64,000 bases of DNA from Phycisphaerales bacterium (GTDB lineage: Bacteria; Planctomycetota; Phycisphaerae; Phycisphaerales; UBA5793): the NCBI GenBank assembly GCA_020852515.1, contig JADZAS010000009.1, positions 1 to 64,000 on the forward strand. The letters are read 5' to 3'. Both the position numbers and the translations under genes were made by a program. How positions within the stretch are numbered: the stretch's first letter is position 1; every line of letters starts with the position of its first letter. Positions 1 to 64,000 of the stretch are shown one piece after another. The notes under the pieces are model-generated. The model ran no database searches and had not been told where the DNA came from. It saw only the letters and a list, made by a program, of their open reading frames with translations.

Positions 1-32
1 GACAACCCGTTGAGGGCCGGCTCCGCGGCCCA

Positions 33-60
33 CAGAAAAGCCCGGGCAAGGCACCCGGGC
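33..60 (-). terminator. Intrinsic terminator after the receiver-kinase gene
   Basis: Read on the minus strand, a 7-bp GC stem (GCCCGGG paired with CCCGGGC, 7-nt loop) is followed by TTTTCTG. It lies 61 bases past the stop of the kinase gene that ends at 122 and closes the minus-strand signalling operon. Confidence 0.75.
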
Positions 61-121
61 GATGTGCTGCGCTAGATGGTCTGGCGGTTTCGTGTCGCAT
101 CTGGCGGTTTCGGTCGCGCCG

Positions 122-1333
122 CTACGCAACGGAAACCGGCGGCAACACGAACGAGAAAGTCGTGCCTCGGCCAAGCGAGGATGTGACGGCCAACTGCGAG
201 CCGGCTGCGCGGATGATGCCGTGTACGAGCGAGAGACCAAGGCCAGTGGAGATGCCGCGCGTCTTGGTGGTAAAGAAGGGGTCGAGGCAGCGCTTCAACA
301 CTTCCGGCGGCATTCCGGGTCCGTTGTCGCTGACGCCGATGCGCACGCCCTCACCGGACTCCTCGGCTTGAGCCCACAGGCGCACCAGCCCGTCGTCGCG
401 CCCGCGCAGCACTTCGCCGGCGTTCTGAATGAGGTTGAACGCGACCTGCGCGAGCCGGTGCGGTGCAATTCGAACGGCTGGCAGGTTTGCCGGAATCTCG
501 GTCTTGAGGTTGACGCCGCGCGGCAGTGAATTCCGCAGGATCGGCTCGATCTCGTCGAGCCATGCAGGCAACTTCACGAGTTCATCGCCGCTGCTGCGCG
601 AAGGATCCAGCGAGACCAGGCGCAATCCGCTGGCCAGCCGCCGCAGGTATTGCACGCACATTGTCAGGTGGCGCACGCCTTCCTCGAGGTCCGGCGGCAG
701 TTGGGCGGCCTTGATGGAGTTCGTCCACACGCTCAAGGGCAGGAGCAGGTTGCCCATGTCGTGGCCCAGCCCGGCGCAGAGGGTGCCTATCGACGCCATG
801 CGCTCGGAGAGCCGCAACTCGCGCTGACTCCGCTCGAGTTCGCGCGTGCGCTCGGCGAGGCGTTCGGCGTGGATGCGCGCTTCCTCGGACTTGCGATGCA
901 GTTCGACGAAGACGGACACCTTGGCCCGCAGCACCTCGGGAATAACCGGGGCGAAGATGTAATCGACAGCGCCGAGCGAATAGCCCCGCAGTGCGTCGAT
1001 CTCGTTCATGTTGACGGCCGAGACGAAGATGATCGGCGTGGTCGCTGAGCGCACGCGCGAGCGGATCATGCGGGCGGTTTCGAAGCCGTCCATGTCGGGC
1101 ATGTTGACGTCAAGAATGATGGTGGCAAAATCGCGCGAGAGCAGCTGGCGCAGCGCTTCCCGCCCCGACGAAGCCGCGATGACGTTCTCTCCGAGCGCCG
1201 CCAGCGCCGCCTCGAGCGCCAGCAGTTTGCTGGCGTTGTCATCCACGACGAGGATGTCAACCGCCTGCCGTGGAGGCGCTGCCTCCGGACCCGGCGGCGC
1301 GGCCGATCCCCACTTGCCGTTGCTTTCAGACAC
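122..1333 (-). CDS. Response-regulator/histidine-kinase hybrid (REC-HisKA-HATPase)
   Basis: Predicted cytoplasmic signalling protein of 403 aa. An N-terminal receiver domain (residues 25-140, phospho-acceptor Asp75 in LDVNMPD) is joined by a coiled coil to a kinase core with an H-box-like GLGHDMGN (His191), an N-box (NLIQNAGE) and ATP-lid motifs DNGPGM and GLGLSL. The chosen GTG at 1333 overlaps the stop of the upstream giant kinase by 8 bases (GTGTCTGA), which implies translational coupling. Oddity: the near-invariant receiver lysine, usually in a KP pair, reads AP (DYIFAPV), so phosphotransfer to this receiver may be altered. It may pass signals with the neighbouring kinase and short receivers. 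Start by inference; family assignment firm. Confidence 0.9.
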
Positions 1334-4300
1334 TGGATGCCTCCGTTTGCACTTCGGCGGCCTCGTCGCGCGGCAGCCAGGCGCAGAGGACCGAGAGCAA
1401 CTGATCCGGCGCCACCGGCTTGGGCACGTAGTCCGACGCGCCCGCTTCAATGCACTTCTCGCGATCGCCTTTCATGGCGCGGGCGGTGAGCGCGATGATC
1501 GGCAGCACCTTGAACTTGTCCAGCGCGCGGATCTCGTGCATCGCCTGGAACCCGTCCATACCGGGCATCATGATATCCATGAGCACGATATCGATGTCCG
1601 GCTCCGCCTTGAGCATGTTGATCGCCGCCTGCCCGTTGTCGGCAAAGGCCACATCCATCTTATACCGCTCGAGAAGACTGGTCAGCGCAAAGATATTTCG
1701 CAGGTCGTCGTCAACCACCAGCACGCGCTTGCCCTCAAGCCGGGCGAGATCTTCGGCGCCGGCTTTGGCCTGCGCCTTGCGGACCGACGGGCTGATGAGA
1801 ATCGGCGGATTGAGAATGTCGCCGATTTCTTCGCGCAGGCGCTCGGGGCGGTCCACGATGCGGAAAGTGGCAGAGGTTTCCTTGAGGCGCTCGCGGAACT
1901 CGGCGGTGAGCGGCCGATCGGCGACGTAGACGAGGATGAGTCCGTGGTCGCCGTCCGTTTCGCTCTGGAGGCGCGCCAGGAATTCATCGGCCGCCATGTC
2001 AGAGAGCTGCGGCGGGACGACGATGCAGTGCGCGCCGTCGCGGTTGATGCCGGCCAGTGCTTCGGCGCCGCTGGGATAGGTGGCGACGACGGCGTCCTTC
2101 ACCTCAACCAGCGCCGCCAGCCTGCTGCACATTTCGGCGTCGGCGGCGACGACAATGCGCCGCTGCCCGCCGCCGGACTTGATCTGCCGAAGCAGGTGCC
2201 GCAGCGCCGGCGGATCGACGGGTTTGAGCCAATACGAGGTGGCGCCGAGTTCGAGGATGCGATCGTGCCCTTCAGTGACGCCGGAGATGACGTGCACGGG
2301 CGTGTCCTGCGTCTCCGCGTTGGATTTGAGCGCCGCGAGCACTTCCGTGCCGCTGATGTCGGGCAGGCGCAGATCAAGAGTGATCGCCGCCGGGCGGAAG
2401 CGGCGGGCCAGCGCCAGCGCCGCGTCGCCGCGCGATGCGACCACTGCCTTGAGCCCGGCGTCGTGCGCCATGTCAACAAGGATGCGCGCAAAGCCCGACT
2501 CGTTCTCGACGATGAGCAAAACCCGGTCCCGGGGCTCGATGGACTCAAGGTCATCGACGAGGTCCAGCGCAGCGCGGGGCGACGAGGCGTACGCGCCGGC
2601 AGCCTTCTCCGCCTCGGGCAGCAGGCGGGTCGGCAGCGATCGGTCGCGATCGCTCAGCGACGGATGCTGGTCGGGGATGTAGAGCGTGAAGTTCGATCCC
2701 GAGCCAGGCTCGCTCTGCAGCGTGAGTTCGCCGCCCAGCAGGCGGGCGATCTCGCGGCTGATCGACAGGCCGAGCCCCGTGCCGCCGTACTTGCGCGCCG
2801 TTGAACCGTCGGCCTGCTGGAAGGCCTCGAAAATCGATCGCTGTTTGTCCGGCGGGATGCCGATGCCGGTGTCCTCCACAGAGATGGCGATGACCGCATC
2901 CGCGGCGTCGAGCGTCGGGTGGTCCATGCTCCAGCCGGATTCGACCCTGCTGATCCGCAGCGACACCCGGCCGTGCTCGGTGAACTTGAACGCGTTCGAG
3001 AGCAGGTTCTTGATGACCTGACGGAGGCGCTTGGAGTCGGTGGCGAGGATCGGCGGCAGATCGTCGTCGATCTCGATCTCGAAGACCAGGCCCTTGCCGT
3101 CGGCCACGTGCCGGAACGTACGATCGACGAACTCGCGCAGGTCGGCGAAGAGCACCTCGTCGATTTCGATCGTAACCGTTCCCGATTCGATCTTGGACAG
3201 ATCGAGGATGTCGTTGATCAGGCCCATCAGGTCGGTGCCCGCGGTGTGGATGGTGCGGGCGAACTTCACCTGCTTGACGCTGAGGTTGCCTTCGGGGTTT
3301 TCCGAAAGCTGGTGGGCCAGGATGAGAAGCGAATTGAGCGGCGTGCGCAACTCGTGCGACATGTTCGCAAGGAACTCGGACTTGTACTTCGACGTGAGCG
3401 CCAGCTGAGTCGCCTTCTCTTCGAGCGCCACCTTGGCCTGTTCGACTTCGCGGTTCTTGCGCTCGACTTCCGACTTCTGGTCGGCGAGCAGGCGGGCCTT
3501 TTCTTCAAGCTGCGCGTTGGTCTGCTGCAGTTCCTCCTGCCGGCTCTGCAGTTCGCTGGCCAGCGACTGGGACTGCTTGAGCAGTTCCTCGGTGCGCATG
3601 TTCGCTTCGATGGTGTTGATGACGATGCCGATCGACTCGGTCAACTGATCGAGGAACATCTCGTGCATGGCGTTGAAGTCGCGCAGCGACGCGAGTTCGA
3701 TGACCGCCTTGACGTGACCCTCGAAGAGGACGGGAAGAACGATGACGCTCGCCGGCCGCGCCGAGCCCAGCGCAGAGCCGATGCGCAGGTAGGTGTCGGG
3801 CGTCTCGGTGAGCAGAATGCGCCTCCCCTCGAGCGCGCATTGCCCCACGAGCCCTTCGCCCAGCGCAATCTCCGGTTCTTCGCTGTCTTCGGCGCACGCG
3901 TAGCCGGCGAGCATCCTCAATCGAGGCTCTTCCTGCCCCGTGTCAATCAGGTAGAAGGCGCCCTGGTGCGCGCCCACCAGCGGGGCCAGTTCCGACAGGA
4001 TCAGGCGCGACACCGGGATGAGGTCGCGCTGACCCTGCAGCATGCGCGTGAAGCGGGCCAGGTTCGTCTTGAGCCAGTCCTGGTCGGAGTTCTTCTGCGT
4101 GGTCTCACGCAGATTGTCGATCATTTCATTGATGTTGTCCTTGAGGGCCGCCACCTCGCCGCGGGCTTCGACGCGGATCGACCGCGTGAGGTCGCCCTTG
4201 GTCACCGCGGTGGCCACTTCGGCAATAGCGCGAACCTGCGTCGTCAGGTTTTCGGCCAACTGGTTCACGTTGTCGGTCAGCGCCTTCCAGAAGCCCGCAG

Positions 4301-7058
4301 CGCCCGGCACGCTCGCCTGGCCGCCGAGTTTGCCTTCCACACCCACTTCGCGGGCCACGCTGGTGACCTGGTCGGCAAAGGTGGCCAGCGTGTCGATCAT
4401 GCCGTTGATCGTGTCGGCCAATGCGGCGATCTCGCCCTTGGCCTCGAGCTGCAACTTCTGCCGCAGGTTGCCGTTGGCCACGCCGGTGACGACGCGCGCG
4501 ATGCCGCGCACCTGGGCGGTGAGGTTCGACGCCATGAGGTTGACGTTGTCGGTGAGGTCCTTCCACGTGCCGGCGACGCCCTTCACCTGGGCCTGTCCGC
4601 CGAGCTTACCTTCGGTGCCCACTTCACGGGCCACGCGGCTCACTTCATTGGCGAACGCGTTCAACTGGTCCACCATCGTGTTGATGGTGTCTTTGAGTTC
4701 GAGGATCTCGCCCTTGACATCGACGGTGATCTTCTTGGTGAGGTTGCCGTTGGCCACGGCGGTAGTCACGGCGGCGATGTTGCGCACCTGGCTGGTCAGG
4801 TTCGACGCCATGAGATTCACGTTGTCGGTGAGGTCCTTCCACGTGCCGGCGACGCCGAATACGTTGGCCTGACCGCCAAGGCGGCCTTCGGTGCCCACTT
4901 CGCGGGCCACGCGGGTCACTTCCGACGCGAACGACCTCAACTGCTCGACCATCGTGTTGATGGTTTCCTTGAGTTCGAGCATTTCGCCGCGCACGTCCAC
5001 GGTGATCTTCTTTGAAAGGTCGCCCTTGGCGACAGCGGTGGTCACTTCGGCGATGTTGCGCACCTGGCTGGTCAGGTTGGACGCCATGGAATTGACGTTG
5101 TCGGTGAGGTCCTTCCACGTGCCGCTCACGCCCTTGACGTCGGCCTGGCCGCCGAGCTTGCCTTCGGTGCCCACCTCGCGGGCCACGCGGGTCACTTCCG
5201 AGGCGAACGAACTCAACTGGTCCACCATGGTGTTGATGGTGTTCTTGAGGTCGAGGATCTCGCCCTTGACGTCCACCGTGATCTTCTTGGAGAGATCGCC
5301 CCTGGCCACGGCGGTGGTCACATCGGCAATGTTGCGCACCTGGGCGGTGAGGTTGCCGGCCATCAGGTTGACGTTGTCGGTGAGGTCCTTCCACGTGCCG
5401 GCAACGCCCTTCACGTCGGCCTGTCCGCCGAGTTTCCCTTCCGTGCCCACTTCGCGGGCCACGCGGGTCACTTCCGACGCGAACGACCCCAGCTGATCCA
5501 CCATCGTGTTAATGGTGTTTTTCAGTTCGAGGATCTCGCCCTGCACGTCCACGGTGATCTTGCGCGACAGGTCGCCGTTGGCGATGGCGGTAGATACTTC
5601 GGCGATGTTGCGCACCTGGGCCGTGAGGTTGCCGGCCATCAGGTTCACGTTGTCGGTGAGGTCCTTCCACGTGCCGGCGACGCCCTTTACATCGGCCTGT
5701 CCGCCGAGTTTGCCTTCGGTGCCCACTTCGCGAGCCACGCGGGTTACTTCCGATGCGAACGAACTCAACTGGTCCACCATGGTGTTAATGGTGTTTTTCA
5801 GATTGAGAATCTCTCCCTGCACATCGACGGTGATCTTGCGCGACAGGTCGCCGTTGGCCACGGCGGCGACCACCTGGTCGATGTTGCGCACCTGGGCGGT
5901 GAGGTTGCCTGCCATGAGGTTGACGTTGTCGGTCAGATCTTTCCACGTGCCCGCGACGCCCTTCACCTGGGCCTGTCCGCCGAGTTTCCCTTCGGTGCCC
6001 ACTTCGCGGGCCACGCGGGTCACTTCCGACGCGAACGAGCTCAACTGGTCCACCATGGTGTTGATGGTGTTCTTGAGGTCGAGGATCTCGCCCTTCACAT
6101 CGACGGTGATCTTGCGCGACAGATCGCCCTTGGCCACGGCGGTGGTGACGTCGGCGATGTTGCGCACCTGGTCGGTGAGATTGCCGGCCATGAGGTTGAC
6201 GTTGTCGGTCAGGTCCTTCCACGTGCCGGCGACGCCCTTCACGTCGGCCTGTCCGCCGAGTTTGCCCTCGGTGCCCACTTCGCGGGCCACGCGCGTCACT
6301 TCCGACGCGAACGAACTCAACTGATCCACCATCGTGTTAATGGTGTTCTTGAGGTCGAGGATCTCGCCCTTCACATCCACCGTGATCTTCTTGGAGAGGT
6401 CACCCTTGGCCACGGCGGTGGTCACCTCGGCGATGTTGCGCACCTGAGCCGTGAGGTTGCCGGCCATGAGGTTGACGTTGTCGGTGAGGTCTTTCCAGGT
6501 GCCGGCGACGCCGGGGATGTCCGCCTGCCCGCCGAGTTTGCCGTCGGTTCCCACTTCGCGGGCCACGCGAATGACTTCCGACGCAAACGCGTTCAGCTGG
6601 TCCACCATGCTGTCTACGGTGCGCGCAGCGCGGAGGAACTGGCCCTGCAAGGGTCGGCCCTCCACGTCCAGCGCCACGGACTGCGTCAGATCGCCGTTGG
6701 CCACGGCCCCGATGACGCGCGACATTTCCATCGTCGGGCGCACGAGGTCGTCGATGAGCGCATTGACGGAGTGTTCGAGGGTGGCCCACGAACCCGACAC
6801 GGCGCCGAGCGATACGCGATGGCTCACCTTTCCTTCGATGCCGACCACGAGGCTGATGCGCTCAAGTTCGGCAGTGAGGCGAGCGTTCTGCTCGATCACG
6901 TCGTTGAGCGTGTCGGCGATCTTGCCGGCCGTGCCGTGCCAGTGCACGGGCAGACGGACGGAGAAGTCGCCTTTCTTGAGCGAGACGAGGCATTCGAGCA
7001 GGGCTTCGGTGTCGATCGTGTCGCTGGTCGCTTTGGAAGGCATGGGTGACCTCGTCAT
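1326..7058 (-). CDS. Giant HAMP-repeat hybrid histidine kinase (HAMP array-GAF-HisKA-HATPase-multiple REC)
   Basis: 1,910 aa, no signal peptide or membrane segment seen, so probably a soluble sensor. Order: a divergent HAMP-like unit (about 40-165), nine 92-residue HAMP repeats (about 168-995), GAF (about 1015-1150), coiled coil, HisKA with SHELRTPL (His about 1235), HATPase ([25 protein letters not shown]), then receiver 1 (LDLRLPD, about 1510-1615), a degenerate receiver 2 without a clear acceptor Asp, and receiver 3 ([10 protein letters not shown], about 1780-1895). The layout recalls fungal group III (Nik1/Os-1) and bacterial HAMP-array kinases. Its ATG overlaps the upstream receiver gene's TGA (ATGA), and the next gene overlaps its own stop, so three genes are coupled. 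The signal sensed is unknown; the HAMP array is probably the input or relay. Confidence 0.95.
4085..6560 (-). repeat. Nine 276-bp direct repeats encoding HAMP units
   Basis: Nine consecutive 92-codon units, each starting near [11 protein letters not shown] and ending near SEVTRVA, lie in frame inside the giant kinase. Units 1-7 are close to identical at the protein level and very similar in DNA; units 8 and 9 diverge toward the GAF side, and one older unit precedes the array. Such similarity suggests recent duplication or gene conversion, and the array could expand or contract without shifting frame. Confidence 0.9.
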
Positions 7059-7591
7059 GGTGGTCCCGAGATATCGCCGGCCGGGGCGTCGTCGCCACAT
7101 TGCGATGCGCCGGCAGGCGGCGTGAGCAGGTGAATGAACAGGTCTGCGGGCTCTTCGCCGAATCGAGTGTGCCGCTGACAGATCGCCTCGACTTCCGGCG
7201 AGAGTGCAAAGGCGCCGTCGGCGACGGAGCGAATGCCGTCAACCAGCGCCTCTTCCCCGTCGCTCTTGGAGATGTAGCCCCAGGCGCCGGCGCGGATGCT
7301 CCGCTCGAACAGTTCCGGGCTCACGTGCCCGCTGAAGACGATGATGCGCGCCGCGCAGCCGGCGCGGCTCAGCGCCGCAGCCGCCTCGAGCGGATCGCCG
7401 CCGGGCAAATCGAGATCGAGCAGAATGATGTCAGGATGCGCGCGCAGCGCCGTCGAGATGAGATCGTCGGTGGTGTCGATATTGCCGATCCACTCAAACC
7501 CGCCTGAGGACCGAAGTTTGGCGATGATTGCTTCGGCCACGAGGGCATTGTCATCGACGCACAAAACTCGCACGGGTAAGGTTGCACTCAT
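7055..7591 (-). CDS. Stand-alone response regulator (NarL-type receiver, no DNA-binding domain)
   Basis: 178 aa. Receiver domain from residue 6 (VRVLCVDDN) with acceptor Asp in [10 protein letters not shown] and the conserved lysine in YISKSD. The remaining C-terminal tail is too short and lacks the helix-turn-helix normally found in NarL/FixJ regulators, so it likely acts by protein contact or as a phosphate sink for the downstream kinase. The ATG at 7591 directly precedes the receiver; an upstream ATG at 7624 would only add 11 unlikely residues. The stop overlaps the kinase start (ATGA). The neighbouring gene at 7640-8026 is a paralogue. Confidence 0.85.
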
Positions 7592-7639
7592 CGCGCAGCA
7601 GTCTACACCATTTCCCCGGAGCATGAGTAAGCGAAAACC

Positions 7640-8026
7640 TTAAGCGAACGCCGCCTCGCCGGCCGAAACCTTCCGAATCGCGGCCAGCACGGCATCGGGC
7701 GAGCCAAGTTTGTCCACCAGACCCCACGCTCCGCTTTCCATCGCCGCCTGGGCCGTTTGCGCGTCGTGGTATGCCGAGTGGATGATCACCCGGCAGCCGG
7801 GTTTGCGCCGGCTCAGTTCCGCCACAGCATCGAGCGGATCGCGGCCAGGCATCGACAGATCAACGAGCATGACCGACACTCCTTCAGGCGCCCGGGCGAG
7901 CAGTTCATCGGCGCTGTCGAGCGACTCGACCACAGCCATGTCGGGCTGCTGGTTGATCAGCATCTCCCACGTGGAGCGCAGGCGAGGCTCATCATCCACC
8001 AGCACCACGCGCACACGCTCCTCCAT
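7640..8026 (-). CDS. Single-domain response regulator
   Basis: 128 aa, a receiver domain only (VRVVLVDDE, acceptor Asp in LVDLSMPGRD, Lys in GLVDKLG). It is similar in layout to the next receiver gene (7055-7591), from which it is separated by 48 bases, and heads the signalling operon. Single-domain receivers of this kind usually relay phosphate or regulate a kinase by contact. The output is not visible in the sequence. Confidence 0.85.
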   Translation of the reverse strand: MEERVRVVLVDDEPRLRSTWEMLINQQPDMAVVESLDSADELLARAPEGVSVMLVDLSMPGRDPLDAVAELSRRKPGCRVIIHSAYHDAQTAQAAMESGAWGLVDKLGSPDAVLAAIRKVSAGEAAFA

Positions 8027-8190
8027 GCCACAACCTCCGCTCGCGCCCCGCCACCGGCGCCCTGGATAGCCAGATCATACTCGGCTTTCGGGCGCGGGGT
8101 GGGCGTTGACGCGCGGTCGGCGAAGGTCAGGCCGGCCGGGGCCCACTGCCCATGCTGCTGATTGCAGCCCCTCGACGGCTGAAGCCGCCT

Positions 8191-9750
8191 TCACCAGGAC
8201 ATAGCACGGTCCAGTCGGACGACGTTACTGGGCAGGCACGACTCCAGGTCCAGAAGTTGCAGATATGTTCCGCAGACTTCGCGCGTCCCCAGTCCGTCAA
8301 GCACGCGTCCGCCATTGGGGCCCGAATTCGTCTGATAGACGACCCTCGCGCCCGAGAAACCGAGGCCGAGCCATGTTCCGGCGCAGGGCAGGTTGCCGGG
8401 AACGTAGAAAAAGCCGCGATCGCTCGCATGAAGCAGCGCGACCCGGCCGTTTGGAGTGGCCCGCTCCCAGCGCACGGTGATGCGGAACTGTCCTACTGAG
8501 CACTCGGCCTCGACGGAAAGCACCGGTCCGCAGCGGCCGTGGCGGTCATAGATACACGCATTACCGAGGCGTGCGACGACCGGCACACCCGAACCACCGA
8601 TGACGAGAGTGTCCGGGGTCAGTACGACCGGTCGACCAAAGTCATTGCCGTACGGAGTGTCAATGTCGCGCATCCGGTCTTCGAACAGCCACTCATCGTT
8701 GGTCAGACGATAGCGGAAAGCGCGACCGGCGCCGGCATGGCTGTCGTCCGGTTCTCCCACCACAATGAGGTCGCCGTCCAGGGCGACGTCTGCCGCGAAC
8801 TCGTTTCCGGATGCAGGGTCGGGGGATTCGATTTTGGCGTGTTCGGTCCAAGTCTCTCCGACACGTTTGAACACGTACGCCGCACCTGCTGCCGAGTTGT
8901 GTTTCGCAGCGTCGAGTATTGCCCACTCGCCGCCGATTCTTGCGTGCCGGCCCGCGAGGTCAGAGAACGCTCCGTCGGATGCAGCCAGCAGCGCCTCGTA
9001 AACCCACTGCCCATTGTCGAGACGGTACACGAACGCGGCTCCCGTATTGATGTCGTTGGCGTCGTAGCCGAACGCTCCGATGAGCAGGCGATCGCCGGAC
9101 TTGCTCAATGATGAGCCGAACGCGTCGACTATTTGAGGATTGGGCAGGAGGATCGTCTGCACATGCTCCCACTGTGCCCCATTGAAGTGATAGGTCTGAA
9201 CCGCGCCTTCGCCGCGCTCAATCGGATTCGCTCCCGAGAATCCGAGGTAGGCGTCGTCGCCATCCAGTAGCACCTGCATCGAGAGCCCCTCATTGGGTCG
9301 CGGCGTGGGATTGGCGAGAATACCTTGGAACTGCCATCGCGAGCCGTTGAGCGCATAGACGGCCGCGGCGCCGGCGCCGTCAGCGCCGAGATCGGCTCCC
9401 TGGATCGCAATCAGCACTCGATTCCCGCTCACGCTTACGGACCGGCCAAACTGGTCCTGCTCTCGCGGCATCGGATTCATGATGATCGAATGTTCGCTCC
9501 ATTGGGCACCGTCGCGATGGTACATGTAGACGACGCCCGTGTTGACAGCATTGCCGTCTGTGAAGGGAGCGCCGACCGCCATCCATGATCCATCGACTGC
9601 GATTGATTCGCCGAAGCCGTCACTTTGAACCGACTGGGAGCCGTAGACCACCCCGAAATTCTCCAGACATTGTGCTTGGACGGCTGTCTGAGCGCCAATG
9701 GCCAGCACAACAGCTGCCGGTGCCGCGAGCCTGTTCAGTCGATGCGTCAT
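8191..9750 (-). CDS. Secreted FG-GAP-type repeat protein with shared C-terminal module
   Basis: 519 aa. The ATG at 9750 sits 7 bases after AAGGAGGA and starts a Sec signal peptide (MTHRLNRLAAPAA..., cleavage near AVQA-QC). The body (about 30-400) carries repeated beta-propeller-like FG-GAP units of the form DxFGxSVxVSGNRVLIA and GAAFVY. Residues about 415-519 form a cysteine-containing module ending in QLLDLESCLPSNVVRLD, related to the ends of the five other secreted proteins nearby. FG-GAP repeats typically bind ligands or cations at the surface; no enzyme motif is seen. Closest relative here is 13601-15157. The gene closes the secreted-protein run. Confidence 0.8.
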   Translation of the reverse strand: MTHRLNRLAAPAAVVLAIGAQTAVQAQCLENFGVVYGSQSVQSDGFGESIAVDGSWMAVGAPFTDGNAVNTGVVYMYHRDGAQWSEHSIIMNPMPREQDQFGRSVSVSGNRVLIAIQGADLGADGAGAAAVYALNGSRWQFQGILANPTPRPNEGLSMQVLLDGDDAYLGFSGANPIERGEGAVQTYHFNGAQWEHVQTILLPNPQIVDAFGSSLSKSGDRLLIGAFGYDANDINTGAAFVYRLDNGQWVYEALLAASDGAFSDLAGRHARIGGEWAILDAAKHNSAAGAAYVFKRVGETWTEHAKIESPDPASGNEFAADVALDGDLIVVGEPDDSHAGAGRAFRYRLTNDEWLFEDRMRDIDTPYGNDFGRPVVLTPDTLVIGGSGVPVVARLGNACIYDRHGRCGPVLSVEAECSVGQFRITVRWERATPNGRVALLHASDRGFFYVPGNLPCAGTWLGLGFSGARVVYQTNSGPNGGRVLDGLGTREVCGTYLQLLDLESCLPSNVVRLDRAMSW

Positions 9751-9767
9751 GACTTGTCCTCCTTCAG

Positions 9768-11090
9768 TCAACGAAATGTCGTGATGAGCGGCTGGCTCAG
9801 TGCGCAGCCGGTGGGTTCGATCATCTGAATGATGAATATCCGCCCGCGCGCCGCCGGGGGCACCATCAGTTGCAGTGTCACCACGCCGTCCTGGTCGGCG
9901 ACGGTCGAGCCGGCAGTGCTGGATTGGCGCATTTCGACGATGGCGGTAGGGCAGCCGGCTGGATGGCTGTAGCCCAGTTGCGTGCCGTACAGCAGCCGCA
10001 CCTGCGCGCCGGGCGTGGCGCCGGTGGCAACGATGGTATTCATCTGGCCTGCAATGCCCGGCGTCGGCGGACTGAGATGCAGCGGCGTCGGCACGAGTAC
10101 GACTGCTCGTTCGGTCTCGTCGCGCTTCGCGGCTCCCGCGATGTACCCGGAGTCATTGATGGCGCGAGCCGAAGTGATTTCCCACCCGCTGCTGGGAGTG
10201 ATGAAGTCGTTGAGGTCATAAGGCTGGCGGTCAATCCAGATGCACGGCCGCAAGCCGTTGCCCGGGGGATCGGCGTTGCCGACGATCACGCCGTTGTTGT
10301 TGATGTCCAGTGCGTAACTCCGCTTGCCGCCCAACGAAGGCAGCGGCGACATCGTTCCGCCTGTGAAGTCACCTTCGAACAGAAACGCTTCATTATCGCT
10401 TGAGCCGACCACCTGGTCGTGGTCGTTCATGGCCTCTGCGAAACTGTCTCGCGCGCCCGGGAGCATGCCCAGCGACGCCATGAGACCGTTCTCCCAGATG
10501 ATCGCGTGGTGCCAGCCGTTGGCGTCGGTCGCCCAGCCGCAGACGCGGCCGAAGGAATCGACGTCGGCAGCGCCGCTCTCGAAGCCGCCCGGCAGCGTGC
10601 CGATGTCAATCATCTGTTGGTCGCGCAGTACAAATCCATGTTCAAGCCTGTCTGAGGTTTCCGCCCAGCCCACAACGACGTCGTTGCGATTGACTCCCAG
10701 CGCCTGAGATCGCGCGCCTCCAAGTGTGCCGATGCTGTACACCTGTTGATTGACCCAGACGGCGGCCAGTGGCGTGGAGGAGTTGAAATTGGACCAGCCG
10801 ACAATGGTCCCGTGATCATTCATGGCGGCGGCGGCGGCGTCTTCGCGCGAATCGATCCGCGGCAGTTCGCTCAACACGCCGAGATTCCAGAGGACGGGCG
10901 CGTTCACGCCGGTGCCGGACTCGCCGACCGCCTGTCCGAAAGAGTTGATGTCGTAGGTAACCGTGAAGTCGCGGCGGCTTGGATACAGCGTGCCGACATC
11001 GATGACGCGGTATGACGACTGCGCTGCCGCAAGAGCCGTCGTTCCGAGGACGCAGCACGTGGCCGCCAGCATTCGAAACCGAACTTTCAT
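9768..11090 (-). CDS. Secreted HAF-repeat protein with shared C-terminal module
   Basis: 440 aa. The ATG at 11090 follows GAAGGAGAG by a normal distance and opens a signal peptide (MKVRFRMLAATCC..., cleavage near ALAAA-QSS). The body has HAF-type repeats (units such as GTLGG, AxDINxxGxxVGxA, W-x-NG), presumably a beta-propeller exposed outside the cell. The last 105 residues form the module shared with its neighbours (ATGATPGAQVRLLYG...; near the end MIEPTGCALSQ). A similar protein is encoded at 12256-13557. Ligand unknown. It lies 17 bases upstream of the next secreted gene, probably in one transcript. Confidence 0.8.
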   Translation of the reverse strand: MKVRFRMLAATCCVLGTTALAAAQSSYRVIDVGTLYPSRRDFTVTYDINSFGQAVGESGTGVNAPVLWNLGVLSELPRIDSREDAAAAAMNDHGTIVGWSNFNSSTPLAAVWVNQQVYSIGTLGGARSQALGVNRNDVVVGWAETSDRLEHGFVLRDQQMIDIGTLPGGFESGAADVDSFGRVCGWATDANGWHHAIIWENGLMASLGMLPGARDSFAEAMNDHDQVVGSSDNEAFLFEGDFTGGTMSPLPSLGGKRSYALDINNNGVIVGNADPPGNGLRPCIWIDRQPYDLNDFITPSSGWEITSARAINDSGYIAGAAKRDETERAVVLVPTPLHLSPPTPGIAGQMNTIVATGATPGAQVRLLYGTQLGYSHPAGCPTAIVEMRQSSTAGSTVADQDGVVTLQLMVPPAARGRIFIIQMIEPTGCALSQPLITTFR

Positions 11091-11125
11091 GTCGTTCTCT
11101 CCTTCGCGATTGGGAGACATCTGGC

Positions 11126-12220
11126 CTACTCCGGCCCGAAGGTGAAGAAGGTGAGGTTGCTCACTTCGCAGTTTGCCGGGTCCACGAGTTGCAGCAGCAC
11201 GGGAATGTCGAAGGCCTGGGTTGGCACGTAAATGCCGATGCGCGCCACTCCGTCGGCGTCGGTCATCGCACTGCCGATGATGCGGGGCCCGGCCAGTTCA
11301 ATGACGCTCCCGCTGCAACCCGGCAGACCCGTTGCGCCGAGCGAGCGGCTCAGGAGCAGGTGCACGGTGCTCATCGGCGCCGCGCCGACGACGTGGAAGC
11401 GATTGCTGCGGCCCACCAGGCCCGGGTTGGGCTCACTGACCAGCAACCGATCCATGAACGAAGGCGCCCAGGCGGCGCCGCACATCACATTTAGACGCTG
11501 CACCGGGGTAGTCAGCGGGTCGAGAAAGACGCCCGCAACCAGGTCGTACACGTAGATCGGTTCATTGCGATCCGACACAAAGTAGGCGCGCCCGTCTCCA
11601 GCCGCGAGACCATCCAGATCCAAAATGTGCTGTTGCGGGTAGATCGTGAGGAACTCCAGTTCCAGTTCAACGGGATCGATGCGGTACAGAGCACCACCCT
11701 CGGCGCCAGTGCCGTCGGCCAGCCCGAGCAGCGACTTCGTCAGGCCGTCGTAATCGATGCCCCCGAAGTGAAAGTCAGGGTTGAGCGGCATGACGAGCGC
11801 CGCTTCGCGCGTCGTCAGATCGATCTGATAGAGGGCTGACTGCGGCGCTTCAGCGATGCCGTACAGGATGCCGGCGTCGCTGTCCCACGCCAGGCCGAGC
11901 ATGGATATCGGCTCCCCGTCAAACTCGATGACGCCGAGATACGAAGGACGCAGCGTTTCGGCGGAAACGGAAAACAACCCCTCGTCGCTGCAGTAGTAGA
12001 TCAGGCCAAGATCGTTATCCGCCGTCATGCCCCAGGCGCCGCCCGCGCCATAGAGCCAGGGAGAGAGCACCTGGAACGACCGATCGTTTTCGACGTCGAT
12101 GAGGTACTGCGGTCCGTCGAAGCGGTCCGTGGCGAACATCAATTGTGCACTTACCGGGCCGGCTGCGGTCAGCGCCAACATCGCGAGCACGTGTCGGGCC
12201 CATTGTTCAATCTTCGTCAT
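11126..12220 (-). CDS. Secreted protein with propeller-like body and shared C-terminal module
   Basis: 364 aa. The N-terminus MTKIEQWARHVLAMLALTAAGPVSAQ is a clear signal peptide. The body (about 27-260) has short beta-rich repeats (DxxxGxLYGIxE, LYxIDLTTRE, YVYDLVAG) resembling YncE/PQQ-like propellers but without a recognisable enzymatic signature. Residues about 262-364 match the terminal module of the neighbouring HAF proteins (VHLLLSRSLG..., DxDGVARIGIYVP, QLVDPANCEVSN). Spacing to both neighbours is about 35 bases. No function is assigned; a surface or extracellular structural role is inferred from context. Confidence 0.75.
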   Translation of the reverse strand: MTKIEQWARHVLAMLALTAAGPVSAQLMFATDRFDGPQYLIDVENDRSFQVLSPWLYGAGGAWGMTADNDLGLIYYCSDEGLFSVSAETLRPSYLGVIEFDGEPISMLGLAWDSDAGILYGIAEAPQSALYQIDLTTREAALVMPLNPDFHFGGIDYDGLTKSLLGLADGTGAEGGALYRIDPVELELEFLTIYPQQHILDLDGLAAGDGRAYFVSDRNEPIYVYDLVAGVFLDPLTTPVQRLNVMCGAAWAPSFMDRLLVSEPNPGLVGRSNRFHVVGAAPMSTVHLLLSRSLGATGLPGCSGSVIELAGPRIIGSAMTDADGVARIGIYVPTQAFDIPVLLQLVDPANCEVSNLTFFTFGPE

Positions 12221-12255
12221 GTGTTGGAGTCCCTTCGTTCAGTGTGCGCCGCGGT

Positions 12256-13557
12256 TCATTCGATGGTTCGAGTCACAACACCAGTGGTCTTGCCTTGCTG
12301 GGCGCCCTGGAAGAGCACGCGCGCACCGCTCGTGCCTGGCGGTACGTTGAGCGTCCACATGATGTCGCCCTGTTCGTCAGTCCGACCTCGCGCCGCGAGC
12401 CGCGGGCGATGCAACTGGAGTTCCACGCCCAGCGGCGGGATGTACGTCAAACCGAAGCCGCTGGTGCCGTAGGCCAGGAATACGGGGGCGACTGGTGTGC
12501 CTCCGGTGATTTGCACATCCACGGGTTGTCCGGAGATCAGCGATCCGACCTCGAGCGAGGGATCGGGAATGAGCACGTAGCCCTCCCTGCGGCCCTCGCG
12601 CCGGCCGAGGCCGACGATCCAGCCGCGATTGTTGATGTCATTGGCGGACTGGAGCACCCAGCCCGTCCCCAAGACGTATTGGTTGAGATCAATCACTTGT
12701 CCGTCGCGCCACATCACCGCGCGTTCGCCCAGCTCGTTGGAACTGGCGGTTCCGACGATGACGCCGACGTCGTTTATGGCTGCCGGACGGGTCCAGGCGT
12801 CGCCGCCAAGGCGGGGCAGTTCGGCGATCTCCCTTTGATCCCAGATGCACGGCGCCGTGGTGGAGTTGTCGGCGGAGTAGCCGACGATCACGCCGTGCTT
12901 GTTGATCGAGACGGCCATGGAAGTCAGGTGATCTTCGAGCACTCCCAGATCGGTCATCATGCCATCCGCCCAGATGTATGCGTGCTCGAAGCCGCCGGCG
13001 GTGTCGGCTTGTCCCACGACCTGTGAGTGCTCATTGATGTCGAGAGCGATGGAATCGGCGCCGCCGAGCGCGCCAAGGTCGGTGAAGATGCCGTCCTCCC
13101 AGAGGAAAGCGGTCGTGCGGCCGAAACTTCCCTCCGTCGCTTCTCCGACGATCTGGTCCAGATCATTGATCGCGGCCGCCTGCGACTTTGCGTAGCCGGG
13201 CAGTGTTCCAAGCGAGATCTGCTGTCCGTCCTCCCACATCGCTGCCAGAAACTCGGAATTTCGTCCGACGGCGTGCCCCAGGTGATTGATGTCTACCGCG
13301 CTGGCGTTCCCGAGAACGTGCAATTGGCCGTCTTCCCAGAGGACGGCCAGGTCGGGCCCGCCGCCGCCATAGCCCCGACTGTAGCCGACGACCTGCCCTG
13401 CGTTGTTCAATCCATAGGCGTCGCTGTCGAGATCCTGCATGCTGATGCTGTAGATCTGGTAGTGTTGTGCCATCGCCTGAACGTTGGTGACGGCCGCGGC
13501 AACGGCGCACGCGGCTACGCGGAGCATTCTGCGCCTGCACTTGACTCTCTGTTTCAC
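12256..13557 (-). CDS. Secreted HAF-repeat protein
   Basis: 433 aa from the GTG at 13557, which gives a basic n-region (VKQRVKCRRRMLR) and a hydrophobic stretch ending near QAMA-QHY; ATG 13527 and GTG 13590 are alternatives. The body contains about seven HAF-type units (DIN-x-x-GxVVGxA, FLWEDGxxTDLGxLGG, AxIWADGMMTDLG). The final hundred residues resemble the shared module (ITGGTPVAPVFLAYG, LNVPPGTSGARVLFQGAQ) but lack the terminal cysteine seen in its neighbours. It is paralogous to 9768-11090 and lies in the same probable operon. Confidence 0.75.
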   Translation of the reverse strand: MKQRVKCRRRMLRVAACAVAAAVTNVQAMAQHYQIYSISMQDLDSDAYGLNNAGQVVGYSRGYGGGGPDLAVLWEDGQLHVLGNASAVDINHLGHAVGRNSEFLAAMWEDGQQISLGTLPGYAKSQAAAINDLDQIVGEATEGSFGRTTAFLWEDGIFTDLGALGGADSIALDINEHSQVVGQADTAGGFEHAYIWADGMMTDLGVLEDHLTSMAVSINKHGVIVGYSADNSTTAPCIWDQREIAELPRLGGDAWTRPAAINDVGVIVGTASSNELGERAVMWRDGQVIDLNQYVLGTGWVLQSANDINNRGWIVGLGRREGRREGYVLIPDPSLEVGSLISGQPVDVQITGGTPVAPVFLAYGTSGFGLTYIPPLGVELQLHRPRLAARGRTDEQGDIMWTLNVPPGTSGARVLFQGAQQGKTTGVVTRTIE

Positions 13558-13600
13558 TTCCGCACCGGCCTTTCTGCCCCTCGGCTTCACTCAAGGAGAG

Positions 13601-15157
13601 TCAATCCACTTGGACTGGATCGCTGACCGAGCACGTCAGGATATTGAGCAGTTGCATGTATCCGCCGCACACCCTCTGGCTAACCTGCGTGGTCACCGAC
13701 CGATTGCCCTGTACACCCGCGTCCCCCATGTACGCCAGCTGGAGATTTCTCGGATCAAGGTCCAGCGACACACCCTCGCATGGGCCGCCCGGAGGCAGGC
13801 TTGACTGCCCGGTCTGCGGCGAGAAGAAGATCGCCACCATTCCGCCCGGAGTGGCGTTTGTCCAAGAGAGGCGAAGCGCGCCTGCATACGGGCATGGGGA
13901 AATGATTTCCAGCGTCGGGCGGCAGTCGGCTACATCAATGACGTGCACCTGCCCGCCGTACTGATCGCCGAAGATGTGGTCGCGCCAGTTCACCCAGGCA
14001 TCGGTGTCGGTCAGCGCAATCGCGTCGGCAAACTGATCACCCACTTCGGATCGCGACGCGATCAGCCGCGGGCCCTGCACCCACGCACCATCCATCCGGC
14101 GGAAGAGGTACGCTGCGCCGCTGCCCGAGTTGACGGTTTCGCTGGGGGCGGCGATGAGCGCCGTATCGCCGCGCACGGCGATTCGCGCACCGAAGCGCCG
14201 GCTGGTTCCCTGCAGGTCGAAGATCGAGAAGGAACTGGACTCGGTTTCGTTCCAGACACCCAACTCGCGCCGGTAGACGTAGACGCGCCCGGGCCCACTC
14301 GATTGTCGGCCGCCGATCAGCGCTTCGTCGCCGTCGAGGCACACGCCGCGTCCGAACGCGCCGCTTGATTCAGGATCGCTCGGGAGCAGGTGGGCGGTCT
14401 CCACCCACTCGTCATTGACCTTTTCGAACACCCACGCTGCCCCGTAGCCACTTGCCGCTTCGGATGCACCGGCGAGTACGGTGCCGTTCTGCACTGACAA
14501 GGCCATGCCAAGACGGTCGTTCGTTCCGGTGGCGGCGCCGTTGACTTGGGCCACCTGCGTCCAGACGCCATCGATGCGCTCGAAGATGTAGACGAGGCCC
14601 TCGCTGTTCTGAGCCCCGGTGGCGCTGATGGCCGCCACGTCGCCATCGAGGGCCACGGCGTAGCCGAAGTACTCGCGCCCACCGGGCTCTTCGACTGAAA
14701 ACGTATCGACGAGCGTCCAGGTCGAGTCGATGAGTTCGTAGACGTAGGCGGCTCCGCGATGGAGGTCCTGGCCTTCGTGCATGGGAGCGCCGATCAGCAG
14801 CGTGTTGCCCTGCATGGCGACGCTGTGGCCGAACTCATCGCCGCCGAAGCGATTGCGATCGGGGCAGTCGATCTTCTGCCGCTGGCGCCACTTGTCCTGC
14901 TCAAAGTGCATGATGAAGACCGAGCCGGTCTTGAACTGCGGGACGGCATACGGGGCCTGAAAGCCGCGATTGTCGTTGTAGTCCTGATTGGCCCCAATGG
15001 CGGCCCACGGCCCGTCCACGGCGATCGCATTGCCAAACGTCGCGACCGGATCGCCCACGGGGGCGAGGTACTGGTCGCCGGTGCACTGGGCGCGGGCTGA
15101 TCCAGCGGCTAGGACGGTCCAACCGCATGTCAGCGTCAGCATCGCGATTTTTCTCAT
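13601..15157 (-). CDS. Secreted FG-GAP-type repeat protein with shared C-terminal module
   Basis: 518 aa. ATG 15157 is placed 6 bases after AAGGAG and starts a signal peptide (MRKIAMLTLTCGW..., cleavage near GSARA-QC). The body holds FG-GAP-like units (DEFGHSVAMQGNTLLIGAP, YFGYAVALDGDVAAISA, GAAYLFRRMDG). Residues about 410-518 form the shared cysteine module (ATPGGMVAIFF, VCGGYMQLLNILTCSVSD). It is the nearest relative of 8191-9750. It follows the kinase gene after a 119-base gap, so it may have its own promoter. Confidence 0.8.
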   Translation of the reverse strand: MRKIAMLTLTCGWTVLAAGSARAQCTGDQYLAPVGDPVATFGNAIAVDGPWAAIGANQDYNDNRGFQAPYAVPQFKTGSVFIMHFEQDKWRQRQKIDCPDRNRFGGDEFGHSVAMQGNTLLIGAPMHEGQDLHRGAAYVYELIDSTWTLVDTFSVEEPGGREYFGYAVALDGDVAAISATGAQNSEGLVYIFERIDGVWTQVAQVNGAATGTNDRLGMALSVQNGTVLAGASEAASGYGAAWVFEKVNDEWVETAHLLPSDPESSGAFGRGVCLDGDEALIGGRQSSGPGRVYVYRRELGVWNETESSSFSIFDLQGTSRRFGARIAVRGDTALIAAPSETVNSGSGAAYLFRRMDGAWVQGPRLIASRSEVGDQFADAIALTDTDAWVNWRDHIFGDQYGGQVHVIDVADCRPTLEIISPCPYAGALRLSWTNATPGGMVAIFFSPQTGQSSLPPGGPCEGVSLDLDPRNLQLAYMGDAGVQGNRSVTTQVSQRVCGGYMQLLNILTCSVSDPVQVD

Positions 15158-15276
15158 TCCAAACTCCTTCTTCGTCCATCGAGCCAGCCGCCGGGGCGAG
15201 CGGGCGATGGGCTCCATCCGACTAAACGATGCCAGGCGGTTGGATGGCTCACTTCAGCCGCTGGGTTGCGGCACGA

Positions 15277-17919
15277 TCAGTTTTCCCGCTTCGGCGCCTG
15301 ATGGGCTTCGAACATTGAACGGACCCGAGTGGCATCTTCGGGACGGCGGGCTTCATCGTAGAGTTGCTCCATCACGTTGATGAGTCGGAATCGGTACTCA
15401 GCTTCAGCGTCGGTCAGGCCACTCCAGTCAGACAGGTACGCCTCACCTTCTTGAATCGCGATCACCAACTGGCCAGAATCCGCAAGCGCGACAACCCGTT
15501 GCAGCTTCGCCTCAAGCGCTAGCACGTGATATGGGTCAAGGGCCCGTTCAATGTGCTCAAGGAGCGGGTTGAGCAAATCCAATTGCGCCTCGAATTTCTC
15601 CTGGGCTCCCATTACGCTCGCCAAACGGATGCGGGATCGCAGCGTCTTGACATGATCCTCACCGAGGACTTCAGTGCGTCGAGACACGACCTCCTCGAAT
15701 TCCCTTTCCGCTTCCGTGTAGCGGTGTTGCTTCATGTGCACTTCGGCCAGGCCGGCTAGGGCGGAGAGCGTGTACGGAGCGTCTGCTCCAAAGCGTGCAC
15801 TCACACCGGCGTAGGTCGATTCGGCGACCGCTGCACTCTCCTCCAATTGCCCCAATTCGAGCAGCAATTCGGCTTCGTTGATGCCTGACAGGAGTGCGAA
15901 CGGACTCTCCTCTCCCTCAAGTCGCCGAAAGGTCGATTGGCTGGCCCGAATCATGTCAAGGGCCTCCGCGAGTCGTCCAAGTCGCCGATAGATCAAGGCA
16001 ATGTTCTGCTGGCAGCCCGCAACATTGTGCCCGACTTCCCCCTGTGCGAGCTTCGCGAACTTCAGCGCTTGCTGAAACGAATCGAGTGCCGCTTCAGTCT
16101 GGCCGAGATCGATCTGAACGAGTCCCTTGCCGTTCCACCAATAGAATCTGAGTTGATCGCTTGGCAGTGTCGATACATCCGACTCAGTCTGATTCAGTAG
16201 TCCGAGCGCGTCTGATGTGCGGCCGAGTTCATACAGCATGATTGCTTTGTCAAGCATCGCCACGACCATGCCGCGTCGGTCGTTCGCACGGCGAAAACCC
16301 TCGATGGCGACGTCGATGCGTGAGAGCCCTTCGTCGAAGCGCCCTTGCGTCACATCGATCGCCGCGATATGCGAAACGGAGAGCATCGCTTCCGGCGAGC
16401 TACCATGTCCTGCTGTTTCATACAACTGGACGCTCCGTGACAAATGGGTCTTCGCCTCGTCCAGTTCTTGAAGAGCCTCTAAAACAAGGCCAATGAGAGA
16501 GTGCAGGCCTGCAGCAGTCAGTGGCTCCACTCCAAATTTGTCCTCCACGTCGTCGTACGAATCCCTGAGCAGATCAACGACTCTAAGCCCGGCACGATTA
16601 CTGCGTGTCGGATCAGCTGAGTTCACCAGATCAAGCACGAACTCGTTGATAGACTTCGCCCGGTGCGTCTGTGCGGCACTCGCCTCACGCGCTGCCTGGA
16701 GCCGGGCCATCAGTGCACCCGTCACGCCCACTGCAGTCAGAACGATCAGCACCATCGCCAGAATCGCCGCGACGCCAACGCGATGGCGGCGGGCCAGCAG
16801 GCGCAACTGATACGCCGCGATCGCGGGCCGCGCCGTGACCGGCTCGTGCGACAGAAATCGCCGCAGGTCGGCCGCGAGCTCCGAGGCCGATGCGAATCGC
16901 TCTGCCGGGGCCTTGGCCAAAGCCTTGAGCAGCACCGCTTCGAGGTCGACGGGAAACCTGCCGTCAACCTCGCGCGGCCGCCTTGGCTGCTCGTTCTGAA
17001 TGATCGCCGCGGCGCTGCTGATCGTCGCCTCGCGGACCTCGTACGGCAATGCGTCGCACAGCGCTTCGTAGAACACGACACCCAGAGAGTAGACGTCGCT
17101 GCGCGCATCCACCTCCGACCCGCTGGTGCACTGCTCCGGACTCATGTACTGCACCGTGCCGGCGCGCGTTGTTCCGATCGCTTCCGTATTGTCGAGCCGC
17201 TCGTGATCGAGCGTCCGAGCGATTCCGAAGTCGATGATGCGCACCTGCCCGGCGCCATCCACGAGAATGTTGGCCGGCTTGAGATCGCAATGCACCACGC
17301 CGTTCAGGTGGCCGTGGTGCACTGCCTCGCATACCGCGATCATCACTTCCAGCGCTGCGCGGCGGTCGAGTTCGCTCTCGCGCAGATACGTCGACAGGGT
17401 CCGCGCGTCGGGCACGTACTCCATCGCAAAGTACGGCAGGCTCGGACCGCCTGCAGTCTCCGCGTGCACGCCCGCTTCGATGATCTGCGCGATGCCGGGG
17501 TGACGCAGCCGGCCGAGGCACTCGACCTCGTAGCGGAAGCGCTCGACTGCGACGTGATCTTCCAGAGAGCAGCGCATCACCTTCAGTGCGACGGTTCGCG
17601 ACGGAGACTCCTGCTGGGCCTTGTAGACCACTCCCATTCCGCCTTGGGCGATGATCTCGATGAGTTGATAGCGGCCGATGACCGACCCGAGGAGACTCTC
17701 GGGGTCGAGCAGGGTCAGCAGTGATGGATCAGAACTGAAGGCCGGACTTTCCAGAAACGAGCCGGCCTGATCGTCTGCCTGCAAGAGCGACTCGATGCGC
17801 TGCCGCAGCGTCGCGTCGCCGCCGCAGGCTCGCTCAAGATACTCCTCTCGCGCAGCGCTGCTCATCTCGCGCGCGGCTTCGAAGATCCCTCGCTCGCGGC
17901 GCACGGTATCCGCGTTCAT
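15277..17919 (-). CDS. Membrane Ser/Thr protein kinase with TPR-like C-terminus
   Basis: 880 aa. ATG 17919 follows GAGGAG by 3-4 bases. Residues about 60-345 form a Hanks-type kinase: Gly-loop AQGGMGVVYKA, VALKV, catalytic loop HCDLKPANILV (HCD in place of HRD), DFG, and SPE for APE. A single membrane segment (VAAILAMVLIVLTAVGVTGA, about 380-405) is followed by several hundred helical residues with TPR-like spacing, presumably outside the membrane. The catalytic Asp and Lys are present. Planctomycetes often pair such kinases with ECF sigma factors; here the sigma gene is 38 bases upstream on the same strand. It may control the secreted-protein genes downstream (inference). Confidence 0.92.
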   Translation of the reverse strand: MNADTVRRERGIFEAAREMSSAAREEYLERACGGDATLRQRIESLLQADDQAGSFLESPAFSSDPSLLTLLDPESLLGSVIGRYQLIEIIAQGGMGVVYKAQQESPSRTVALKVMRCSLEDHVAVERFRYEVECLGRLRHPGIAQIIEAGVHAETAGGPSLPYFAMEYVPDARTLSTYLRESELDRRAALEVMIAVCEAVHHGHLNGVVHCDLKPANILVDGAGQVRIIDFGIARTLDHERLDNTEAIGTTRAGTVQYMSPEQCTSGSEVDARSDVYSLGVVFYEALCDALPYEVREATISSAAAIIQNEQPRRPREVDGRFPVDLEAVLLKALAKAPAERFASASELAADLRRFLSHEPVTARPAIAAYQLRLLARRHRVGVAAILAMVLIVLTAVGVTGALMARLQAAREASAAQTHRAKSINEFVLDLVNSADPTRSNRAGLRVVDLLRDSYDDVEDKFGVEPLTAAGLHSLIGLVLEALQELDEAKTHLSRSVQLYETAGHGSSPEAMLSVSHIAAIDVTQGRFDEGLSRIDVAIEGFRRANDRRGMVVAMLDKAIMLYELGRTSDALGLLNQTESDVSTLPSDQLRFYWWNGKGLVQIDLGQTEAALDSFQQALKFAKLAQGEVGHNVAGCQQNIALIYRRLGRLAEALDMIRASQSTFRRLEGEESPFALLSGINEAELLLELGQLEESAAVAESTYAGVSARFGADAPYTLSALAGLAEVHMKQHRYTEAEREFEEVVSRRTEVLGEDHVKTLRSRIRLASVMGAQEKFEAQLDLLNPLLEHIERALDPYHVLALEAKLQRVVALADSGQLVIAIQEGEAYLSDWSGLTDAEAEYRFRLINVMEQLYDEARRPEDATRVRSMFEAHQAPKREN

Positions 17920-17957
17920 GCGCTCCTCATTCCGACGCGCCGCCCGAGAAGGCGCCG

Positions 17958-18485
17958 TCAGCGGCGGTCCAGCTCCTCGTACAGCCAAGCCTTGGCGAAC
18001 GCCCAGTCTCGCTTGGCCGTTGCCGCCGACACGCCCGCGCTCCGCGCCGCTTCCTGAATCGTAAGTCCGGCAAAGTAGCGCAGCATCACGATCTGGTACA
18101 GGCGGTCATCAACCTCTTTGAGCCGCGTCAGCGCCTCGTCGACCATCAACAGTTCAGTCGTGCCGTCTTCGGAGCACGCATGGTTGTCCTGCAGGTCAAT
18201 ACGAATTCGCCCGCCGCCATGGCGCACCGCTTGTCGCTTTCGGGCTCGATCGATGAGAATGTGCCGCATCGCCTGGGCCGCGGCTCGGAAGAAATGGCCC
18301 TCATCGGTCCAGGATCCGCCATCGCTGACGCCCAGTCGCAGGTAGGTTTCGTGCAAGAGGTCGGTGGCCTCGAGCGTCTCTCCCCGATTCTGCCGGGACA
18401 GCAGTTGCCGTGCGAGTTGTCGGAGGGGGTCGTACAGATGCGCCGCAAGGACTTGCCCGTCCGGGGCCGCACAAGCATCGGGCAT
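17958..18485 (-). CDS. ECF-family RNA polymerase sigma factor
   Basis: 175 aa from ATG 18485. Region 2 shows LHETYLRLG, FFRAAAQAMRHILIDRARK, typical of the planctomycete ECF group; region 4 shows RLYQIVMLRYFAGLTIQEAA followed by a recognition helix (GVSAATAKRDWAFAKAWL). The size and motifs match the group normally encoded beside Ser/Thr kinases, as here. There is no anti-sigma factor gene adjacent, so control probably passes through the kinase. Upstream in-frame sequence to 18683 looks unrelated to the family and was left out. Confidence 0.9.
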   Translation of the reverse strand: MPDACAAPDGQVLAAHLYDPLRQLARQLLSRQNRGETLEATDLLHETYLRLGVSDGGSWTDEGHFFRAAAQAMRHILIDRARKRQAVRHGGGRIRIDLQDNHACSEDGTTELLMVDEALTRLKEVDDRLYQIVMLRYFAGLTIQEAARSAGVSAATAKRDWAFAKAWLYEELDRR

Positions 18486-18681
18486 GAGCTCGTCCTGTTC
18501 TGGTGTTCGTTCCAAGCCGCTCCCTCTGCCACAATGACGTGCACTCCACCCCTTTATGACACAAAAACGGTCGGCCGTGAGCCATCCGGCAGTAATCTGA
18601 CGTATATTAGCAGAGACCGGCACGAATCTGGTGGTCCGAATCTCCCGCCACCGAAAAGTTAGGGCCGGTGAAGGAGACGCC

Positions 18682-20610
18682 ATGCACCGAGCGATCCGTG
18701 TCCTGATTCTCGCTGTGCTCGGGGCTGCCGCATCGGTCGTTTCGGGCCAGACGGTCTACTTTGTCAATGCATCCGCCCCGCCGGGCGGCGACGGCCTGAG
18801 TTGGGCCACCGCCTTTCAACACCCTCAGCAGGGCTTGGATGCCTTTCCGGTGGGATCTGCCGAAATCTGGGTGGCCGCAGGCACCTATTACCCCACGACG
18901 CGCATCTCGCCTCCCGATCCACGCACCGCCACGTTCGTCATGCGCAACAGGCGCTCGCTCTACGGCGGATTCGCCGGGAACGAGACCAGCCGCGTCCAGC
19001 GCGACCCCGCCGCCAACCCGACGATCTTCAGCGGTGATATCGGCGAACTTGAAGATCCCTCCGATAACGCGTTCCACGTCGTCTATGCGGTTGGCGATGA
19101 CCACACCACGATCCTCGACGGCGTGATCGTCCGCGATGGCGACGCCGGTGCAACCATCCAGGTCGGCGCCGGTCTCTGGGGCGACGGCACTTCGATGCAG
19201 ATTCGCAACTGCATCTTCGAGGACAATCGGGCCCAGTACCAGGGCGCCGCGGTCTATTTCCGAGGATCGGGTAACCCCGTTGTCGCCGACACGTTGTTTC
19301 GAGACAACATCGCCGCCGACTGGGGCGGCGCGGTGAGCTGCAAGTCCGCCCGCGCGCTGTTTATTCGTTGCACGTTTCAGGACAACGTCGGCGGTCCCGG
19401 CGGCGGAGCGTTGCGCCTCGACGGCGGAAATTTCGAACTCGTCGACTGCGCGTTCATCGGCAACGAGGCTCTCGTGGGTGCGGGCCTCTCGACCGATCGC
19501 GTGCGGCACCTCGTCATGAGCGGGTGCACCTTTGAGCGCAATATTGGCTGGGCAGGTAACGCCGCCGCGAGTCTGCACCTTTTCCAGCAGAGCACCATCG
19601 AGTACTGTACGTTTGTCGAGAATGTGGCGCTTGCCGGCGACGGCGGGGCGCTGACGGTTGATGCTGAGGAGCCCGTCTGGATTCAGAACTGCACGTTTGA
19701 GCGAAACGAGGCGGCGCGCGATGGCGGGGCCATCTACGGCCGGCTTTCGGGTGGTGGCATCTTCGGCTGCCTCATCGTCGACAACACTGCGGGCGGCAGT
19801 GGCGGCGGCATCTACATCAACCCGTGGGCTGCATCGCCGATACTGGCGTGCACGTTCTACGGCAATTCCGCGGGCGCTCTCGGCGGCGGTTGTTTCAACG
19901 CCGGGCCTCGTTTCGACGCCCAGTCGCTCGACTGCATCTACTGGGCCAACACCGACTCGACTGGCAGCGGTGAAGACGCGCAGCTCGCCGGTGCGTACGG
20001 CCAGCCGTTCGCCAACTCCTGTACGATCCAAGGCTGGTCGGGCTCCTGGAGCGGGTCGTACAACAACGGCTTCGATCCGCTCTTCGTCGACGCGACGTCG
20101 GGCGATTTCGCCCTCAGCCCCGGTTCGCCCTGCATCGACTCCGGAGACAGCAACACGCTGCCGCCTGAGCCGCTGATTGACGCACGCCGCCAGCCACGAT
20201 ATGTCGATGACCCTGCGACCCCCGATACCGGCTTCGGGCCGCCTCCACTGATCGATCGCGGCGCGATTGAGTTTCAAGCGACAGCACGGCCGCTTGTCCT
20301 GTCCGTGTCGGGCAGTTGCCCGCAAGGCAGCGCGATGCTCATCACCTGCGCCGGCGCCACGCCGCATAGCCAAGTGGCAATCCTCTTTGCCGCGTCGGCG
20401 GGCGAGACATACATCCCGCAGGGCTATCCGTGCCAGGGCATCATGCTCGGACTCAGCGATCAGCGGCTTACCGTCGTGCTGGCCGAGCGCAGTGACGATC
20501 AGGGAAGCCTGGCCCGGCTCATCTTCGTACCGCGCGAAGCGTGCATTGGATCGCTCCAGGCGCTTGACTTGCGTTACTGCCGCACGAGCAACGTCGTGCC
20601 GCTGGATTGA
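18682..20610 (+). CDS. Secreted right-handed beta-helix protein with shared C-terminal module
   Basis: 642 aa. ATG 18682 is preceded by GAAGGAGA and opens a signal peptide (MHRAIRVLILAVLGAA..., cleavage near VVSG-QT). The body (about 30-540) has right-handed parallel beta-helix coils with repeats like CTFERNxAxxGGAIY and IRNCIFEDNRAQYQGAAVYF, as in polymorphic-outer-membrane-protein and pectate-lyase-fold proteins; an N-terminal stretch (YVNASAPPGGDGLSWATAF-like) is usual for this class. The last 100 residues carry the shared cysteine module (ATPHSQVAILF, QALDLRYCRTSNVVPLD). It is divergent from the sigma-factor gene with a 196-base spacer. Surface adhesion or polysaccharide contact is possible; no catalytic triad was identified. 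Confidence 0.82.
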   Translation: MHRAIRVLILAVLGAAASVVSGQTVYFVNASAPPGGDGLSWATAFQHPQQGLDAFPVGSAEIWVAAGTYYPTTRISPPDPRTATFVMRNRRSLYGGFAGNETSRVQRDPAANPTIFSGDIGELEDPSDNAFHVVYAVGDDHTTILDGVIVRDGDAGATIQVGAGLWGDGTSMQIRNCIFEDNRAQYQGAAVYFRGSGNPVVADTLFRDNIAADWGGAVSCKSARALFIRCTFQDNVGGPGGGALRLDGGNFELVDCAFIGNEALVGAGLSTDRVRHLVMSGCTFERNIGWAGNAAASLHLFQQSTIEYCTFVENVALAGDGGALTVDAEEPVWIQNCTFERNEAARDGGAIYGRLSGGGIFGCLIVDNTAGGSGGGIYINPWAASPILACTFYGNSAGALGGGCFNAGPRFDAQSLDCIYWANTDSTGSGEDAQLAGAYGQPFANSCTIQGWSGSWSGSYNNGFDPLFVDATSGDFALSPGSPCIDSGDSNTLPPEPLIDARRQPRYVDDPATPDTGFGPPPLIDRGAIEFQATARPLVLSVSGSCPQGSAMLITCAGATPHSQVAILFAASAGETYIPQGYPCQGIMLGLSDQRLTVVLAERSDDQGSLARLIFVPREACIGSLQALDLRYCRTSNVVPLD

Positions 20611-20652
20611 GCGTTGGCAACCTGGCACCGGTTCGATGAAGTTGCAGCAGGC

Positions 20653-21375
20653 TCATCGCGGCGGCGCCTGCATCGACGCGATGATGGCGTGCATCTGCTT
20701 GGCGATGTTTTGCCAGCCTGATCGGTCGTTGGGCGCCGACGCAAAGGTCTGGGGCGGCCCGATCTTCAGCGTGATCTTGGCAGGCTTCGGGAATCGGTGG
20801 CCGGGCGGCAAGGCCGCAAACGCGCCGTCGATGCGGCAGGGCACGACGGGCACGGGCGTGCCGGCAACGAGCATGCCTAACCCCGCCCGAAACGGCCCCA
20901 TCTCGCCGGTGCGGGTTCGCGTGCCTTCGGGAAAGAGAATGTAGCTGCAGCCGCCGCTGATCAGCCTGGCTCGCAGATCGCCGGCCGCGTGGCGGCCGCA
21001 GTGACGCCGCCACATCGGCAGCGCGTTGAGCATCATGGAACTGAAAGAGCGCCGCAGTGTGGTCTCAAAGAAGGTGTCGTGGGCGGCGATGGGAAACGTG
21101 CATTGGCGCAGTCGCATCGGCAGTGCCGCCGCCATCACCAGCGTATCCAGGTGACTGCTGTGATTGGCGATCAGGACAAATGGCGGACGTGCGGGCAAGG
21201 CGCACCGGTTCTCGACGCGGAGCCGGTGCCAGAACCGTGTGTACGTGCACGCACCAAGCCACCACGCGTGCCGCAGCATGCTGCTGGCGAGACCGCCTTC
21301 GCGTCTGACGCTTTCGAGCCGCGCGCTGAGCGGCAGGCCGAAATCCTGCGCGCGGTCGTAGCGCCACTCATCCAC
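20653..21375 (-). CDS. PlsC-type lysophospholipid acyltransferase
   Basis: 240 aa from GTG 21375, which overlaps the upstream stop by 8 bases (GTGGATGA) and follows a GGGGA ribosome-binding site. Acyltransferase motifs are present: NHSSHLD (HX4D), a hydrophobic region, FPEGTRTR and a PVVPCRIDG block. It should transfer an acyl chain to a lysophospholipid or glycerol-phosphate acceptor at the inner membrane. It is last in a three-gene run behind CDP-diglyceride synthase and CDP-alcohol phosphatidyltransferase-like genes, which fits a role in making or remodelling a phospholipid. Confidence 0.88.
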   Translation of the reverse strand: MDEWRYDRAQDFGLPLSARLESVRREGGLASSMLRHAWWLGACTYTRFWHRLRVENRCALPARPPFVLIANHSSHLDTLVMAAALPMRLRQCTFPIAAHDTFFETTLRRSFSSMMLNALPMWRRHCGRHAAGDLRARLISGGCSYILFPEGTRTRTGEMGPFRAGLGMLVAGTPVPVVPCRIDGAFAALPPGHRFPKPAKITLKIGPPQTFASAPNDRSGWQNIAKQMHAIIASMQAPPR

Positions 21376-22378
21376 CGAAGTTCCCCGACATGATCCGCGT
21401 CGGCTGGTCAATCCCGATGCCACGGAAGTAGCCGATGTAATGAAACATCGCCGGCGCGACGAGAACGAGGCTGTCAAAGCGATCCAGCACTCCGCCGTGA
21501 CCGGGGATCAGAACGCCCATGTCCTTGATTCCAAGATCGCGCTTCACGCTGGAGATCATCAGGTCGCCGAACTGCCCGACCGTGCTCAGCAGCAGTCCCA
21601 TGACGACCAGGTGCAGCGGCGAATCGAGCACGGTTCCCGTGAACACGAATCGGCCGATGAACGCGTACAACGCCGTCGTGAGCACCATCGCCCCGATGCA
21701 GCCTTCGAAGGTCTTATTCGGGCTGGTCACCGGCGCCAGCGGCGTCCGTCCGAAGAGGCGACCGGTCGTGTAGGCGAAGATGTCGTTGGCTTCGACACAG
21801 AGTACGATGAGGATGATGAGCGGTCGGAACCGCGAATCGTTGGCGAAGTAGCCGAGATGCCCGAAGCAGACGCCGAAAAGCAGAAAAGCGAGCACGCCAA
21901 GCGCGACGCGCTGAATGTAGCCTCGAGGCTCATCGGGCACGAGGGCAATGACCGCAATGAGCACAATCGTGAGCGACGGCAGGGCCACGAAGAGATGGTA
22001 CCAGTGATCGTAACTCGCAAACGTCACCGCCAGGATGCCGAGCACCACGGTGGCACTGATTGAGCGATGCCGAAACGCGCCCGTCGCCCGGGCAAACTCC
22101 CGGTAGCACAGCAGGCTGAGCAGGCACACGGCCAGGATCGTGCAGCCGGGGCCGAGCAGCAGCGGAATGAGAATCGCCGGGACGATGACCAGCCACGATC
22201 GGTACCGGCTGCGAATATCGCCGCGGATGGCCTCGCTCAGATTCGCGATGCGTCCCAGCGCGGCGACGCCCAGCGGCGTGAGCAAGAGCGCCACACCCAG
22301 CCCAAGCAGCACGTTCATCGTTACCGGGTCCGACAGCGCATCAGAGAGACTGAAGAACTTGTCCATCGCTGCACTCAT
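21368..22378 (-). CDS. cdsA: Phosphatidate cytidylyltransferase (CdsA/YnbB-like)
   Basis: 336 aa integral membrane protein making CDP-diacylglycerol from phosphatidate and CTP. About eight hydrophobic segments precede the C-terminal signature SSVKRDLGIKDMG ... IPGHGGVLDRFDS, which matches the CDS consensus. The ATG at 22378 overlaps the stop of the upstream gene (ATGA). The arrangement beside a YnbA-like transferase makes it closest in context to E. coli YnbB, so it may serve a dedicated lipid rather than be the housekeeping enzyme; the sequence alone does not settle this. Confidence 0.92.
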   Translation of the reverse strand: MSAAMDKFFSLSDALSDPVTMNVLLGLGVALLLTPLGVAALGRIANLSEAIRGDIRSRYRSWLVIVPAILIPLLLGPGCTILAVCLLSLLCYREFARATGAFRHRSISATVVLGILAVTFASYDHWYHLFVALPSLTIVLIAVIALVPDEPRGYIQRVALGVLAFLLFGVCFGHLGYFANDSRFRPLIILIVLCVEANDIFAYTTGRLFGRTPLAPVTSPNKTFEGCIGAMVLTTALYAFIGRFVFTGTVLDSPLHLVVMGLLLSTVGQFGDLMISSVKRDLGIKDMGVLIPGHGGVLDRFDSLVLVAPAMFHYIGYFRGIGIDQPTRIMSGNFGG

Positions 22379-23073
22379 GACGACTGGCGGTTCCGGAGGC
22401 GAGTCGAAATGATCAGCAGCCGGCGACAAGCGGTGATCAGGCCACCGACAATGACCGCCGCCAGCGCTGCACCCCAAACGCCCAGGCCGCTTGAGGCGTG
22501 GATAGGTTGCCAGTCCGCCGGCGCCAGACCGCAGTAGGCGCTGGCGAGGGTCAGCAGAAACATCCGCTGCGGCTTGGCCATCGGGCCGGCGAACACCTGC
22601 CCGGCGCCTGCGGCAGCGCCCATCGCTCGCAGGTAAGCCACAAAGAGAGCGATGGTCGCGGCAAGATAGCCCAGCGCCGGCACGCCGCCAATCGCGTAAC
22701 CACCCGCGATGAGAATCGCTGAATCGGAGACGCGGTCGGGAACGTCGTTGTACAGCTCGCCGATGGGTGAAGCGCGTTGCCCGGCCATGGCCACCATCCC
22801 ATCAAGCATGTTCGCCAGCAGGCGCAATTGGATCATTCCGGCAGCGCCGATCCAGCAGGCGCGGACCCACAGACCGTCAGCCTCGGCCGTCGCCGCCAGC
22901 AATGCCGCAGCGCCCACCGCAAAGCCCACGCTGGCCACCGAAATGACGTTCGGCGACACACGATATTCCGCGAGTCGAGCGGCCATGCGCTGGAACAGCT
23001 GGTACTCCCTGCTGTGCAGCGGCCTGCGATTTGCGCTTGGGGGTTCTTGCGACGACAACGCCGGAGTCTCCAT
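22375..23073 (-). CDS. CDP-alcohol phosphatidyltransferase family protein (YnbA-like)
   Basis: 232 aa membrane protein with about five hydrophobic helices. The family signature is DxxDGxxAR(x8)GxxxDxxxD; here the segment reads NMLDGMVAM ... GELYNDVPD, so the first and third Asp positions are Asn and the Arg is Met. I recall a YnbA-like subfamily with the same substitutions, so it may still be active. It would transfer a phosphoalcohol to CDP-diacylglycerol made by the next gene. ATG 23073 is chosen at the start of the conserved part; its ribosome-binding site is weak and GTG 23094 is an alternative. It starts a minus-strand run divergent from the hydrolase-methyltransferase gene. Confidence 0.85.
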   Translation of the reverse strand: METPALSSQEPPSANRRPLHSREYQLFQRMAARLAEYRVSPNVISVASVGFAVGAAALLAATAEADGLWVRACWIGAAGMIQLRLLANMLDGMVAMAGQRASPIGELYNDVPDRVSDSAILIAGGYAIGGVPALGYLAATIALFVAYLRAMGAAAGAGQVFAGPMAKPQRMFLLTLASAYCGLAPADWQPIHASSGLGVWGAALAAVIVGGLITACRRLLIISTRLRNRQSS

Positions 23074-23179
23074 GGCGGGCAGCGCTCGCCAAACGTGATC
23101 ATACGGTAGACCGTGACACGCGATCGGAGGGGCAGGCCCACTACCATCGATGGGAGACGTATTCACAGGGAGGCCGAAC

Positions 23180-25015
23180 GTGACGCAGCGGCCGGCGGCC
23201 ATCATGGGCGGGCGCGCCGAAGTCGTGCAGGTCGCCGCCGAGACTTGTGACACTCCGGCGCGTGCGCCAGGCGAGTTCACCGTCGCAGTCTCGGATGGCG
23301 CGCCACTCTTTTATCGTTTCTGGCCATCGCGCGCGCCAAGTTGCAAATCACTGATCCTGGTGCATCGGGGCCACGAGCACTCCGGCCGGTTCCAGGAGTT
23401 CGTTGATGCGCTGAACCTGGGTGACATCAACGTCATTGCGTGGGATGCGCGAGGTCACGGCCGCTCGCCGGGACGGCGGGGGCGCGCGGCGAGTTTTGGC
23501 GCCGTGGTCAAGGACCTCGATTGCTTTACGCGCGCGGTCAGCGAGCGGCACGGATTGCCGCTCGAGCAGGCGGTCGTGCTCGGCCACAGCGTCGGGGGCG
23601 TCACCGTCGCCGCATGGGTGCACGACTATGCGCCGCCGGTCCGCGCGATGATTCTCGTCACGCCCGCGTTCCGGGTCCGGCTCTATGTTCCACTGGCCAT
23701 TCCCGGGCTGCGCCTGCTGTCGTGCGTTCGACGCGAGTCATCCATCAAGAGTTACGTCAAGGCGAAGATGCTCACGCATGATCCGACCGCCGCGGCCGAC
23801 TACGAGCGCGATCCGCTCATCTCGCGCGATATTGCGGTGAACGTCCTTCTCGGGCTGCACGACACGTCGACCCGACTGCTGGCTGACGCGGCCGCAATCC
23901 GCACCCCGTGCCTCGTTCTTACCGCCGGCAGCGATTGGGTGGTGAGTTCTCGCGCGCCACAGCGATTCTTCGGCCGGCTGGGTTCATCGGCAAAGCGCAT
24001 GGAGCGCTACGAAGGAATGTTCCACTCCATTCTCCACGAGCGCGGCCGCGAGCGCCCGATCGCTGACATTCGAGAGTTCGTCCTTGATTCGTTTGAACGG
24101 AGCGGTGCCGCGGGGCAACTTCCGGATGTCGATCGGTCGCCTCCGCCTTGGTGGAAACGTCCGTACTGGTGGTCGGCCCGGCTGTTTCTCAGGAGCATCG
24201 GACGACTCAGCAGGGGAATCAGCATCGGGTGGGAGCGCGGCTTTGACTCCGGTCAATCGCTCGACCACGTGTATCGGAATCGGGCCGACGGCATAACTCC
24301 GCTGGGCCGCCTGATCGACCGTGTCTATCTCGATGCCCCGGGCTGGCGCGGCATTCGTTCGCGCAAGGCGAATCTCGAACGGCTCATGGCGCGGGCCATT
24401 GCACTCGTTCACGAATCCGACCAATGTGCACATGTGCTCGACGTCGCGGCGGGTCCGGGTCGGTATGTCATGGACACCATCCTGCAGCAGCGGGGCGCGC
24501 CTGTGACGGCGACGCTTCGCGACCGCGACCTGGCCGGCCTCGAGGCTGGTCGAGCGCTCGCCGATCAGCTGAACCTCTCCGATCGCGTGACCTTCGAACC
24601 GGGCGATGCCTTCGATGCGGACCGCATCGCGGCGACTTCGCCCCGGCCGACGATCGGCATCGTTTCCGGGTTGTTCGAACTGTTCCCGGACAACGAGTGC
24701 ATCCGTCAGTGTCTCGACGGGTTGAGCCGGGCCATTGCGCCGGGCGGGTACCTGATCTATACGAACCAACCATGGCATCCTCAACTGGAACTCATCGCGC
24801 GCGTTCTCACGAACCGCGAAGGCAAGCCATGGGTCATGCGCTGTCGGAGCCAAGCGGAAATGGATCGACTCGCGGCAGAGGCGGGCTTTTACAAAATCGC
24901 GATGGAGATCGACGAAGCCGGAATCTTCACCGTATCGCTAGCGCGGCGTCAAGCCGCTGCGAACGCGCCAGTGAACGAGCCGTCACATCAAGCAGTCGCT
25001 GCGCCTGTTCGTTGA
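23180..25015 (+). CDS. Alpha/beta-hydrolase-methyltransferase fusion (YnbC-like)
   Basis: 611 aa. GTG 23180 lies 7 bases after GGGAGG and is preferred over ATG 23150. Residues about 20-310 form a monoacylglycerol-lipase-like alpha/beta hydrolase (LVHRGHEHSGR, nucleophile elbow LGHSVGG, late Asp near TAGSDWVV and His in MFHSILHE). Residues about 400-590 form a class I SAM methyltransferase (VLDVAAGPGRY). This two-domain layout is that of E. coli YnbC. The neighbours CDP-alcohol transferase, CDP-diglyceride synthase and PAP2-phosphatase complete a ynbABCD-like set. The C-terminal 89 bases overlap the convergent phosphatase gene. The substrate is unknown, probably a lipid head group or acyl ester. 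Confidence 0.88.
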   Translation: MTQRPAAIMGGRAEVVQVAAETCDTPARAPGEFTVAVSDGAPLFYRFWPSRAPSCKSLILVHRGHEHSGRFQEFVDALNLGDINVIAWDARGHGRSPGRRGRAASFGAVVKDLDCFTRAVSERHGLPLEQAVVLGHSVGGVTVAAWVHDYAPPVRAMILVTPAFRVRLYVPLAIPGLRLLSCVRRESSIKSYVKAKMLTHDPTAAADYERDPLISRDIAVNVLLGLHDTSTRLLADAAAIRTPCLVLTAGSDWVVSSRAPQRFFGRLGSSAKRMERYEGMFHSILHERGRERPIADIREFVLDSFERSGAAGQLPDVDRSPPPWWKRPYWWSARLFLRSIGRLSRGISIGWERGFDSGQSLDHVYRNRADGITPLGRLIDRVYLDAPGWRGIRSRKANLERLMARAIALVHESDQCAHVLDVAAGPGRYVMDTILQQRGAPVTATLRDRDLAGLEAGRALADQLNLSDRVTFEPGDAFDADRIAATSPRPTIGIVSGLFELFPDNECIRQCLDGLSRAIAPGGYLIYTNQPWHPQLELIARVLTNREGKPWVMRCRSQAEMDRLAAEAGFYKIAMEIDEAGIFTVSLARRQAAANAPVNEPSHQAVAAPVR

Positions 25016-26294
25016 ATTCGACATTCGGCCGCGATGCAGCGATGAGATCGATCGATTCCTGCGCCGTTACGGCAAGATCACGATCGAGCAGGATCGCCGC
25101 CGCCACCGTCGCGCTTCGGGCGTACCCCAGGCCGCAGTGGATGTAGAGCGTTCCGTCCGCTGCGAACCGGCGCCCGATCGCCACGGCCTGGCGCAACTGT
25201 TCCTGCGTGGGCAGCGTCAGGTCGAGAATCTGAATGTTGAAATACTCGACGCGTTGAAACGCTGGCGGCGCGGAGTGTTCGGCGGTGAGATCGAGCACGG
25301 CCGTGATCCTGCGTCCAATCAGGGCCTCGGCTGCGCGGTTGGAGCATCGCCCGCCGATCACCAGGCCAGGTGCGAGCGCGGTGCCACTTCGGTGCGACTC
25401 GCGCGCCGAGAAGATCACGCGTGTAACCCAGAGGCCCGCGAGGTAGGGTGCCAGAACGACGCGCGCTTCGGGTCGAAGGCGGCCGCGGACCTTTCTGAAG
25501 ATTCGCGGTCCGACGCCGGCATAGCCGGCCCCGACGACGGCCATCGAAACGCCCGGCCATACCAACACGAGGCCCGCTGGGCTCAGCAGCGCCGCCGCCG
25601 CGAACATCCCGACTGCGCCGGCCGCGCACCAGGCGGCCACCTTTCGATTCGGACGGACTTCGCCGGCGCCGGGAAGTGCATCGTCATCATCGGCTGCGGG
25701 TGCGGCATAGAGCGTGCCGATCGCCAACGATGCTCCGGCGAGCGCATCGACGAGATAGTGCTGCCGCACGAACAGCACCGAGACGACGATCAGGACGAAC
25801 CAGATGTTGACAACTGCAAGAAGCCAGCCGCCCGCGCGCCGGCGGTACAACTCCCAGAGCACGATGGCGTAGGCCACGTGCAGCGACGGGCACATGTTGA
25901 ACGGACGATCGAACGACTTGAGCAGTTCAAACGACCATCCCGTAACACCCGTGAGGTCCGGCCGCACATCGGCCAACTGCAGCGGCAAGAGCAGAAAGCA
26001 GACACCGGCGATCGCCGTGATCGCCAGGATTCGCACGCCGTGGATCTTCAGTTCCCGTCGCGTTCGACAGAGAAAGGGCGCGAGCAGGAACAGGGCGTCG
26101 ATCGACATGTACGGCACGATGAACGGCTGAATGAAGGGCAGTCGCTGTTCCCACTCGAAGCGCAGAATCCCGACATCGACGCGCGTTGAGGTGTACCAGT
26201 TCGTGCCTGCATAGATCACGAGAAACGCCAGCGCCAGGCCGCACGTCCAGGCGAGGCGAAGCGTCAAGGGCGCTGGTTTATCGCGTAGCTTCAT
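24927..26294 (-). CDS. PAP2/dual-specificity phosphatase fusion membrane protein (YnbD-like)
   Basis: 455 aa. ATG 26294 follows GAGGAC. Several membrane helices surround a PAP2-type core (PSLHVAYAIVLWEL, then RQHYLVDALAG), and the C-terminal part (about 310-455) is a cysteine phosphatase with the P-loop HCGLGYARS (HCxxGxxRS). E. coli YnbD has the same fusion. It probably dephosphorylates a lipid phosphate intermediate made by the neighbouring lipid enzymes. It is convergent with the YnbC-like gene and overlaps its 3' end by 89 bases. Confidence 0.88.
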   Translation of the reverse strand: MKLRDKPAPLTLRLAWTCGLALAFLVIYAGTNWYTSTRVDVGILRFEWEQRLPFIQPFIVPYMSIDALFLLAPFLCRTRRELKIHGVRILAITAIAGVCFLLLPLQLADVRPDLTGVTGWSFELLKSFDRPFNMCPSLHVAYAIVLWELYRRRAGGWLLAVVNIWFVLIVVSVLFVRQHYLVDALAGASLAIGTLYAAPAADDDDALPGAGEVRPNRKVAAWCAAGAVGMFAAAALLSPAGLVLVWPGVSMAVVGAGYAGVGPRIFRKVRGRLRPEARVVLAPYLAGLWVTRVIFSARESHRSGTALAPGLVIGGRCSNRAAEALIGRRITAVLDLTAEHSAPPAFQRVEYFNIQILDLTLPTQEQLRQAVAIGRRFAADGTLYIHCGLGYARSATVAAAILLDRDLAVTAQESIDLIAASRPNVEFNEQAQRLLDVTARSLARSQRLDAALAIR

Positions 26295-26386
26295 GCCGTC
26301 CTCGAAGCGGCCTCGTTTCCGCGGCGCGGGGAGGCAGGCGGTCCATCGTGGCTGCGGTTGCCTGCGGTGACCAAGTGCAAGCAACA

Positions 26387-26407
26387 GGCCGGCCACACCG
26401 GCCGGCC
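26387..26407 (-). terminator. GC-rich inverted repeat, possible terminator
   Basis: A near-perfect GGCCGG...CCGGCC palindrome sits between the end of the DUF438-PAS gene (26444) and the start of the YnbD-like gene. Only scattered T residues (TGTTGCTTGC) follow on the minus strand, so termination efficiency is uncertain. Confidence 0.45.
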
Positions 26408-26443
26408 CGTCGCAATCATATCAGCCTTACCGCCGACGGAAGT

Positions 26444-27760
26444 TCAGTTTTCGTACACGACCAGCCGCTGCTCGCCCTCAAGTTGGCGTTCGCGGGTGAG
26501 ATCCTGTGTGACTTCGAGCGTGCCGAGGTAGGCACCCGCCTCGCTGCGCACGGCGAAGTAGCGGATGTGGATGAAGCGTCCGCGGAGGTTGATCCAGAAC
26601 TCCGCGACGTTCTGCCGGCCGGCCTTGAAGTCCTGCAGGATCTGCTCGACGAGGTGCACGCTCTTGGGTGGATGGCACTGCTGCACGCGTCGGCCGACCA
26701 CCGCCTTGGCCCGCACGAAAATTCTCCCGGCGCCTTCGCTGAAGAATCGCACCCGGTCATCGGCGTCAACAAAGGTGAGATCGACGGGCATGCTGTTGAA
26801 GATGCCTATCAGCTGCTCGACCGTGAGCGCCCCCGTTGGGAACATGACGGCCGCCGCCGCGGGCGGGGCCGGTGCGGCAGCCGGAGTCAGCGGCAGCGAT
26901 ACGCCCCCGTCGCCACGGCGCTCTCCAAGAGTCGCGGCTTCCTTCGCGCGCGGCCGGGTGGCTCCAAGCAGAGCCGAGGCCGAAGGGCGAAATTCACGCC
27001 CGGGATCGACGATGCACCAGCCGAACTGAGGCGACTGAGCCCAGATCTCCACCCACTCCGATTCGTCAAGCGTCTTGATCGCCATGGGCAGCAGGATGTG
27101 ATTCTCTTTGAAGACCATGTCGATCACCGCGGGCAACGCGCGCTCGGCCGCGGCGGCGACGGCCCGGCGCCAGGCGACCGCATCATCAGGAGGAGCGCTG
27201 AGCGCGACGTCAAGGTCGCGCAGCAGCGCCCGAATCTCGTCGTCCTTGGCCCACATGACCTTGGAGGGGCCGGTCATGCCGTGCCGTTCAAGACAGGTGA
27301 AGAGCAACTGCTCCTTGCGCAGGTAGTGCTTGTCCACATCCAGAATCTGATTGAGCGTGGATCGCAGTTGCAGAACCTCCTGCTCCGCCGGCGGCATGCC
27401 GCTATTGAGTACTTCCGACACCCGCGTCTGCAGCGCGGTGCATTGCCCTTCGAGCGCCGCATTCTCGCTCTGAAAGGTCTCAACGGGATGACCCGGCGGA
27501 AAGGCGGTCGTCGCCGCCGACGGCATCGACTGGCGCACCGCCGCGGCGTGGTCGTCGCAGGTCGCGACGAGTTGCTCGACCGGCACGCCTTCGCGCAGCA
27601 GTTCATCTTCCGCCTGCGCCACCTGGCACGCATCGCACCCGGTGAGCAGGTGCGTCAGGCTCTGTCGCGACTGCTGCGAGCCGCCGCTCTCGGTCACGTC
27701 GCGCAGCGCGGTCTTGAGGCGGTTGACACGGTCGGCGGGATGTTCGAGAAGTTCGCTCAC
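26444..27760 (-). CDS. DUF438/PAS-domain protein at the end of the molybdoenzyme operon
   Basis: 438 aa from GTG 27760, 7 bases after AAAGGAG and one base after the chaperone stop. The N-terminus (about 1-70) resembles DUF438, the middle (about 80-250) a hemerythrin-like helical region with HGMTGPSKVMWAKDDEIR and FKENHILLPM, and the C-terminus (about 320-425) a PAS domain (IFNSMPVDLTFVDADDRV, ending ...TRERQLEGEQR). Proteins of this make-up are linked to redox or NO sensing in anaerobes. Its place at the tail of a nitrate/nitrite-type enzyme operon supports a sensory or protective role. No output domain is present. Confidence 0.8.
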   Translation of the reverse strand: MSELLEHPADRVNRLKTALRDVTESGGSQQSRQSLTHLLTGCDACQVAQAEDELLREGVPVEQLVATCDDHAAAVRQSMPSAATTAFPPGHPVETFQSENAALEGQCTALQTRVSEVLNSGMPPAEQEVLQLRSTLNQILDVDKHYLRKEQLLFTCLERHGMTGPSKVMWAKDDEIRALLRDLDVALSAPPDDAVAWRRAVAAAAERALPAVIDMVFKENHILLPMAIKTLDESEWVEIWAQSPQFGWCIVDPGREFRPSASALLGATRPRAKEAATLGERRGDGGVSLPLTPAAAPAPPAAAAVMFPTGALTVEQLIGIFNSMPVDLTFVDADDRVRFFSEGAGRIFVRAKAVVGRRVQQCHPPKSVHLVEQILQDFKAGRQNVAEFWINLRGRFIHIRYFAVRSEAGAYLGTLEVTQDLTRERQLEGEQRLVVYEN

Positions 27761-27761
27761 T

Positions 27762-28652
27762 TCATGCTCCTTTCGGAGTTGCAATTGCAGGTTGCCCGCA
27801 GGTCAGCGCCTCTGCCGGGTGCAGACCGCAGGATGAGCACGCGTCGTCCTCTTCTTCTGGACGGTATGACGGCGGGTTGGGGGCGATGATTTCGCGCGAC
27901 GCGGGAACGCCGGCGTCGGTGCGCAGGACGGCCGCCCAGGCGCGAAGCAGATCGCCGATCCCCACCAGCGTCGTGACAAGATCCCGCGGCGGCGTCGAGT
28001 TCTGCGAGTCGCTGTGCCGTTCGATGCGGCGCTGCACGCAGCGCGCGAACGTCGGCATCCACCAGCCGGCATGATCACGCACGAAAGAATCGAGCGCCTC
28101 GCGGCAGATCTGCGCGTGTTCAGCTTCACCGGCCGCAAGGGCGATGCGCATCTTCTCATGCAGCAGTGCGACGAATTCGAGTTCGGTGGCGACGTGATCC
28201 GGCCGTTCCGGGCGATCCCCTCCGGGCTGCACGCCAAACGCTCGGTAGAACCCACCCACATCAGCCATCTGGCTGGCGCGATACGTGGGGTCTTCCCAGT
28301 GGCAGTAGTCTGTCTCGTAAGGGGGGCAGTCCTTCGACACCACCAGCCCGAACACGCTATCGAACACCTCGGCCTGCTCCGACTTGGGCGCACCAAGCCA
28401 GTCGATCAGCGGCTCAATCGCAGCGCGCTGCGGCGTGAGTTCGCCCAAGCTGAGTTCCGACATCTCCAGCTCCGCCGCACTCTTGACGATCCCTCGCCAC
28501 GCGCCGCGAAGCGCTTCGAGTTCCTCTGGCGATGCGATCGGGCCCTCCGCCGCTCGAGTCATCGGATCGCGCCAGGCGTGGGAGAGCGCCACGCCGAACA
28601 TCGCGCGGGCGGCGAGGTCATCTGTCGTCAGGCTCTGGGTGGCGGCGGTCAT
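27762..28652 (-). CDS. TorD/DmsD-family molybdoenzyme chaperone
   Basis: 296 aa, all-helical, starting at ATG 28652 after GAAAGGAG. The central part (YETDYCHWEDPTYRASQMADV, GFYRAFG, DHVATELEFVALLHEK) is typical of TorD-like assembly chaperones that guard the Tat signal and help insert the molybdenum cofactor; the longer N- and C-terminal arms are as seen in NarJ-like relatives of type II DMSO-reductase-family clusters. The C-terminus has CSSCGLHP and a third Cys, possibly a metal site. It lies 11 bases after the beta subunit, so it is the dedicated chaperone. Confidence 0.88.
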   Translation of the reverse strand: MTAATQSLTTDDLAARAMFGVALSHAWRDPMTRAAEGPIASPEELEALRGAWRGIVKSAAELEMSELSLGELTPQRAAIEPLIDWLGAPKSEQAEVFDSVFGLVVSKDCPPYETDYCHWEDPTYRASQMADVGGFYRAFGVQPGGDRPERPDHVATELEFVALLHEKMRIALAAGEAEHAQICREALDSFVRDHAGWWMPTFARCVQRRIERHSDSQNSTPPRDLVTTLVGIGDLLRAWAAVLRTDAGVPASREIIAPNPPSYRPEEEDDACSSCGLHPAEALTCGQPAIATPKGA

Positions 28653-28663
28653 GACGACTCCTT

Positions 28664-29965
<1,302 letters not shown>

Positions 29966-29988
29966 GATGTGCTCCTGATGCAGGTCGT

Positions 29989-30339
29989 TCAGTGATGACG
30001 CGATGCGCTGACCGTCAAAGTTGCCGGCCGGACGTCATTGTTCGATTCGCGGGTTGCGTGCCGGTGTGAGCCGACGCGCGCATGGATCCGATCGAGGATG
30101 GCGTCGAGCCGGCTTCCCAGTGTCAGGCGCATTCCGTAGAGCGCCTGATATTCCGGGTCGGTGGTCATGGCGCGGAGTGTCTCAAGCGGCGTGCCAACCA
30201 GGAGCAACTCCTCGAAGAGGCACACCGCCATGAACTCCACGTCGCCGGGCGTCATCGATCCGTCGAGGATCATCGGGTGCTCGGGCTCGATCGGCCGGTC
30301 CGCCGGATGCGACGATTCGCAGACGCTCTCAGTATCCAT
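29989..30339 (-). CDS. Small conserved-position protein between alpha and beta subunits
   Basis: 116 aa, no recognised family. ATG 30339 overlaps the last codons of the alpha subunit by 11 bases, so translation is probably coupled. The centre is helical (DVEFMAVCLFEELLLVGTPLETLRAM), the C-terminus is basic and histidine-rich, and one Cys sits in the central helix. No signal peptide. It may be an assembly factor or small structural subunit for the molybdoenzyme, judging only by position. Confidence 0.7.
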   Translation of the reverse strand: MDTESVCESSHPADRPIEPEHPMILDGSMTPGDVEFMAVCLFEELLLVGTPLETLRAMTTDPEYQALYGMRLTLGSRLDAILDRIHARVGSHRHATRESNNDVRPATLTVSASRHH

Positions 30340-33300
30340 AGCCGTCCTCCGGTGTTCCGATGCCGGTCAGTTCACCGGCGAGATAGGCGAGATTGGCCTC
30401 GCTTTGCCCAAGCGGCCCGAAGCCGCTTTGCGCGTTGGTCCAGACACCCTGGCCGTCGAGCCCGCCGGCCTCGGCCTTGGTGATGCGAATGAGCGTTTCC
30501 TTGGGCACGGTGTTGACCGCGTGGTTATCGACGTCGGCGCCGAAGACGAATCCCATGCCTCCGGTCTTCTTGTGAAACAACGTGTCGGTCTGGTGCATGG
30601 GCGGCAGCCAGCCACGCGTGATCGACTGGTGCGAGCCATAGCGATACGACGACTGGTACCCCGTGCCCTCCGCCAGCGCCCGGCCGTCGCTGCGGCTCTC
30701 GTGCGCGCGGACGGTGCGTTCGGATGCGATCCAGCCCGTGTGCTTCATGATGGTGAAGTGATACGGCAGCGCGGGATTGAACTTCACGCGCACCATGCAC
30801 CGGTAGGCGCGGTGCCTGAATGATCCCGAGTCTTCCTGCCAGCCGCGGTAGGGGCGATCGGCCGGATTCGCATCGACGTAGACGTAGTCGCCGTCGTTCA
30901 AACCGAGGTCTTGGCCCGCCTGCGGATTCATCTGGATCTGCCGGTCGCCCACGCCCGGCGCTCGCTTGTCGCGCCGGTAGGGGTCGGAGAAGCTCGTGGA
31001 CCAGATCCAGTTCCAGTCGACGGTGGACCACGATGAGTGTGTCGAATGCCGGCTCTTGGGCGTCGAGCAGAAGAAGTGGAACCCGCCGCTCCACAGCGGA
31101 TTGACCGTCTGCTTCACCTTCGACCAGGGCATCATCACGTTGCGCACCTGCCGCAGGTCGGCGTCCATGGCGTCGATGGGAATGCCGTAGTCGAGCGGGC
31201 GGATGTACGGGCTCGTCGAGACGATCACGTTGGGCATGTACGGCGTTGCTTCGACCGACTCGCGGTGCACGATCAGGTTCTCGCCGCACGCGATCGCTTC
31301 ATCGAGATCGCAGTACGCCGCGACGCGGCCGCAATCGGTGTAGAAGGGCAGGCTGTCGTGCACCTGCTCGTAGAAAGCCACGCGAGGATACGTGCGGAAC
31401 AGGAACATCGCCACGCCCGGCTCGCCGCCGTAGTCGCCGCGCATGATCCGGTCCAGCTGGTACGGCCCGTCTTTCGCAACCGTGGTGATGCACGAGTCGA
31501 GCACGCGCTGAATGTACACGCGGTTCTTCTTCTCGAGCACATACTTCCACATGTCGCCGAAACGCCGGTCGCCGGTCAGCCGGCTCAGTGATTCAGCGAC
31601 GAGCGCGAAGACGATGGCGTCATCGCGACTGTCGTGCACCGGCTTGATTCCATCGCCGCCCCAGACCTGGATGAACGGGTTCGAGCACGAGCCGCCCAGT
31701 TCAAGATCTTCGAACTCCGCCCATGAATTGACGGGAAAGACGATGTCAGAGTATTCCGCTGAGCCGGTCCACTCGATCTGCTGGTCGACGATCAGATCGA
31801 CCTTGGGCAGCGTGTTGACGATGATGTCGTAGATCCACTTGGCCTGGTTGAGGAAGTTGGCGTTGTTGTACCAGAACGCCTTGGTCGGCGTGGGGAGGTG
31901 CGTGTCTCCGGTGAAGCGCTTCTCGCCCTGCGGCGTCTTTACCTTGAGAATCTCTTCGCCGCATGCCCAGTAAGACGGCTCTTCGTGATGCATGCAGTGG
32001 CGCAGGTTCTGGCCGCCGAGCGTGGCCGCCTCGTCGAGCACCGGATTGAACGGATCCTCATAGGTGTACACGCCCACGCCGGGCTTTCCGCGGCCGCCCT
32101 GGAGCAGGGCGCCTTTGTAGTTGCCCGCCCAGGCGAACACACCGGCGCCGTGCATGCCGATGTTGCCCGTGATGGCCATGAGCACGAAGCAGGCGCGGTT
32201 GTGCAGCGTCGCATGGAAGTAGTGATTGATGCCCTCGCCGAAGTGGATCGCGGCCGGCTTGATTGTCGCCAGGTCCTTGGCCAGCCGTTCGATGAGCGAT
32301 GCATCTGCACCGGTGATCTCCGCCACCGTCTGCACGTCGTAGTCCTTGAGGTGACGGCGGTACATCTCGAAGATCGGCATGACTTCAACCGTCTCGCCGC
32401 TGACCAGTTTTACGTTGAACGTTCCGCGCAGCGCCGGCTTGAAGGCGAGGTTGTCGCCGACTTCATCGCGCGAAACTGCAACCACTTTGCCCGCAGCAGA
32501 GTCCCACATGCAGAAGTCGCCGATCTGCTCGCGCTGCTCGGTTGTGAGCCCGTGCAGGCGGAACGACGGGCCAGTGCTGATGTCTTTGTTGGAGTAGCCG
32601 GCGAACACGTCCTGTGGGCGCAGCCTCTTGAGCGTGTCGGTCCGCACGAGCAGGGGCATGTCGGTGAAGCGCCGGGTGAAATCGGCGTCGTACCAGTCGT
32701 TGTCGATGATGATCCGGATCAGCCCGAGCACCAGCGACAGATCGCTCAGGCCCGGGCGCACGCCGATCCAGTAGTCGCTCTTGGCGCTGGGCGCCGCGTA
32801 GTCGGGCGCAACGTTAACAATCTTGGCGCCTCGCTCCATCGCTTCGATGAACCAGTGCGACTCGGCCATCTTGTTTTCGACAAGGTTCTTGCCGATCATC
32901 AGGATCATCTTTGAAAAGCGCAGGTCGCTGAAGTCCATGTCCGACGTCTGCAGCCCCGTGGCGAACGGCGTGCCTGGCGCCTGGTCGCCGCGCCAGGTGT
33001 ACTCGTTCCACGCGCGGGCGCCCAGCGCGTCTTCCGGTTTGACGCCGCGCACGTGATGATCGAGCAGGCCGAGCATGTTGCCGAAGCGGTAGATTCCGAA
33101 CTTGCCGATCAAGCCGTGGATCGGCAAGTTGGAACCCATTTTGATGGTTGTCGTTCCGGCGCCGTGCCAGTGGTGCAGCAGATCTTCGTCGTAGCCGTCG
33201 GCGAGCAGCCGCCGCCGGCCGGCATCGCCGCTGTAGGTCCCGGCGACGGCGCGAAGGCCCATGGCGCAGTATCGCGCGGCCTCATCCCAGGAGAGGCGCA

Positions 33301-33874
33301 CGAAGTCGTCGTTGCCGCGATCGTCGAACTTGTATTTCGTCCGCAGCGCGGGCGTATCGGAGAGGCTCGGAAAGCCGTCGTCTGCCCACTGTTTCCAGCC
33401 CTTGCGAATCGCGGGCCCCTTGGCGCGATACGGCCCGTAGACGCGGCGCTGGAAAGTAAAGCCCTTCGGGCAGCCGCGCGGGTGCCACGCCGGACTCGTC
33501 TTGTTGCCGTAGCAGTCGCCGTAGCGATCCACGTCGTAGTTCTGCTCCGATCGGATGAGAACGCCGTTGCGCACGAACGCTTTCATGCGGCACATGTGCG
33601 TGTCGTTGGGCGCGCAGACCCAGGTGAACGTGCGGTCGTAGCCATACTGGTCGCGATACATCCGCTCCCAGCCGCGCTGCGGGTAGAACAGCAGCGGGTT
33701 CTCCACGCCGACGACGGGAATGAGGCTGCCCAGCGCGCTGGGCCAGGCAAACGCCGCCACCGACGAAGCGCCGAAAAGGCCGATGAACCGGCGGCGAGAG
33801 AGATCCCTGCCGCCGTGCCCGCTGTTATGTTCCTGCTGTCCGTCTTCGTTCGATTCGAGGTTCTCGCTGCTCAT
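30329..33874 (-). CDS. nxrA: NxrA/NarG-like molybdopterin catalytic subunit, Tat-exported
   Basis: 1,181 aa. ATG 33874 follows GGAAGG. The Tat motif SRRRFIGLFGASSVAAFAWP (about residue 26) directs it to the periplasm or equivalent compartment. The iron-sulfur FS0 site reads CAPNDTHMC with a later Cys in PRGCPKG, and the signature TFTWVCAPNDTH plus IRKGWKQWADDGFP resembles Nitrospira/anammox-type NxrA as I recall it. The molybdopterin-binding core occupies most of the protein, with a C-terminal dinucleotide-binding part (MNPQAGQDLGLNDGDYVYV). Type II DMSO reductase family; substrate could be nitrite, nitrate or a related oxyanion. Electrons would pass through beta and the haem subunit. Confidence 0.92.
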   Translation of the reverse strand: MSSENLESNEDGQQEHNSGHGGRDLSRRRFIGLFGASSVAAFAWPSALGSLIPVVGVENPLLFYPQRGWERMYRDQYGYDRTFTWVCAPNDTHMCRMKAFVRNGVLIRSEQNYDVDRYGDCYGNKTSPAWHPRGCPKGFTFQRRVYGPYRAKGPAIRKGWKQWADDGFPSLSDTPALRTKYKFDDRGNDDFVRLSWDEAARYCAMGLRAVAGTYSGDAGRRRLLADGYDEDLLHHWHGAGTTTIKMGSNLPIHGLIGKFGIYRFGNMLGLLDHHVRGVKPEDALGARAWNEYTWRGDQAPGTPFATGLQTSDMDFSDLRFSKMILMIGKNLVENKMAESHWFIEAMERGAKIVNVAPDYAAPSAKSDYWIGVRPGLSDLSLVLGLIRIIIDNDWYDADFTRRFTDMPLLVRTDTLKRLRPQDVFAGYSNKDISTGPSFRLHGLTTEQREQIGDFCMWDSAAGKVVAVSRDEVGDNLAFKPALRGTFNVKLVSGETVEVMPIFEMYRRHLKDYDVQTVAEITGADASLIERLAKDLATIKPAAIHFGEGINHYFHATLHNRACFVLMAITGNIGMHGAGVFAWAGNYKGALLQGGRGKPGVGVYTYEDPFNPVLDEAATLGGQNLRHCMHHEEPSYWACGEEILKVKTPQGEKRFTGDTHLPTPTKAFWYNNANFLNQAKWIYDIIVNTLPKVDLIVDQQIEWTGSAEYSDIVFPVNSWAEFEDLELGGSCSNPFIQVWGGDGIKPVHDSRDDAIVFALVAESLSRLTGDRRFGDMWKYVLEKKNRVYIQRVLDSCITTVAKDGPYQLDRIMRGDYGGEPGVAMFLFRTYPRVAFYEQVHDSLPFYTDCGRVAAYCDLDEAIACGENLIVHRESVEATPYMPNVIVSTSPYIRPLDYGIPIDAMDADLRQVRNVMMPWSKVKQTVNPLWSGGFHFFCSTPKSRHSTHSSWSTVDWNWIWSTSFSDPYRRDKRAPGVGDRQIQMNPQAGQDLGLNDGDYVYVDANPADRPYRGWQEDSGSFRHRAYRCMVRVKFNPALPYHFTIMKHTGWIASERTVRAHESRSDGRALAEGTGYQSSYRYGSHQSITRGWLPPMHQTDTLFHKKTGGMGFVFGADVDNHAVNTVPKETLIRITKAEAGGLDGQGVWTNAQSGFGPLGQSEANLAYLAGELTGIGTPEDGYGY

Positions 33875-33928
33875 GGTCCGACCTTCCGCAGTTTGAAAGT
33901 GCGTCACAGTGTTGCCGACGTTTGCCGT

Positions 33929-35647
33929 TCAGCGCGGCATCTCCAGCCAGTGCCATCCCGAGATCAGTTTCGTTCCGTTTCGATCGAGCGCAGCGCCGTC
34001 CCACGCCGCAAATGCGATGGGCACGCGCTGCATCGCCGCGAAGTCCACATCGCCCTCGTGATGCGCCGGCAACTCGCGCACGAAAACGACGCGCCAGGCG
34101 CCATCGCGCCAGCGGCCCACGCCATCCACGTTCTGATCGTCGGGCGGCGCGATCGTCGTCGAGCCGAAGCCCGCCGCGTTCATGCACAGCACCGGACGAT
34201 TCATGAGCGCCGGATCCGACTGAGGATTGCCGGCGCCCCACGCGGTGATGTACGTCGGATCGTGCTCCGTGAGCGGCCCGGTCACCGGATCGCCCGACTT
34301 GAATGGGTACATGTCCACAGGATCGCCCATTTCGCTCAGCGCAATATCGCGCCGCTGATTCGCATCCGCATCCATCTGCCGGCTGGCCTTCCACTGCCAG
34401 ATGTTCACCAGCGTCTGCGCCTGGCCGTCCTGCTGGCCCATCGTGAGCATGGGCGCCTCAGAGGTGAGGCTGAACATGATTCCGACGGCATCCGTCGCGC
34501 TGTCGAGCGTCTCGGGTCCATCCACGGTCGAGTCGGCCCATTCAACGCAGAAAGCGATGCGATCATCCGTCTTGGCCGTGCGCACTGCGAGCGAGCGCGT
34601 CGCGTGCCGGCGCTGCCAGAGCGGTTGTAGTGAAGCAGTGACCGGCTCGACGGCGCTCCACCCGGAATCGAAAGGATCAGCCATCATGGCGGTCGACGCG
34701 GTTGCAGCCGGCGCGATGACCGCGCCCGATGGCACGCCCGATTGTTCGCGCGACTCGATAAGACTTTCAAGGTAGGCGACCATCGCCCAGACCATGTCCG
34801 TCGATGGATCGAGACCTTCAACCTTGATCCCCGCGTTCATCGCCGCTTCGAAACTGGGCATCGGCGTGCCGGGAACCCCGACGAGGATCGTGCGATAGAG
34901 GTCTTCGCTCGTGCGACCGGCTTTGAAGACTCCGGTGGTGAAGTCGGCGGGCGGCAGGGGATAGCCGTTCGAATCGATTAACCCTTGAGCCGACGGGCCG
35001 TCGCCGCGCCCGGTTTCGCCGTGACACGGTGCGCAGCCCATCGTAACGAACACGTTGTGGCCCTGCTTGATCAGGTCCTGAGTGAACTCAGGCTTTGGAG
35101 GAATGGTCACGGGTTCGACCGGACCCTGCGGCCACGGAGCCGTGTTCAGCGAGAGAACGTAATCGATCAGCGACGCGATCTGCGCATCACTGAGCACGCT
35201 GTCAAACGCCGGCATCGCGGTGCGCGCGATGCCGTTGCGAATGCTGCGCTCGAGGTCGGTCCTTGTGGGAGGCGCATCGTTGAATGTTGATTTGAACCGG
35301 TAGATTCCTGAGGTGAAATCGCGCGGCTTGGGGAAGAGCAGATACGAAGCGGGCCCGTCGCCCTGGCCGCCCGGGCCGTGGCACGTCGCGCAGTTGGCGA
35401 GGTAGATCTGCTGCGCTTCCGTTGCGGGAGGTTGCGCCGCCTGTTCGCCTGCCGGCGCGACCGAGGCGATGGGCGGCGCAGGGGAGCCTGAAGTCGGCGC
35501 TGCGCCTCCGCTCAGAGCCGCGGTCGCCGCGCCGACGCCGATCACCGCAATCCAGGCGGCGGGCCACGCGCATTGCGGAGGCCAAAGGGATGTGGATATC
35601 CGATTTATCTGGTTGCCGCCGTCGTCTCGCTTGGTTGAATCGTTCAT
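33929..35647 (-). CDS. Haem subunit: two cytochrome c domains fused to an EB_dh-like domain
   Basis: 572 aa. A membrane anchor or signal segment (about 25-50) is followed by two c-type haem domains (CATCHGPGGQGDG near 85 and CAPCHGETGRGDG near 205), then a beta-rich C-terminal domain (about 325-572) of the ethylbenzene-dehydrogenase gamma type, which usually binds haem b. It fits the gamma electron-exit subunit of the neighbouring alpha/beta enzyme. In related enzymes cytochrome c and the gamma subunit are often separate proteins; here they appear joined. It is 54 bases upstream of alpha on the same strand. Confidence 0.85.
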   Translation of the reverse strand: MNDSTKRDDGGNQINRISTSLWPPQCAWPAAWIAVIGVGAATAALSGGAAPTSGSPAPPIASVAPAGEQAAQPPATEAQQIYLANCATCHGPGGQGDGPASYLLFPKPRDFTSGIYRFKSTFNDAPPTRTDLERSIRNGIARTAMPAFDSVLSDAQIASLIDYVLSLNTAPWPQGPVEPVTIPPKPEFTQDLIKQGHNVFVTMGCAPCHGETGRGDGPSAQGLIDSNGYPLPPADFTTGVFKAGRTSEDLYRTILVGVPGTPMPSFEAAMNAGIKVEGLDPSTDMVWAMVAYLESLIESREQSGVPSGAVIAPAATASTAMMADPFDSGWSAVEPVTASLQPLWQRRHATRSLAVRTAKTDDRIAFCVEWADSTVDGPETLDSATDAVGIMFSLTSEAPMLTMGQQDGQAQTLVNIWQWKASRQMDADANQRRDIALSEMGDPVDMYPFKSGDPVTGPLTEHDPTYITAWGAGNPQSDPALMNRPVLCMNAAGFGSTTIAPPDDQNVDGVGRWRDGAWRVVFVRELPAHHEGDVDFAAMQRVPIAFAAWDGAALDRNGTKLISGWHWLEMPR

Positions 35648-35683
35648 GGCAATACCTGTTGAGGAGGAGGGGGGCGTGCGCCG

Positions 35684-36154
35684 TCAGTTCTTGTCGATTC
35701 GTAAATCGACGCGACCGGCGCCGCTGAGCGCCAGGCACGTCGCTGAAGATCCGTTGGGCTGAGTGAGCAGATCGGCAACCGTGACCGCGGAAAAACTCTC
35801 TTCGATGCGCGCCATGGCTTCGTCAATTTGACGATGCATCGGGCACAGATCGGTGCCGTGTGACTCGTACCCAAGCGGACAGGTGGAAATGCGCTCCACG
35901 GGGTCGATAGCGTTGATGACTTCAAGGACGGTCAGTTGTGCCGGATCGCGCTCAAGGGTGAAGCCGCCGAGCGTGCCGCGCTGGGCCGAGAGAATGCCCG
36001 CCTTCGCCAGGCTCTGAAGCACCTTAATGAGGTAACCGGGCGGCGCCTTCGTCCCCTCGGCGATTTCTCGGACCTTGCGCGTCTGCCCGCGCTGCCGCGC
36101 CAGCCAGACCGCAGCCCGCAGGCCGTACTCCGCGGCGTCGGATAGTAGTTTCAC
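35684..36154 (-). CDS. Rrf2-family redox/NO-responsive transcription regulator
   Basis: 156 aa from GTG 36154, 7 bases after GGAGG. N-terminal winged helix (LLSDAAEYGLRAAVWLARQ, GTKAPPGYLIKVLQSLAKAG, RGTLGGFTL). The sensory loop reads TCPLGYESHGTDLCPMH, two Cys 12 residues apart instead of the three-Cys pattern of IscR and NsrR; a further Cys occurs near the C-terminus. It probably senses redox, NO or iron-sulfur status and controls the molybdoenzyme operon it heads and the divergent RIC gene. The operator is likely the dyad at 36233-36244. Confidence 0.88.
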   Translation of the reverse strand: MKLLSDAAEYGLRAAVWLARQRGQTRKVREIAEGTKAPPGYLIKVLQSLAKAGILSAQRGTLGGFTLERDPAQLTVLEVINAIDPVERISTCPLGYESHGTDLCPMHRQIDEAMARIEESFSAVTVADLLTQPNGSSATCLALSGAGRVDLRIDKN

Positions 36155-36232
36155 GCCAATCCTCCACATTTGACGGCTGCGGGCGCTTTTTCGTCACCCA
36201 AGAGTAGACGGCGGACGAATTGAAGTCAACAA

Positions 36233-36244
36233 TGCATTGATGCA
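36233..36244. promoter_or_regulatory. Dyad in the Rrf2-RIC divergent promoter region
   Basis: TGCATTGATGCA, two 5-bp arms around a TG centre, lies 79 bases upstream of the Rrf2 GTG and 68 bases upstream of the RIC start. It is the clearest inverted repeat in the intergenic region and a good candidate operator for the Rrf2 protein. Binding is inferred. Confidence 0.5.
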
Positions 36245-36311
36245 CTAAATCTCTTTATCTTCGGCTCAAAGCCCCGCCCCGCTCAACCTCAACTGCCAAG
36301 GAGAACCCAAA

Positions 36312-37034
36312 GTGACCTCCCAGATCGACACCCAAACCACTGTCGGACAACTGGTTACGCAGCGTCCCGCCCGCTCTCGCTTCTTCGAGAGCCTCGGCAT
36401 CGACTACTGCTGTGGCGGCAAAATGCCCCTCGAAGAGGCCTGCCGCAAAAAAGGACTCGACCCGCACACCGTGGCCGTGCTGCTCGCCTCCGCCGACGCC
36501 CGCGCCGCCGAGCACGACCGCGTGGTGGTCAATCCCGACGCCATGGCCTTGGCCGAGCTGGCCGATCACATCGAGCAGACGCACCACGCCTACCTCCGCG
36601 TCGAACTTCCGCGCCTCGACCAGATGACCGAGAAGGTCTTCCGGGTGCACGGCGAGCATGAGCCGCGCCTGGCGGATGTCCGCCGCGCGTTCACAGCGCT
36701 CAACGCCGAACTGACACAGCACATGATGAAGGAAGAGCGCATTCTCTTTCCCATCATCCGTCAACTCGAGCAGCCCAATGGCCAGCGCGAGTTCCACTGC
36801 GGCTCGGTCGCCAATCCGATCCGTCAGATGGAGGCGGAGCACCAGCACGCGGGCGATGCGCTGGCCATCATGCGCGAAGCGACCGACGGTTACCAGCCGC
36901 CCGAGTGGGCGTGCAACACCTACCGCGCCATGCTCGACGGCCTGGCCCAACTCGAACGTGACATGCATCAGCACGTCCACAAGGAGAACAACATTCTCTT
37001 CCCCAAGGCGATCGAACTCGAAGCCGCCCGCTGA
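36312..37034 (+). CDS. ric: RIC/ScdA-family iron-sulfur cluster repair di-iron protein
   Basis: 240 aa. GTG 36312 lies 7 bases after AAGGAGA. N-terminal ScdA_N domain with the DYCCGGK motif, then a hemerythrin-like four-helix domain with several His and Glu ligands (HHAYLRVELPRL, HMMKEERILFP, MEAEHQHAGDAL, HVHKENNILFP). Such proteins repair iron-sulfur centres damaged by NO or oxidants. Divergent placement from an Rrf2 regulator and beside an iron-sulfur-rich oxyanion enzyme supports protection during nitrogen-oxide metabolism. It is convergent with the sigma-54 activator, 24 bases apart. Confidence 0.92.
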   Translation: MTSQIDTQTTVGQLVTQRPARSRFFESLGIDYCCGGKMPLEEACRKKGLDPHTVAVLLASADARAAEHDRVVVNPDAMALAELADHIEQTHHAYLRVELPRLDQMTEKVFRVHGEHEPRLADVRRAFTALNAELTQHMMKEERILFPIIRQLEQPNGQREFHCGSVANPIRQMEAEHQHAGDALAIMREATDGYQPPEWACNTYRAMLDGLAQLERDMHQHVHKENNILFPKAIELEAAR

Positions 37035-37058
37035 ACCGGCCGCCGCACCGGCGGTCGT

Positions 37059-38417
<1,359 letters not shown>

Positions 38418-38442
38418 GTGTGCTGCATCCTCTCTGGCGCGC

Positions 38443-40122
38443 TTACCTTCGCACGGTCATCGATCCTGCCTCATCACGCGGCTCGCACGCGTCCGGTGCG
38501 TCTGCGGGAGATCTGCCCGGCGCGCGAGGCAGGCGGATGTGAAACGCGGTGCCCTCGCCCGGCACCGAAGAAACGTCAATCTGCCCGCCGTGCCGATTGA
38601 CGATGCCGTAGACGACGGCAAGACCCAGCCCCACCCCGCCCTCGGCTGTCCCCTTGGTCGAAAAGAACGGCTCGAAGATGTGAGGCAGGACCTCGGGCGG
38701 AATGCCCGTACCCGTGTCGCGGATCTGGATCTCGATGGATTCCGCATCACCGCGCAGCTGCACACTCAGAAGATTGTGCTCCGAGGCCGGATCGTGCATC
38801 GCCTCGACCGCATTGACGAGCAGCGCCACGAGCGCCTGCTCGATCTGGCCCGGGTCGGCCACCATCATCGCATCGCCGTGGAGCAACTCGGTGGTCAGCT
38901 TCACGTTGCGGATCTCCAGGTGATGGCGAATGAGCATCAGGCTGCGCTCGACGACTTCGTTGATGTTTATGCGCGCCATCTCCGCGCCCGTTCGCCGTGC
39001 GAAAGTGAGCAGGTTGTGCACGATGGCGCCGCATCGGCTGCACTCCTTGTCCACGACGCTCAGATAGCGATCGAGTTCGGCGCGCATCGCGGGTTCAATG
39101 GACAGGTCCGCCAGTTCGCGCTTGATGAGCCTCGCGTACGTCAGGATCCCGCCGAGCGGGTTGTTGAGTTCGTGCGCGACCGTTGCCGAGAGTTTGCCCA
39201 GCGACGCCATTTTCTCCATGTGCAGCACCTGCCGCTGGGCGCCCTTGAGTTCCGCAGTCTTCTCCTGCACGCGCTGTTCAAGCGTCTCGGACCATTCGGT
39301 CACCTGCTCACGCGCGTGGCGCAGTTCCGTCACCATGCGGTTGAACGCGTCCGCAAGGCGCGCCAGTTCGTGTTCGCCGGCGATGTCGATGTGCGTTTCA
39401 AGATCACCGGCCGCGATGCGCTGCGTGCCTTCGTACAGCTGCTGCGTCGGACGATGAATCACCCGGCGTACGAACAGCGCCGCCACCAGTCCGCTGATGA
39501 GTATCAGGCCGATGGTGGTCGTGAGCAACTGGCGCCTCGAAGTGCGGATCGCCGCCTCGATTGGCGCCATGGACATCTCGACGTCCAGCACGCCCAGCAC
39601 GCGGCGGTCGGGTGGGTGAAAGTGGCACTCGGCCGCGGAGCAGGCGGGCTCATTCTCGATGACGATCAGGTGCCGCAGCACCTCCGGCCCGCCGGGCTCC
39701 TGCGCGAGGCTGCTCCGCGCCAGCACGGCGTCGTCGCGCGTCACGCCATTGCCATGACAGCTCTGGCACGTGTCCGAGTCGAGCGCGATCGCCCGGCCCG
39801 ACTCGGCCGGCCGCGCGGAAAGGACGATGACGCCCGCCTTGTCGTACACGCGGATGGCCGCCACCTCGGGCGCCTGCGCCAGCCGCTCAATGTTGGCCTG
39901 CACCTGGTCGAGGCGATTGAGCAGCATGCCGTCGTGCGTGGCGCGCTTGATGAGATCGCTCGAGCGGACGACCTCGTCGTGCACGAGGTTGAGAAAGTGC
40001 TCCTTGGTCGCCTGGAAACTCAGAATCGCATGCAGCGCAAGGATGAGACCAACGGCGATCGACAGCGGCGCCAGCAGTCTGACCTCGAGCGACCCGAGCA
40101 GAGCGGAAATGCGCCTCCTCAT
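38443..40122 (-). CDS. Membrane histidine kinase with a c-type haem motif in the periplasmic sensor
   Basis: 559 aa. ATG 40122 follows GGAAGGA. Two membrane helices (about 17-35 and 192-212) enclose a periplasmic domain with TCQSCHG (about residues 119-124, CxxCH) and a second cluster CSAAECH (about 161-167, C-x4-CH), so it probably carries at least one covalent haem. Then HAMP, coiled coil, HisKA (VAHELNNPLGGI), HATPase (DTGTGIPP, GGVGLGLAV). It likely senses redox state or a haem ligand such as NO, and phosphorylates the sigma-54 activator encoded 25 bases downstream. Confidence 0.9.
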   Translation of the reverse strand: MRRRISALLGSLEVRLLAPLSIAVGLILALHAILSFQATKEHFLNLVHDEVVRSSDLIKRATHDGMLLNRLDQVQANIERLAQAPEVAAIRVYDKAGVIVLSARPAESGRAIALDSDTCQSCHGNGVTRDDAVLARSSLAQEPGGPEVLRHLIVIENEPACSAAECHFHPPDRRVLGVLDVEMSMAPIEAAIRTSRRQLLTTTIGLILISGLVAALFVRRVIHRPTQQLYEGTQRIAAGDLETHIDIAGEHELARLADAFNRMVTELRHAREQVTEWSETLEQRVQEKTAELKGAQRQVLHMEKMASLGKLSATVAHELNNPLGGILTYARLIKRELADLSIEPAMRAELDRYLSVVDKECSRCGAIVHNLLTFARRTGAEMARININEVVERSLMLIRHHLEIRNVKLTTELLHGDAMMVADPGQIEQALVALLVNAVEAMHDPASEHNLLSVQLRGDAESIEIQIRDTGTGIPPEVLPHIFEPFFSTKGTAEGGVGLGLAVVYGIVNRHGGQIDVSSVPGEGTAFHIRLPRAPGRSPADAPDACEPRDEAGSMTVRR

Positions 40123-40223
40123 ACGGTCGTCCTTCCGAGCAGGCAGGCACAGCGGCCCGCTAAACAACTCTAACTGAAAGTCAACTCCAAACCGCCTAAA
40201 GGCGCGCTCAGGAACCCCACAAT

Positions 40224-40242
40224 GCGTTGAGATTCTCAGCGC
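40224..40242. promoter_or_regulatory. 19-bp palindrome, probable activator-binding site
   Basis: GCGTTGAGATTCTCAGCGC: 9-bp arms around a central T with one mismatch. It lies about 95 bases upstream of the -24 element of the sigma-54-type promoter at 40337, the usual enhancer distance, and between the divergent sensor kinase and redox operon. Likely site for the NtrC-type regulator at 37059-38417; unproven. Confidence 0.6.
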
Positions 40243-40336
40243 CCGAAGGTGGATTGAGGTGATTCCGCTAGAGCGGCAGTAGGGCGTTTCGGCCGGCCCG
40301 GGCGGCTTTGGGTGGATTCGTCGGCCCTCAGTACCC

Positions 40337-40352
40337 GTGGCACCGAATCTGC
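40337..40352 (+). promoter_or_regulatory. Sigma-54 promoter of the redox operon
   Basis: TGGCACCGAATCTGCA has the -24 GG and -12 GC exactly 10 bases apart; the consensus is TGGCACG-N4-TTGCW, with two mismatches. It is about 100 bases upstream of the H-protein-like gene at 40454, with the NtrC-type activator encoded nearby. Confidence 0.65.
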
Positions 40353-40453
40353 ACGAAGCCTGGCGGAGACAGCCTCAGCGCCGCAGCGCCAGCAGGGAAA
40401 GCAACCTGCCGCACATGGCGAGCCGGCCCGGCAACAGGCAGGGGGACCGCCCC

Positions 40454-41185
40454 GTGCTCACGCAACTCATCCAGGATCGCACTGCTGCATCTACCTGCGT
40501 GTGGATGGACGCCGGATTACTGACTTACAAACTCTGCGATCGCAACTTCGACTGCGAGCATTGCCCGCTTGATGCCGCGCTGCGCGGCGCTCCGGTCGCT
40601 CCCACCTTCGAGCGAGCCGATTTGTCCTTGCGCACGTCGGAGCACGGTTGCGCGCCGCGCGACCGAGTCCATTGTGCCGGTCACACCTGGCTGAAGCGGT
40701 TGGCGGGGGGTGGCGTCGTCCGCCTGGGCATCGATCGCTTTGCCGCTTCGCTGCTGCCCACGCCCACCGGCGTGCGCTGCCTCGCTCCGCCTCGCTTCAT
40801 CCCTCGATGTCAGCCGGTATGCGAGATCGTGTCCAAGAGCGGCGGCCTGGTACTGGCCAGCCCGATCGCGGGGCACCTGGCCCGCTGGAATGATGCACTG
40901 ACGATGGATCCATCACTGCTGATCGCCGATCCGTACGACGACGGCTGGATTGCCGAACTCTGGCCACTGGATGACAGCGACCTGCCCGAGCCGGATTCGC
41001 CGAGCAGCGCGGAGCAGCAGGAACGGCTGGATCTTCGGCGCTTCATTCGGCGCGTGGGCCAGGAACTGCTTCTCGGATCGACCCCGCCGGCCGGCTTGGA
41101 CTCAAACGGTTGCGCTGGGACCGATCTCCGCTCCCTCATGGACGGCGAGCGGTTCATGCACGTGCTCGCGGAATTCATCCATTGA
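40454..41185 (+). CDS. Glycine-cleavage-H-like protein with N-terminal cysteine cluster
   Basis: 243 aa from GTG 40454, 9 bases after AGGGGG. The N-terminus has a CDRNFDCEHCPLD cysteine motif and further Cys (GCAPRDRVHC). The middle is a lipoyl/H-protein-like fold (WLKRLAGGGVVRLGIDRFAA, SKSGGLVLASPIAGHLARWN). A Lys is present near the modification loop but displaced by about one residue from the canonical lipoyl-Lys, so lipoylation is uncertain. The C-terminal part is acidic. It is not in a glycine-cleavage locus: the partners are a sigma-54 promoter, HybA/HybB-like proteins and multihaem cytochrome. A redox-scaffold role is possible. Confidence 0.75.
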   Translation: MLTQLIQDRTAASTCVWMDAGLLTYKLCDRNFDCEHCPLDAALRGAPVAPTFERADLSLRTSEHGCAPRDRVHCAGHTWLKRLAGGGVVRLGIDRFAASLLPTPTGVRCLAPPRFIPRCQPVCEIVSKSGGLVLASPIAGHLARWNDALTMDPSLLIADPYDDGWIAELWPLDDSDLPEPDSPSSAEQQERLDLRRFIRRVGQELLLGSTPPAGLDSNGCAGTDLRSLMDGERFMHVLAEFIH

Positions 41186-41385
41186 GCGCGCTGAATTACT
41201 CAAGACCGGTGTTGCAGAATTCATCAGCGCCCTCGCAGCGCTTCATCGTCCGCCGTGTGCAACCAGAGCCTGAAAGCCTCGAATTCAAGCGATTGCATCG
41301 GTTCACAGAATCTCTGCCGCGTGGCTCGCCGGTTGCATGACAACGTTTGGGTAGCCGGCTGCCGGCTCCTCGATTGGAGGTCGCC

Positions 41386-42153
41386 ATGGAAAGCATCATG
41401 AACAGATCAGTGCTCAAAGAGATCGCAGTGGACGGCGGGATTTGCCTGCTGGCGGTGGCGGCGTTGCCGATCCTCGCGCTGCTGGGCATCGCCCTGCGCG
41501 GGGCGGTGCTGCTGGCCATCATCCTCGCTGCGGCGTTGTGCGTCTTGATCTACCCCATCAGCGCGCGCTTCAGAGAGTGGTTCAAGATCGAAGCGGAGAT
41601 CGAGTACCGCCATCGCGGCCTCAGACTGGCTCGCGATGTGCTGCTCTATCCCGCCCACAGCTGGGCCCGGTGGGGAACGAAAGCGGTAACCGTCGGCGCG
41701 GATGATCTGCTCCTTTCACTGATCGGTCCGGTCGAGGCCGTTGAACTGCCCGCCACCGGCACGCACGTCGAGCAGGGCGAGGCGCTGTTTCGAGTCAGCC
41801 GCGGCGAACGGAGCGTGGATGTCCTCTCGCCGCTGTCGGGATCGGTCTGCGCGTCCAACCAGGTGCTCGCGCTCTATCCCGAACTGATGAACGAACTGCC
41901 GTTCAGCGAAGGCTGGGCGGTGCGAGTGAAGCCCGAAAGTGAAGATCATGACCGCCGCGCGCTTCTGCCGCCGCCGCGGGCCCGCGCCTGGTTCCGCAGC
42001 GAGGTCGATCGGGCGATTGACTCGGCCGGGCCGCAGCCGCCGGCCGGAGGGAGACTGCATCGCTGCATCGACACCGCCGCCTGGGAGCGACTCTCACACA
42101 TGTTCAAACAGCGCCGGGCGGCGTCGCTGCGGCCGTGGCAAGTGACCAACTGA
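41386..42153 (+). CDS. Membrane-anchored H-protein-like protein without lipoyl lysine
   Basis: 255 aa. ATG 41386 follows GGAGGT. Two N-terminal hydrophobic helices (ICLLAVAALPILALLGIAL, VLLAIILAAALCVLIY) precede an H-protein-like domain (LLSLIGPVEAVELPATGTHV, DVLSPLSGSVCASNQVL, PFSEGWAVRVKPE). The usual lipoyl-Lys position is RSVD here, with no lysine, so it is probably non-catalytic. It is the second H-like gene in the operon and may anchor or dock the first near the HybB-like protein. Role inferred from context only. Confidence 0.7.
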   Translation: MESIMNRSVLKEIAVDGGICLLAVAALPILALLGIALRGAVLLAIILAAALCVLIYPISARFREWFKIEAEIEYRHRGLRLARDVLLYPAHSWARWGTKAVTVGADDLLLSLIGPVEAVELPATGTHVEQGEALFRVSRGERSVDVLSPLSGSVCASNQVLALYPELMNELPFSEGWAVRVKPESEDHDRRALLPPPRARAWFRSEVDRAIDSAGPQPPAGGRLHRCIDTAAWERLSHMFKQRRAASLRPWQVTN

Positions 42154-42207
42154 TGTGCTGCAATCAGCGGCGCGATGACGCGCCGCTCGCCGAAGGAGGC
42201 ACGTTCC

Positions 42208-43212
42208 ATGTTCGCGCTGCCAGCCAACAAAGCGAGTCGCAGTGACATCGAGGCGCGCGGCCACGTGAAAGCGTCCGTCCGCAATGCAACTTTCGCGCGC
42301 GAAGCGCTGAGCCGGCGCGACTTCGTCAAGATCTCCGGCGTGTGCGCCGCCGGCCTGGCCACGGCCAGCGCTGCCCGCGCCTCAGAGAAGCAAACGCTCG
42401 ACGCCGATCGAAAGGGCGTGCTCGTCGATCTCACCGTCTGCGTCGGCTGCCGCCGCTGCGAATGGGCGTGCAACAACGCCAACGAGCTGCCTCACGGCGA
42501 ACTGAGCGACTGCGACGATCAGAGCGTCTTTGACTCCCGCCGGCGACCGACGTCGATCCACCTGACCGTCGTCAACCGCGTGCCCGGCCGCGATGGCGCG
42601 GCGCCGACTTTCATCAAGACCCAGTGCATGCACTGCGAGCATCCGGCGTGCGTCTCGGCGTGCCTCGTCGGCGCCATGCGCAAGACCGCAGCGGGGTCGG
42701 TCATCTACGACGCGAGCCGGTGCATTGGATGCCGCTACTGCATGGTCGCGTGTCCCTACCAGTTCGCCGCATACGAGTACGAGAAAGCGCTCACACCGCA
42801 GGTCAAGAAGTGCCAGCTCTGCCAGTCGCGCACCAGCCGCGGCGAACTGCCCGCGTGCGTGGCGATGTGCCCCGTCGAAGCGCTCACCTACGGCCGGCGC
42901 GATGAACTCCTCAAACTCGCCCACGAACGCATCGACTGCAATCCCGATCGCTACGTCAATCACGTCTACGGCGAGCACGAAGGCGGCGGGACATCGTGGC
43001 TCTATCTTGCCGATCGGCCGTTTACCGAACTCGGCTTCCCGGAACTCGGACCCGACAGCCCCGCCCAACTCACCGAGACCATTCAACACGGCATCTTTAA
43101 AGGCTTCGCCGCACCCATCATGCTCTTCGGCCTGCTCGGCGCCATCGGCAAACTGTCGCACGCCAGGGCCGCACACACGCATGCGGTGCAAACCGAAAAG
43201 GTGACGCCATGA
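42208..43212 (+). CDS. HybA-like four-cluster ferredoxin subunit, Tat-exported
   Basis: 334 aa. ATG 42208 follows AAGGAGG. Tat motif SRRDFVKISGVCAAGLATA (about residue 35). Four cysteine groups: CVGCRRCEWACN, CMHCEHPACVSACL, CIGCRYCMVACP and CQLCQSR ... CVAMCP. A C-terminal hydrophobic segment (APIMLFGLLGAIG) resembles the HybA membrane tail. It should pass electrons between the quinone-reactive HybB-like subunit and periplasmic cytochromes. Its stop overlaps the next start (ATGA). Confidence 0.92.
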   Translation: MFALPANKASRSDIEARGHVKASVRNATFAREALSRRDFVKISGVCAAGLATASAARASEKQTLDADRKGVLVDLTVCVGCRRCEWACNNANELPHGELSDCDDQSVFDSRRRPTSIHLTVVNRVPGRDGAAPTFIKTQCMHCEHPACVSACLVGAMRKTAAGSVIYDASRCIGCRYCMVACPYQFAAYEYEKALTPQVKKCQLCQSRTSRGELPACVAMCPVEALTYGRRDELLKLAHERIDCNPDRYVNHVYGEHEGGGTSWLYLADRPFTELGFPELGPDSPAQLTETIQHGIFKGFAAPIMLFGLLGAIGKLSHARAAHTHAVQTEKVTP

Positions 43213-44423
43213 CTCGCCAGCACTCCATCGACGCGTCCCGGCCGCGCTTCTTCACGCCCGGCGTGTGGGTCGTCGTCGCCATCGCTCTGATCGGCGCGGC
43301 CGCACTGCTCGCCCGGTTCATCTTCGGCCTGGGCCGCGTGACCAATCTCGACAACGGCTATCCGTGGGGCATCTGGATCGCCATCGACGTCGCGTGCGGC
43401 GTCGCGCTGGCCGCCGGCGGATTCACGACCGCCTTCGTCGCGCATCTCACCAACCGCGAGGAATTCCATCCCCTCGTGCGCCCCGCGCTGCTTACGGCCA
43501 TGATCGGCTACACGTTTGTCGCCCTGGGCGTGATGACCGACCTCGGCCGCTTCTGGGCCATGTGGCACGTCATGCTTCCCTGGATGTGGCAGGGCAACTC
43601 CGTGCTCTTCGAAGTGGCCATCTGCGTCATGACCTATGTCACCGTGCTCTACATTGAGTTTCTGCCCATCGTGTGCGAGCGCTTCATCGGGCGCGTGCGC
43701 CTGCCGGGCGCGCTGCGCGTGCTCAACGGCCCCATCGACCGGTTGCTCCGCGCGCTCGACGCCGCGCTGGGCCGCGTCATGAGCGTGTTCATCATCCTCG
43801 GCGTCGTGCTGTCATGCATGCATCAGTCATCGCTGGGCACGCTGATGGTGATTTCCGGCGCCAAACTCCACCCGCTCTGGCAGACGCCGATGCTGCCGAT
43901 GTTCTTCCTGCTCTCGGCCTTTGCCGTGGGATTCTCCATGGTGATCTTCGAGTCGCTGCTCGCCTCAAATTCGCTGCGCTTCAAACCCGAAACGGACCTG
44001 CTGGCGCGGCTGGCGCGGTTCATCCCCATCCTTCTGGGCATCTACACCATCGCCAAGGTCATCGACCTGCTCAATCGCGGCGCCGGCTTCCACCTGCTCG
44101 ATGGTTCGCGCGCGAGCGTGCTCTTCATTATCGAATTCGGCCTCGGTGTGGTGGCGCCGTTCATCATTCTCATGGTCGACCGCTGGCGTCACTCGGCGCG
44201 CGGCTTGTTTGCCGCGGCATCGCTGGTGATCGCAGGCGTCGTCATGAATCGCCTCGACGTCTTCCTGCTCGCCTACACGCCCACGATCGAGACCCGGCCG
44301 TACTTCCCGGCCCCCGCCGAGTTTGCCGTCACGGCCGGGTTCATCGCCATGATCGTGCTCATCTACCGCTTCATCGTGCTGAACTTCCCGGTCATCGAGC
44401 GCCTCGAGGAGGTGCGGGCATGA
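43209..44423 (+). CDS. HybB/NrfD-like quinone-reactive membrane subunit
   Basis: 404 aa, about ten membrane helices, with the N-terminal VTNLDNGYPWGIWIAID block typical of HybB/NrfD proteins, which bind menaquinone at the outer side of the membrane. No haem or iron-sulfur ligands of its own. Its start overlaps the HybA-like stop and its stop overlaps the cytochrome start (both ATGA), indicating a tightly coupled HybA-HybB-cytochrome complex such as the Cbc-type complexes known in Geobacter. Confidence 0.92.
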   Translation: MTRQHSIDASRPRFFTPGVWVVVAIALIGAAALLARFIFGLGRVTNLDNGYPWGIWIAIDVACGVALAAGGFTTAFVAHLTNREEFHPLVRPALLTAMIGYTFVALGVMTDLGRFWAMWHVMLPWMWQGNSVLFEVAICVMTYVTVLYIEFLPIVCERFIGRVRLPGALRVLNGPIDRLLRALDAALGRVMSVFIILGVVLSCMHQSSLGTLMVISGAKLHPLWQTPMLPMFFLLSAFAVGFSMVIFESLLASNSLRFKPETDLLARLARFIPILLGIYTIAKVIDLLNRGAGFHLLDGSRASVLFIIEFGLGVVAPFIILMVDRWRHSARGLFAAASLVIAGVVMNRLDVFLLAYTPTIETRPYFPAPAEFAVTAGFIAMIVLIYRFIVLNFPVIERLEEVRA

Positions 44424-45550
44424 AACGCATCCTTACATCCGCTGTCATGCTCACGTTCGTTTCCGGTCTCGCGCTGCTTCTCGGGGCCGACCGGATCACC
44501 CCGTCGATGCACCACTGGCAAGATGCGCCGCTGCCTGGATGCCGCAACTGCCACGACGAAGCCGGCCGGCCGCCGGCCGACTCGCACCAGCCCGTCGCGT
44601 TCGCGCATGACGTTGCCCCACGGCCGGCCGCGTCGCCCCGGGGCGGCGTTCCCGACGTGGTCGTCATCGCCCAACTCGCCGAGCACTACAGCCCGGTGCT
44701 CTTCGACCATCGCGTCCACGCCGACATGTCGCAGCTCAACGGCGGCTGCTCGAACTGCCATCACAACTCCGCGGCCGATGGGCAGGTCGCCGCCTGCCGC
44801 GAATGCCACTCGCCGCTGCGCGGTGGCGGCACGCTGACGCAGCCGAGCCTCAAAGGCGCCTACCACCGCCAGTGCCTCGGCTGCCACCGCGACTGGAGCC
44901 ATGAGAACGGCTGCGGCTACTGCCATCGCGAGCAGTCGCCGCGCACCGACGTGGCGCATGTCATCGATCCCACCGACATCCTCATGACGCCGCACCCACG
45001 CGTGCAGCCCAGCGGTTCGTACATCTATCAGACGAGCAGCCCGTCAGGCTCGCTGGTGAGCTTCTCCCACGACGGCCATGCCCAGGCCTACGGGCTCAAG
45101 TGCGTGGACTGCCACCAGGGCGGCTCGTGCGCCGGCTGCCACGATGGACAGGCGCCCGCGAGCCAGGCGGCCGGCGAAATGACCTCCTGCCAGGCGTGCC
45201 ACGCGACCAACGACTGCAACTTCTGCCACGCCGACTCCGCCCGGCCGGCGTTCGAGCATTCCGCCTCCACCGGCTGGAGTCTCGAGCCGCAGCACACCGG
45301 CGTTGCGTGTGTCTCATGCCACGGGCGCGTCGAGGCGTTCCTGACGCCCTCGACCAGTTGCCGTGCCTGCCACGGCGATCTCAGCCCGGCCAACTTCGAT
45401 CATCGCATCACCGGCGTGCCGCTGCAGGGCAGCCACGCGCTGCTCGAATGCTCGCGCTGCCACACCGGCAGCCGCGCCGACAGCCCCGCGACGTGCAACG
45501 GCTGTCACGCCGACAAGAACTATCCGCAGAACTCGCCGGGCGTGCGGTAG
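44420..45550 (+). CDS. Thirteen-haem cytochrome c
   Basis: 376 aa. ATG 44420 (GAGGAGG 7 bases upstream) starts a signal peptide (MKRILTSAVMLTFVSGLALL). Thirteen CxxCH motifs follow: CRNCH, CSNCH, CRECH, CLGCH, CGYCH, CVDCH, CAGCH, CQACH, CNFCH, CVSCH, CRACH, CSRCH and CNGCH. It is the likely periplasmic electron acceptor or donor of the HybA/HybB-like complex encoded just before and may exchange electrons with the molybdoenzyme of the neighbouring operon. It ends the sigma-54-controlled operon. Confidence 0.92.
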   Translation: MKRILTSAVMLTFVSGLALLLGADRITPSMHHWQDAPLPGCRNCHDEAGRPPADSHQPVAFAHDVAPRPAASPRGGVPDVVVIAQLAEHYSPVLFDHRVHADMSQLNGGCSNCHHNSAADGQVAACRECHSPLRGGGTLTQPSLKGAYHRQCLGCHRDWSHENGCGYCHREQSPRTDVAHVIDPTDILMTPHPRVQPSGSYIYQTSSPSGSLVSFSHDGHAQAYGLKCVDCHQGGSCAGCHDGQAPASQAAGEMTSCQACHATNDCNFCHADSARPAFEHSASTGWSLEPQHTGVACVSCHGRVEAFLTPSTSCRACHGDLSPANFDHRITGVPLQGSHALLECSRCHTGSRADSPATCNGCHADKNYPQNSPGVR

Positions 45551-46384
45551 GTGTTGCCCGTCAAGTCCCTCGCCCCGCTGCCGCGCGCGTTCACATGGCG
45601 CTGGCGGCTTGGACACCGACAACGTGCGACCTCATCGGCACGCTCGTGGGACTGGTGCGCGGGGCCGGTTCACCACAGTGAGGCGCGAAGGCTCGCCAAG
45701 ATGATCACGAAGTAGCGACATCGCACTTGAACTCAAAGTGCTGAATCTGGCGCGCCCTGACACCTTGCGACAACGGAATCCAGTACCCTGCGAAACAGAG
45801 ACTTGCAGAGACTTTTGGCCCGAATCGGCGCTTTTGGCGACCCGGGCTGCGCCCATCGGTTATGACCTCGGCGCGGGCAAAGACACAGCCCGACATCGAC
45901 GCCTTCTCCAAGTCGCTTGCCAAACAATGGCCTGCAAACGCAAACGTCGTCGAGGTTTCTCGGCGGCGTCTCCAGAAAACCACAGGGCCGGCTGCGTTTG
46001 CAACCGGCCAGGGCGAGGTTTCCCAACTCCCATCAAATGGACATGGGACCCGAATAGTGGGGGCGCGACAGCGTTCGAGCCGCAACGCGCACTGGGGAGC
46101 GACTCCGTAGCGATGCTCGCCATCCGCAAGTTGCTGCGCAGCGACGGTCTCATCCGCGCGGCGTCGGTGCGACTCTCGGGCGCACTGACTGCCGACCAAC
46201 AATCGGTGCCGGACCGGACGCCCAGGCGCCCTGCCGAGCCTCTGCACTGGCCGGCATCGCGGCGCTGCTCTGGTTGACATCAAGCAGCCGCCAAGCGCTG
46301 CAGGGCCAGTCGAACACGGCCACAGGGCGTTCGGTCTTCATGTCTTGGTTGACAAGCGGGCCCTTGTCGGCCGACGTCCGTACT
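45551..46384. other. 834-base stretch without a supportable gene
   Basis: Several long stop-free frames exist on both strands, as expected at high GC, but none shows a ribosome-binding site, known motif or coding character. The region contains scattered stop-free fragments and no clear hairpin. It separates the cytochrome operon from the GH130 gene and may hold gene debris. Confidence 0.5.
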
Positions 46385-47878
46385 TCATTCGTTGCGGCCG
46401 TGCTCGAGCAAGAGATTGAGCAGTGCCGGCATTTCAATCAGTGCGACACGGATTCCCGCGTCGGAGAAGCCGTAAGGCAGGACGAGATGATCACGATGCA
46501 CCATGCTGCCGCAGGAGTACAGGACGTTTGGCACGTACCCATCGCGTTCGTCTTCAGTGGGAACCATGATCGGGTTCGGCAGATGGGCAATGACACGACT
46601 GGGGTCCTTCAGATCGAGAAGACTCGCGCCGATGGCGTATCGTCGCATCGGACCTACGCCATGCGTGAGCGCCAGCCAGCCGGCTTCCGTCTCAATTGGC
46701 GAGCCGCAGTTCCCGATCTGGATCAGCTCCCACGGTCGCGTTGGCGCCTGAAGTACCTGCGTTTCGTTCCAGAATCGTACGTTATTGGAGCGCATCAAGT
46801 AGTTATTCTCGCGGTCTGACCGCGCGAGCATCACGTATTTGCCGTCGATGCGGCGCGGAAAAAGAGCCATTCCCTTGTTGCGAGCATAAGCGCCGTTGAG
46901 TGTAGAGACGCGGAATGAGACAAAGTCCGATGTCTCAATGAGCTGCGGCAGGACCTCCAGCCCGTCAAACGCGGTGTAGGTTGCGTAGTAGCGGATCGAC
47001 CCGCTGTCGTCCACGAATCGCACAAACCTGGCGTCCTCCATCCCTTGGGATTCTTTGGGCCCGGCGGGAAACAGGACGCGCTCGGACAACGGCGACTCGG
47101 GCGGATAGAGCGCCAGGTAGTTTGACGACGCAAGCAGGTGGATGATCTTGCTCGTTTGAGACATGACCGGCGGTGGAGCCAGCCGTGTGTTGTCGAGCAA
47201 CTTCAGGCCACGCTCCAATTCATCAAACGAAAATGGATCCGGCAGATGACCAAGAACGATCGCCGAAACCTCATCGCGCGCCCCCAGCTCCACGAGTTTG
47301 GCACTGAACAGGTGCTTGTCATAGAGCGGCCTTTCGCGCCGACCGGTAATCGCGTAGTTGCTGACCTGATCAAAAGTCAGGTTGCAGCGATCGTCGATCA
47401 CGCCGGTGCGGAATCCAATCGATGAAATGTGGCCCTCGCCGACCGCGCGCACGCTCATGATGAACCGCTGATGACCTGGAACAAGGCCGCTTTGATCGGG
47501 AGCCGGCACCATGGAGGGATTGAACAGCGCCGCCGCCTCGATCGAATACTCCAGCGTGAAATACGCCCCGATGAGCAGGCGCCGGTCAGCGGAAAGCGCT
47601 ACGTCCGACTCGAGATGATGGGACACCAGATCGAAATGCTGAGCCAATGTCTGCGCAATATCGCGATGGCGGTATCCAAATCCACTAAGTACCGCGCCCA
47701 GAAGTCCTGCAACTTCCGTTTCGGGAATCGCCATAATCCGATCCAATACGACTTTGACGCGCGACCGGCCGCCCGAAGCGTACACCTCCTCACCGGGCAG
47801 GTGAGGTTTGGCGATGACTCGGCGCGGATCCGGCAAAAGCCTGTGGCTGGTCCTGGTCACTTCGAGGTGTTGGGTCAT
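46385..47878 (-). CDS. GH130-family glycoside phosphorylase/glycosidase-like protein
   Basis: 497 aa from ATG 47878; the start is chosen where family-like sequence begins, since the in-frame sequence upstream is low-complexity. Shows GH130-type blocks: GHQRFIMSVRAVGEGHISS, NKGMALFPRRIDGKYVML, FVRFVDDSGSIRYYATYTAF and IQIGNCGSPIETEAGWLAL, consistent with the five-bladed propeller. GH130 enzymes phosphorolyse beta-mannosides. It follows the GT4 fusion gene by 85 bases, so the pair probably makes or salvages a mannose-containing oligosaccharide. The precise substrate is unknown. Confidence 0.85.
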   Translation of the reverse strand: MTQHLEVTRTSHRLLPDPRRVIAKPHLPGEEVYASGGRSRVKVVLDRIMAIPETEVAGLLGAVLSGFGYRHRDIAQTLAQHFDLVSHHLESDVALSADRRLLIGAYFTLEYSIEAAALFNPSMVPAPDQSGLVPGHQRFIMSVRAVGEGHISSIGFRTGVIDDRCNLTFDQVSNYAITGRRERPLYDKHLFSAKLVELGARDEVSAIVLGHLPDPFSFDELERGLKLLDNTRLAPPPVMSQTSKIIHLLASSNYLALYPPESPLSERVLFPAGPKESQGMEDARFVRFVDDSGSIRYYATYTAFDGLEVLPQLIETSDFVSFRVSTLNGAYARNKGMALFPRRIDGKYVMLARSDRENNYLMRSNNVRFWNETQVLQAPTRPWELIQIGNCGSPIETEAGWLALTHGVGPMRRYAIGASLLDLKDPSRVIAHLPNPIMVPTEDERDGYVPNVLYSCGSMVHRDHLVLPYGFSDAGIRVALIEMPALLNLLLEHGRNE

Positions 47879-47963
47879 TATGGGTGCCGCCCGGGTATGC
47901 TGTTGTGACCGGCGCCTTCGGTGCGATGGTCCTGATGGAGAATGTCTGGCTTCGCTTTGCCCA

Positions 47964-50315
47964 TCATCCGTGCGCCGAGGCGTTTGCTCGCCTGCGGCGT
48001 CTGACCTCGACCGAACCGTTCTGATTCTCGATGGACTCGAGTCTGGCAGACTCGGCCGCTTCGCCTGCCCCTTCGGGGTCGAGTCCACCCGGCCCTCCGA
48101 TGTCGAGCATGGTCAGAAGCGCCATGAGATACGACACCGTACTCTCTGCACCCTGATTCTGACTCGCTTCGTGCGTGCCAAGGCCGTCACGGCAACCGCC
48201 GGTCGAAAAGTCATACAGCCGGATGCCAAGTCGGTTGGCCCCGAGGAACCAGTCAAACGACTGGTGCATTCGCCGCAAGTAGCGTCGTTCGCCCGTGGCC
48301 AGATACGCGCCGCCGAAGGCCAGTACAAATGCCGCGGCGTCGATGGGCTGCTCATCGGCTTCCGGCGCCTGCTCGCTTCCGCTCCGCGAATGCCACCCTC
48401 GATTGCCGACGAGCGTCAGGTGTTCACCTGCAAAGCAGACTTCGTCCAGAAAGCCAAGTGACTCGGTCGCCACTTCGAGGTGCTCGTGCTTGCCGGAAAC
48501 GCGAAACGTGGTGAAGAGCGCCAGGGGAATGATGGCGTTGTCGTAGGTCAGCTTCGGCTCGAACCACTTCCAGTCATCATCGGCCTCTTGCTGATAACGT
48601 TGACACAACTTGTCCGCGAGGGAATCGAGCATGGTGCGGACATGTCCATTCTCGGGCTCGACGCGGAGAATCGCATCCAATCCCATGATGGCCAGCGCCT
48701 GCCCGCGGGGCCCGAAGCCCGGCACCGGTGTGACGCCTCGGTCAAACATCTCGTGAGCCAGCCGTCGAGCGCCATCGTCGGGCGCCATGAGTACCGCCGC
48801 GCCGAGCGCCCACAAAGCGCGTCCGATGCAGTCTTGCGAGCCGACCTCGGATTCGACCACACGGTTGTAATCGACAAAGTTGTGGAATCCACCGTCCTCG
48901 CGCTGGCAGTAGTGCAGAAACCCCAGGTAGACAGGAATCAGTCGCTTGGCAGCTGGTGATCCTGTTACGCGATGGGCAAGCAGGGCAACGAGCAATGCCC
49001 GGGCATTGTCGTCGACACAATAACCAGTGCGCCTGGCGGGAATCGAGAACGTTGCGTGCTGGATGATTCCAGTGTCATCCGTCAGCCGCAGCAAGTGGTC
49101 GAGGCAAGGCTCGGGTAGACTGGAGTCGCGCATCGCAACTGAATCGAGGTGATTCAGCGACGGCAGAGCGGTATCGCGCAGCACCTGCTCGCCCAGTGTC
49201 GCATACGCCTCGCCCACGCGCGACCAGATCATCGAGCGCGTGTAGTCATATGCTGCTTCCCTCAGGCTTCTCAAATCCGAATCGTTCGAAAGCAGTGCGT
49301 CGACTGTCTGGGCAAGCGCGATCGAATCGTCAAACGGAAAGAGGCGGCCGCGGCCCTCGGCCAGCAATTCCTGGGCATGCCAGAACGGCGTGCAAACAAC
49401 TGCAGCGCCAGCGCCCATCGCATACGCTAGCGCACCGCTGGTGATCTGGGCTTCGTTCCGGTACGAGGCGATGTAGATGTCGGCGGCCTGCAGGTACCCG
49501 CAGAGTTCTTCCAGGCTCACGAACTGATTTCGAAACACGACGTGCTCAGCCACGCCGAGCGCGTGGGCCTCACGTTCCAGTGCGTGCCGGTATTCCTCAC
49601 CCTGACGCCGCTTGATCTCTGGATGTGTGGCGCCAACCACAAAGTAGAGCAGGTTTGGAAAGCGTTCCACCAACCGCGGCAGAGCCCGGATGACCGTTTC
49701 GACGCCCTTGTTCGGGCTGAGCAGGCCAAACGTGAGCAGAAGGCGCCGGCCGGCAGCACCGACGTGCTCTTTGTGCCCTTCCGTATCATCGCGAGGGAGA
49801 TCTGGAATGCCATGCGGAATCACCGCCACCTTGTCGGCGGGTACATCGTACGACTGGGTGAGCAGGCGCGCACCCAATTGGCTCATGACGACGAGTCGCC
49901 CGCAGCGCCGGGCGATCTCTTCGACGATGCCCCGCTGCATGTTGGATGGCGACTTCAGTACTGTGTGAAGCGTCGCGATCGCCGGGACCCGGATGCGTGA
50001 GAGAAAGTCAAGAATATGAACGCCGTCGTCACCTCCAAAGATGCCGTACTCATGCTGAATCGACACCAGCTGGATGTTGCTGTAGTTCACAAATGCCGCC
50101 GCGCTCGCGTAATCGCCTTTAACGCCGCGTCGGATTTCGCACCGCACGCACTCCGGGTACGTCTGAGGAGCTGCCGGATCGGTCATCGCCAGGATTGCGG
50201 TTCCGACACTCGGGTTGGCGCGGGCGACGGCTCGCGAGAGATCGCTCGTAAACGTTGCAATCCCGCAGAGCCGTGGTGGAAAGGTGCTGAGAAACGCTGT
50301 AGTGCGTGTGCGCAT
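47964..50315 (-). CDS. GT4 glycosyltransferase with C-terminal alpha/alpha-toroid-like domain
   Basis: 783 aa from ATG 50315. N-terminal GT-B fold (STFPPRLCGIATFTSDL, IPHGIPDLP, GLLSPNKGVETVIRALPRL) with the C-terminal catalytic block YIASYRNEAQITSGALAYAMG, GAGAAVVCTPFWHAQELL. From about residue 400 on, a second domain with repeated WxxA/GR-type helices (GYCVDDNARALLVAL, EDGGFHNFVDYNR, SQDCIGRALWALGAA) resembles a (alpha/alpha)6 glycosidase-like toroid. Nucleotide-sugar transfer to a mannan-like or compatible-solute acceptor is possible given the downstream GH130 gene. The upstream 310 bases hold no gene. Confidence 0.85.
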   Translation of the reverse strand: MRTRTTAFLSTFPPRLCGIATFTSDLSRAVARANPSVGTAILAMTDPAAPQTYPECVRCEIRRGVKGDYASAAAFVNYSNIQLVSIQHEYGIFGGDDGVHILDFLSRIRVPAIATLHTVLKSPSNMQRGIVEEIARRCGRLVVMSQLGARLLTQSYDVPADKVAVIPHGIPDLPRDDTEGHKEHVGAAGRRLLLTFGLLSPNKGVETVIRALPRLVERFPNLLYFVVGATHPEIKRRQGEEYRHALEREAHALGVAEHVVFRNQFVSLEELCGYLQAADIYIASYRNEAQITSGALAYAMGAGAAVVCTPFWHAQELLAEGRGRLFPFDDSIALAQTVDALLSNDSDLRSLREAAYDYTRSMIWSRVGEAYATLGEQVLRDTALPSLNHLDSVAMRDSSLPEPCLDHLLRLTDDTGIIQHATFSIPARRTGYCVDDNARALLVALLAHRVTGSPAAKRLIPVYLGFLHYCQREDGGFHNFVDYNRVVESEVGSQDCIGRALWALGAAVLMAPDDGARRLAHEMFDRGVTPVPGFGPRGQALAIMGLDAILRVEPENGHVRTMLDSLADKLCQRYQQEADDDWKWFEPKLTYDNAIIPLALFTTFRVSGKHEHLEVATESLGFLDEVCFAGEHLTLVGNRGWHSRSGSEQAPEADEQPIDAAAFVLAFGGAYLATGERRYLRRMHQSFDWFLGANRLGIRLYDFSTGGCRDGLGTHEASQNQGAESTVSYLMALLTMLDIGGPGGLDPEGAGEAAESARLESIENQNGSVEVRRRRRANASAHG

Positions 50316-50625
50316 AGTAAAGACCGTCGATTCAGATAAGCAAGCGGTGACAAGAGCGCCGCGGCAATTGGCGAGACCCCAGCAGTCTTGCTGAACCAAC
50401 GGGAAAGGCCGCGAAAAGAGGCGAGGTTCCGGCAAGCGAACGTCCGATTCTCGATGACAGCGCGCGCCTCACACACCGCACGAGTAATCTGGATACCGTG
50501 TCTGCGGCGCAACACCGCGCGCCACTGATGCCACGGAGCATCATGCCGGACGCACTGCGTTGCGACGGTATCAAAGCCGGCCACGGCCGTGGACGGACGA
50601 CGTGTCGATTGTGTCAGCGTCTGCA
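50316..50625. other. Intergenic region upstream of the GT4 gene
   Basis: 310 bases between the SYLF lipoprotein stop and the GT4 start. No credible ORF, no structured repeat or clear terminator seen; it presumably holds the promoter of the GT4-GH130 pair. Confidence 0.5.
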
Positions 50626-51180
50626 CTACATGGGTTGGTAACTGAACTTCTGTCCTCCGATCGAGGCTTCGTACATCAGACCCGCCTCATCCATCGTAAA
50701 GACGGCAACGCCGTCTTTGTATTGGGCATTGGCCCCGGCCCCGGACTTGAGAGCCACCGCAGTGGCTTGTGCATCGAAGCGGAAGTGGCCTTCCTTAAAG
50801 CTGGTCACGGCGTCGCGAGTCTGAAAGACGATGATCTCGGTATAGGACTGTCCGCCAAGTTGGAATCCGATCGAGGCTTGCGAGAGGTCGCAGTACCCGA
50901 CGGGATAGCCCCCTTCGTAGAGAACTCCCTTGCCGTAGGCGCCGCCGACCCCCACGGCGCCCTTGCCGACTGCCGGGAATACTGCATAGCCCGCCGCCGA
51001 GTTCAGCGTGGTCGCCAGGCTGGGATCGGACTTCCTCGCCTTGGCCACAGCGACGTTCGCGTCGCTTACGATGTCCGCCTTGCCTTCCGTGGTCTTGGGT
51101 GCGGTGGCACACCCGCCAACGAGAGGTAAACCCATGAGGGCAATCAATACATATGTCAGTGTAACAAGCGAGCGCTTCAT
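50626..51180 (-). CDS. SYLF/YSC84-domain lipoprotein
   Basis: 184 aa from ATG 51180 after AAAGGA. Signal peptide with lipobox LVGGC (lipidated Cys about 24). The rest matches the lipid-binding SYLF domain (GYAVFPAVGKGAVGVGGAYGKG, LSQASIGFQLGGQSYTEIIVF, GLMYEASIGGQKFSY). Such proteins occur in stress-related gene sets and may bind membranes. It is the first of several small minus-strand genes to about 55741. Confidence 0.85.
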   Translation of the reverse strand: MKRSLVTLTYVLIALMGLPLVGGCATAPKTTEGKADIVSDANVAVAKARKSDPSLATTLNSAAGYAVFPAVGKGAVGVGGAYGKGVLYEGGYPVGYCDLSQASIGFQLGGQSYTEIIVFQTRDAVTSFKEGHFRFDAQATAVALKSGAGANAQYKDGVAVFTMDEAGLMYEASIGGQKFSYQPM

Positions 51181-51326
51181 GATGAGCATCCTTTCGTAGT
51201 AGAGCTCTGGCGGGTATCAGCCCGAGGCCATTGGACCGGCTGGGCCAGCGAGAGCAAGACCAAAGTGCACGTGCAGCGGCCCACTGTGTCCTGTGTCGCC
51301 GATTGCGCTGCGTGCGTAAAAGCGCC

Positions 51327-51545
51327 TTATCGTGTTCCCAGGCGACCACCCATCCCCACCAAAACCAGACCTGTAATGGCCGCCGCCGCGCCGCCAACCA
51401 TGTACCACACTGTGGCGTCGGTGAAGTGACCGGTAAAGAAATTGCTCCACCGGTCAGCAAATGAGTCTGAGGCATTGACTCCGATCACAAAGAGCACAAT
51501 GCCCGCCACCAGCAGAATGATGCCGACGATTCGTTGAGTACTCAC
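51327..51545 (-). CDS. DUF3185-like small membrane protein
   Basis: 72 aa from GTG 51545 after AAAGGAG. Two hydrophobic helices (RIVGIILLVAGIVLFVIGV and VWYMVGGAAAAITGLVLVGM) separated by FADRWSNFFTGHFTD, as in DUF3185 proteins. Function unknown; stress-related by context. Confidence 0.75.
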   Translation of the reverse strand: MSTQRIVGIILLVAGIVLFVIGVNASDSFADRWSNFFTGHFTDATVWYMVGGAAAAITGLVLVGMGGRLGTR

Positions 51546-51612
51546 AATAAGCTCCTTTCTCCAGGGCCAGGACGCTCAAAGCGCGGCTTGTACGTCGCCG
51601 TGCCAGCACGCG

Positions 51613-52014
51613 TCATGCATCTGCTCCCGAGCGGCGCCAGTGCGTGCGGTGGGCGCGTGCAGAACCCAGCTCCGTACGGGTGCGAATGGGCGCATGAGCA
51701 AAGAGGGCAAGCACCGCTTTGCGCTCCCCGAACTTGCAGAGTGCCCTTGCGTCTGAAGCCGCACTGGGCAAAGCCTCCCTCTGGGCGAGCTTTGCGGCGC
51801 ACTCTTGCTGGAACAGTTCGTCCACGAGCGCGCCGACAATCTTCATTTCTGCAGCGCGACAGATCTGCCGAACGCGCTTCGGAGTGATCGGCGTGCCGCT
51901 TTGGGCCTCGAGGATCTCCGCAATCTGCCGATACGTGTGGATGGCGGACATCGCCGCCTCATGCGTGGTCGTCGGCTGCGTGGCGGTAGCCAGCATCTTA
52001 GAATGCACGTGCAT
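51613..52014 (-). CDS. Small protein with sigma-region-4-like helix-turn-helix
   Basis: 133 aa from ATG 52014, 6 bases after AAGGGAGG. Residues about 26-60 (TYRQIAEILEAQSGTP, then ITPKRVRQICRAAEMKI) resemble the recognition helix of sigma-70 region 4, where RVRQIE is typical, but no region 2 or 3 is present. The C-terminal third is alanine- and arginine-rich. It may be a small regulator of the stress genes around it. Family not recognised. Confidence 0.6.
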   Translation of the reverse strand: MHVHSKMLATATQPTTTHEAAMSAIHTYRQIAEILEAQSGTPITPKRVRQICRAAEMKIVGALVDELFQQECAAKLAQREALPSAASDARALCKFGERKAVLALFAHAPIRTRTELGSARAHRTHWRRSGADA

Positions 52015-52110
52015 CACATCCCTCCCTTATATGTCGCCGGAGTGTCACGGCGCGAGGGTCCGCGAATAGAGTTAAACAGCAGACCACTCTTACGTCGAGC
52101 GCCCCAAGGC

Positions 52111-52275
52111 TCAGAACCCGCTGGGGATGTAACCCATCAACAGCAGGATCAACAGAATCAGCAGGAGCAGTCCCAGACCCCCGCTCGGGAAGTAGCCCCA
52201 ACTCCGACTGTGGCCCCAGACGGGCAACACGCCCACCAGCAGAAGCACGACGACGATCAGTATGATGAGTCCCAT
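52111..52275 (-). CDS. DUF3309-like small hydrophobic protein
   Basis: 54 aa, ATG 52275 after GAAAGGA. Two leucine-rich membrane helices flank a WGHSRSWGYFPSGG loop, and the end reads LMGYIPSGF. The length and loop match DUF3309 small membrane proteins, which often occur in stress gene sets. Function unknown. Confidence 0.75.
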   Translation of the reverse strand: MGLIILIVVVLLLVGVLPVWGHSRSWGYFPSGGLGLLLLILLILLLMGYIPSGF

Positions 52276-52364
52276 GACAGTTTCCTTTCAAACAGAGGCC
52301 TGGATTCCTTCTCACTGGCGCCGGCCGTGCCCCTCCGCACGGCCGGCGCCAGCCCTTCTCCCAA

Positions 52365-52667
52365 TCAATGCGTCAGCCGAGCAGAGCTATGGCCCGTTCG
52401 GCCCGAATCGTTGCACCGCGAGGCGAGCGCCTTGCCCGTCGTGACAGAAGCGGGCAAGGCGCCGGCGGCTGACGCCGCCACAGGCTTCGAATTGGCGAGG
52501 GGATCGAAATCCGAAACCTCGCCAGCTTCCTGCTTGCCTGCCGACTCGCAATGCTGGGTGGATTCAAACAAGTCGTTGATCAGACGCGCATCGGCGCGCG
52601 GACGCCGGCCGTTGAGCACTTCGCTCGGATCGGACGGTACTTCAGATATCTGGTAATTGTGAACCAT
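52365..52667 (-). CDS. Hypothetical protein
   Basis: 100 aa, ATG 52667 after CAGGGGA. The N-terminus (MVHNYQISEVPSDPSEVLNG) is polar, with a later Ala/Ser-rich stretch; no family recognised and no membrane segment. Position between DUF3309 and stress genes, plus a clear ribosome-binding site, supports expression. Confidence 0.5.
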   Translation of the reverse strand: MVHNYQISEVPSDPSEVLNGRRPRADARLINDLFESTQHCESAGKQEAGEVSDFDPLANSKPVAASAAGALPASVTTGKALASRCNDSGRTGHSSARLTH

Positions 52668-52777
52668 TTAGTTTCCCCTGTCACGTGATATCAACGAGCG
52701 GCGCCTTGGTAAGTTTGAAGTCAGACGTTCCTGTTTCCAGGAACGCCCAACGAGGGGGGGATGCTGGCCCCGGCCAT

Positions 52778-53437
52778 TCAGAAGTTCGCGCGATCACTGA
52801 CGGCGATTCGATGCCGTCTGGTCGTACGAATTTCCTGGCGCGGGGGTGAGTCTCTGGGAGCGGATGCGGGACACTCCGGAACAATGCAAACATCGGTCGC
52901 ACTTGCCGTCGCGAAGACTTGCTTTGCGAGCGCAACATGCCGGGGCATCCTGGCGTGGGCCGCTACGAGGACGCTTCCACTTCTGATTGCCGCGTCGTAG
53001 CGATCGGACTGGAGCTCGGAAAGGCCCAGGTTGACCAGGGCGCTGCTGATGCTGTCGGCGGCTCCGAAGGCAATGGCCCGCAGCGACGTCATGGTCGGTC
53101 CGGCGGCGATGAACGCGCCAAGACGGGGAATGACCAGCAGATCGATGTCGGCGAGCAAGCCCAGCGTCTCGCCCACATCTACGATGGCGCCGGCGTCGAT
53201 CGCGGCGTGTTGGAAGGCGCCGGCGTTGGCTTCGTCTGCGAAGTTACGACCGCCATGTCCATTTCCATGGAGAAGCACAGAGACGTCGTTGTCGATGAAG
53301 CCTCCCTCCTTGAGCCGAGCGACAACCTCATTGGCAATCTGAACAGACGAGACGAGACCGAAGATTGAAGTGGCCACTCGCGGTTTTCCTAGCCCAATGA
53401 GTTCGCGGAGTGACTGATCTTGAAAGATGGTTGCCAT
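52778..53437 (-). CDS. YflT/general-stress-protein-like protein
   Basis: 219 aa from ATG 53437. The N-terminal part has a ferredoxin-like small fold (VATSIFGLVSSVQIANEVVA), the middle a glycine- and alanine-rich hydrophobic segment typical of general stress proteins (AIDAGAIVDVGETLGLLADI, LLVIPRLGAFIAAGP) and a final half (LVNLGLSELQSDRYDAAIRSG, VLVAAHA). The C-terminal tail is basic. Such proteins are induced by heat or oxidative stress. A structured-RNA element lies about 180 bases upstream on the same strand. Confidence 0.72.
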   Translation of the reverse strand: MATIFQDQSLRELIGLGKPRVATSIFGLVSSVQIANEVVARLKEGGFIDNDVSVLLHGNGHGGRNFADEANAGAFQHAAIDAGAIVDVGETLGLLADIDLLVIPRLGAFIAAGPTMTSLRAIAFGAADSISSALVNLGLSELQSDRYDAAIRSGSVLVAAHARMPRHVALAKQVFATASATDVCIVPECPASAPRDSPPRQEIRTTRRHRIAVSDRANF

Positions 53438-53619
53438 GATGCTTCTGGATGCCCCCTCGTTTGATTTGCTGATCGCCTCATCGCCGTATGTGAAATACCG
53501 GCCGCACGTTGGACTGGAGCGAGCAGATCTCGCCATCGGGTTCCCCTTCGACTGCCGCGTATCAAGTTGCTCACCTCGCGTCTCTCCTGTCCTACTCGTT
53601 GTTGTCTCAATCGCCGCTG

Positions 53620-53766
53620 GTGCCAAAAACAAAAACCGACTCAGTGCAGCACATGAAGTGCGGAACTGAGTCGGTCTACTTTTCGACTGGCCGGTTGCTC
53701 GCTCAACCTGCCATTCGCTTAGTCATCCGACGACTGGAGGCGGCAATGTTGCTCGCCTACTTCTAC
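53620..53766 (-). ncRNA. Structured RNA element A with intrinsic terminator
   Basis: A minus-strand transcript of about 147 nt. A conserved GGATGACTA, a GGC-A-hairpin-G-GCC stem (hairpin GGTTG/CAACC), GAAAAGTA and a perfect 11-bp terminator stem (ACCGACTCAGT with ACTGAGTCGGT) followed by TTTTTGTTTTT. A second copy at about 56270-56415 keeps the motifs but has a different hairpin stem sequence, so the pairing covaries. It has its own sigma-70-like promoter just upstream and sits 5' of the stress-protein gene, so it could be a small RNA or an attenuating leader. Confidence 0.6.
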
Positions 53767-53772
53767 CATAGG

Positions 53773-53800
53773 AGTATACCTCATAGGGCTGCGATGTCCA
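53773..53800 (-). promoter_or_regulatory. Sigma-70-type promoter of RNA element A
   Basis: On the minus strand TGGACA (one mismatch from TTGACA) and TATACT (one mismatch from TATAAT) are separated by 16 bases, placing the start of element A near 53766. Confidence 0.55.
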
Positions 53801-53879
53801 GTGTGGAATTGAGTCCCGGCCCACAAATGTCGCGATCAGGAAAACGACCCCGCCCAAACCGTACTGAACCGCCGTATTT

Positions 53880-53918
53880 AAAGGTCGGCTCCCCCGCATG
53901 AAGTCAGGCGGGGGAGCC
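53880..53918 (-). terminator. Terminator after the collagen/OmpA-like lipoprotein gene
   Basis: A perfect 11-bp stem (GGCTCCCCCGC with GCGGGGGAGCC, 10-nt loop) 36 bases downstream of the stop at 53954, on the minus strand. The following sequence is GACCTTTAAA, so the U-run is short. Confidence 0.6.
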
Positions 53919-53953
53919 GTATCGAAAGAACAGACCTTGGGATCGCTACGGAA

Positions 53954-55741
53954 TCATGGCCGCTGCGCGTACTGGTCTGTGATGAGCAGGACTTCAACCT
54001 TGCCATCGCGTCGCATCAGAGTGTCGCCAAACGTTCCGATCGTGATTCTCGAGGCGGGAACGCCCGCGGCGATGAGGGCCGTGCGAACGGCGGCGCCTCG
54101 GCGCGTCACCAGCGCGGCATTGGCTTCTCCGGCGTTGCCGGATGGGACGGAAGCGTCAATCCCGGCCTGCAGGGACTGATTCTGCTTCATGGCCTCAGCG
54201 ATGTGAGTGATCTTGCTCGCATCGGCCGGATGAATGACGCTTTTCCCGGAGTCGAACCAGAAGTCGCGGCAGTGCATCCAGGAATCCACCACCGTGTCGG
54301 CATTGATGGGAGCCATCTCAGAGTCAATGGGCACGTCGCTGTGCACGAAGACGTCGACCCGGCCGTTGCGACGGAGCGCCGCATTGCTGAAATCCCCGGA
54401 TCGGATGCTCGCATCGGGAACACCTGCAGTGACCAGTGCAGCCCGGATCGATTCGCCCCGACGGCGAGACAGATCCGCCTGGCGTTGGTCGTCTCGTCCC
54501 AGAGCCAGGCCGTTGTCGATGCCGATTTGAATCTGCGGATGTCGTAGAGCGGTTTCGGCGATCTCACTCACCCGGCCCGCGTCGGCGCGATGAATGGCGG
54601 TCTGGCCTTCTTCGAACCAGAACTCCCGGAACAGGGTCATGCGATCGTCCATGATCGCCTGCGAATCCCAGTCGCGGGCTGGTTGTTCCCGCACCTGCTC
54701 ATCCGTTCGCAGCGGCTCGGTCCGGGCGGTCCATTCCCGCGCCTGCGGATCTGTCTTGAGAAGCAATTCAACGCGACCGTCCTGCCGGAGGCCGATGTCG
54801 CCGTACGAATCGATGCTGATTCGATCCGCGGGCACGCCCGACTGAATGAGCGCGCTGCGAACTGCAGCGGCACGGTTGCTGCTCAACTCGATGTCCCGAG
54901 GCGACGTAGCGCGCGGGTTAGTCGAGGCATCGATTCCGACCTGAAGAGAAGGGTTGCTCCGCAGGTAGGACGCGATTTCGGCGGTCATGCTTCGGTCGGC
55001 ATCTCGAATGACGGAACTGTCGGCATTGAATTGGAAGTTCCGATAGGAGGTCCAGCGCTCGACGACGCCAACGGGTCCTTGGGGTCCTGTGGGACCGATG
55101 GGGCCTGGAGCGCCTACCGCGCCGGATGCGCCAGCCTGCCCAGCGGTGCCGGCTGTGGTTCGTCCCTGGGCGCCGACTTGTCCTGCCTCACCCTGCTCGC
55201 CGGAGGCGCCGATCTGGCCGGCACGGCCTGCGGGTCCAACGAGATCGGGTCCTCGTGCGCCCGTCGGGCCGGTCGGTCCGACTGGGCCTTGCTGTCCGGC
55301 GACTCCGGCGGCGCCGGCGTGTCCATCGGCACTGGCGCCGCGAACACCCGTCTGCCCGATCGCGCCTGGCGCACCGGCGGGGCCAGTGGCTCCCGTTGCT
55401 CCGGTCGGACCGACAACCAGCCCGCCAGCCGGCCCTTGCGCGCCGGCGGGACCTCGGTCTCCGACGGGTCCGGTGGGACCGACGGCGCCCTGGGCACCGG
55501 CCACGGCGTAGCCATCTGGGCCGATCTGCCCCACAGGTCCCTGCTGACCTTGGATACCTGTCGCGCCCTCCGCGCCGCGGGGCCCGACAAATTCGATCAG
55601 CGGATCCGCCGCCACTTCCCGCGCGGGAGTGCCGCGCTGGGCGTAGCTCGTCGTGGACATGTCGTTCGCTGTGTTGTCCGGGTGACCGCAGTTGCACCCC
55701 GCTGCAAAGAGCGCAGCGCCTGTAAGAATTATTCGTTTCAT
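53954..55741 (-). CDS. Lipoprotein with collagen-like repeats and three OmpA-like domains
   Basis: 595 aa from ATG 55741. Lipobox near residue 16 (ALFAAGCNCG). Residues about 55-235 are collagen-type Gly-X-Y repeats (GPTGATGATGPAGAPG, GQQGPVGPTGPTGARG) interspersed with short breaks. Three OmpA-C-like domains follow, each starting near YRNFQFNADSSVI, FREFWFEEGQTAIHRAD or CRDFWFDSGKSVIHPAD and each with LSxxRAxxVRxALxxxGVP-type motifs. The Asp of the usual peptidoglycan site (GHTD) is replaced (GIDAS), so cell-wall binding may be altered. It is probably a long surface or periplasmic spacer. Followed by a hairpin terminator. Confidence 0.85.
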   Translation of the reverse strand: MKRIILTGAALFAAGCNCGHPDNTANDMSTTSYAQRGTPAREVAADPLIEFVGPRGAEGATGIQGQQGPVGQIGPDGYAVAGAQGAVGPTGPVGDRGPAGAQGPAGGLVVGPTGATGATGPAGAPGAIGQTGVRGASADGHAGAAGVAGQQGPVGPTGPTGARGPDLVGPAGRAGQIGASGEQGEAGQVGAQGRTTAGTAGQAGASGAVGAPGPIGPTGPQGPVGVVERWTSYRNFQFNADSSVIRDADRSMTAEIASYLRSNPSLQVGIDASTNPRATSPRDIELSSNRAAAVRSALIQSGVPADRISIDSYGDIGLRQDGRVELLLKTDPQAREWTARTEPLRTDEQVREQPARDWDSQAIMDDRMTLFREFWFEEGQTAIHRADAGRVSEIAETALRHPQIQIGIDNGLALGRDDQRQADLSRRRGESIRAALVTAGVPDASIRSGDFSNAALRRNGRVDVFVHSDVPIDSEMAPINADTVVDSWMHCRDFWFDSGKSVIHPADASKITHIAEAMKQNQSLQAGIDASVPSGNAGEANAALVTRRGAAVRTALIAAGVPASRITIGTFGDTLMRRDGKVEVLLITDQYAQRP

Positions 55742-55888
55742 CGTGTTCTCGTACTTTCTGCTTTTGGTAGTATCGGCCATCATCAGGTGGGCGGCAAACG
55801 CGGCCACACCACTCATCTTCAACATCTGAATCTATGGGGATCATCGACGTTGCCCGCCAGCCTGGGCGGAGTGAATCAATGACATAGA

Positions 55889-56171
55889 TCAGAAGCATCC
55901 CGACTTGATTTCCTCCTTGTGAGACTCTTAAGGCGCTCGATCGACGCCAACTCCTGTCGCTTGAAATCCCGCCGGCACGCCTGCATGGCCGGTCGATCCT
56001 CGGCGTTGGCGATGAACTCGCCTTAGCGCCACAGTGCATCCAGCCTCCGGCTGAGTTCGTGGATGAGATCGTGGTCGTGATCGGCGCAGCCCTGGCTTCC
56101 GCCGATATGGGCCCATTTCTCGACCGGCTCCACGCTCTCGTTGCCGCGCTGGCTCAGAATGTTGGTGGCAT
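55889..56171 (-). pseudogene. Decayed small gene (three lesions) of an unnamed conserved family
   Basis: ATG 56171 follows AAAGGA at normal spacing, then one base is missing in codon 2. In the restored frame the product reads NILSQRGNESVEPVEKWAHI, stops at a TAA (56023-56025, after LDALWR where relatives appear to have a Tyr), continues GEFIANAEDRPAMQACRRDF and then needs another frame shift near 55911-55930 to end KEEIKSGCF. The pattern is that of a roughly 95-residue conserved bacterial protein that I recall but cannot name. It seems to be inactivated. RNA element B lies just upstream. Confidence 0.65.
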
Positions 56172-56269
56172 GGTGCGTCCTTTCGCAGTGACATGGCGTT
56201 CAGGATCGGGCATGATTGCCTCAGATGGCGCCATGCATGAAGGACCATCCGAGCGGCAACTGACTTCGA

Positions 56270-56415
56270 ACGAAAAAAAAAGCCGACTTGGCCCGGCGCT
56301 GAAAACGCGCGGAGTCAAGTCGGCTTACTTTTCTACAGGCCTGTCGCCCTGGCGACCTGCCGTTGGTCTAGTCATCCGAGAGTGGAGTCAATGGCTGTTG
56401 CCACCTGCTCCACGG
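56270..56415 (-). ncRNA. Structured RNA element B with intrinsic terminator
   Basis: Second copy of element A: GGATGACTA, GGC-A-hairpin-AG-GCC with hairpin stem GTCGCC/GGCGAC, GAAAAGTA, and a 10-bp terminator stem (AGCCGACTTG with CAAGTCGGCT) followed by nine T residues. The 5' end is set by analogy with element A; a promoter here is weaker (TACGCT at the -10 position). It precedes the pseudogene at 56171 on the same strand. Confidence 0.6.
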
Positions 56416-56590
56416 ATCAATCAAGCGTACTCCGTGAATCAGAGGAAGCCAGAGAATTCTGGAAACATGGTTCCGCCGGGCATAATCTCTGCCTCGTGAT
56501 CCGCGAATCCGGACCGGGATCCATCGTGAACCGTGACCGATGCGCGCAGGCCGGCGTATCCGAGCGTTTTTCTACCCGCGGGGAAGAGTG

Positions 56591-56971
56591 ATGAAGACTC
56601 AAGGAGAGATTGAGGCCGCCGTCAGCGAGCGCATCAGTCGCTTCGAGCAGGAGTTCATTGGGCGGGGCCCACAGGAGGTTCGCACCTATCTGCTCGACCG
56701 ATTGGTCGTCATCCGACTGCAGGGCGTCCTGACCGCCGCCGAGAAGCAGCTGGTGAAGTCACTTGCGTCCGACAAGGGGCGGGATCTGCTTAAGCACGTG
56801 CGTACGCACCTGGTGGAAATTGCCCGTCCGGAGATGGAGCAACTGATTGAGTCGTGCACCGGCGCGAAGGTTGTCAGCATGCATCACGACATCAGCACCG
56901 TGACAGGTGAAGAGGTGTTTCTGTTCGTGTTGGACAGCATGCCGAGGCTGCGCGAAGTGAAGGCCAGGTGA
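56591..56971 (+). CDS. DUF2294-domain protein
   Basis: 126 aa from ATG 56591 after GGGGAAG. Opening MKTQGEIEAAVSERISRFEQ and core GRGPQEVRTYLLDRLVVIRL, LQGVLTAAEKQLV, ending MHHDISTVTGEEVFLFVLDS, matching DUF2294. Closely similar to the C-terminal half of 57026-57907, so a duplicate or a partner. Function unknown. Confidence 0.85.
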   Translation: MKTQGEIEAAVSERISRFEQEFIGRGPQEVRTYLLDRLVVIRLQGVLTAAEKQLVKSLASDKGRDLLKHVRTHLVEIARPEMEQLIESCTGAKVVSMHHDISTVTGEEVFLFVLDSMPRLREVKAR

Positions 56972-57025
56972 ACAGCGACCCCGCCACGCCGTTCACGCAT
57001 CGCCAGGAGCGCTGTTGCGGCCGCT

Positions 57026-57907
57026 TCAGCTGTCATCCGCATCCCTGACCCTGTACGGCGGCGCCTGGCTCAGGGAGAAGACCACCACCTCCTCGCCGGT
57101 GACGCTGCTGATGTCGTGATGCATGCTGACGACCTTGGCGCCCGTGATGACCTGAATCATCGAGGAGATCTGCTTCTGAGCGGTTTCGATCAGCAGCGTT
57201 CTCACCTGCTTGAGCAGATCCCGCCCCTGCCCAACGGAACGCGTTTCGACCATGCGCTGTTCCGCCGCAGTCAAGACGCCCTGAAGGCGGACGACCAGCA
57301 GGTCCCCGATGAGGTGCGCGTGGACATCGCTTGGACCTCTTCCAATGTACTCCTGCTCGAACTGGCACATCCCGCGGCACACAGCGCCCTCGATCTCGCC
57401 CCGCGTCCTGTGCGATGCGCGCTCCGCGTCGGTCGCCCCGGAGTGGGCTCCTCGTGAATGCCGGGTCGCGCGATCCCTCGATTCCCCGGCGCACAGCACC
57501 GTCACAACCAGCCTCTCCAGGGACTGGCGCTCGAATGGCTTTTGCATCTGCGGGGCGTCGGCCAGGTCGGCGCGAAGTTGTCCCGCATCGTAACCGGACA
57601 TGATGATGAATGGAATGTCGCGCTCGCGAAGGATGTCAACCACCGGATAGGCGTATTGGCCGTGGAGATTGAGATCGAGCAGCACTCCATCCAGTCGCTC
57701 ACGCCGGCAGATGTCCTCCGCTTCCGCCAGGCGCGCCGCCGTGGCGATCACCACGCAGCCAAGCTCTTCAAGCAGCGATTTCAACGCCATCGCCACCATG
57801 CCGACATCCTCGACGACGAGCACGCGCAGCCCGCCCAGCGATTTGGCGCGGTCAGTCTCGACCGCCAGGCACTTGACTTCCACGGGCGGCTTCTTTGTCG
57901 TCTTCAT
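57026..57907 (-). CDS. Receiver-DUF2294 fusion protein
   Basis: 293 aa, ATG 57907 after GAAAGGAGAG. Residues about 27-140 form a receiver (VLVVEDVGMVAMAL, acceptor Asp in LLDLNLHGQ, Lys in QMQKPFE). After a linker, residues about 165-290 are DUF2294 (GEIEGAVCRGMCQFEQEY, GRGPSDVHAHLIGDLLVVRL, MHHDISSVTGEEVVVFSL). The pairing suggests DUF2294 as an output module for phospho-signalling, perhaps driven by the neighbouring CheB-CheR-HWE kinase, whose 3' end overlaps this gene by 56 bases. Confidence 0.88.
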   Translation of the reverse strand: MKTTKKPPVEVKCLAVETDRAKSLGGLRVLVVEDVGMVAMALKSLLEELGCVVIATAARLAEAEDICRRERLDGVLLDLNLHGQYAYPVVDILRERDIPFIIMSGYDAGQLRADLADAPQMQKPFERQSLERLVVTVLCAGESRDRATRHSRGAHSGATDAERASHRTRGEIEGAVCRGMCQFEQEYIGRGPSDVHAHLIGDLLVVRLQGVLTAAEQRMVETRSVGQGRDLLKQVRTLLIETAQKQISSMIQVITGAKVVSMHHDISSVTGEEVVVFSLSQAPPYRVRDADDS

Positions 57908-60900
57908 GGCTCTCTCCTTTCACGATCGGGAACTCAATGGTGCATTGCAGTCCCGACGACAAGAACTGCAGGTCTACTGTGCCGGCCAGATCATGTGTGA
58001 TGCTGCTTTCAATCAAGAGCGATCCGAAGCCGCGCTTTCCGACAGAAGTGATCGGCGGGCCGCCTGACTCGACCCACCTGATGCGGGCATGCGAATGGCT
58101 TTCCTGATCAATGCGCTCCCACCGTACGGCAATCGTTCCGGTTTCGTTCGACAGGGCGCCGTACTTTACGGCGTTCGTGACCAGTTCATGAAATACGAGT
58201 TCCAGGGCAATGGCCGATCCACGCGAGACCACGAGATGGCCACCCCCGATGATAATGCGAGGTGAAGCCTTGCCGACATAGGGGTCGAGTTCCCTATTAA
58301 TCATCGCACTCAGTTCGACTCCTTCGTCGCCGGGCTGGGTCAGCAGTGAATGCGCGCGGGCCAGTGCGGCCAATCTCGGCTCGAACTCGGCAAGAAACTC
58401 CGGCAGCGAGGCGCAGCGCTGGCCCAGCGCCTGGATGATCGCCTGCACCGTGGCCAGCGTGTTCTTGATGCGGTGACTCAACTCGTGCATCAGCCGCTCA
58501 CGCTGCCGCTCGCCTTTTTTGTGCTCGGTGATCTCCACAAACGTGACCACAACGCCATCGATCCGGTTTTCAGCCGTCCGATACGGCAGCACGCGGCGGA
58601 TATACGACTGCCCCTGTTCGCTGTCGACTTCCGCCTCGACGGGAACGAGTGTTTCAAGCACCTTCTTCGATGCCGGCTCAAGTTCCGAACCAGTCACGAT
58701 CGACGCCAGGTCGCTGATCGGACGGCCGATGTCCGATGGAATCAGCCGAAGCACCTGTTTGATCGCCGGCGTAAACCAGCGAATGCGGCAGGAGGTGTCC
58801 AGGAACAGCGTCGCCACTTCGGTGCTGGCCAGAAGATTGTTCAGATCGTTGTTCGTCTGCTCCACCGCCTCAACCTTGCTTCGCAATTCGTTATTGAGGG
58901 TGTTGAGTTCTTCGTTGAGCGACTGCAACTCTTCTTTGGACGTTTCCAGCTCTTCGTTCGCGGATTGAAGTTCTTCGTTGATCGAGAGCATCTCTTCGTT
59001 GGATGTGCTGTACTCCTCGATAAGGCGGTCATACTGCTCCGACACTTCGCGAAGATCCTGCCGCGTCACGCGCAGTTCCTCTTCCAGGTGATCGACGGTC
59101 TGGCCGGATTGGCCGCGGCCGTCGTCATCTGCAGACTCCCGCGTCGCCGCATCCGCCGGCGCCGTCGGCTCTTCGAAGCTGACGAGCAGCAACGGCGACT
59201 CGTCGCGCGACCGGCTGATCGGGCTGACGGTCAGTGTCACTGGCCGTCGCCGCTCGCCTTCCTTGAGGTAGGCGTTCGTTGTCGTCGCGGATCGTCGCTC
59301 ACTGTTCGCCTCGAGAATCGCATGGCGCAGCGGAGGCCTGAGCCCCGGCGACACGAGCGCCAGCAGGTCGCGCGTCGGCTTGCCGCCCGGCTGTGAGAGA
59401 TACCGCGAGGTGTTGCCGTGATACACCAGCACCTGATGATCCGCGTCGATCACCACCGAAGGCGGGGCGTACCGATCCAGCAGTGCCCGATGCGCCATCG
59501 TCTGATATTCATCACGCTCGGGATGAAAACCCCTCGGCTGGCCCGGGGGCCTGCGCCGCTGATCCGTCACCGAAAACCTCGGAAAGTCAAACCGCCCGGC
59601 GTGGACCACCCGGCGAGAGCGGAAGATGCGCCACGGGGCCGAGAGCGGCTCGAACAGCTCCCCCTGCATGCCGATCGTCTCCGCGCTGCCCAGAAACAGC
59701 GTTCCCCCGTCGCGCAGCGCGAAATTGAACATCCCCAGTATCCTGCGCTGCGTGTCCGGCTCGATGTAGATCAGCAGGTTGCGGCAGATGATCATGTCCA
59801 TCCGTGAAAAAGGGGGATCCCTGATCACGTTATGCCGGGCGAAGACAATCATGTCGCGCAGGTTCTTTTTCACCTCATAGTGCGAATCGCGGGCGATGAA
59901 AAACCTCGTCAGCCGCTCCTGAGACACCTGCGCCGCGATCGTGTCCGGATACACACCAGCCCGTGCGACTTCGAGACTGTCTGACACGTCAGTCGCGAAG
60001 ACCTGCGGCTTGATGTGCTTACCAGAGCGATCGATCGCCTCCGCCAGAATCATGGCGATCGTGTACGCCTCTTCACCCGTGGCGCAGCCGGCCGACCAGA
60101 CTCGAATCTCCTCTCCGTTCTCGCGCCGGGCCACCAGCGGCTCGACGACCTGTTTGTTCAGTTCCTCCCAAGCCTTCGGATCGCGGAAAAAACTCGAAAC
60201 ATTGATCATCAGATCGCGATACAGCGCCGCGGCCTCCGTCGGATCGTCGCGCACGATTCTCGCATACGAATCGAAATCATCAACGTTGCGCAGGCTCATG
60301 CGACGCTGCGTGCGCCGCAGCAGCGTCGGCCGCTTGTAGTCCGCGAAGTCGTAATCGAACTGACTGTGCAGGAGGCTGAGAATACTCTGCAGCGTGGCGG
60401 AGTCATCATCGGATTCGTCCGCACCTGATTTCCCTCCATCCGGTTCGCGGCCGCGTTCCGCGATGCAATCCACACGCGGCCGCGCCGCCAGTCTCTGCAA
60501 GACCTCGGGCATCTCCGCGATGGGCAGGACGAGATCCACCAGCCCGGTGCTGATCGCATTGCGCGGCATGCCGTCGTACTCCGCCGTCTCCGGGTCCTGC
60601 ACGATCACCATGCCGCCTTCGGTCTTGATCGCGGAGATGCCGCGCGACCCGTCCGACGCCGTGCCGGAGAGAATGATCGCAATCGCGCAATCGCCGTACT
60701 CCGACGCCATCGAGTCATAGAGCCGATCGATCGGTCTCCGCTGGCTTCGCTCCGCTTCGGTGTCGAGCAAGCGCAGATGACCGTCCTTCACGACCAGGTC
60801 GCGATTGGGAATACACACGTAAACATGATTCGGCTCAATCGCCAGCCCGTCCTGCGCCGGCCGCACCCTCAGCGATGTGTGCCGCGAGAGGAGATCGACG

Positions 60901-60989
60901 AGATGGCTTTCGCTCTTCGGGTCGAGGTGTTGAACGACGATGAATGCCATGCCCTCAAGAGAGGATCCAGCGTCGAATAGCGCCATCAT
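57852..60989 (-). CDS. CheB-CheR-PAS-HWE histidine kinase
   Basis: 1,045 aa counted from ATG 60989. N-terminal CheB methylesterase-like domain (ILSGTASDGSRG), CheR methyltransferase (RIWSAGCATGEEAYTIAM), coiled-coil region rich in EELQSANEELETSKEELQ, PAS, then an HWE kinase (MHELSHRIKNTLATVQAIIQ, FHELVTNAVKYGALS, IRWVESGGP). The frame stays open upstream to about 61113 and includes the CheB GASAGG motif, so the true start lies upstream of the ATG, but no ATG, GTG or TTG is found there: a rare start codon or a small frameshift near the CCCC run at about 61030 must be considered. It overlaps the downstream receiver gene by 56 bases and probably phosphorylates it. Confidence 0.85.
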   Translation of the reverse strand: MMALFDAGSSLEGMAFIVVQHLDPKSESHLVDLLSRHTSLRVRPAQDGLAIEPNHVYVCIPNRDLVVKDGHLRLLDTEAERSQRRPIDRLYDSMASEYGDCAIAIILSGTASDGSRGISAIKTEGGMVIVQDPETAEYDGMPRNAISTGLVDLVLPIAEMPEVLQRLAARPRVDCIAERGREPDGGKSGADESDDDSATLQSILSLLHSQFDYDFADYKRPTLLRRTQRRMSLRNVDDFDSYARIVRDDPTEAAALYRDLMINVSSFFRDPKAWEELNKQVVEPLVARRENGEEIRVWSAGCATGEEAYTIAMILAEAIDRSGKHIKPQVFATDVSDSLEVARAGVYPDTIAAQVSQERLTRFFIARDSHYEVKKNLRDMIVFARHNVIRDPPFSRMDMIICRNLLIYIEPDTQRRILGMFNFALRDGGTLFLGSAETIGMQGELFEPLSAPWRIFRSRRVVHAGRFDFPRFSVTDQRRRPPGQPRGFHPERDEYQTMAHRALLDRYAPPSVVIDADHQVLVYHGNTSRYLSQPGGKPTRDLLALVSPGLRPPLRHAILEANSERRSATTTNAYLKEGERRRPVTLTVSPISRSRDESPLLLVSFEEPTAPADAATRESADDDGRGQSGQTVDHLEEELRVTRQDLREVSEQYDRLIEEYSTSNEEMLSINEELQSANEELETSKEELQSLNEELNTLNNELRSKVEAVEQTNNDLNNLLASTEVATLFLDTSCRIRWFTPAIKQVLRLIPSDIGRPISDLASIVTGSELEPASKKVLETLVPVEAEVDSEQGQSYIRRVLPYRTAENRIDGVVVTFVEITEHKKGERQRERLMHELSHRIKNTLATVQAIIQALGQRCASLPEFLAEFEPRLAALARAHSLLTQPGDEGVELSAMINRELDPYVGKASPRIIIGGGHLVVSRGSAIALELVFHELVTNAVKYGALSNETGTIAVRWERIDQESHSHARIRWVESGGPPITSVGKRGFGSLLIESSITHDLAGTVDLQFLSSGLQCTIEFPIVKGESHEDDKEAARGSQVPGGRD

Positions 60990-61261
60990 CGCATCCAGCC
61001 CGCCGGCTGATGCGCCAATCGCTACGACGGGGAAGGTTTGAGGGATGGTCGAGATGTAGCCACTCCCGTTCGGTGCGCAGTGCGAGACAGATAAACGACC
61101 GCTCTGGAACAGATTCTAGTCGAGCCGGCGTCGAATGGCGGAGCGGGATGATCTGGACCAGGCCAACGTGCCGGATTCAACGCCACTCCATGTCTGATTC
61201 GCCGCTTAACGTGCGGTCGGTCCCATGCCGACCAAAATCTTCTTGCAAACGCGTTGCCCCT

Positions 61262-61435
61262 TCATCGGATCGGCGTTACGAGGATCGGCGCTCGCGTTCG
61301 CTGATGTGCGGTTAGTGCACCTTTACTGCATCCGTTAATGGCGAGGGAGCTGCGGAGATTGCCCTTGTACCAGTAGACTTTACTGAGGGCTTTCATGAGC
61401 GCGACGATGGCGGCGGGCGAGAGTCGTCTCGACAT
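61262..61435 (-). CDS. Short ORF, possible N-terminal fragment of a longer family
   Basis: 57 aa. The segment LSPAAIVALMKALSKVYWYK resembles the N-terminus of a hypothetical-protein family I have seen in defence or mobile contexts, but it runs out after GNLRSSLAI with a stop. No ribosome-binding site. Likely a remnant. Confidence 0.3.
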   Translation of the reverse strand: MSRRLSPAAIVALMKALSKVYWYKGNLRSSLAINGCSKGALTAHQRTRAPILVTPIR

Positions 61436-61527
61436 GAGGAGCTGAACGACAGCGGGACGCTGGAGCGCGCGAACACACTTGTCGCCGCGGACTCTCACCC
61501 ACCGCAAGTACACGCCGACGCGTTTGC

Positions 61528-61915
61528 TCAGGCCCTTGGCGATCCTGCTGCCTTCTGCTCGGCAGCCGCCACCAGTCCCTTCATCATCCCGCGAAAGACG
61601 ATCCCGTGCAGCGGGAGCACCGAGTACCAATACGCGATCCCCAGCAGGCCGCGCGGGCGGAACCGCGCGGTCATCACCAACCGAGCACCGAAACCGGCGG
61701 CCGGCGCGGGTTCGACCTCGAAGCTCAGCGTGGCGATGCCCGGGAGCTTCATTTCGGCGGTCAGCACCAGCCGGCGCGGCGGCTCGATCCCGGTGACACG
61801 CCAGAAGTCCAAAGCATCACCCAGATGCAGCTCGTGCGCGCTCCTTCGGCCACGGCGCAGGCCCGGCCCGCCCATGAGCCGGTCCATGATTCCCCGCAGA
61901 CTCCATGCCGCGGAG
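61528..61915 (-). pseudogene. 5'-truncated DUF2867/SDR-type remnant
   Basis: From about 61915 the minus-strand frame reads SLRGIMDRLMGGPGLRRGRR, HLGDALDFWRVTGIEPPRRL, LTAEMKLPGIATLSFEVEP and RGLLGIAYWYSVLPLHGIVF, matching the C-terminal part of DUF2867/SDR-type proteins. The N-terminal part is missing; the in-frame sequence upstream is antisense to the next plus-strand gene. Interpreted as a truncated pseudogene. Confidence 0.65.
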
Positions 61916-61951
61916 CGAGATGAGACCCTCAGAAGTGCGGGACTCACGCTC

Positions 61952-62434
61952 GTGAAACCCGTGACACGTTCCGCCAAAGGGAGTCGTGCACGGTCAGGGC
62001 GCTTCGCCGAACTTTCGCGTGAACAGCGACAGTTGTTCGACCAAGTCGCGTACCAAGTGCATGACGAGGCGACCCTCTTAACTTTCACCGTGTCGTCAAT
62101 GCGCGATTGGCTGGAACCGCCCCTAACCGAGTTGGCCGATGACGCGCTGAGGCGCCATTTGGACGTTCTCGTGGCCCGAGGACTGGTGAAGCTCGTTAGC
62201 CGACCAGCCGGGGAGGTGACCGGTAGTCCGATTGAAGAGTACCACGGAACCGGGTACGGCAACATGTACTATCTTGTTTGCGAGCAGACGACGGACGAGC
62301 AGCAATCCGACCTCGCTCGAATGGACGAGCTGGCTCGCTTGGCACAAGTCACGGAATCGTGGGCAAAGGCGACAGGGAACTGGTCCGATCAAAGAGGGTC
62401 GTGGAGCGATGAAGGCAAGGAGCCACGTGAGTGA
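61952..62434 (+). CDS. Small protein upstream of and coupled to the AAA ATPase
   Basis: 160 aa from GTG 61952, the best start found, although no strong ribosome-binding site precedes it. Helical, with a winged-helix-like region (LTELADDALRRHLDVLVARG, LVKLVSRPAGEV, GYGNMYYLVCEQTTDEQQSD). Its stop overlaps the GTG of the ATPase gene (GTGA), so the two are translationally coupled. No family recognised; possibly a DNA-binding or regulatory partner in a defence-type pair. Confidence 0.65.
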   Translation: MKPVTRSAKGSRARSGRFAELSREQRQLFDQVAYQVHDEATLLTFTVSSMRDWLEPPLTELADDALRRHLDVLVARGLVKLVSRPAGEVTGSPIEEYHGTGYGNMYYLVCEQTTDEQQSDLARMDELARLAQVTESWAKATGNWSDQRGSWSDEGKEPRE

Positions 62435-64000
62435 GACTGCGATACCTTCACTTGCCGGACTACGGTGTGCTGCGAGACCTCAAGGTGGAGTTTCGCGACG
62501 AGACGATCCTCAGCCGCAAGGGCTCACTGCAGTTCGTCGTCGGTCTGAACGGTACGGGCAAGAGCAGTTTGTTGCGGGCCGTCTACGAGACATTCCGATG
62601 GCTCGAAGCTGAACGCGTCCCACCGTTTCCGGTGGCTCTCGTGTATGAATTACAACGAGACAACGAGCGAGCCATGGTGATGTTCCGCCATCTGTGCCGG
62701 ACGGCAAGCGAAGCCGCGTTTGCTGTCATTCCAGAAGGCTGGGAATTGTGGGAAGCCTGCACATCGGACAAGTCCGCCATTGACTGGGACGAGGTCCTCG
62801 AATCAGTTGACGGCGACGATGTACGGGACTCCGACCATTGGGCACAGATTGTAAATGGGGATCGACTGTCGGGAAACCAATTGGTGAGGCAATATCTTCC
62901 GTCGTCAATTGTGGCGTACACATCAGGTGACCTGGATGCGTGGGAGAAGGTGCGTCAAGTAGATTTGTCAGATGTCGATTTGTCGTATGCCACATATGAC
63001 GGGTTGAGTGACGATCAAGACCGACCGCGAGGATGGACTCTTGAACGGGAGATGAACTCCCCAGAGGTCGCCATTAACAAATCCGAGCGATCCGCGATTC
63101 AATCACGAACGAGTCCGGCCGACCGTGGTACTGACGGCAAATGCATTTTGCTGGAGCCACAGGACTTGAAGCTGGCTGCCATCTCCGCCGGACTGATTGT
63201 GGCGGTACGCGAGTTGGCCGACGTTGCTGCAATCTCGTCACCAGAGAGTTGGCGAAGTGCCTTGCGGACGGCCGTGGCTCAACAGCTGAAAGGAGAGCGC
63301 CCGGCCGAAAAGGATGCACGCACGCTCTTGAATGAGATTGACTGGTGGTGGCCAACACACTTGAGCATCACTTACCGCCCACCATCCCAGCAACTCAACT
63401 CGGAGTGGCTAGCACAGTGGATGGCCCTAACGGCACTGGCTGATGAAGTCATTCGACAACCGCTGGGACGGTTGCAGATGGTCATACACCTTGGACGGTC
63501 CGAGAGGAGAATCGAACCAGATATTCGGGGAGTGTCTGCCGGCAATCGTGTGCCAGAGCCGCTGCGGGAGATCGTCGATCGCGTGGACGGTTCGTCTTCT
63601 GGAGCCGAGGCCGTAGTGCGAGTACTGAGCACCGTTTCGAAGCAGTCAACGGATTGGAATGATCGAGCGTTGTGGGACGTATTCCGCGCCCTTCACGCAT
63701 GGCGGGCAGCCGGCCTGATCGAGGAAATCACCGTCACCGTGATGCGTACCACCCAGATGATCGCACACGACGGTCAGTTGGACGATGTGATTCTGACTTG
63801 GGATGACTTTAGCGATGGAGAGCGCATGCTGCTGGGGCGAATGGCGCTATTGCTGCTACTACGCGAGCGCGACGGGAGCCTGCTTCTGCTTGACGAACCG
63901 GAGACTCACTTCAATGACTCCTGGAAGCGGGAGATTATCGACATCATCGATGACAACGTTTTGAAGACCACCGCGGCTCAAGTGATGGTTGCTACGCACA
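62431..64000 (+). CDS. AAA/ABC-type ATPase, partial (runs off window end)
   Basis: At least 523 codons; GTG 62431 overlaps the upstream stop. Walker A GLNGTGKSSLL (about residue 40), then a long insert, and near the visible end an ABC-like signature DFSDGERMLLG, Walker B LLLLDEPETHF and a His switch VATH, as in RecF/SMC-like and OLD-family ATPases. The remaining C-terminus, where a nuclease domain would lie if present, is outside the window. The two-gene arrangement and the flanking debris suggest a defence module; unproven. Confidence 0.8.
   Translation, partial: MRLRYLHLPDYGVLRDLKVEFRDETILSRKGSLQFVVGLNGTGKSSLLRAVYETFRWLEAERVPPFPVALVYELQRDNERAMVMFRHLCRTASEAAFAVIPEGWELWEACTSDKSAIDWDEVLESVDGDDVRDSDHWAQIVNGDRLSGNQLVRQYLPSSIVAYTSGDLDAWEKVRQVDLSDVDLSYATYDGLSDDQDRPRGWTLEREMNSPEVAINKSERSAIQSRTSPADRGTDGKCILLEPQDLKLAAISAGLIVAVRELADVAAISSPESWRSALRTAVAQQLKGERPAEKDARTLLNEIDWWWPTHLSITYRPPSQQLNSEWLAQWMALTALADEVIRQPLGRLQMVIHLGRSERRIEPDIRGVSAGNRVPEPLREIVDRVDGSSSGAEAVVRVLSTVSKQSTDWNDRALWDVFRALHAWRAAGLIEEITVTVMRTTQMIAHDGQLDDVILTWDDFSDGERMLLGRMALLLLLRERDGSLLLLDEPETHFNDSWKREIIDIIDDNVLKTTAAQVMVATH

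Follow-up and report, generated by a model that had tools for sequence, protein, structure and literature searches.

All six proteins encoded between positions 8,191 and 20,610 of the window, which is the whole 64,000-nucleotide stretch of Phycisphaerales DNA analysed here, end in one and the same module of about 100 residues, which occurs in at least 150 copies in the source genome. We consider it probable, with a fair margin of doubt, that secreted proteins are fixed to the cell surface or to the extracellular matrix by this module, acting as a folded C-terminal label. It is uncatalogued in Pfam and NCBIfam, is found in every searched genome of two families, and would reveal which proteins probably make up the surface proteome of uncultured planctomycetes.

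The module-bearing proteins of the window

The six proteins (P1–P6), their modules and the neighbouring genes are the following:

8191-9771, (-) strand: P1; signal-peptide-like N-terminus, FG-GAP_2 body (E 3.2e-36), four-cysteine module (E 1.1e-26)
8194-8532, (-) strand: module of P1; cysteine pattern CCCC
9768-11120, (-) strand: P2; HAF-repeat body (E 1.8e-23), two-cysteine module (E 1.3e-17)
9771-10091, (-) strand: module of P2; pattern -C-C; modelled, pLDDT 94.5
11126-12220, (-) strand: P3; no significant body family (DUF4394 sub-threshold), two-cysteine module (E 5.5e-21)
11129-11449, (-) strand: module of P3; pattern -C-C
12256-13590, (-) strand: P4; HAF-repeat body (E 1.1e-34), cysteine-free module (E 2.1e-11)
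12259-12567, (-) strand: module of P4; without cysteines, pattern ----
13601-15217, (-) strand: P5; FG-GAP_2 body (E 2.6e-41), four-cysteine module (E 5.6e-30)
13604-13927, (-) strand: module of P5; pattern CCCC
15277-17988, (-) strand: Ser/Thr protein kinase, its C-terminal part TPR-like; just upstream of P5, on the same strand
17958-18683, (-) strand: ECF-type sigma factor (Sig-70_X6, E 2e-53); neighbour
18631-20610, (+) strand: P6; parallel beta-helix/PMP body (Beta_helix E 4.3e-17), four-cysteine module (E 1.3e-28)
20281-20607, (+) strand: module of P6; pattern CCCC; modelled, pLDDT 95.8

The proteins named in the original prediction are thus all present. Its body types were recovered as FG-GAP_2 (P1 and P5), HAF/DUF3466 (P2 and P4) and beta-helix/PMP (P6); the "propeller-like" body of P3 was not, as it presented only the sub-threshold DUF4394 match.

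One family with three cysteine subtypes

A non-circular HMM, built from 143 modules that all lie outside the window, matched P1–P6 and no other of the 709 window frames of at least 50 aa (E 6e-30 to 2e-11), which agrees with the prediction of a related C-terminal domain on all six. The motifs described for this domain (ATPGxxVxLLxx and QxLDxxxCxxSNxV types) hold for five of the six proteins and fail in P4, where both core cysteines are missing. The cysteine patterns in the source genome are 104 CCCC, 40 -C-C, 4 ---- and one -CCC, so that gain and loss are pairwise. The pairing of the cysteines and the split into subtypes may stem from few evolutionary events.

The HMM does not join only subsets of the modules: that of the four-cysteine modules alone recovered 40/40 two-cysteine and 4/4 cysteine-free modules (E<1e-3), the two-cysteine HMM recovered 87 of the 105 four-cysteine modules, and reversed sequences, used as control, gave no match. 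This cross-detection indicates one family with three cysteine subtypes, and not disjoint groups. A chance likeness of Ig-like C-termini is ruled out by the outside-window HMM together with the reversed controls.

Conservation peaks in the final 26 columns of the module alignment (74 windows compared). The alignments comprised 48 of the 149 modules examined (A2); three window modules plus 73 of the 85 left by a similarity filter from 103 (A6); and three window modules plus 11 of 24 sorted as "type B" by a crude rule (A7). Nine of these 24 are truly four-cysteine modules and four belong to an outlying variant. No Pfam or NCBIfam family covers the module in the 48 modules scanned, and no title on the domain was found in the open-licence PMC literature.

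Predicted fold

The modules of P6 (four cysteines) and P2 (two cysteines), one for each main subtype, were modelled with AF2 (pLDDT ~94-96) and strands were assigned by DSSP. Both models have the same fold, in line with the common structure expected from the original prediction, and the module is accordingly modelled as a single small Ig-like beta-sandwich of ~100 residues.

For both models, Foldseek listed neocarzinostatin among its top matches (TM ~0.56-0.63), and the VIA comparisons with 1nco gave Z 8.9 and 9.4, level with several other Ig-like folds. A PDB profile search with the module had its best match in C-1027 (E 0.099). The likeness to the neocarzinostatin/macromomycin fold consists in these structural matches, but identity is 10-20% and none of 48 modules matched the neocarzinostatin family in Pfam. 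The apoproteins of these antibiotics carry a chromophore and are free-standing. The fold lists also contained Nir2, complement and antibody domains, which we read as general Ig-like matches.

Copies and position in the source genome

Of the 150 matches scored in the source genome, one (C37:45769) was omitted because a stop codon interrupts its frame close to where the module ends, hence the denominator of 149. A further locus, C12:28881, extends past the contig end. The module ends at most nine residues before the stop codon in 149/149 complete copies (at most six in 148), and no protein has a second significant copy (0/149). An N-terminal hydrophobic segment is present in 123 of 127 module proteins (5.2 expected). 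At least 12 short frames, of 127-197 aa, consist of signal peptide and module with no body, and several of these solo frames lie in tandem arrays. A mobile-element or viral origin was rejected, since the consensus module had no match in the plasmid search and no confirmed match in the viral search.

Bodies of very different kinds precede the module. After leaving out 16 of the 149 that are under 60 aa, the 133 scanned bodies gave ten matches to NCBI choice-of-anchor families; BLAST grouped the bodies of the genome in 46 clusters. In 55 protein pairs the modules are 68-85% identical while the bodies belong to different clusters (in 54 of the pairs the two bodies did not match each other at E<1e-3), and the nearest module sits on a differently clustered body in 75/133 proteins. 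The domain swapping that had been predicted is therefore well supported by these sequence comparisons. The module tree required 28 Fitch body changes, where the minimum is 7 and shuffling gave 64 on average; the pairing of body and module is part inherited and part swapped.

This partial co-inheritance, together with the many repeat proteins among the bodies, which could need a cap, would also fit a passive role as C-terminal cap or spacer, in which the module stabilises repeat bodies, was spread by recombination and has no part in targeting. We regard this as unlikely, because the module also closes enzymes (subtilases, an M28 peptidase and a sorbosone dehydrogenase-like protein) and stands alone in the solo proteins, and because known anchor tags take the same place in order-mates.

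Distribution and alternative C-terminal tags in related genomes

The module was found in 6/6 genomes of its own family (f1) and in 26/26 of a distant one (f61), and was absent from the four order-mates tested (G002, G077, G111 and G251); at most 150 candidates were scored in each genome and 12 in the phylum scan, so that copy numbers are lower bounds. In the named relatives it is terminal in 127/127 cases (131 matches, less four without a stop in the locus), and in other families 2 of 24 copies are internal. The named relatives of the source planctomycete come from metagenomes.

The same body types bear other ends in sister genomes. HAF bodies end in the module in G000, G303 and G207, in PEP-CTERM in G077 and in a PEP-CTERM-like tail in G251. 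In the source genome, 2 of the 22 listed HAF frames end bare, without a tag. For FG-GAP bodies 16 loci were read, two of them without usable end: FG-GAP_2 bodies carry the module in G207 and G346 (in the latter one clear and one weak match) and the GC-dockerin NF041540 in 4/4 readable proteins of G002; three loci of G251 comprise one Dockerin_1, one end that resembles a dockerin but scores below the models, and one with no known tag; and 3/3 frames read in G317 have a different beta domain at this end instead of the module. The choice-of-anchor setting therefore holds, with one body type having different C-terminal ends in different genomes and known anchor tags in the place of the module on two body types.

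Replacement is incomplete in the source genome, which still has 12 PEP-CTERM matches and two exosortases, and none of the eight PEP-CTERM proteins inspected there bears the module. A simple order-wide swap of PEP-CTERM for the module was rejected: PEP-CTERM matches are few in G002 and G251 (16 and 8, respectively), the module is absent there, and their FG-GAP bodies bear dockerins instead. Exosortases number two in each of the f1 genomes and one each in G317 and G170, with no match in G207 and G346, two of the four module-rich f61 genomes. Exosortase is thus not required, and was rejected as a necessary module-processing enzyme.

Possible role of the module

The surface-anchoring or sorting role put forward in the original prediction receives indirect support from the strict terminal position, the N-terminal hydrophobic segments and the occurrence of PEP-CTERM and GC-dockerin at the same end in order-mates. 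Since known anchor tags take this position in relatives, the module probably represents an address or docking label of a new kind at the C-terminus. Proteins bearing it would be exported via the N-terminal signal peptide, and the sandwich, with two putative disulfides, one or none, would fold outside the cytoplasm. Where there are two, they are predicted to join C1 with C3 and C2 with C4. The last beta-hairpin and the free C-terminus may then be recognised by a putative envelope partner, leading to export, anchoring or docking, with the module in the slot where the same bodies have PEP-CTERM or GC-dockerin in sister families. It could be either cleaved, as in sorting by the type IX secretion system (T9SS), or kept, as in docking by a dockerin.

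The solo proteins are not expected of a pure address label, and they favour docking or self-assembly over it. They would make sense as lattice subunits if the module were a non-covalent binding or self-assembly domain for matrix polysaccharide, S-layer or other modules, the body being displayed on a lattice with no recognition during export. That Ig-like sandwiches are common binding folds, and that dockerin, itself a docking domain, fills the same slot in a sister genome, would agree with this. However, a binding domain does not need the strictly terminal single copy with its short tail, and no ligand- or carbohydrate-binding family matched the 48 modules; we give this possibility roughly one chance in four. 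The anchoring label is the reading that we prefer.

To our knowledge, the known C-terminal anchor classes (LPXTG, PEP-CTERM, T9SS CTD and dockerin) each led to a machinery. Our searches found no partner machinery for the module, and its sharp presence or absence within one order should make a partner findable by phylogenetic profiling.

Comparison with known systems

Like the PEP-CTERM/exosortase system (PF07589, PF09721; PMC1569441), the module is strictly C-terminal, occurs on many bodies, is expanded per genome and takes the same end of HAF bodies. PEP-CTERM is made up of a short motif, a single transmembrane helix and a basic tail, whereas the module is predicted to be a soluble sandwich, and none of the 48 modules matched PF07589 at E<=1. 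The GC-type dockerin (NF041540) is also a folded C-terminal domain, found on FG-GAP_2 bodies of an order-mate, but it is EF-hand-like, has ~55-67 residues and shares no sequence match with the module (none at E<=1, 48 modules).

T9SS proteins combine a signal peptide, any body and an Ig-like C-terminal sandwich with a conserved signal in its last strands (PMC4804311). The module resembles their CTD (Por_Secre_tail; RgpB CTD, PMC4804311) in this outline, in its many unrelated signal-peptide proteins and in its conserved last strands, which would be expected if it were a diverged T9SS CTD. This is highly improbable, as Por_Secre_tail (PF18962) had no match in the source genome, with a control that matched weakly, in one Bacteroides, and no T9SS CTD model appeared among the Pfam and NCBIfam matches to the 48 modules. 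Type IX secretion was set aside on the absence of PF18962; SprA matched in 0/7 genomes, and in no control genome either. In addition, most modules carry paired cysteines, and the nearest solved folds listed are neocarzinostatin, Nir2 and Ig domains. Tentatively, the two distant planctomycete families might share an undescribed export-and-anchoring system, with a folded Ig-like C-terminal label on between 9 and over 150 proteins in each genome and a putative sorter or receptor conserved in all of these genomes, analogous to T9SS and exosortase and independent of both.

Identification of the shared C-terminal module

The six secreted proteins of the window (P1–P6) are present as reading frames as originally described, and their common C-terminal module was confirmed with an HMM built from 143 modules outside the window, since one built from the six would be circular for them. 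P1–P6 were the sole matches among 709 window frames of at least 50 aa (E from 5.6e-30 to 2.1e-11). The module has four cysteines in P1, P5 and P6, two in P2 and P3, and none in P4. The relationship is not confined to subsets: subtype HMMs detect each other (40/40 and 87/105, E<1e-3), with 0 matches to reversed sequences, and the profiles of two window subsets match with probability 92.8 (E 4e-7). A family scan identified FG-GAP_2 bodies in P1 and P5, HAF/DUF3466 bodies in P2 and P4, and a right-handed beta-helix/PMP body in P6, as predicted; the "propeller" label of P3 is unproved, its body having no significant family.

Genomic organization of the window

1326–7100, minus strand: very long hybrid histidine kinase (1924 aa)
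7055–7624: NarL-type response regulator receiver
8191–15217, minus strand: P1–P5
15277–18683, minus strand: Ser/Thr kinase and ECF sigma factor (Sig-70_X6), directly upstream of P5–P1
18631–20610, plus strand: P6

The genes from P5 to P1 lie on one strand with intergenic gaps of 10, 35, 5 and -4 bases, forming with the sigma factor and kinase genes seven co-directional genes, from which P6 diverges. This arrangement is plausible as a regulatory unit, in which the ECF sigma factor and the kinase may control surface protein expression. The hybrid histidine kinase, beside which the receiver lies, has about ten near-identical repeats, HAMP-like by inspection of the sequence.

Predicted fold and cysteines

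AF2 models of the P6 module (76 sequences; pLDDT 95.8, pTM 0.87) and the P2 module (14 sequences; pLDDT 94.5, pTM 0.84) both present a single beta-sandwich, in these two of the six. Foldseek ranked neocarzinostatin or macromomycin first for both, but in VIA (Z about 9–10) Nir2, pectate-lyase and Ig domains tie with these, and the predicted fold is therefore safely described only as Ig-like, neocarzinostatin-like. The four cysteine columns are all occupied in 104 modules, only the second and fourth in 40, none in 4, and all except the first in 1. Since columns vanish pairwise, disulfides 1–3 and 2–4 are predicted, a prediction weakened by the few underlying events.

Copy number and position

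The 4.72 Mb genome of this bacterium contains at least 150 module matches (E below 2e-8). In stretches around 149 of them, the distance from match end to stop codon is at most 6 residues in 148 and at most 9 in the remaining one, and no second significant copy was found within any protein examined there. In named relatives the module is terminal in all 127 matches having a stop, 123 by the HMM end and 4 with an early-stopping alignment whose chain yet ends with the domain. Loci of other families are terminal in 22 of 24, with 138 and 300 residues following the module in the other two. By a heuristic rather than SignalP, 123 of 127 proteins have a hydrophobic segment at the N-terminus; the number expected from matched internal positions is 5.2. 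Conservation is highest in the last 26 columns among 74 windows of the module alignment.

Domain swapping among bodies

The 133 bodies of at least 60 aa form 46 BLAST clusters, and their family matches include HAF (27), SBBP/DUF7948 (11), FG-GAP, kelch, beta-helix, I-set, subtilase, M28 peptidase and sorbosone dehydrogenase-like families, among others. Ten matches are to choice-of-anchor families (Q 6, B 2, R 1, J 1), which in NCBI usage are bodies preceding alternative anchors. The nearest module lies on a differently clustered body for 75 of the 133, and 54 of 55 module pairs with at least 68% identity on differently clustered bodies have no body similarity at E<1e-3, so that the proposed swapping among unrelated secreted bodies is upheld. 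The module tree requires 28 body-type changes (minimum 7; shuffled mean 64), which indicates that the pairing is partly inherited and partly swapped.

Distribution

A phylum scan, scoring the best 12 candidates per genome, found the module in 37 of 392 genomes and gave no match in the same order outside this bacterium's family. With fuller scoring, all six genomes of that family have at least 149–150 matches each, and four order-mates (G002, G077, G111, G251) have 0. A distant family carries it in 26/26 genomes of 16 genera (9 to 63 matches each), and five genomes of five other families have one to six each. Named carriers are Phycisphaerales bacterium UBA5793 and the MAGs KLAP200, PLA1, PLA5 and PNC21. 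Searches of plasmids and viruses confirmed no match. In records titled Vicinamibacteraceae isolate PLA1 (L171, L179, L180 and other WYBR loci), the module is up to 73% identical to planctomycete records, and that label looks wrong.

Relation to known anchors

PEP-CTERM matches (E≤0.01) number 10–12 per genome in the same genus, 135 in G077, 80 in G111, 16 in G002 and 8 in G251, and 0, 0, 0 and 1 in four distant-family genomes; exosortase matches are two per genome in the genus and 0, 0, 1 and 1 in the distant family. Where the body is HAF, the C-terminus is the module in G000, G303 and G207 and a PEP-CTERM tail in G077; the tail in G251 is PEP-CTERM-like and falls below the family models. Among the 22 HAF frames listed for the present genome, 20 carry the module at their C-terminus; the other two (L307, L308; contigs C5, C16) lack any tag and stop directly behind the body. 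For FG-GAP_2 bodies the terminal domain is the module in G207 and G346, a GC-dockerin in all four G002 proteins that could be read, and Dockerin_1 in one of the three read from G251. The module thus stands, on two body types, in the slot of two known anchor classes. Three FG-GAP proteins of the distant-family genome G317 (L317, L322, L327) have another, mutually similar beta-rich C-terminal domain, possibly a further anchor type.

Elsewhere in the present genome (C26:23276–23783), a PEP-CTERM gene and a module gene lie tail to tail, their ends about 125 bases apart. Many G077 contigs start with a PEP-CTERM tail within 200 bases, as if the assembly were broken at these repeated tags.

Proposed function

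At the level of sequence, the module is one family, terminal, single, swapped among secreted bodies and alternating with known anchors. We read it as a folded surface-sorting or docking label, and the original interpretation is supported. Solo proteins of signal peptide and module only (16 when starts are assigned heuristically, including 12 complete frames of 127–197 aa), many in tandem (arrays at L041, L046, L118, L124 and L133, and in the relative KLAP200, L238), weigh against a pure address label and favour docking or self-assembly. As a sorting or docking label, the module would fold outside the cytoplasm, oxidised, and be recognised by its last hairpin and free C-terminal end, with retention of its protein at the surface; it would represent a new variety of C-terminal anchor or docking domain. 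This recognition would follow the logic of the T9SS CTD, whose signal is placed by one account (PMC4804311) within the last 22 residues: recognition through the last residues is known for the T9SS CTD, and by analogy we infer it for the module.

Follow-up and report, generated by a model that had tools for sequence, protein, structure and literature searches.

An uncatalogued class of probable leader RNAs in Planctomycetota, predicted to switch between terminator and antiterminator upstream of stress-related genes

Transcription attenuation is a known mode of gene control, and the known leader classes usually govern one metabolic or operon-specific theme. The target RNA of ANTAR proteins consists of two hairpins whose hexaloops contain a conserved A1 and G4. 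Sigma factors control general stress regulons such as those of SigB, RpoS and PhyR-EcfG.

For Planctomycetes and Proteobacteria, the Rhodopirellula-1 motif is tabulated as a candidate cis-regulatory RNA without an Rfam entry (Weinberg et al. 2010, PMC2864571). The elements described here form a single leader class, which precedes dozens of stress genes that are unrelated to one another; little is known of how their phylum regulates its stress response. They are best explained as cis-acting leaders that control stress-related genes of Planctomycetota by transcription attenuation, a reading to which we assign a probability of about 0.78.

Two elements on the minus strand and their relatives

The window, a 64,000-nt stretch of a contig from a Phycisphaerales bacterium, contains two elements on the minus strand, E1 (56384-56276, with a U-run to about 56273) and E2 (53735-53629, with a U-run to about 53622). 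Their parts are as follows.

56382..56413, minus strand: P1 of E1, a variable 5' hairpin GTGGAG...CTCCAC with inner TGGC-AACA-GCCA (sequence and RNA fold)
56320..56379, minus strand: core/antiterminator hairpin of E1 with the basal helix UCGG...CCGA and the conserved GGATGACTA and GAAAAGTA (conservation in about 130 members, pair counts, truncated-transcript folds)
56273..56326, minus strand: terminator hairpin of E1, AAGCCGACTTG...CAAGTCGGCTT, and U-run; the 5' arm overlaps the core
53773..53800, minus strand: promoter-like site of E2, TGGACA-16-TATACT (10/12 consensus matches)
53738..53758, minus strand: P1 of E2, 5' hairpin AGGCG...CGCCT (sequence and RNA fold)
53671..53730, minus strand: core/antiterminator hairpin of E2 (same basis as the core of E1)
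53622..53676, minus strand: terminator hairpin of E2 and U-run (RNA fold and family pair counts)

Both elements, which had been noticed in a first-pass annotation, are real. The pattern GGATGACTAN{20,50}GAAAAGTA that they share matches twice in the window and exactly twice genome-wide, and is absent from 100 dinucleotide shuffles; furthermore, E1 and E2 fold far better than shuffled sequences (z = -4.9 and -5.7). The 5' hairpin, which is present in both, was missing from the first description. It had also been claimed that pairing in the hairpin is kept while the sequence changes. This conclusion holds, but the register was wrong: in the correct one, the middle hairpin reads GGTCG/CGACA in E1 and GGTTG/CAACC in E2 and contains a single compensated pair (C-G to U-A). 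About five more compensated pairs are found in the terminator stem. The terminator of E1 (56232-56330 on the plus strand) is nearly palindromic, so the opposite strand was also scored by the covariance model; this hairpin may stop transcription in both directions.

A covariance model seeded with E1 and E2 and run on 61 genomes detected eight more copies, including a third, diverged one on another contig of the source genome (C22:8937-9067), and none in four other genomes of the source genus. With the ten-copy model, further members were identified across the phylum. In addition, a scan with a degenerate pattern over 84,980 species, each represented by a single genome, returned 118 stretches. 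According to the record titles, nearly all of the 80 that were listed belong to Planctomycetota, both Phycisphaerae and Planctomycetia; also among those listed are one Sumerlaeia record and one unlabelled bacterium. Two non-planctomycete pattern matches, labelled Bacteroidales (L085) and Streptomyces (L090), do not match the covariance model, and it is on the failure of these two that the specificity of the family rests. No pattern match was found in viral contigs. Counted from their titles, the listed records span about 55-60 species-level genomes, several of which have 3-8 copies; Planctomycetales bacterium ZRK34 and Bythopirellula polymerisocia Pla144 are among the carriers. In total, about 130 members score above 41 bits. 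The covariance search proposed in the first-pass annotation was thus productive, yielding about 130 further copies with strong covariation that stand upstream of genes.

At least 10 of 343 sampled genomes of the phylum contain the element, a lower bound because few candidates were scored per genome; the distribution is therefore patchy. Dense clusters are found in L072/L110 (CAITIS010000091.1), L056/L100 (JANYKD010000239.1) and L022: single contigs contain six or more copies with a different gene after each, and one 15-kb contig has three copies. As had been suspected, the elements correspond to no Rfam class: no Rfam 15 family exceeded its gathering threshold in the window, and no match at E<=10 overlapped an element in ten loci. 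A literature search yielded no account of such a planctomycete leader. E1, E2 and their relatives are an uncatalogued class of probable leader RNAs in Planctomycetota that is absent from Rfam 15.

The core hairpin and its overlap with the terminator

The core is one long hairpin broken by internal loops, in which A and G residues are strongly conserved and stand opposite each other in the combinations A10/G62, G12/A60, A16/G56, A22/G50 and A27/G45. In a 31-pair structure, 94.3% of the cells of 124 members are standard pairs, compared to 32-44% after a shift of the partners by 1-3 columns. Changes on both sides are seen among these members in 28 of the 31 pairs. The model to which the alignment had been fitted was simpler than this structure; the helices that it lacked (columns 13-15:57-59, 19-21:51-53 and 24:48) emerged from mutual information. 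The apical loop (columns 34-38) has a variable length and no conserved letters. An ANTAR-type target RNA was rejected, since dual hexaloops were not seen and the apical loop is of this variable kind. Likewise, CsrA titration is not favoured, because the core has a single strongly conserved GGA, although csrA is one of the targets.

The basal helix CGG (columns 7-9):CCG (columns 63-65) is paired in every member and varies too little for real covariation support. The one exchange, in the copy L022/L089, places A-U on both sides of the basal helix; the 3' arm of the terminator did not follow. An extended antiterminator (columns 4-6:66-68) was dropped, as its covariation was not beyond chance.

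The CCG of this basal helix is at the same time part of the terminator's 5' arm. When the RNA was cut before the 3' arm of the terminator, the antiterminator helix formed with a mean probability of 0.97 in 129 members, and with more than 0.5 in 98% of them; shuffling the first 12 nt of the truncated RNA lowered this value to 0.08-0.12. In the full RNA, the probability is 0.02 for the antiterminator and 0.98 for the terminator. The prediction is therefore that of a bistable RNA whose end state is termination. Structure prediction and the invariant pairing suggest that antiterminator and terminator are mutually exclusive, for which the compensatory evidence is thin.

In this family the intrinsic terminator stands before the start codon. 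One might assume that the elements are unregulated promoter-plus-terminator cassettes, repeatedly copied together with a block of stress genes, in which the terminator merely insulates the gene. The patchy, clustered distribution and the absence from the four genomes of the same genus agree with such copying. However, pairing is conserved in helices that a plain terminator does not need, and a gene with a terminator standing between its promoter and its start codon would stay silent in the absence of regulation, which makes a cassette of this kind highly improbable.

Downstream genes and the orientation of the elements

Two genes of the window follow the elements.

52778..53437, minus strand: gene after E2, 219-aa general-stress-protein-like product, ATG at 53437, about 190 nt past the terminator (translation)
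53954..55741, minus strand: OmpA/collagen-like lipoprotein gene, the next intact gene past E1 (Pfam)

It had been proposed that both elements lie 5' of a short gene. For E1 the nearest frame is indeed short, but it appears to be broken: in this gene (about 56190-55880, minus strand; frame ILSQRGNESVEPVEKW...DALWR*GEFIANAE...) a TAA interrupts the frame, and a clear start codon is missing. The next intact gene is about 500 nt away, past the broken one; its frame as listed reaches 55825, and the start at 55741 was picked by eye. Homologues of the encoded lipoprotein follow the copies in L026, L053, L077 and L081. The gene after E2 is not short, having 219 codons. Its product has no Pfam match and, judged by eye, resembles proteins of the GSP17M/YflT type.

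According to Pfam, MpsC is found in 20 of 104 cases among the first downstream proteins of the family, KaiC and response regulators in 6 each, OmpA and collagen as well as sigma-70 in 4 each, and BON in 3. Other families are CsbD, DUF2934, CsrA, Dps-like ferritin, DUF883, DUF3309, transglycosylase-associated, fasciclin, TspO and a weak YflT; DUF892 genes follow the third copy of the source genome and one copy in another genome (G031). Many of these families sit in general stress regulons elsewhere; the label "stress gene" as used here derives from family annotation.

The first-pass annotation had left two possibilities, a small RNA or an attenuating leader. As a multicopy family of trans-acting small RNAs, the elements would possess their own promoter and terminator, give rise to an RNA of about 150 nt and act on distant targets, with the neighbouring genes being incidental. 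The promoter-like sites upstream, the strong terminator, the several copies per genome and the complete folding into a terminated RNA are all compatible with this. Promoter-like sites occur upstream of the elements at a preferred distance in 34 cases, compared to 10.7 +/- 4 in shuffles, and that of E2 stands at the enriched distance. In 8 of 129 members, a motif near TTCCAGAATTC precedes the core by 69-88 nt, namely in the window (about 56464, minus strand) and in L037, L070, L072 (two copies), L091, L110 and L111; it is possibly an activator site.

The orientation of the neighbours argues against small RNAs. A homology-supported downstream gene lies on the same strand in 70 contexts and on the opposite strand in 18. 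Of the latter, twelve overlap with the element itself, which probably makes them antisense artefacts; after dropping them, 70 of 76 genes are on the same strand (binomial p 6e-15, kinship among copies ignored). A small RNA would place no constraint on the orientation of its neighbours, whereas here 70 same-strand genes are opposed by 6. Start codons (ATG with Shine-Dalgarno sequence) peak 0-100 nt past the terminator at 0.34 per element; on the minus strand the value is 0, and at 1 kb further downstream it is 0.03. Also contrary to small RNAs are the many unrelated downstream families at similar spacing from the element and the conserved overlap of core and terminator. Small RNAs are thus unlikely, and cis leaders are clearly favoured by the strand bias, the start-codon peak and the predicted antiterminator that excludes the terminator. 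Several points stand against attenuation: the gene downstream of E1 appears broken and the next one is about 500 nt off, the promoter match of E1 is weak, some copies have no clear gene nearby, the basal CGG:CCG helix hardly varies, columns 4-6:66-68 show no covariation, and MpsC was not detected in two genomes that carry the element.

The candidate factor and comparison with known systems

If the elements are attenuating leaders, RNA polymerase would start upstream of the core, as the promoter-like sites suggest, and the variable 5' hairpin would be made first, followed by the core hairpin with its basal CGG:CCG helix. Unless the core is held, the far more stable terminator is predicted to form and to stop transcription, so that termination would be the default state. 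A stress-responsive factor that binds to the conserved internal loops of the core could keep the CCG sequestered; the U-run hairpin would then be blocked and the downstream stress gene transcribed.

There are two leading candidates for this factor, and the first one is an MpsC-domain protein. The window encodes MpsC and signalling proteins next to E1.

56540..56971, plus strand: MpsC (PF10057) gene, divergent from E1 (Pfam)
57026..57907, minus strand: receiver-domain/MpsC fusion, candidate regulator (Pfam; same arrangement in L022)
57852..60989, minus strand: CheB-CheR-PAS-HWE histidine kinase protein, upstream in the operon of the fusion (Pfam; same arrangement in L022)

MpsC is the commonest neighbour of the element family and flanks many copies; where it lies upstream of the element, it is divergent in 21 of 26 cases. 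Among the 343 genomes of the phylum, 23 contain MpsC, 10 the element and 8 both (Fisher p 5e-9). MpsC was not detected in two element-carrying genomes, and the four genomes of the same genus have neither. The operon of kinase and receiver-MpsC fusion, which is common to the window (57026-60989) and L022 (3257-7304), suggests that MpsC is a signalling output domain or protein. The predicted structure of MpsC is a confident model (pLDDT 93) for which Foldseek gave no match at E<=0.001 and VIA-align reached Z-scores of at most 7.1, to unrelated proteins; neither method revealed a convincing match to an RNA-binding protein, a result that speaks neither for nor against RNA binding. The PDB contains no sequence relative, and a literature search on DUF2294/MpsC gave nothing usable. 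It is tentative to consider an MpsC-domain protein as the factor, and MpsC may merely be a frequent target.

The second candidate, which is comparably tentative, is a small-molecule ligand. The elements would then be metabolite-binding riboswitches, a special case of the attenuating leaders favoured here. The highly conserved internal-loop nucleotides within covarying helices and the two genomes with the element and no detected MpsC are in line with this, as are the genes that follow certain variant RNAs. Several MpsC genomes in which the model found no match carry such variants beside MpsC, which have the same switch layout with a GGC:GCC basal helix overlapping the terminator. In L154, L156, L157, L160 and L165, they come after MpsC and share its strand, and the covariance model does not reach them. 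They are followed by Sbt_1, a Na+-dependent bicarbonate transporter, in L165, by DUF4914 in L156 and, as a weaker case, by PEPCK in L155. Because bicarbonate transporter or PEPCK genes are preceded by some of these variants, the ligand could be related to inorganic carbon. On the other hand, the targets of the family are linked by a stress theme and not by a metabolite. In L159 (2247-3335), the gene after MpsC encodes a Proton_antipo_M protein, an arrangement that recalls inorganic-carbon uptake systems elsewhere; in some genomes, MpsC may thus have a link to carbon uptake.

More far-reaching, and doubtful at present, is the idea that part of the phylum controls much of its general stress response by a common RNA attenuator in place of an alternative sigma factor, and that MpsC-domain proteins, among them the receiver-MpsC fusion driven by the HWE kinase, represent RNA-binding antiterminators of a new family that act on this attenuator. 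The analysis offers a concrete regulon and a predicted switch, together with MpsC, a protein of uncertain role, as the candidate partner.

With ANTAR targets and the RAT elements of LicT/SacY, the family shares the leader before the gene, the mutually exclusive antiterminator and terminator, and possibly the control by a receiver-domain protein. In contrast to these systems, it has a single long hairpin, in which the internal loops carry conserved A/G and a dual hexaloop is absent, its protein is a candidate, and its regulon comprises many unrelated stress genes. Like transcriptional riboswitches with intrinsic terminators, the elements have a conserved core that overlaps the terminator and occur in several copies per genome; they differ in that they match no Rfam family, that their targets are joined by stress and not by one metabolite, and that the ligand is hypothetical. 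The regulons of SigB, RpoS and PhyR-EcfG contain overlapping kinds of targets (CsbD, BON, DUF892, GSP17M-like), and an HWE kinase lies beside the locus here; the shared signal, however, is a leader RNA past the promoter and not a recognition sequence of a sigma factor. Compared by its table entry, Rhodopirellula-1 is reported in Proteobacteria too, whereas no proteobacterial match is among those listed here (PMC2864571). The type of mechanism is known. Judged by the databases and papers searched, in which Rhodopirellula-1 is the one published candidate for comparison, the class appears to be new, as do its regulon and possible protein partner.
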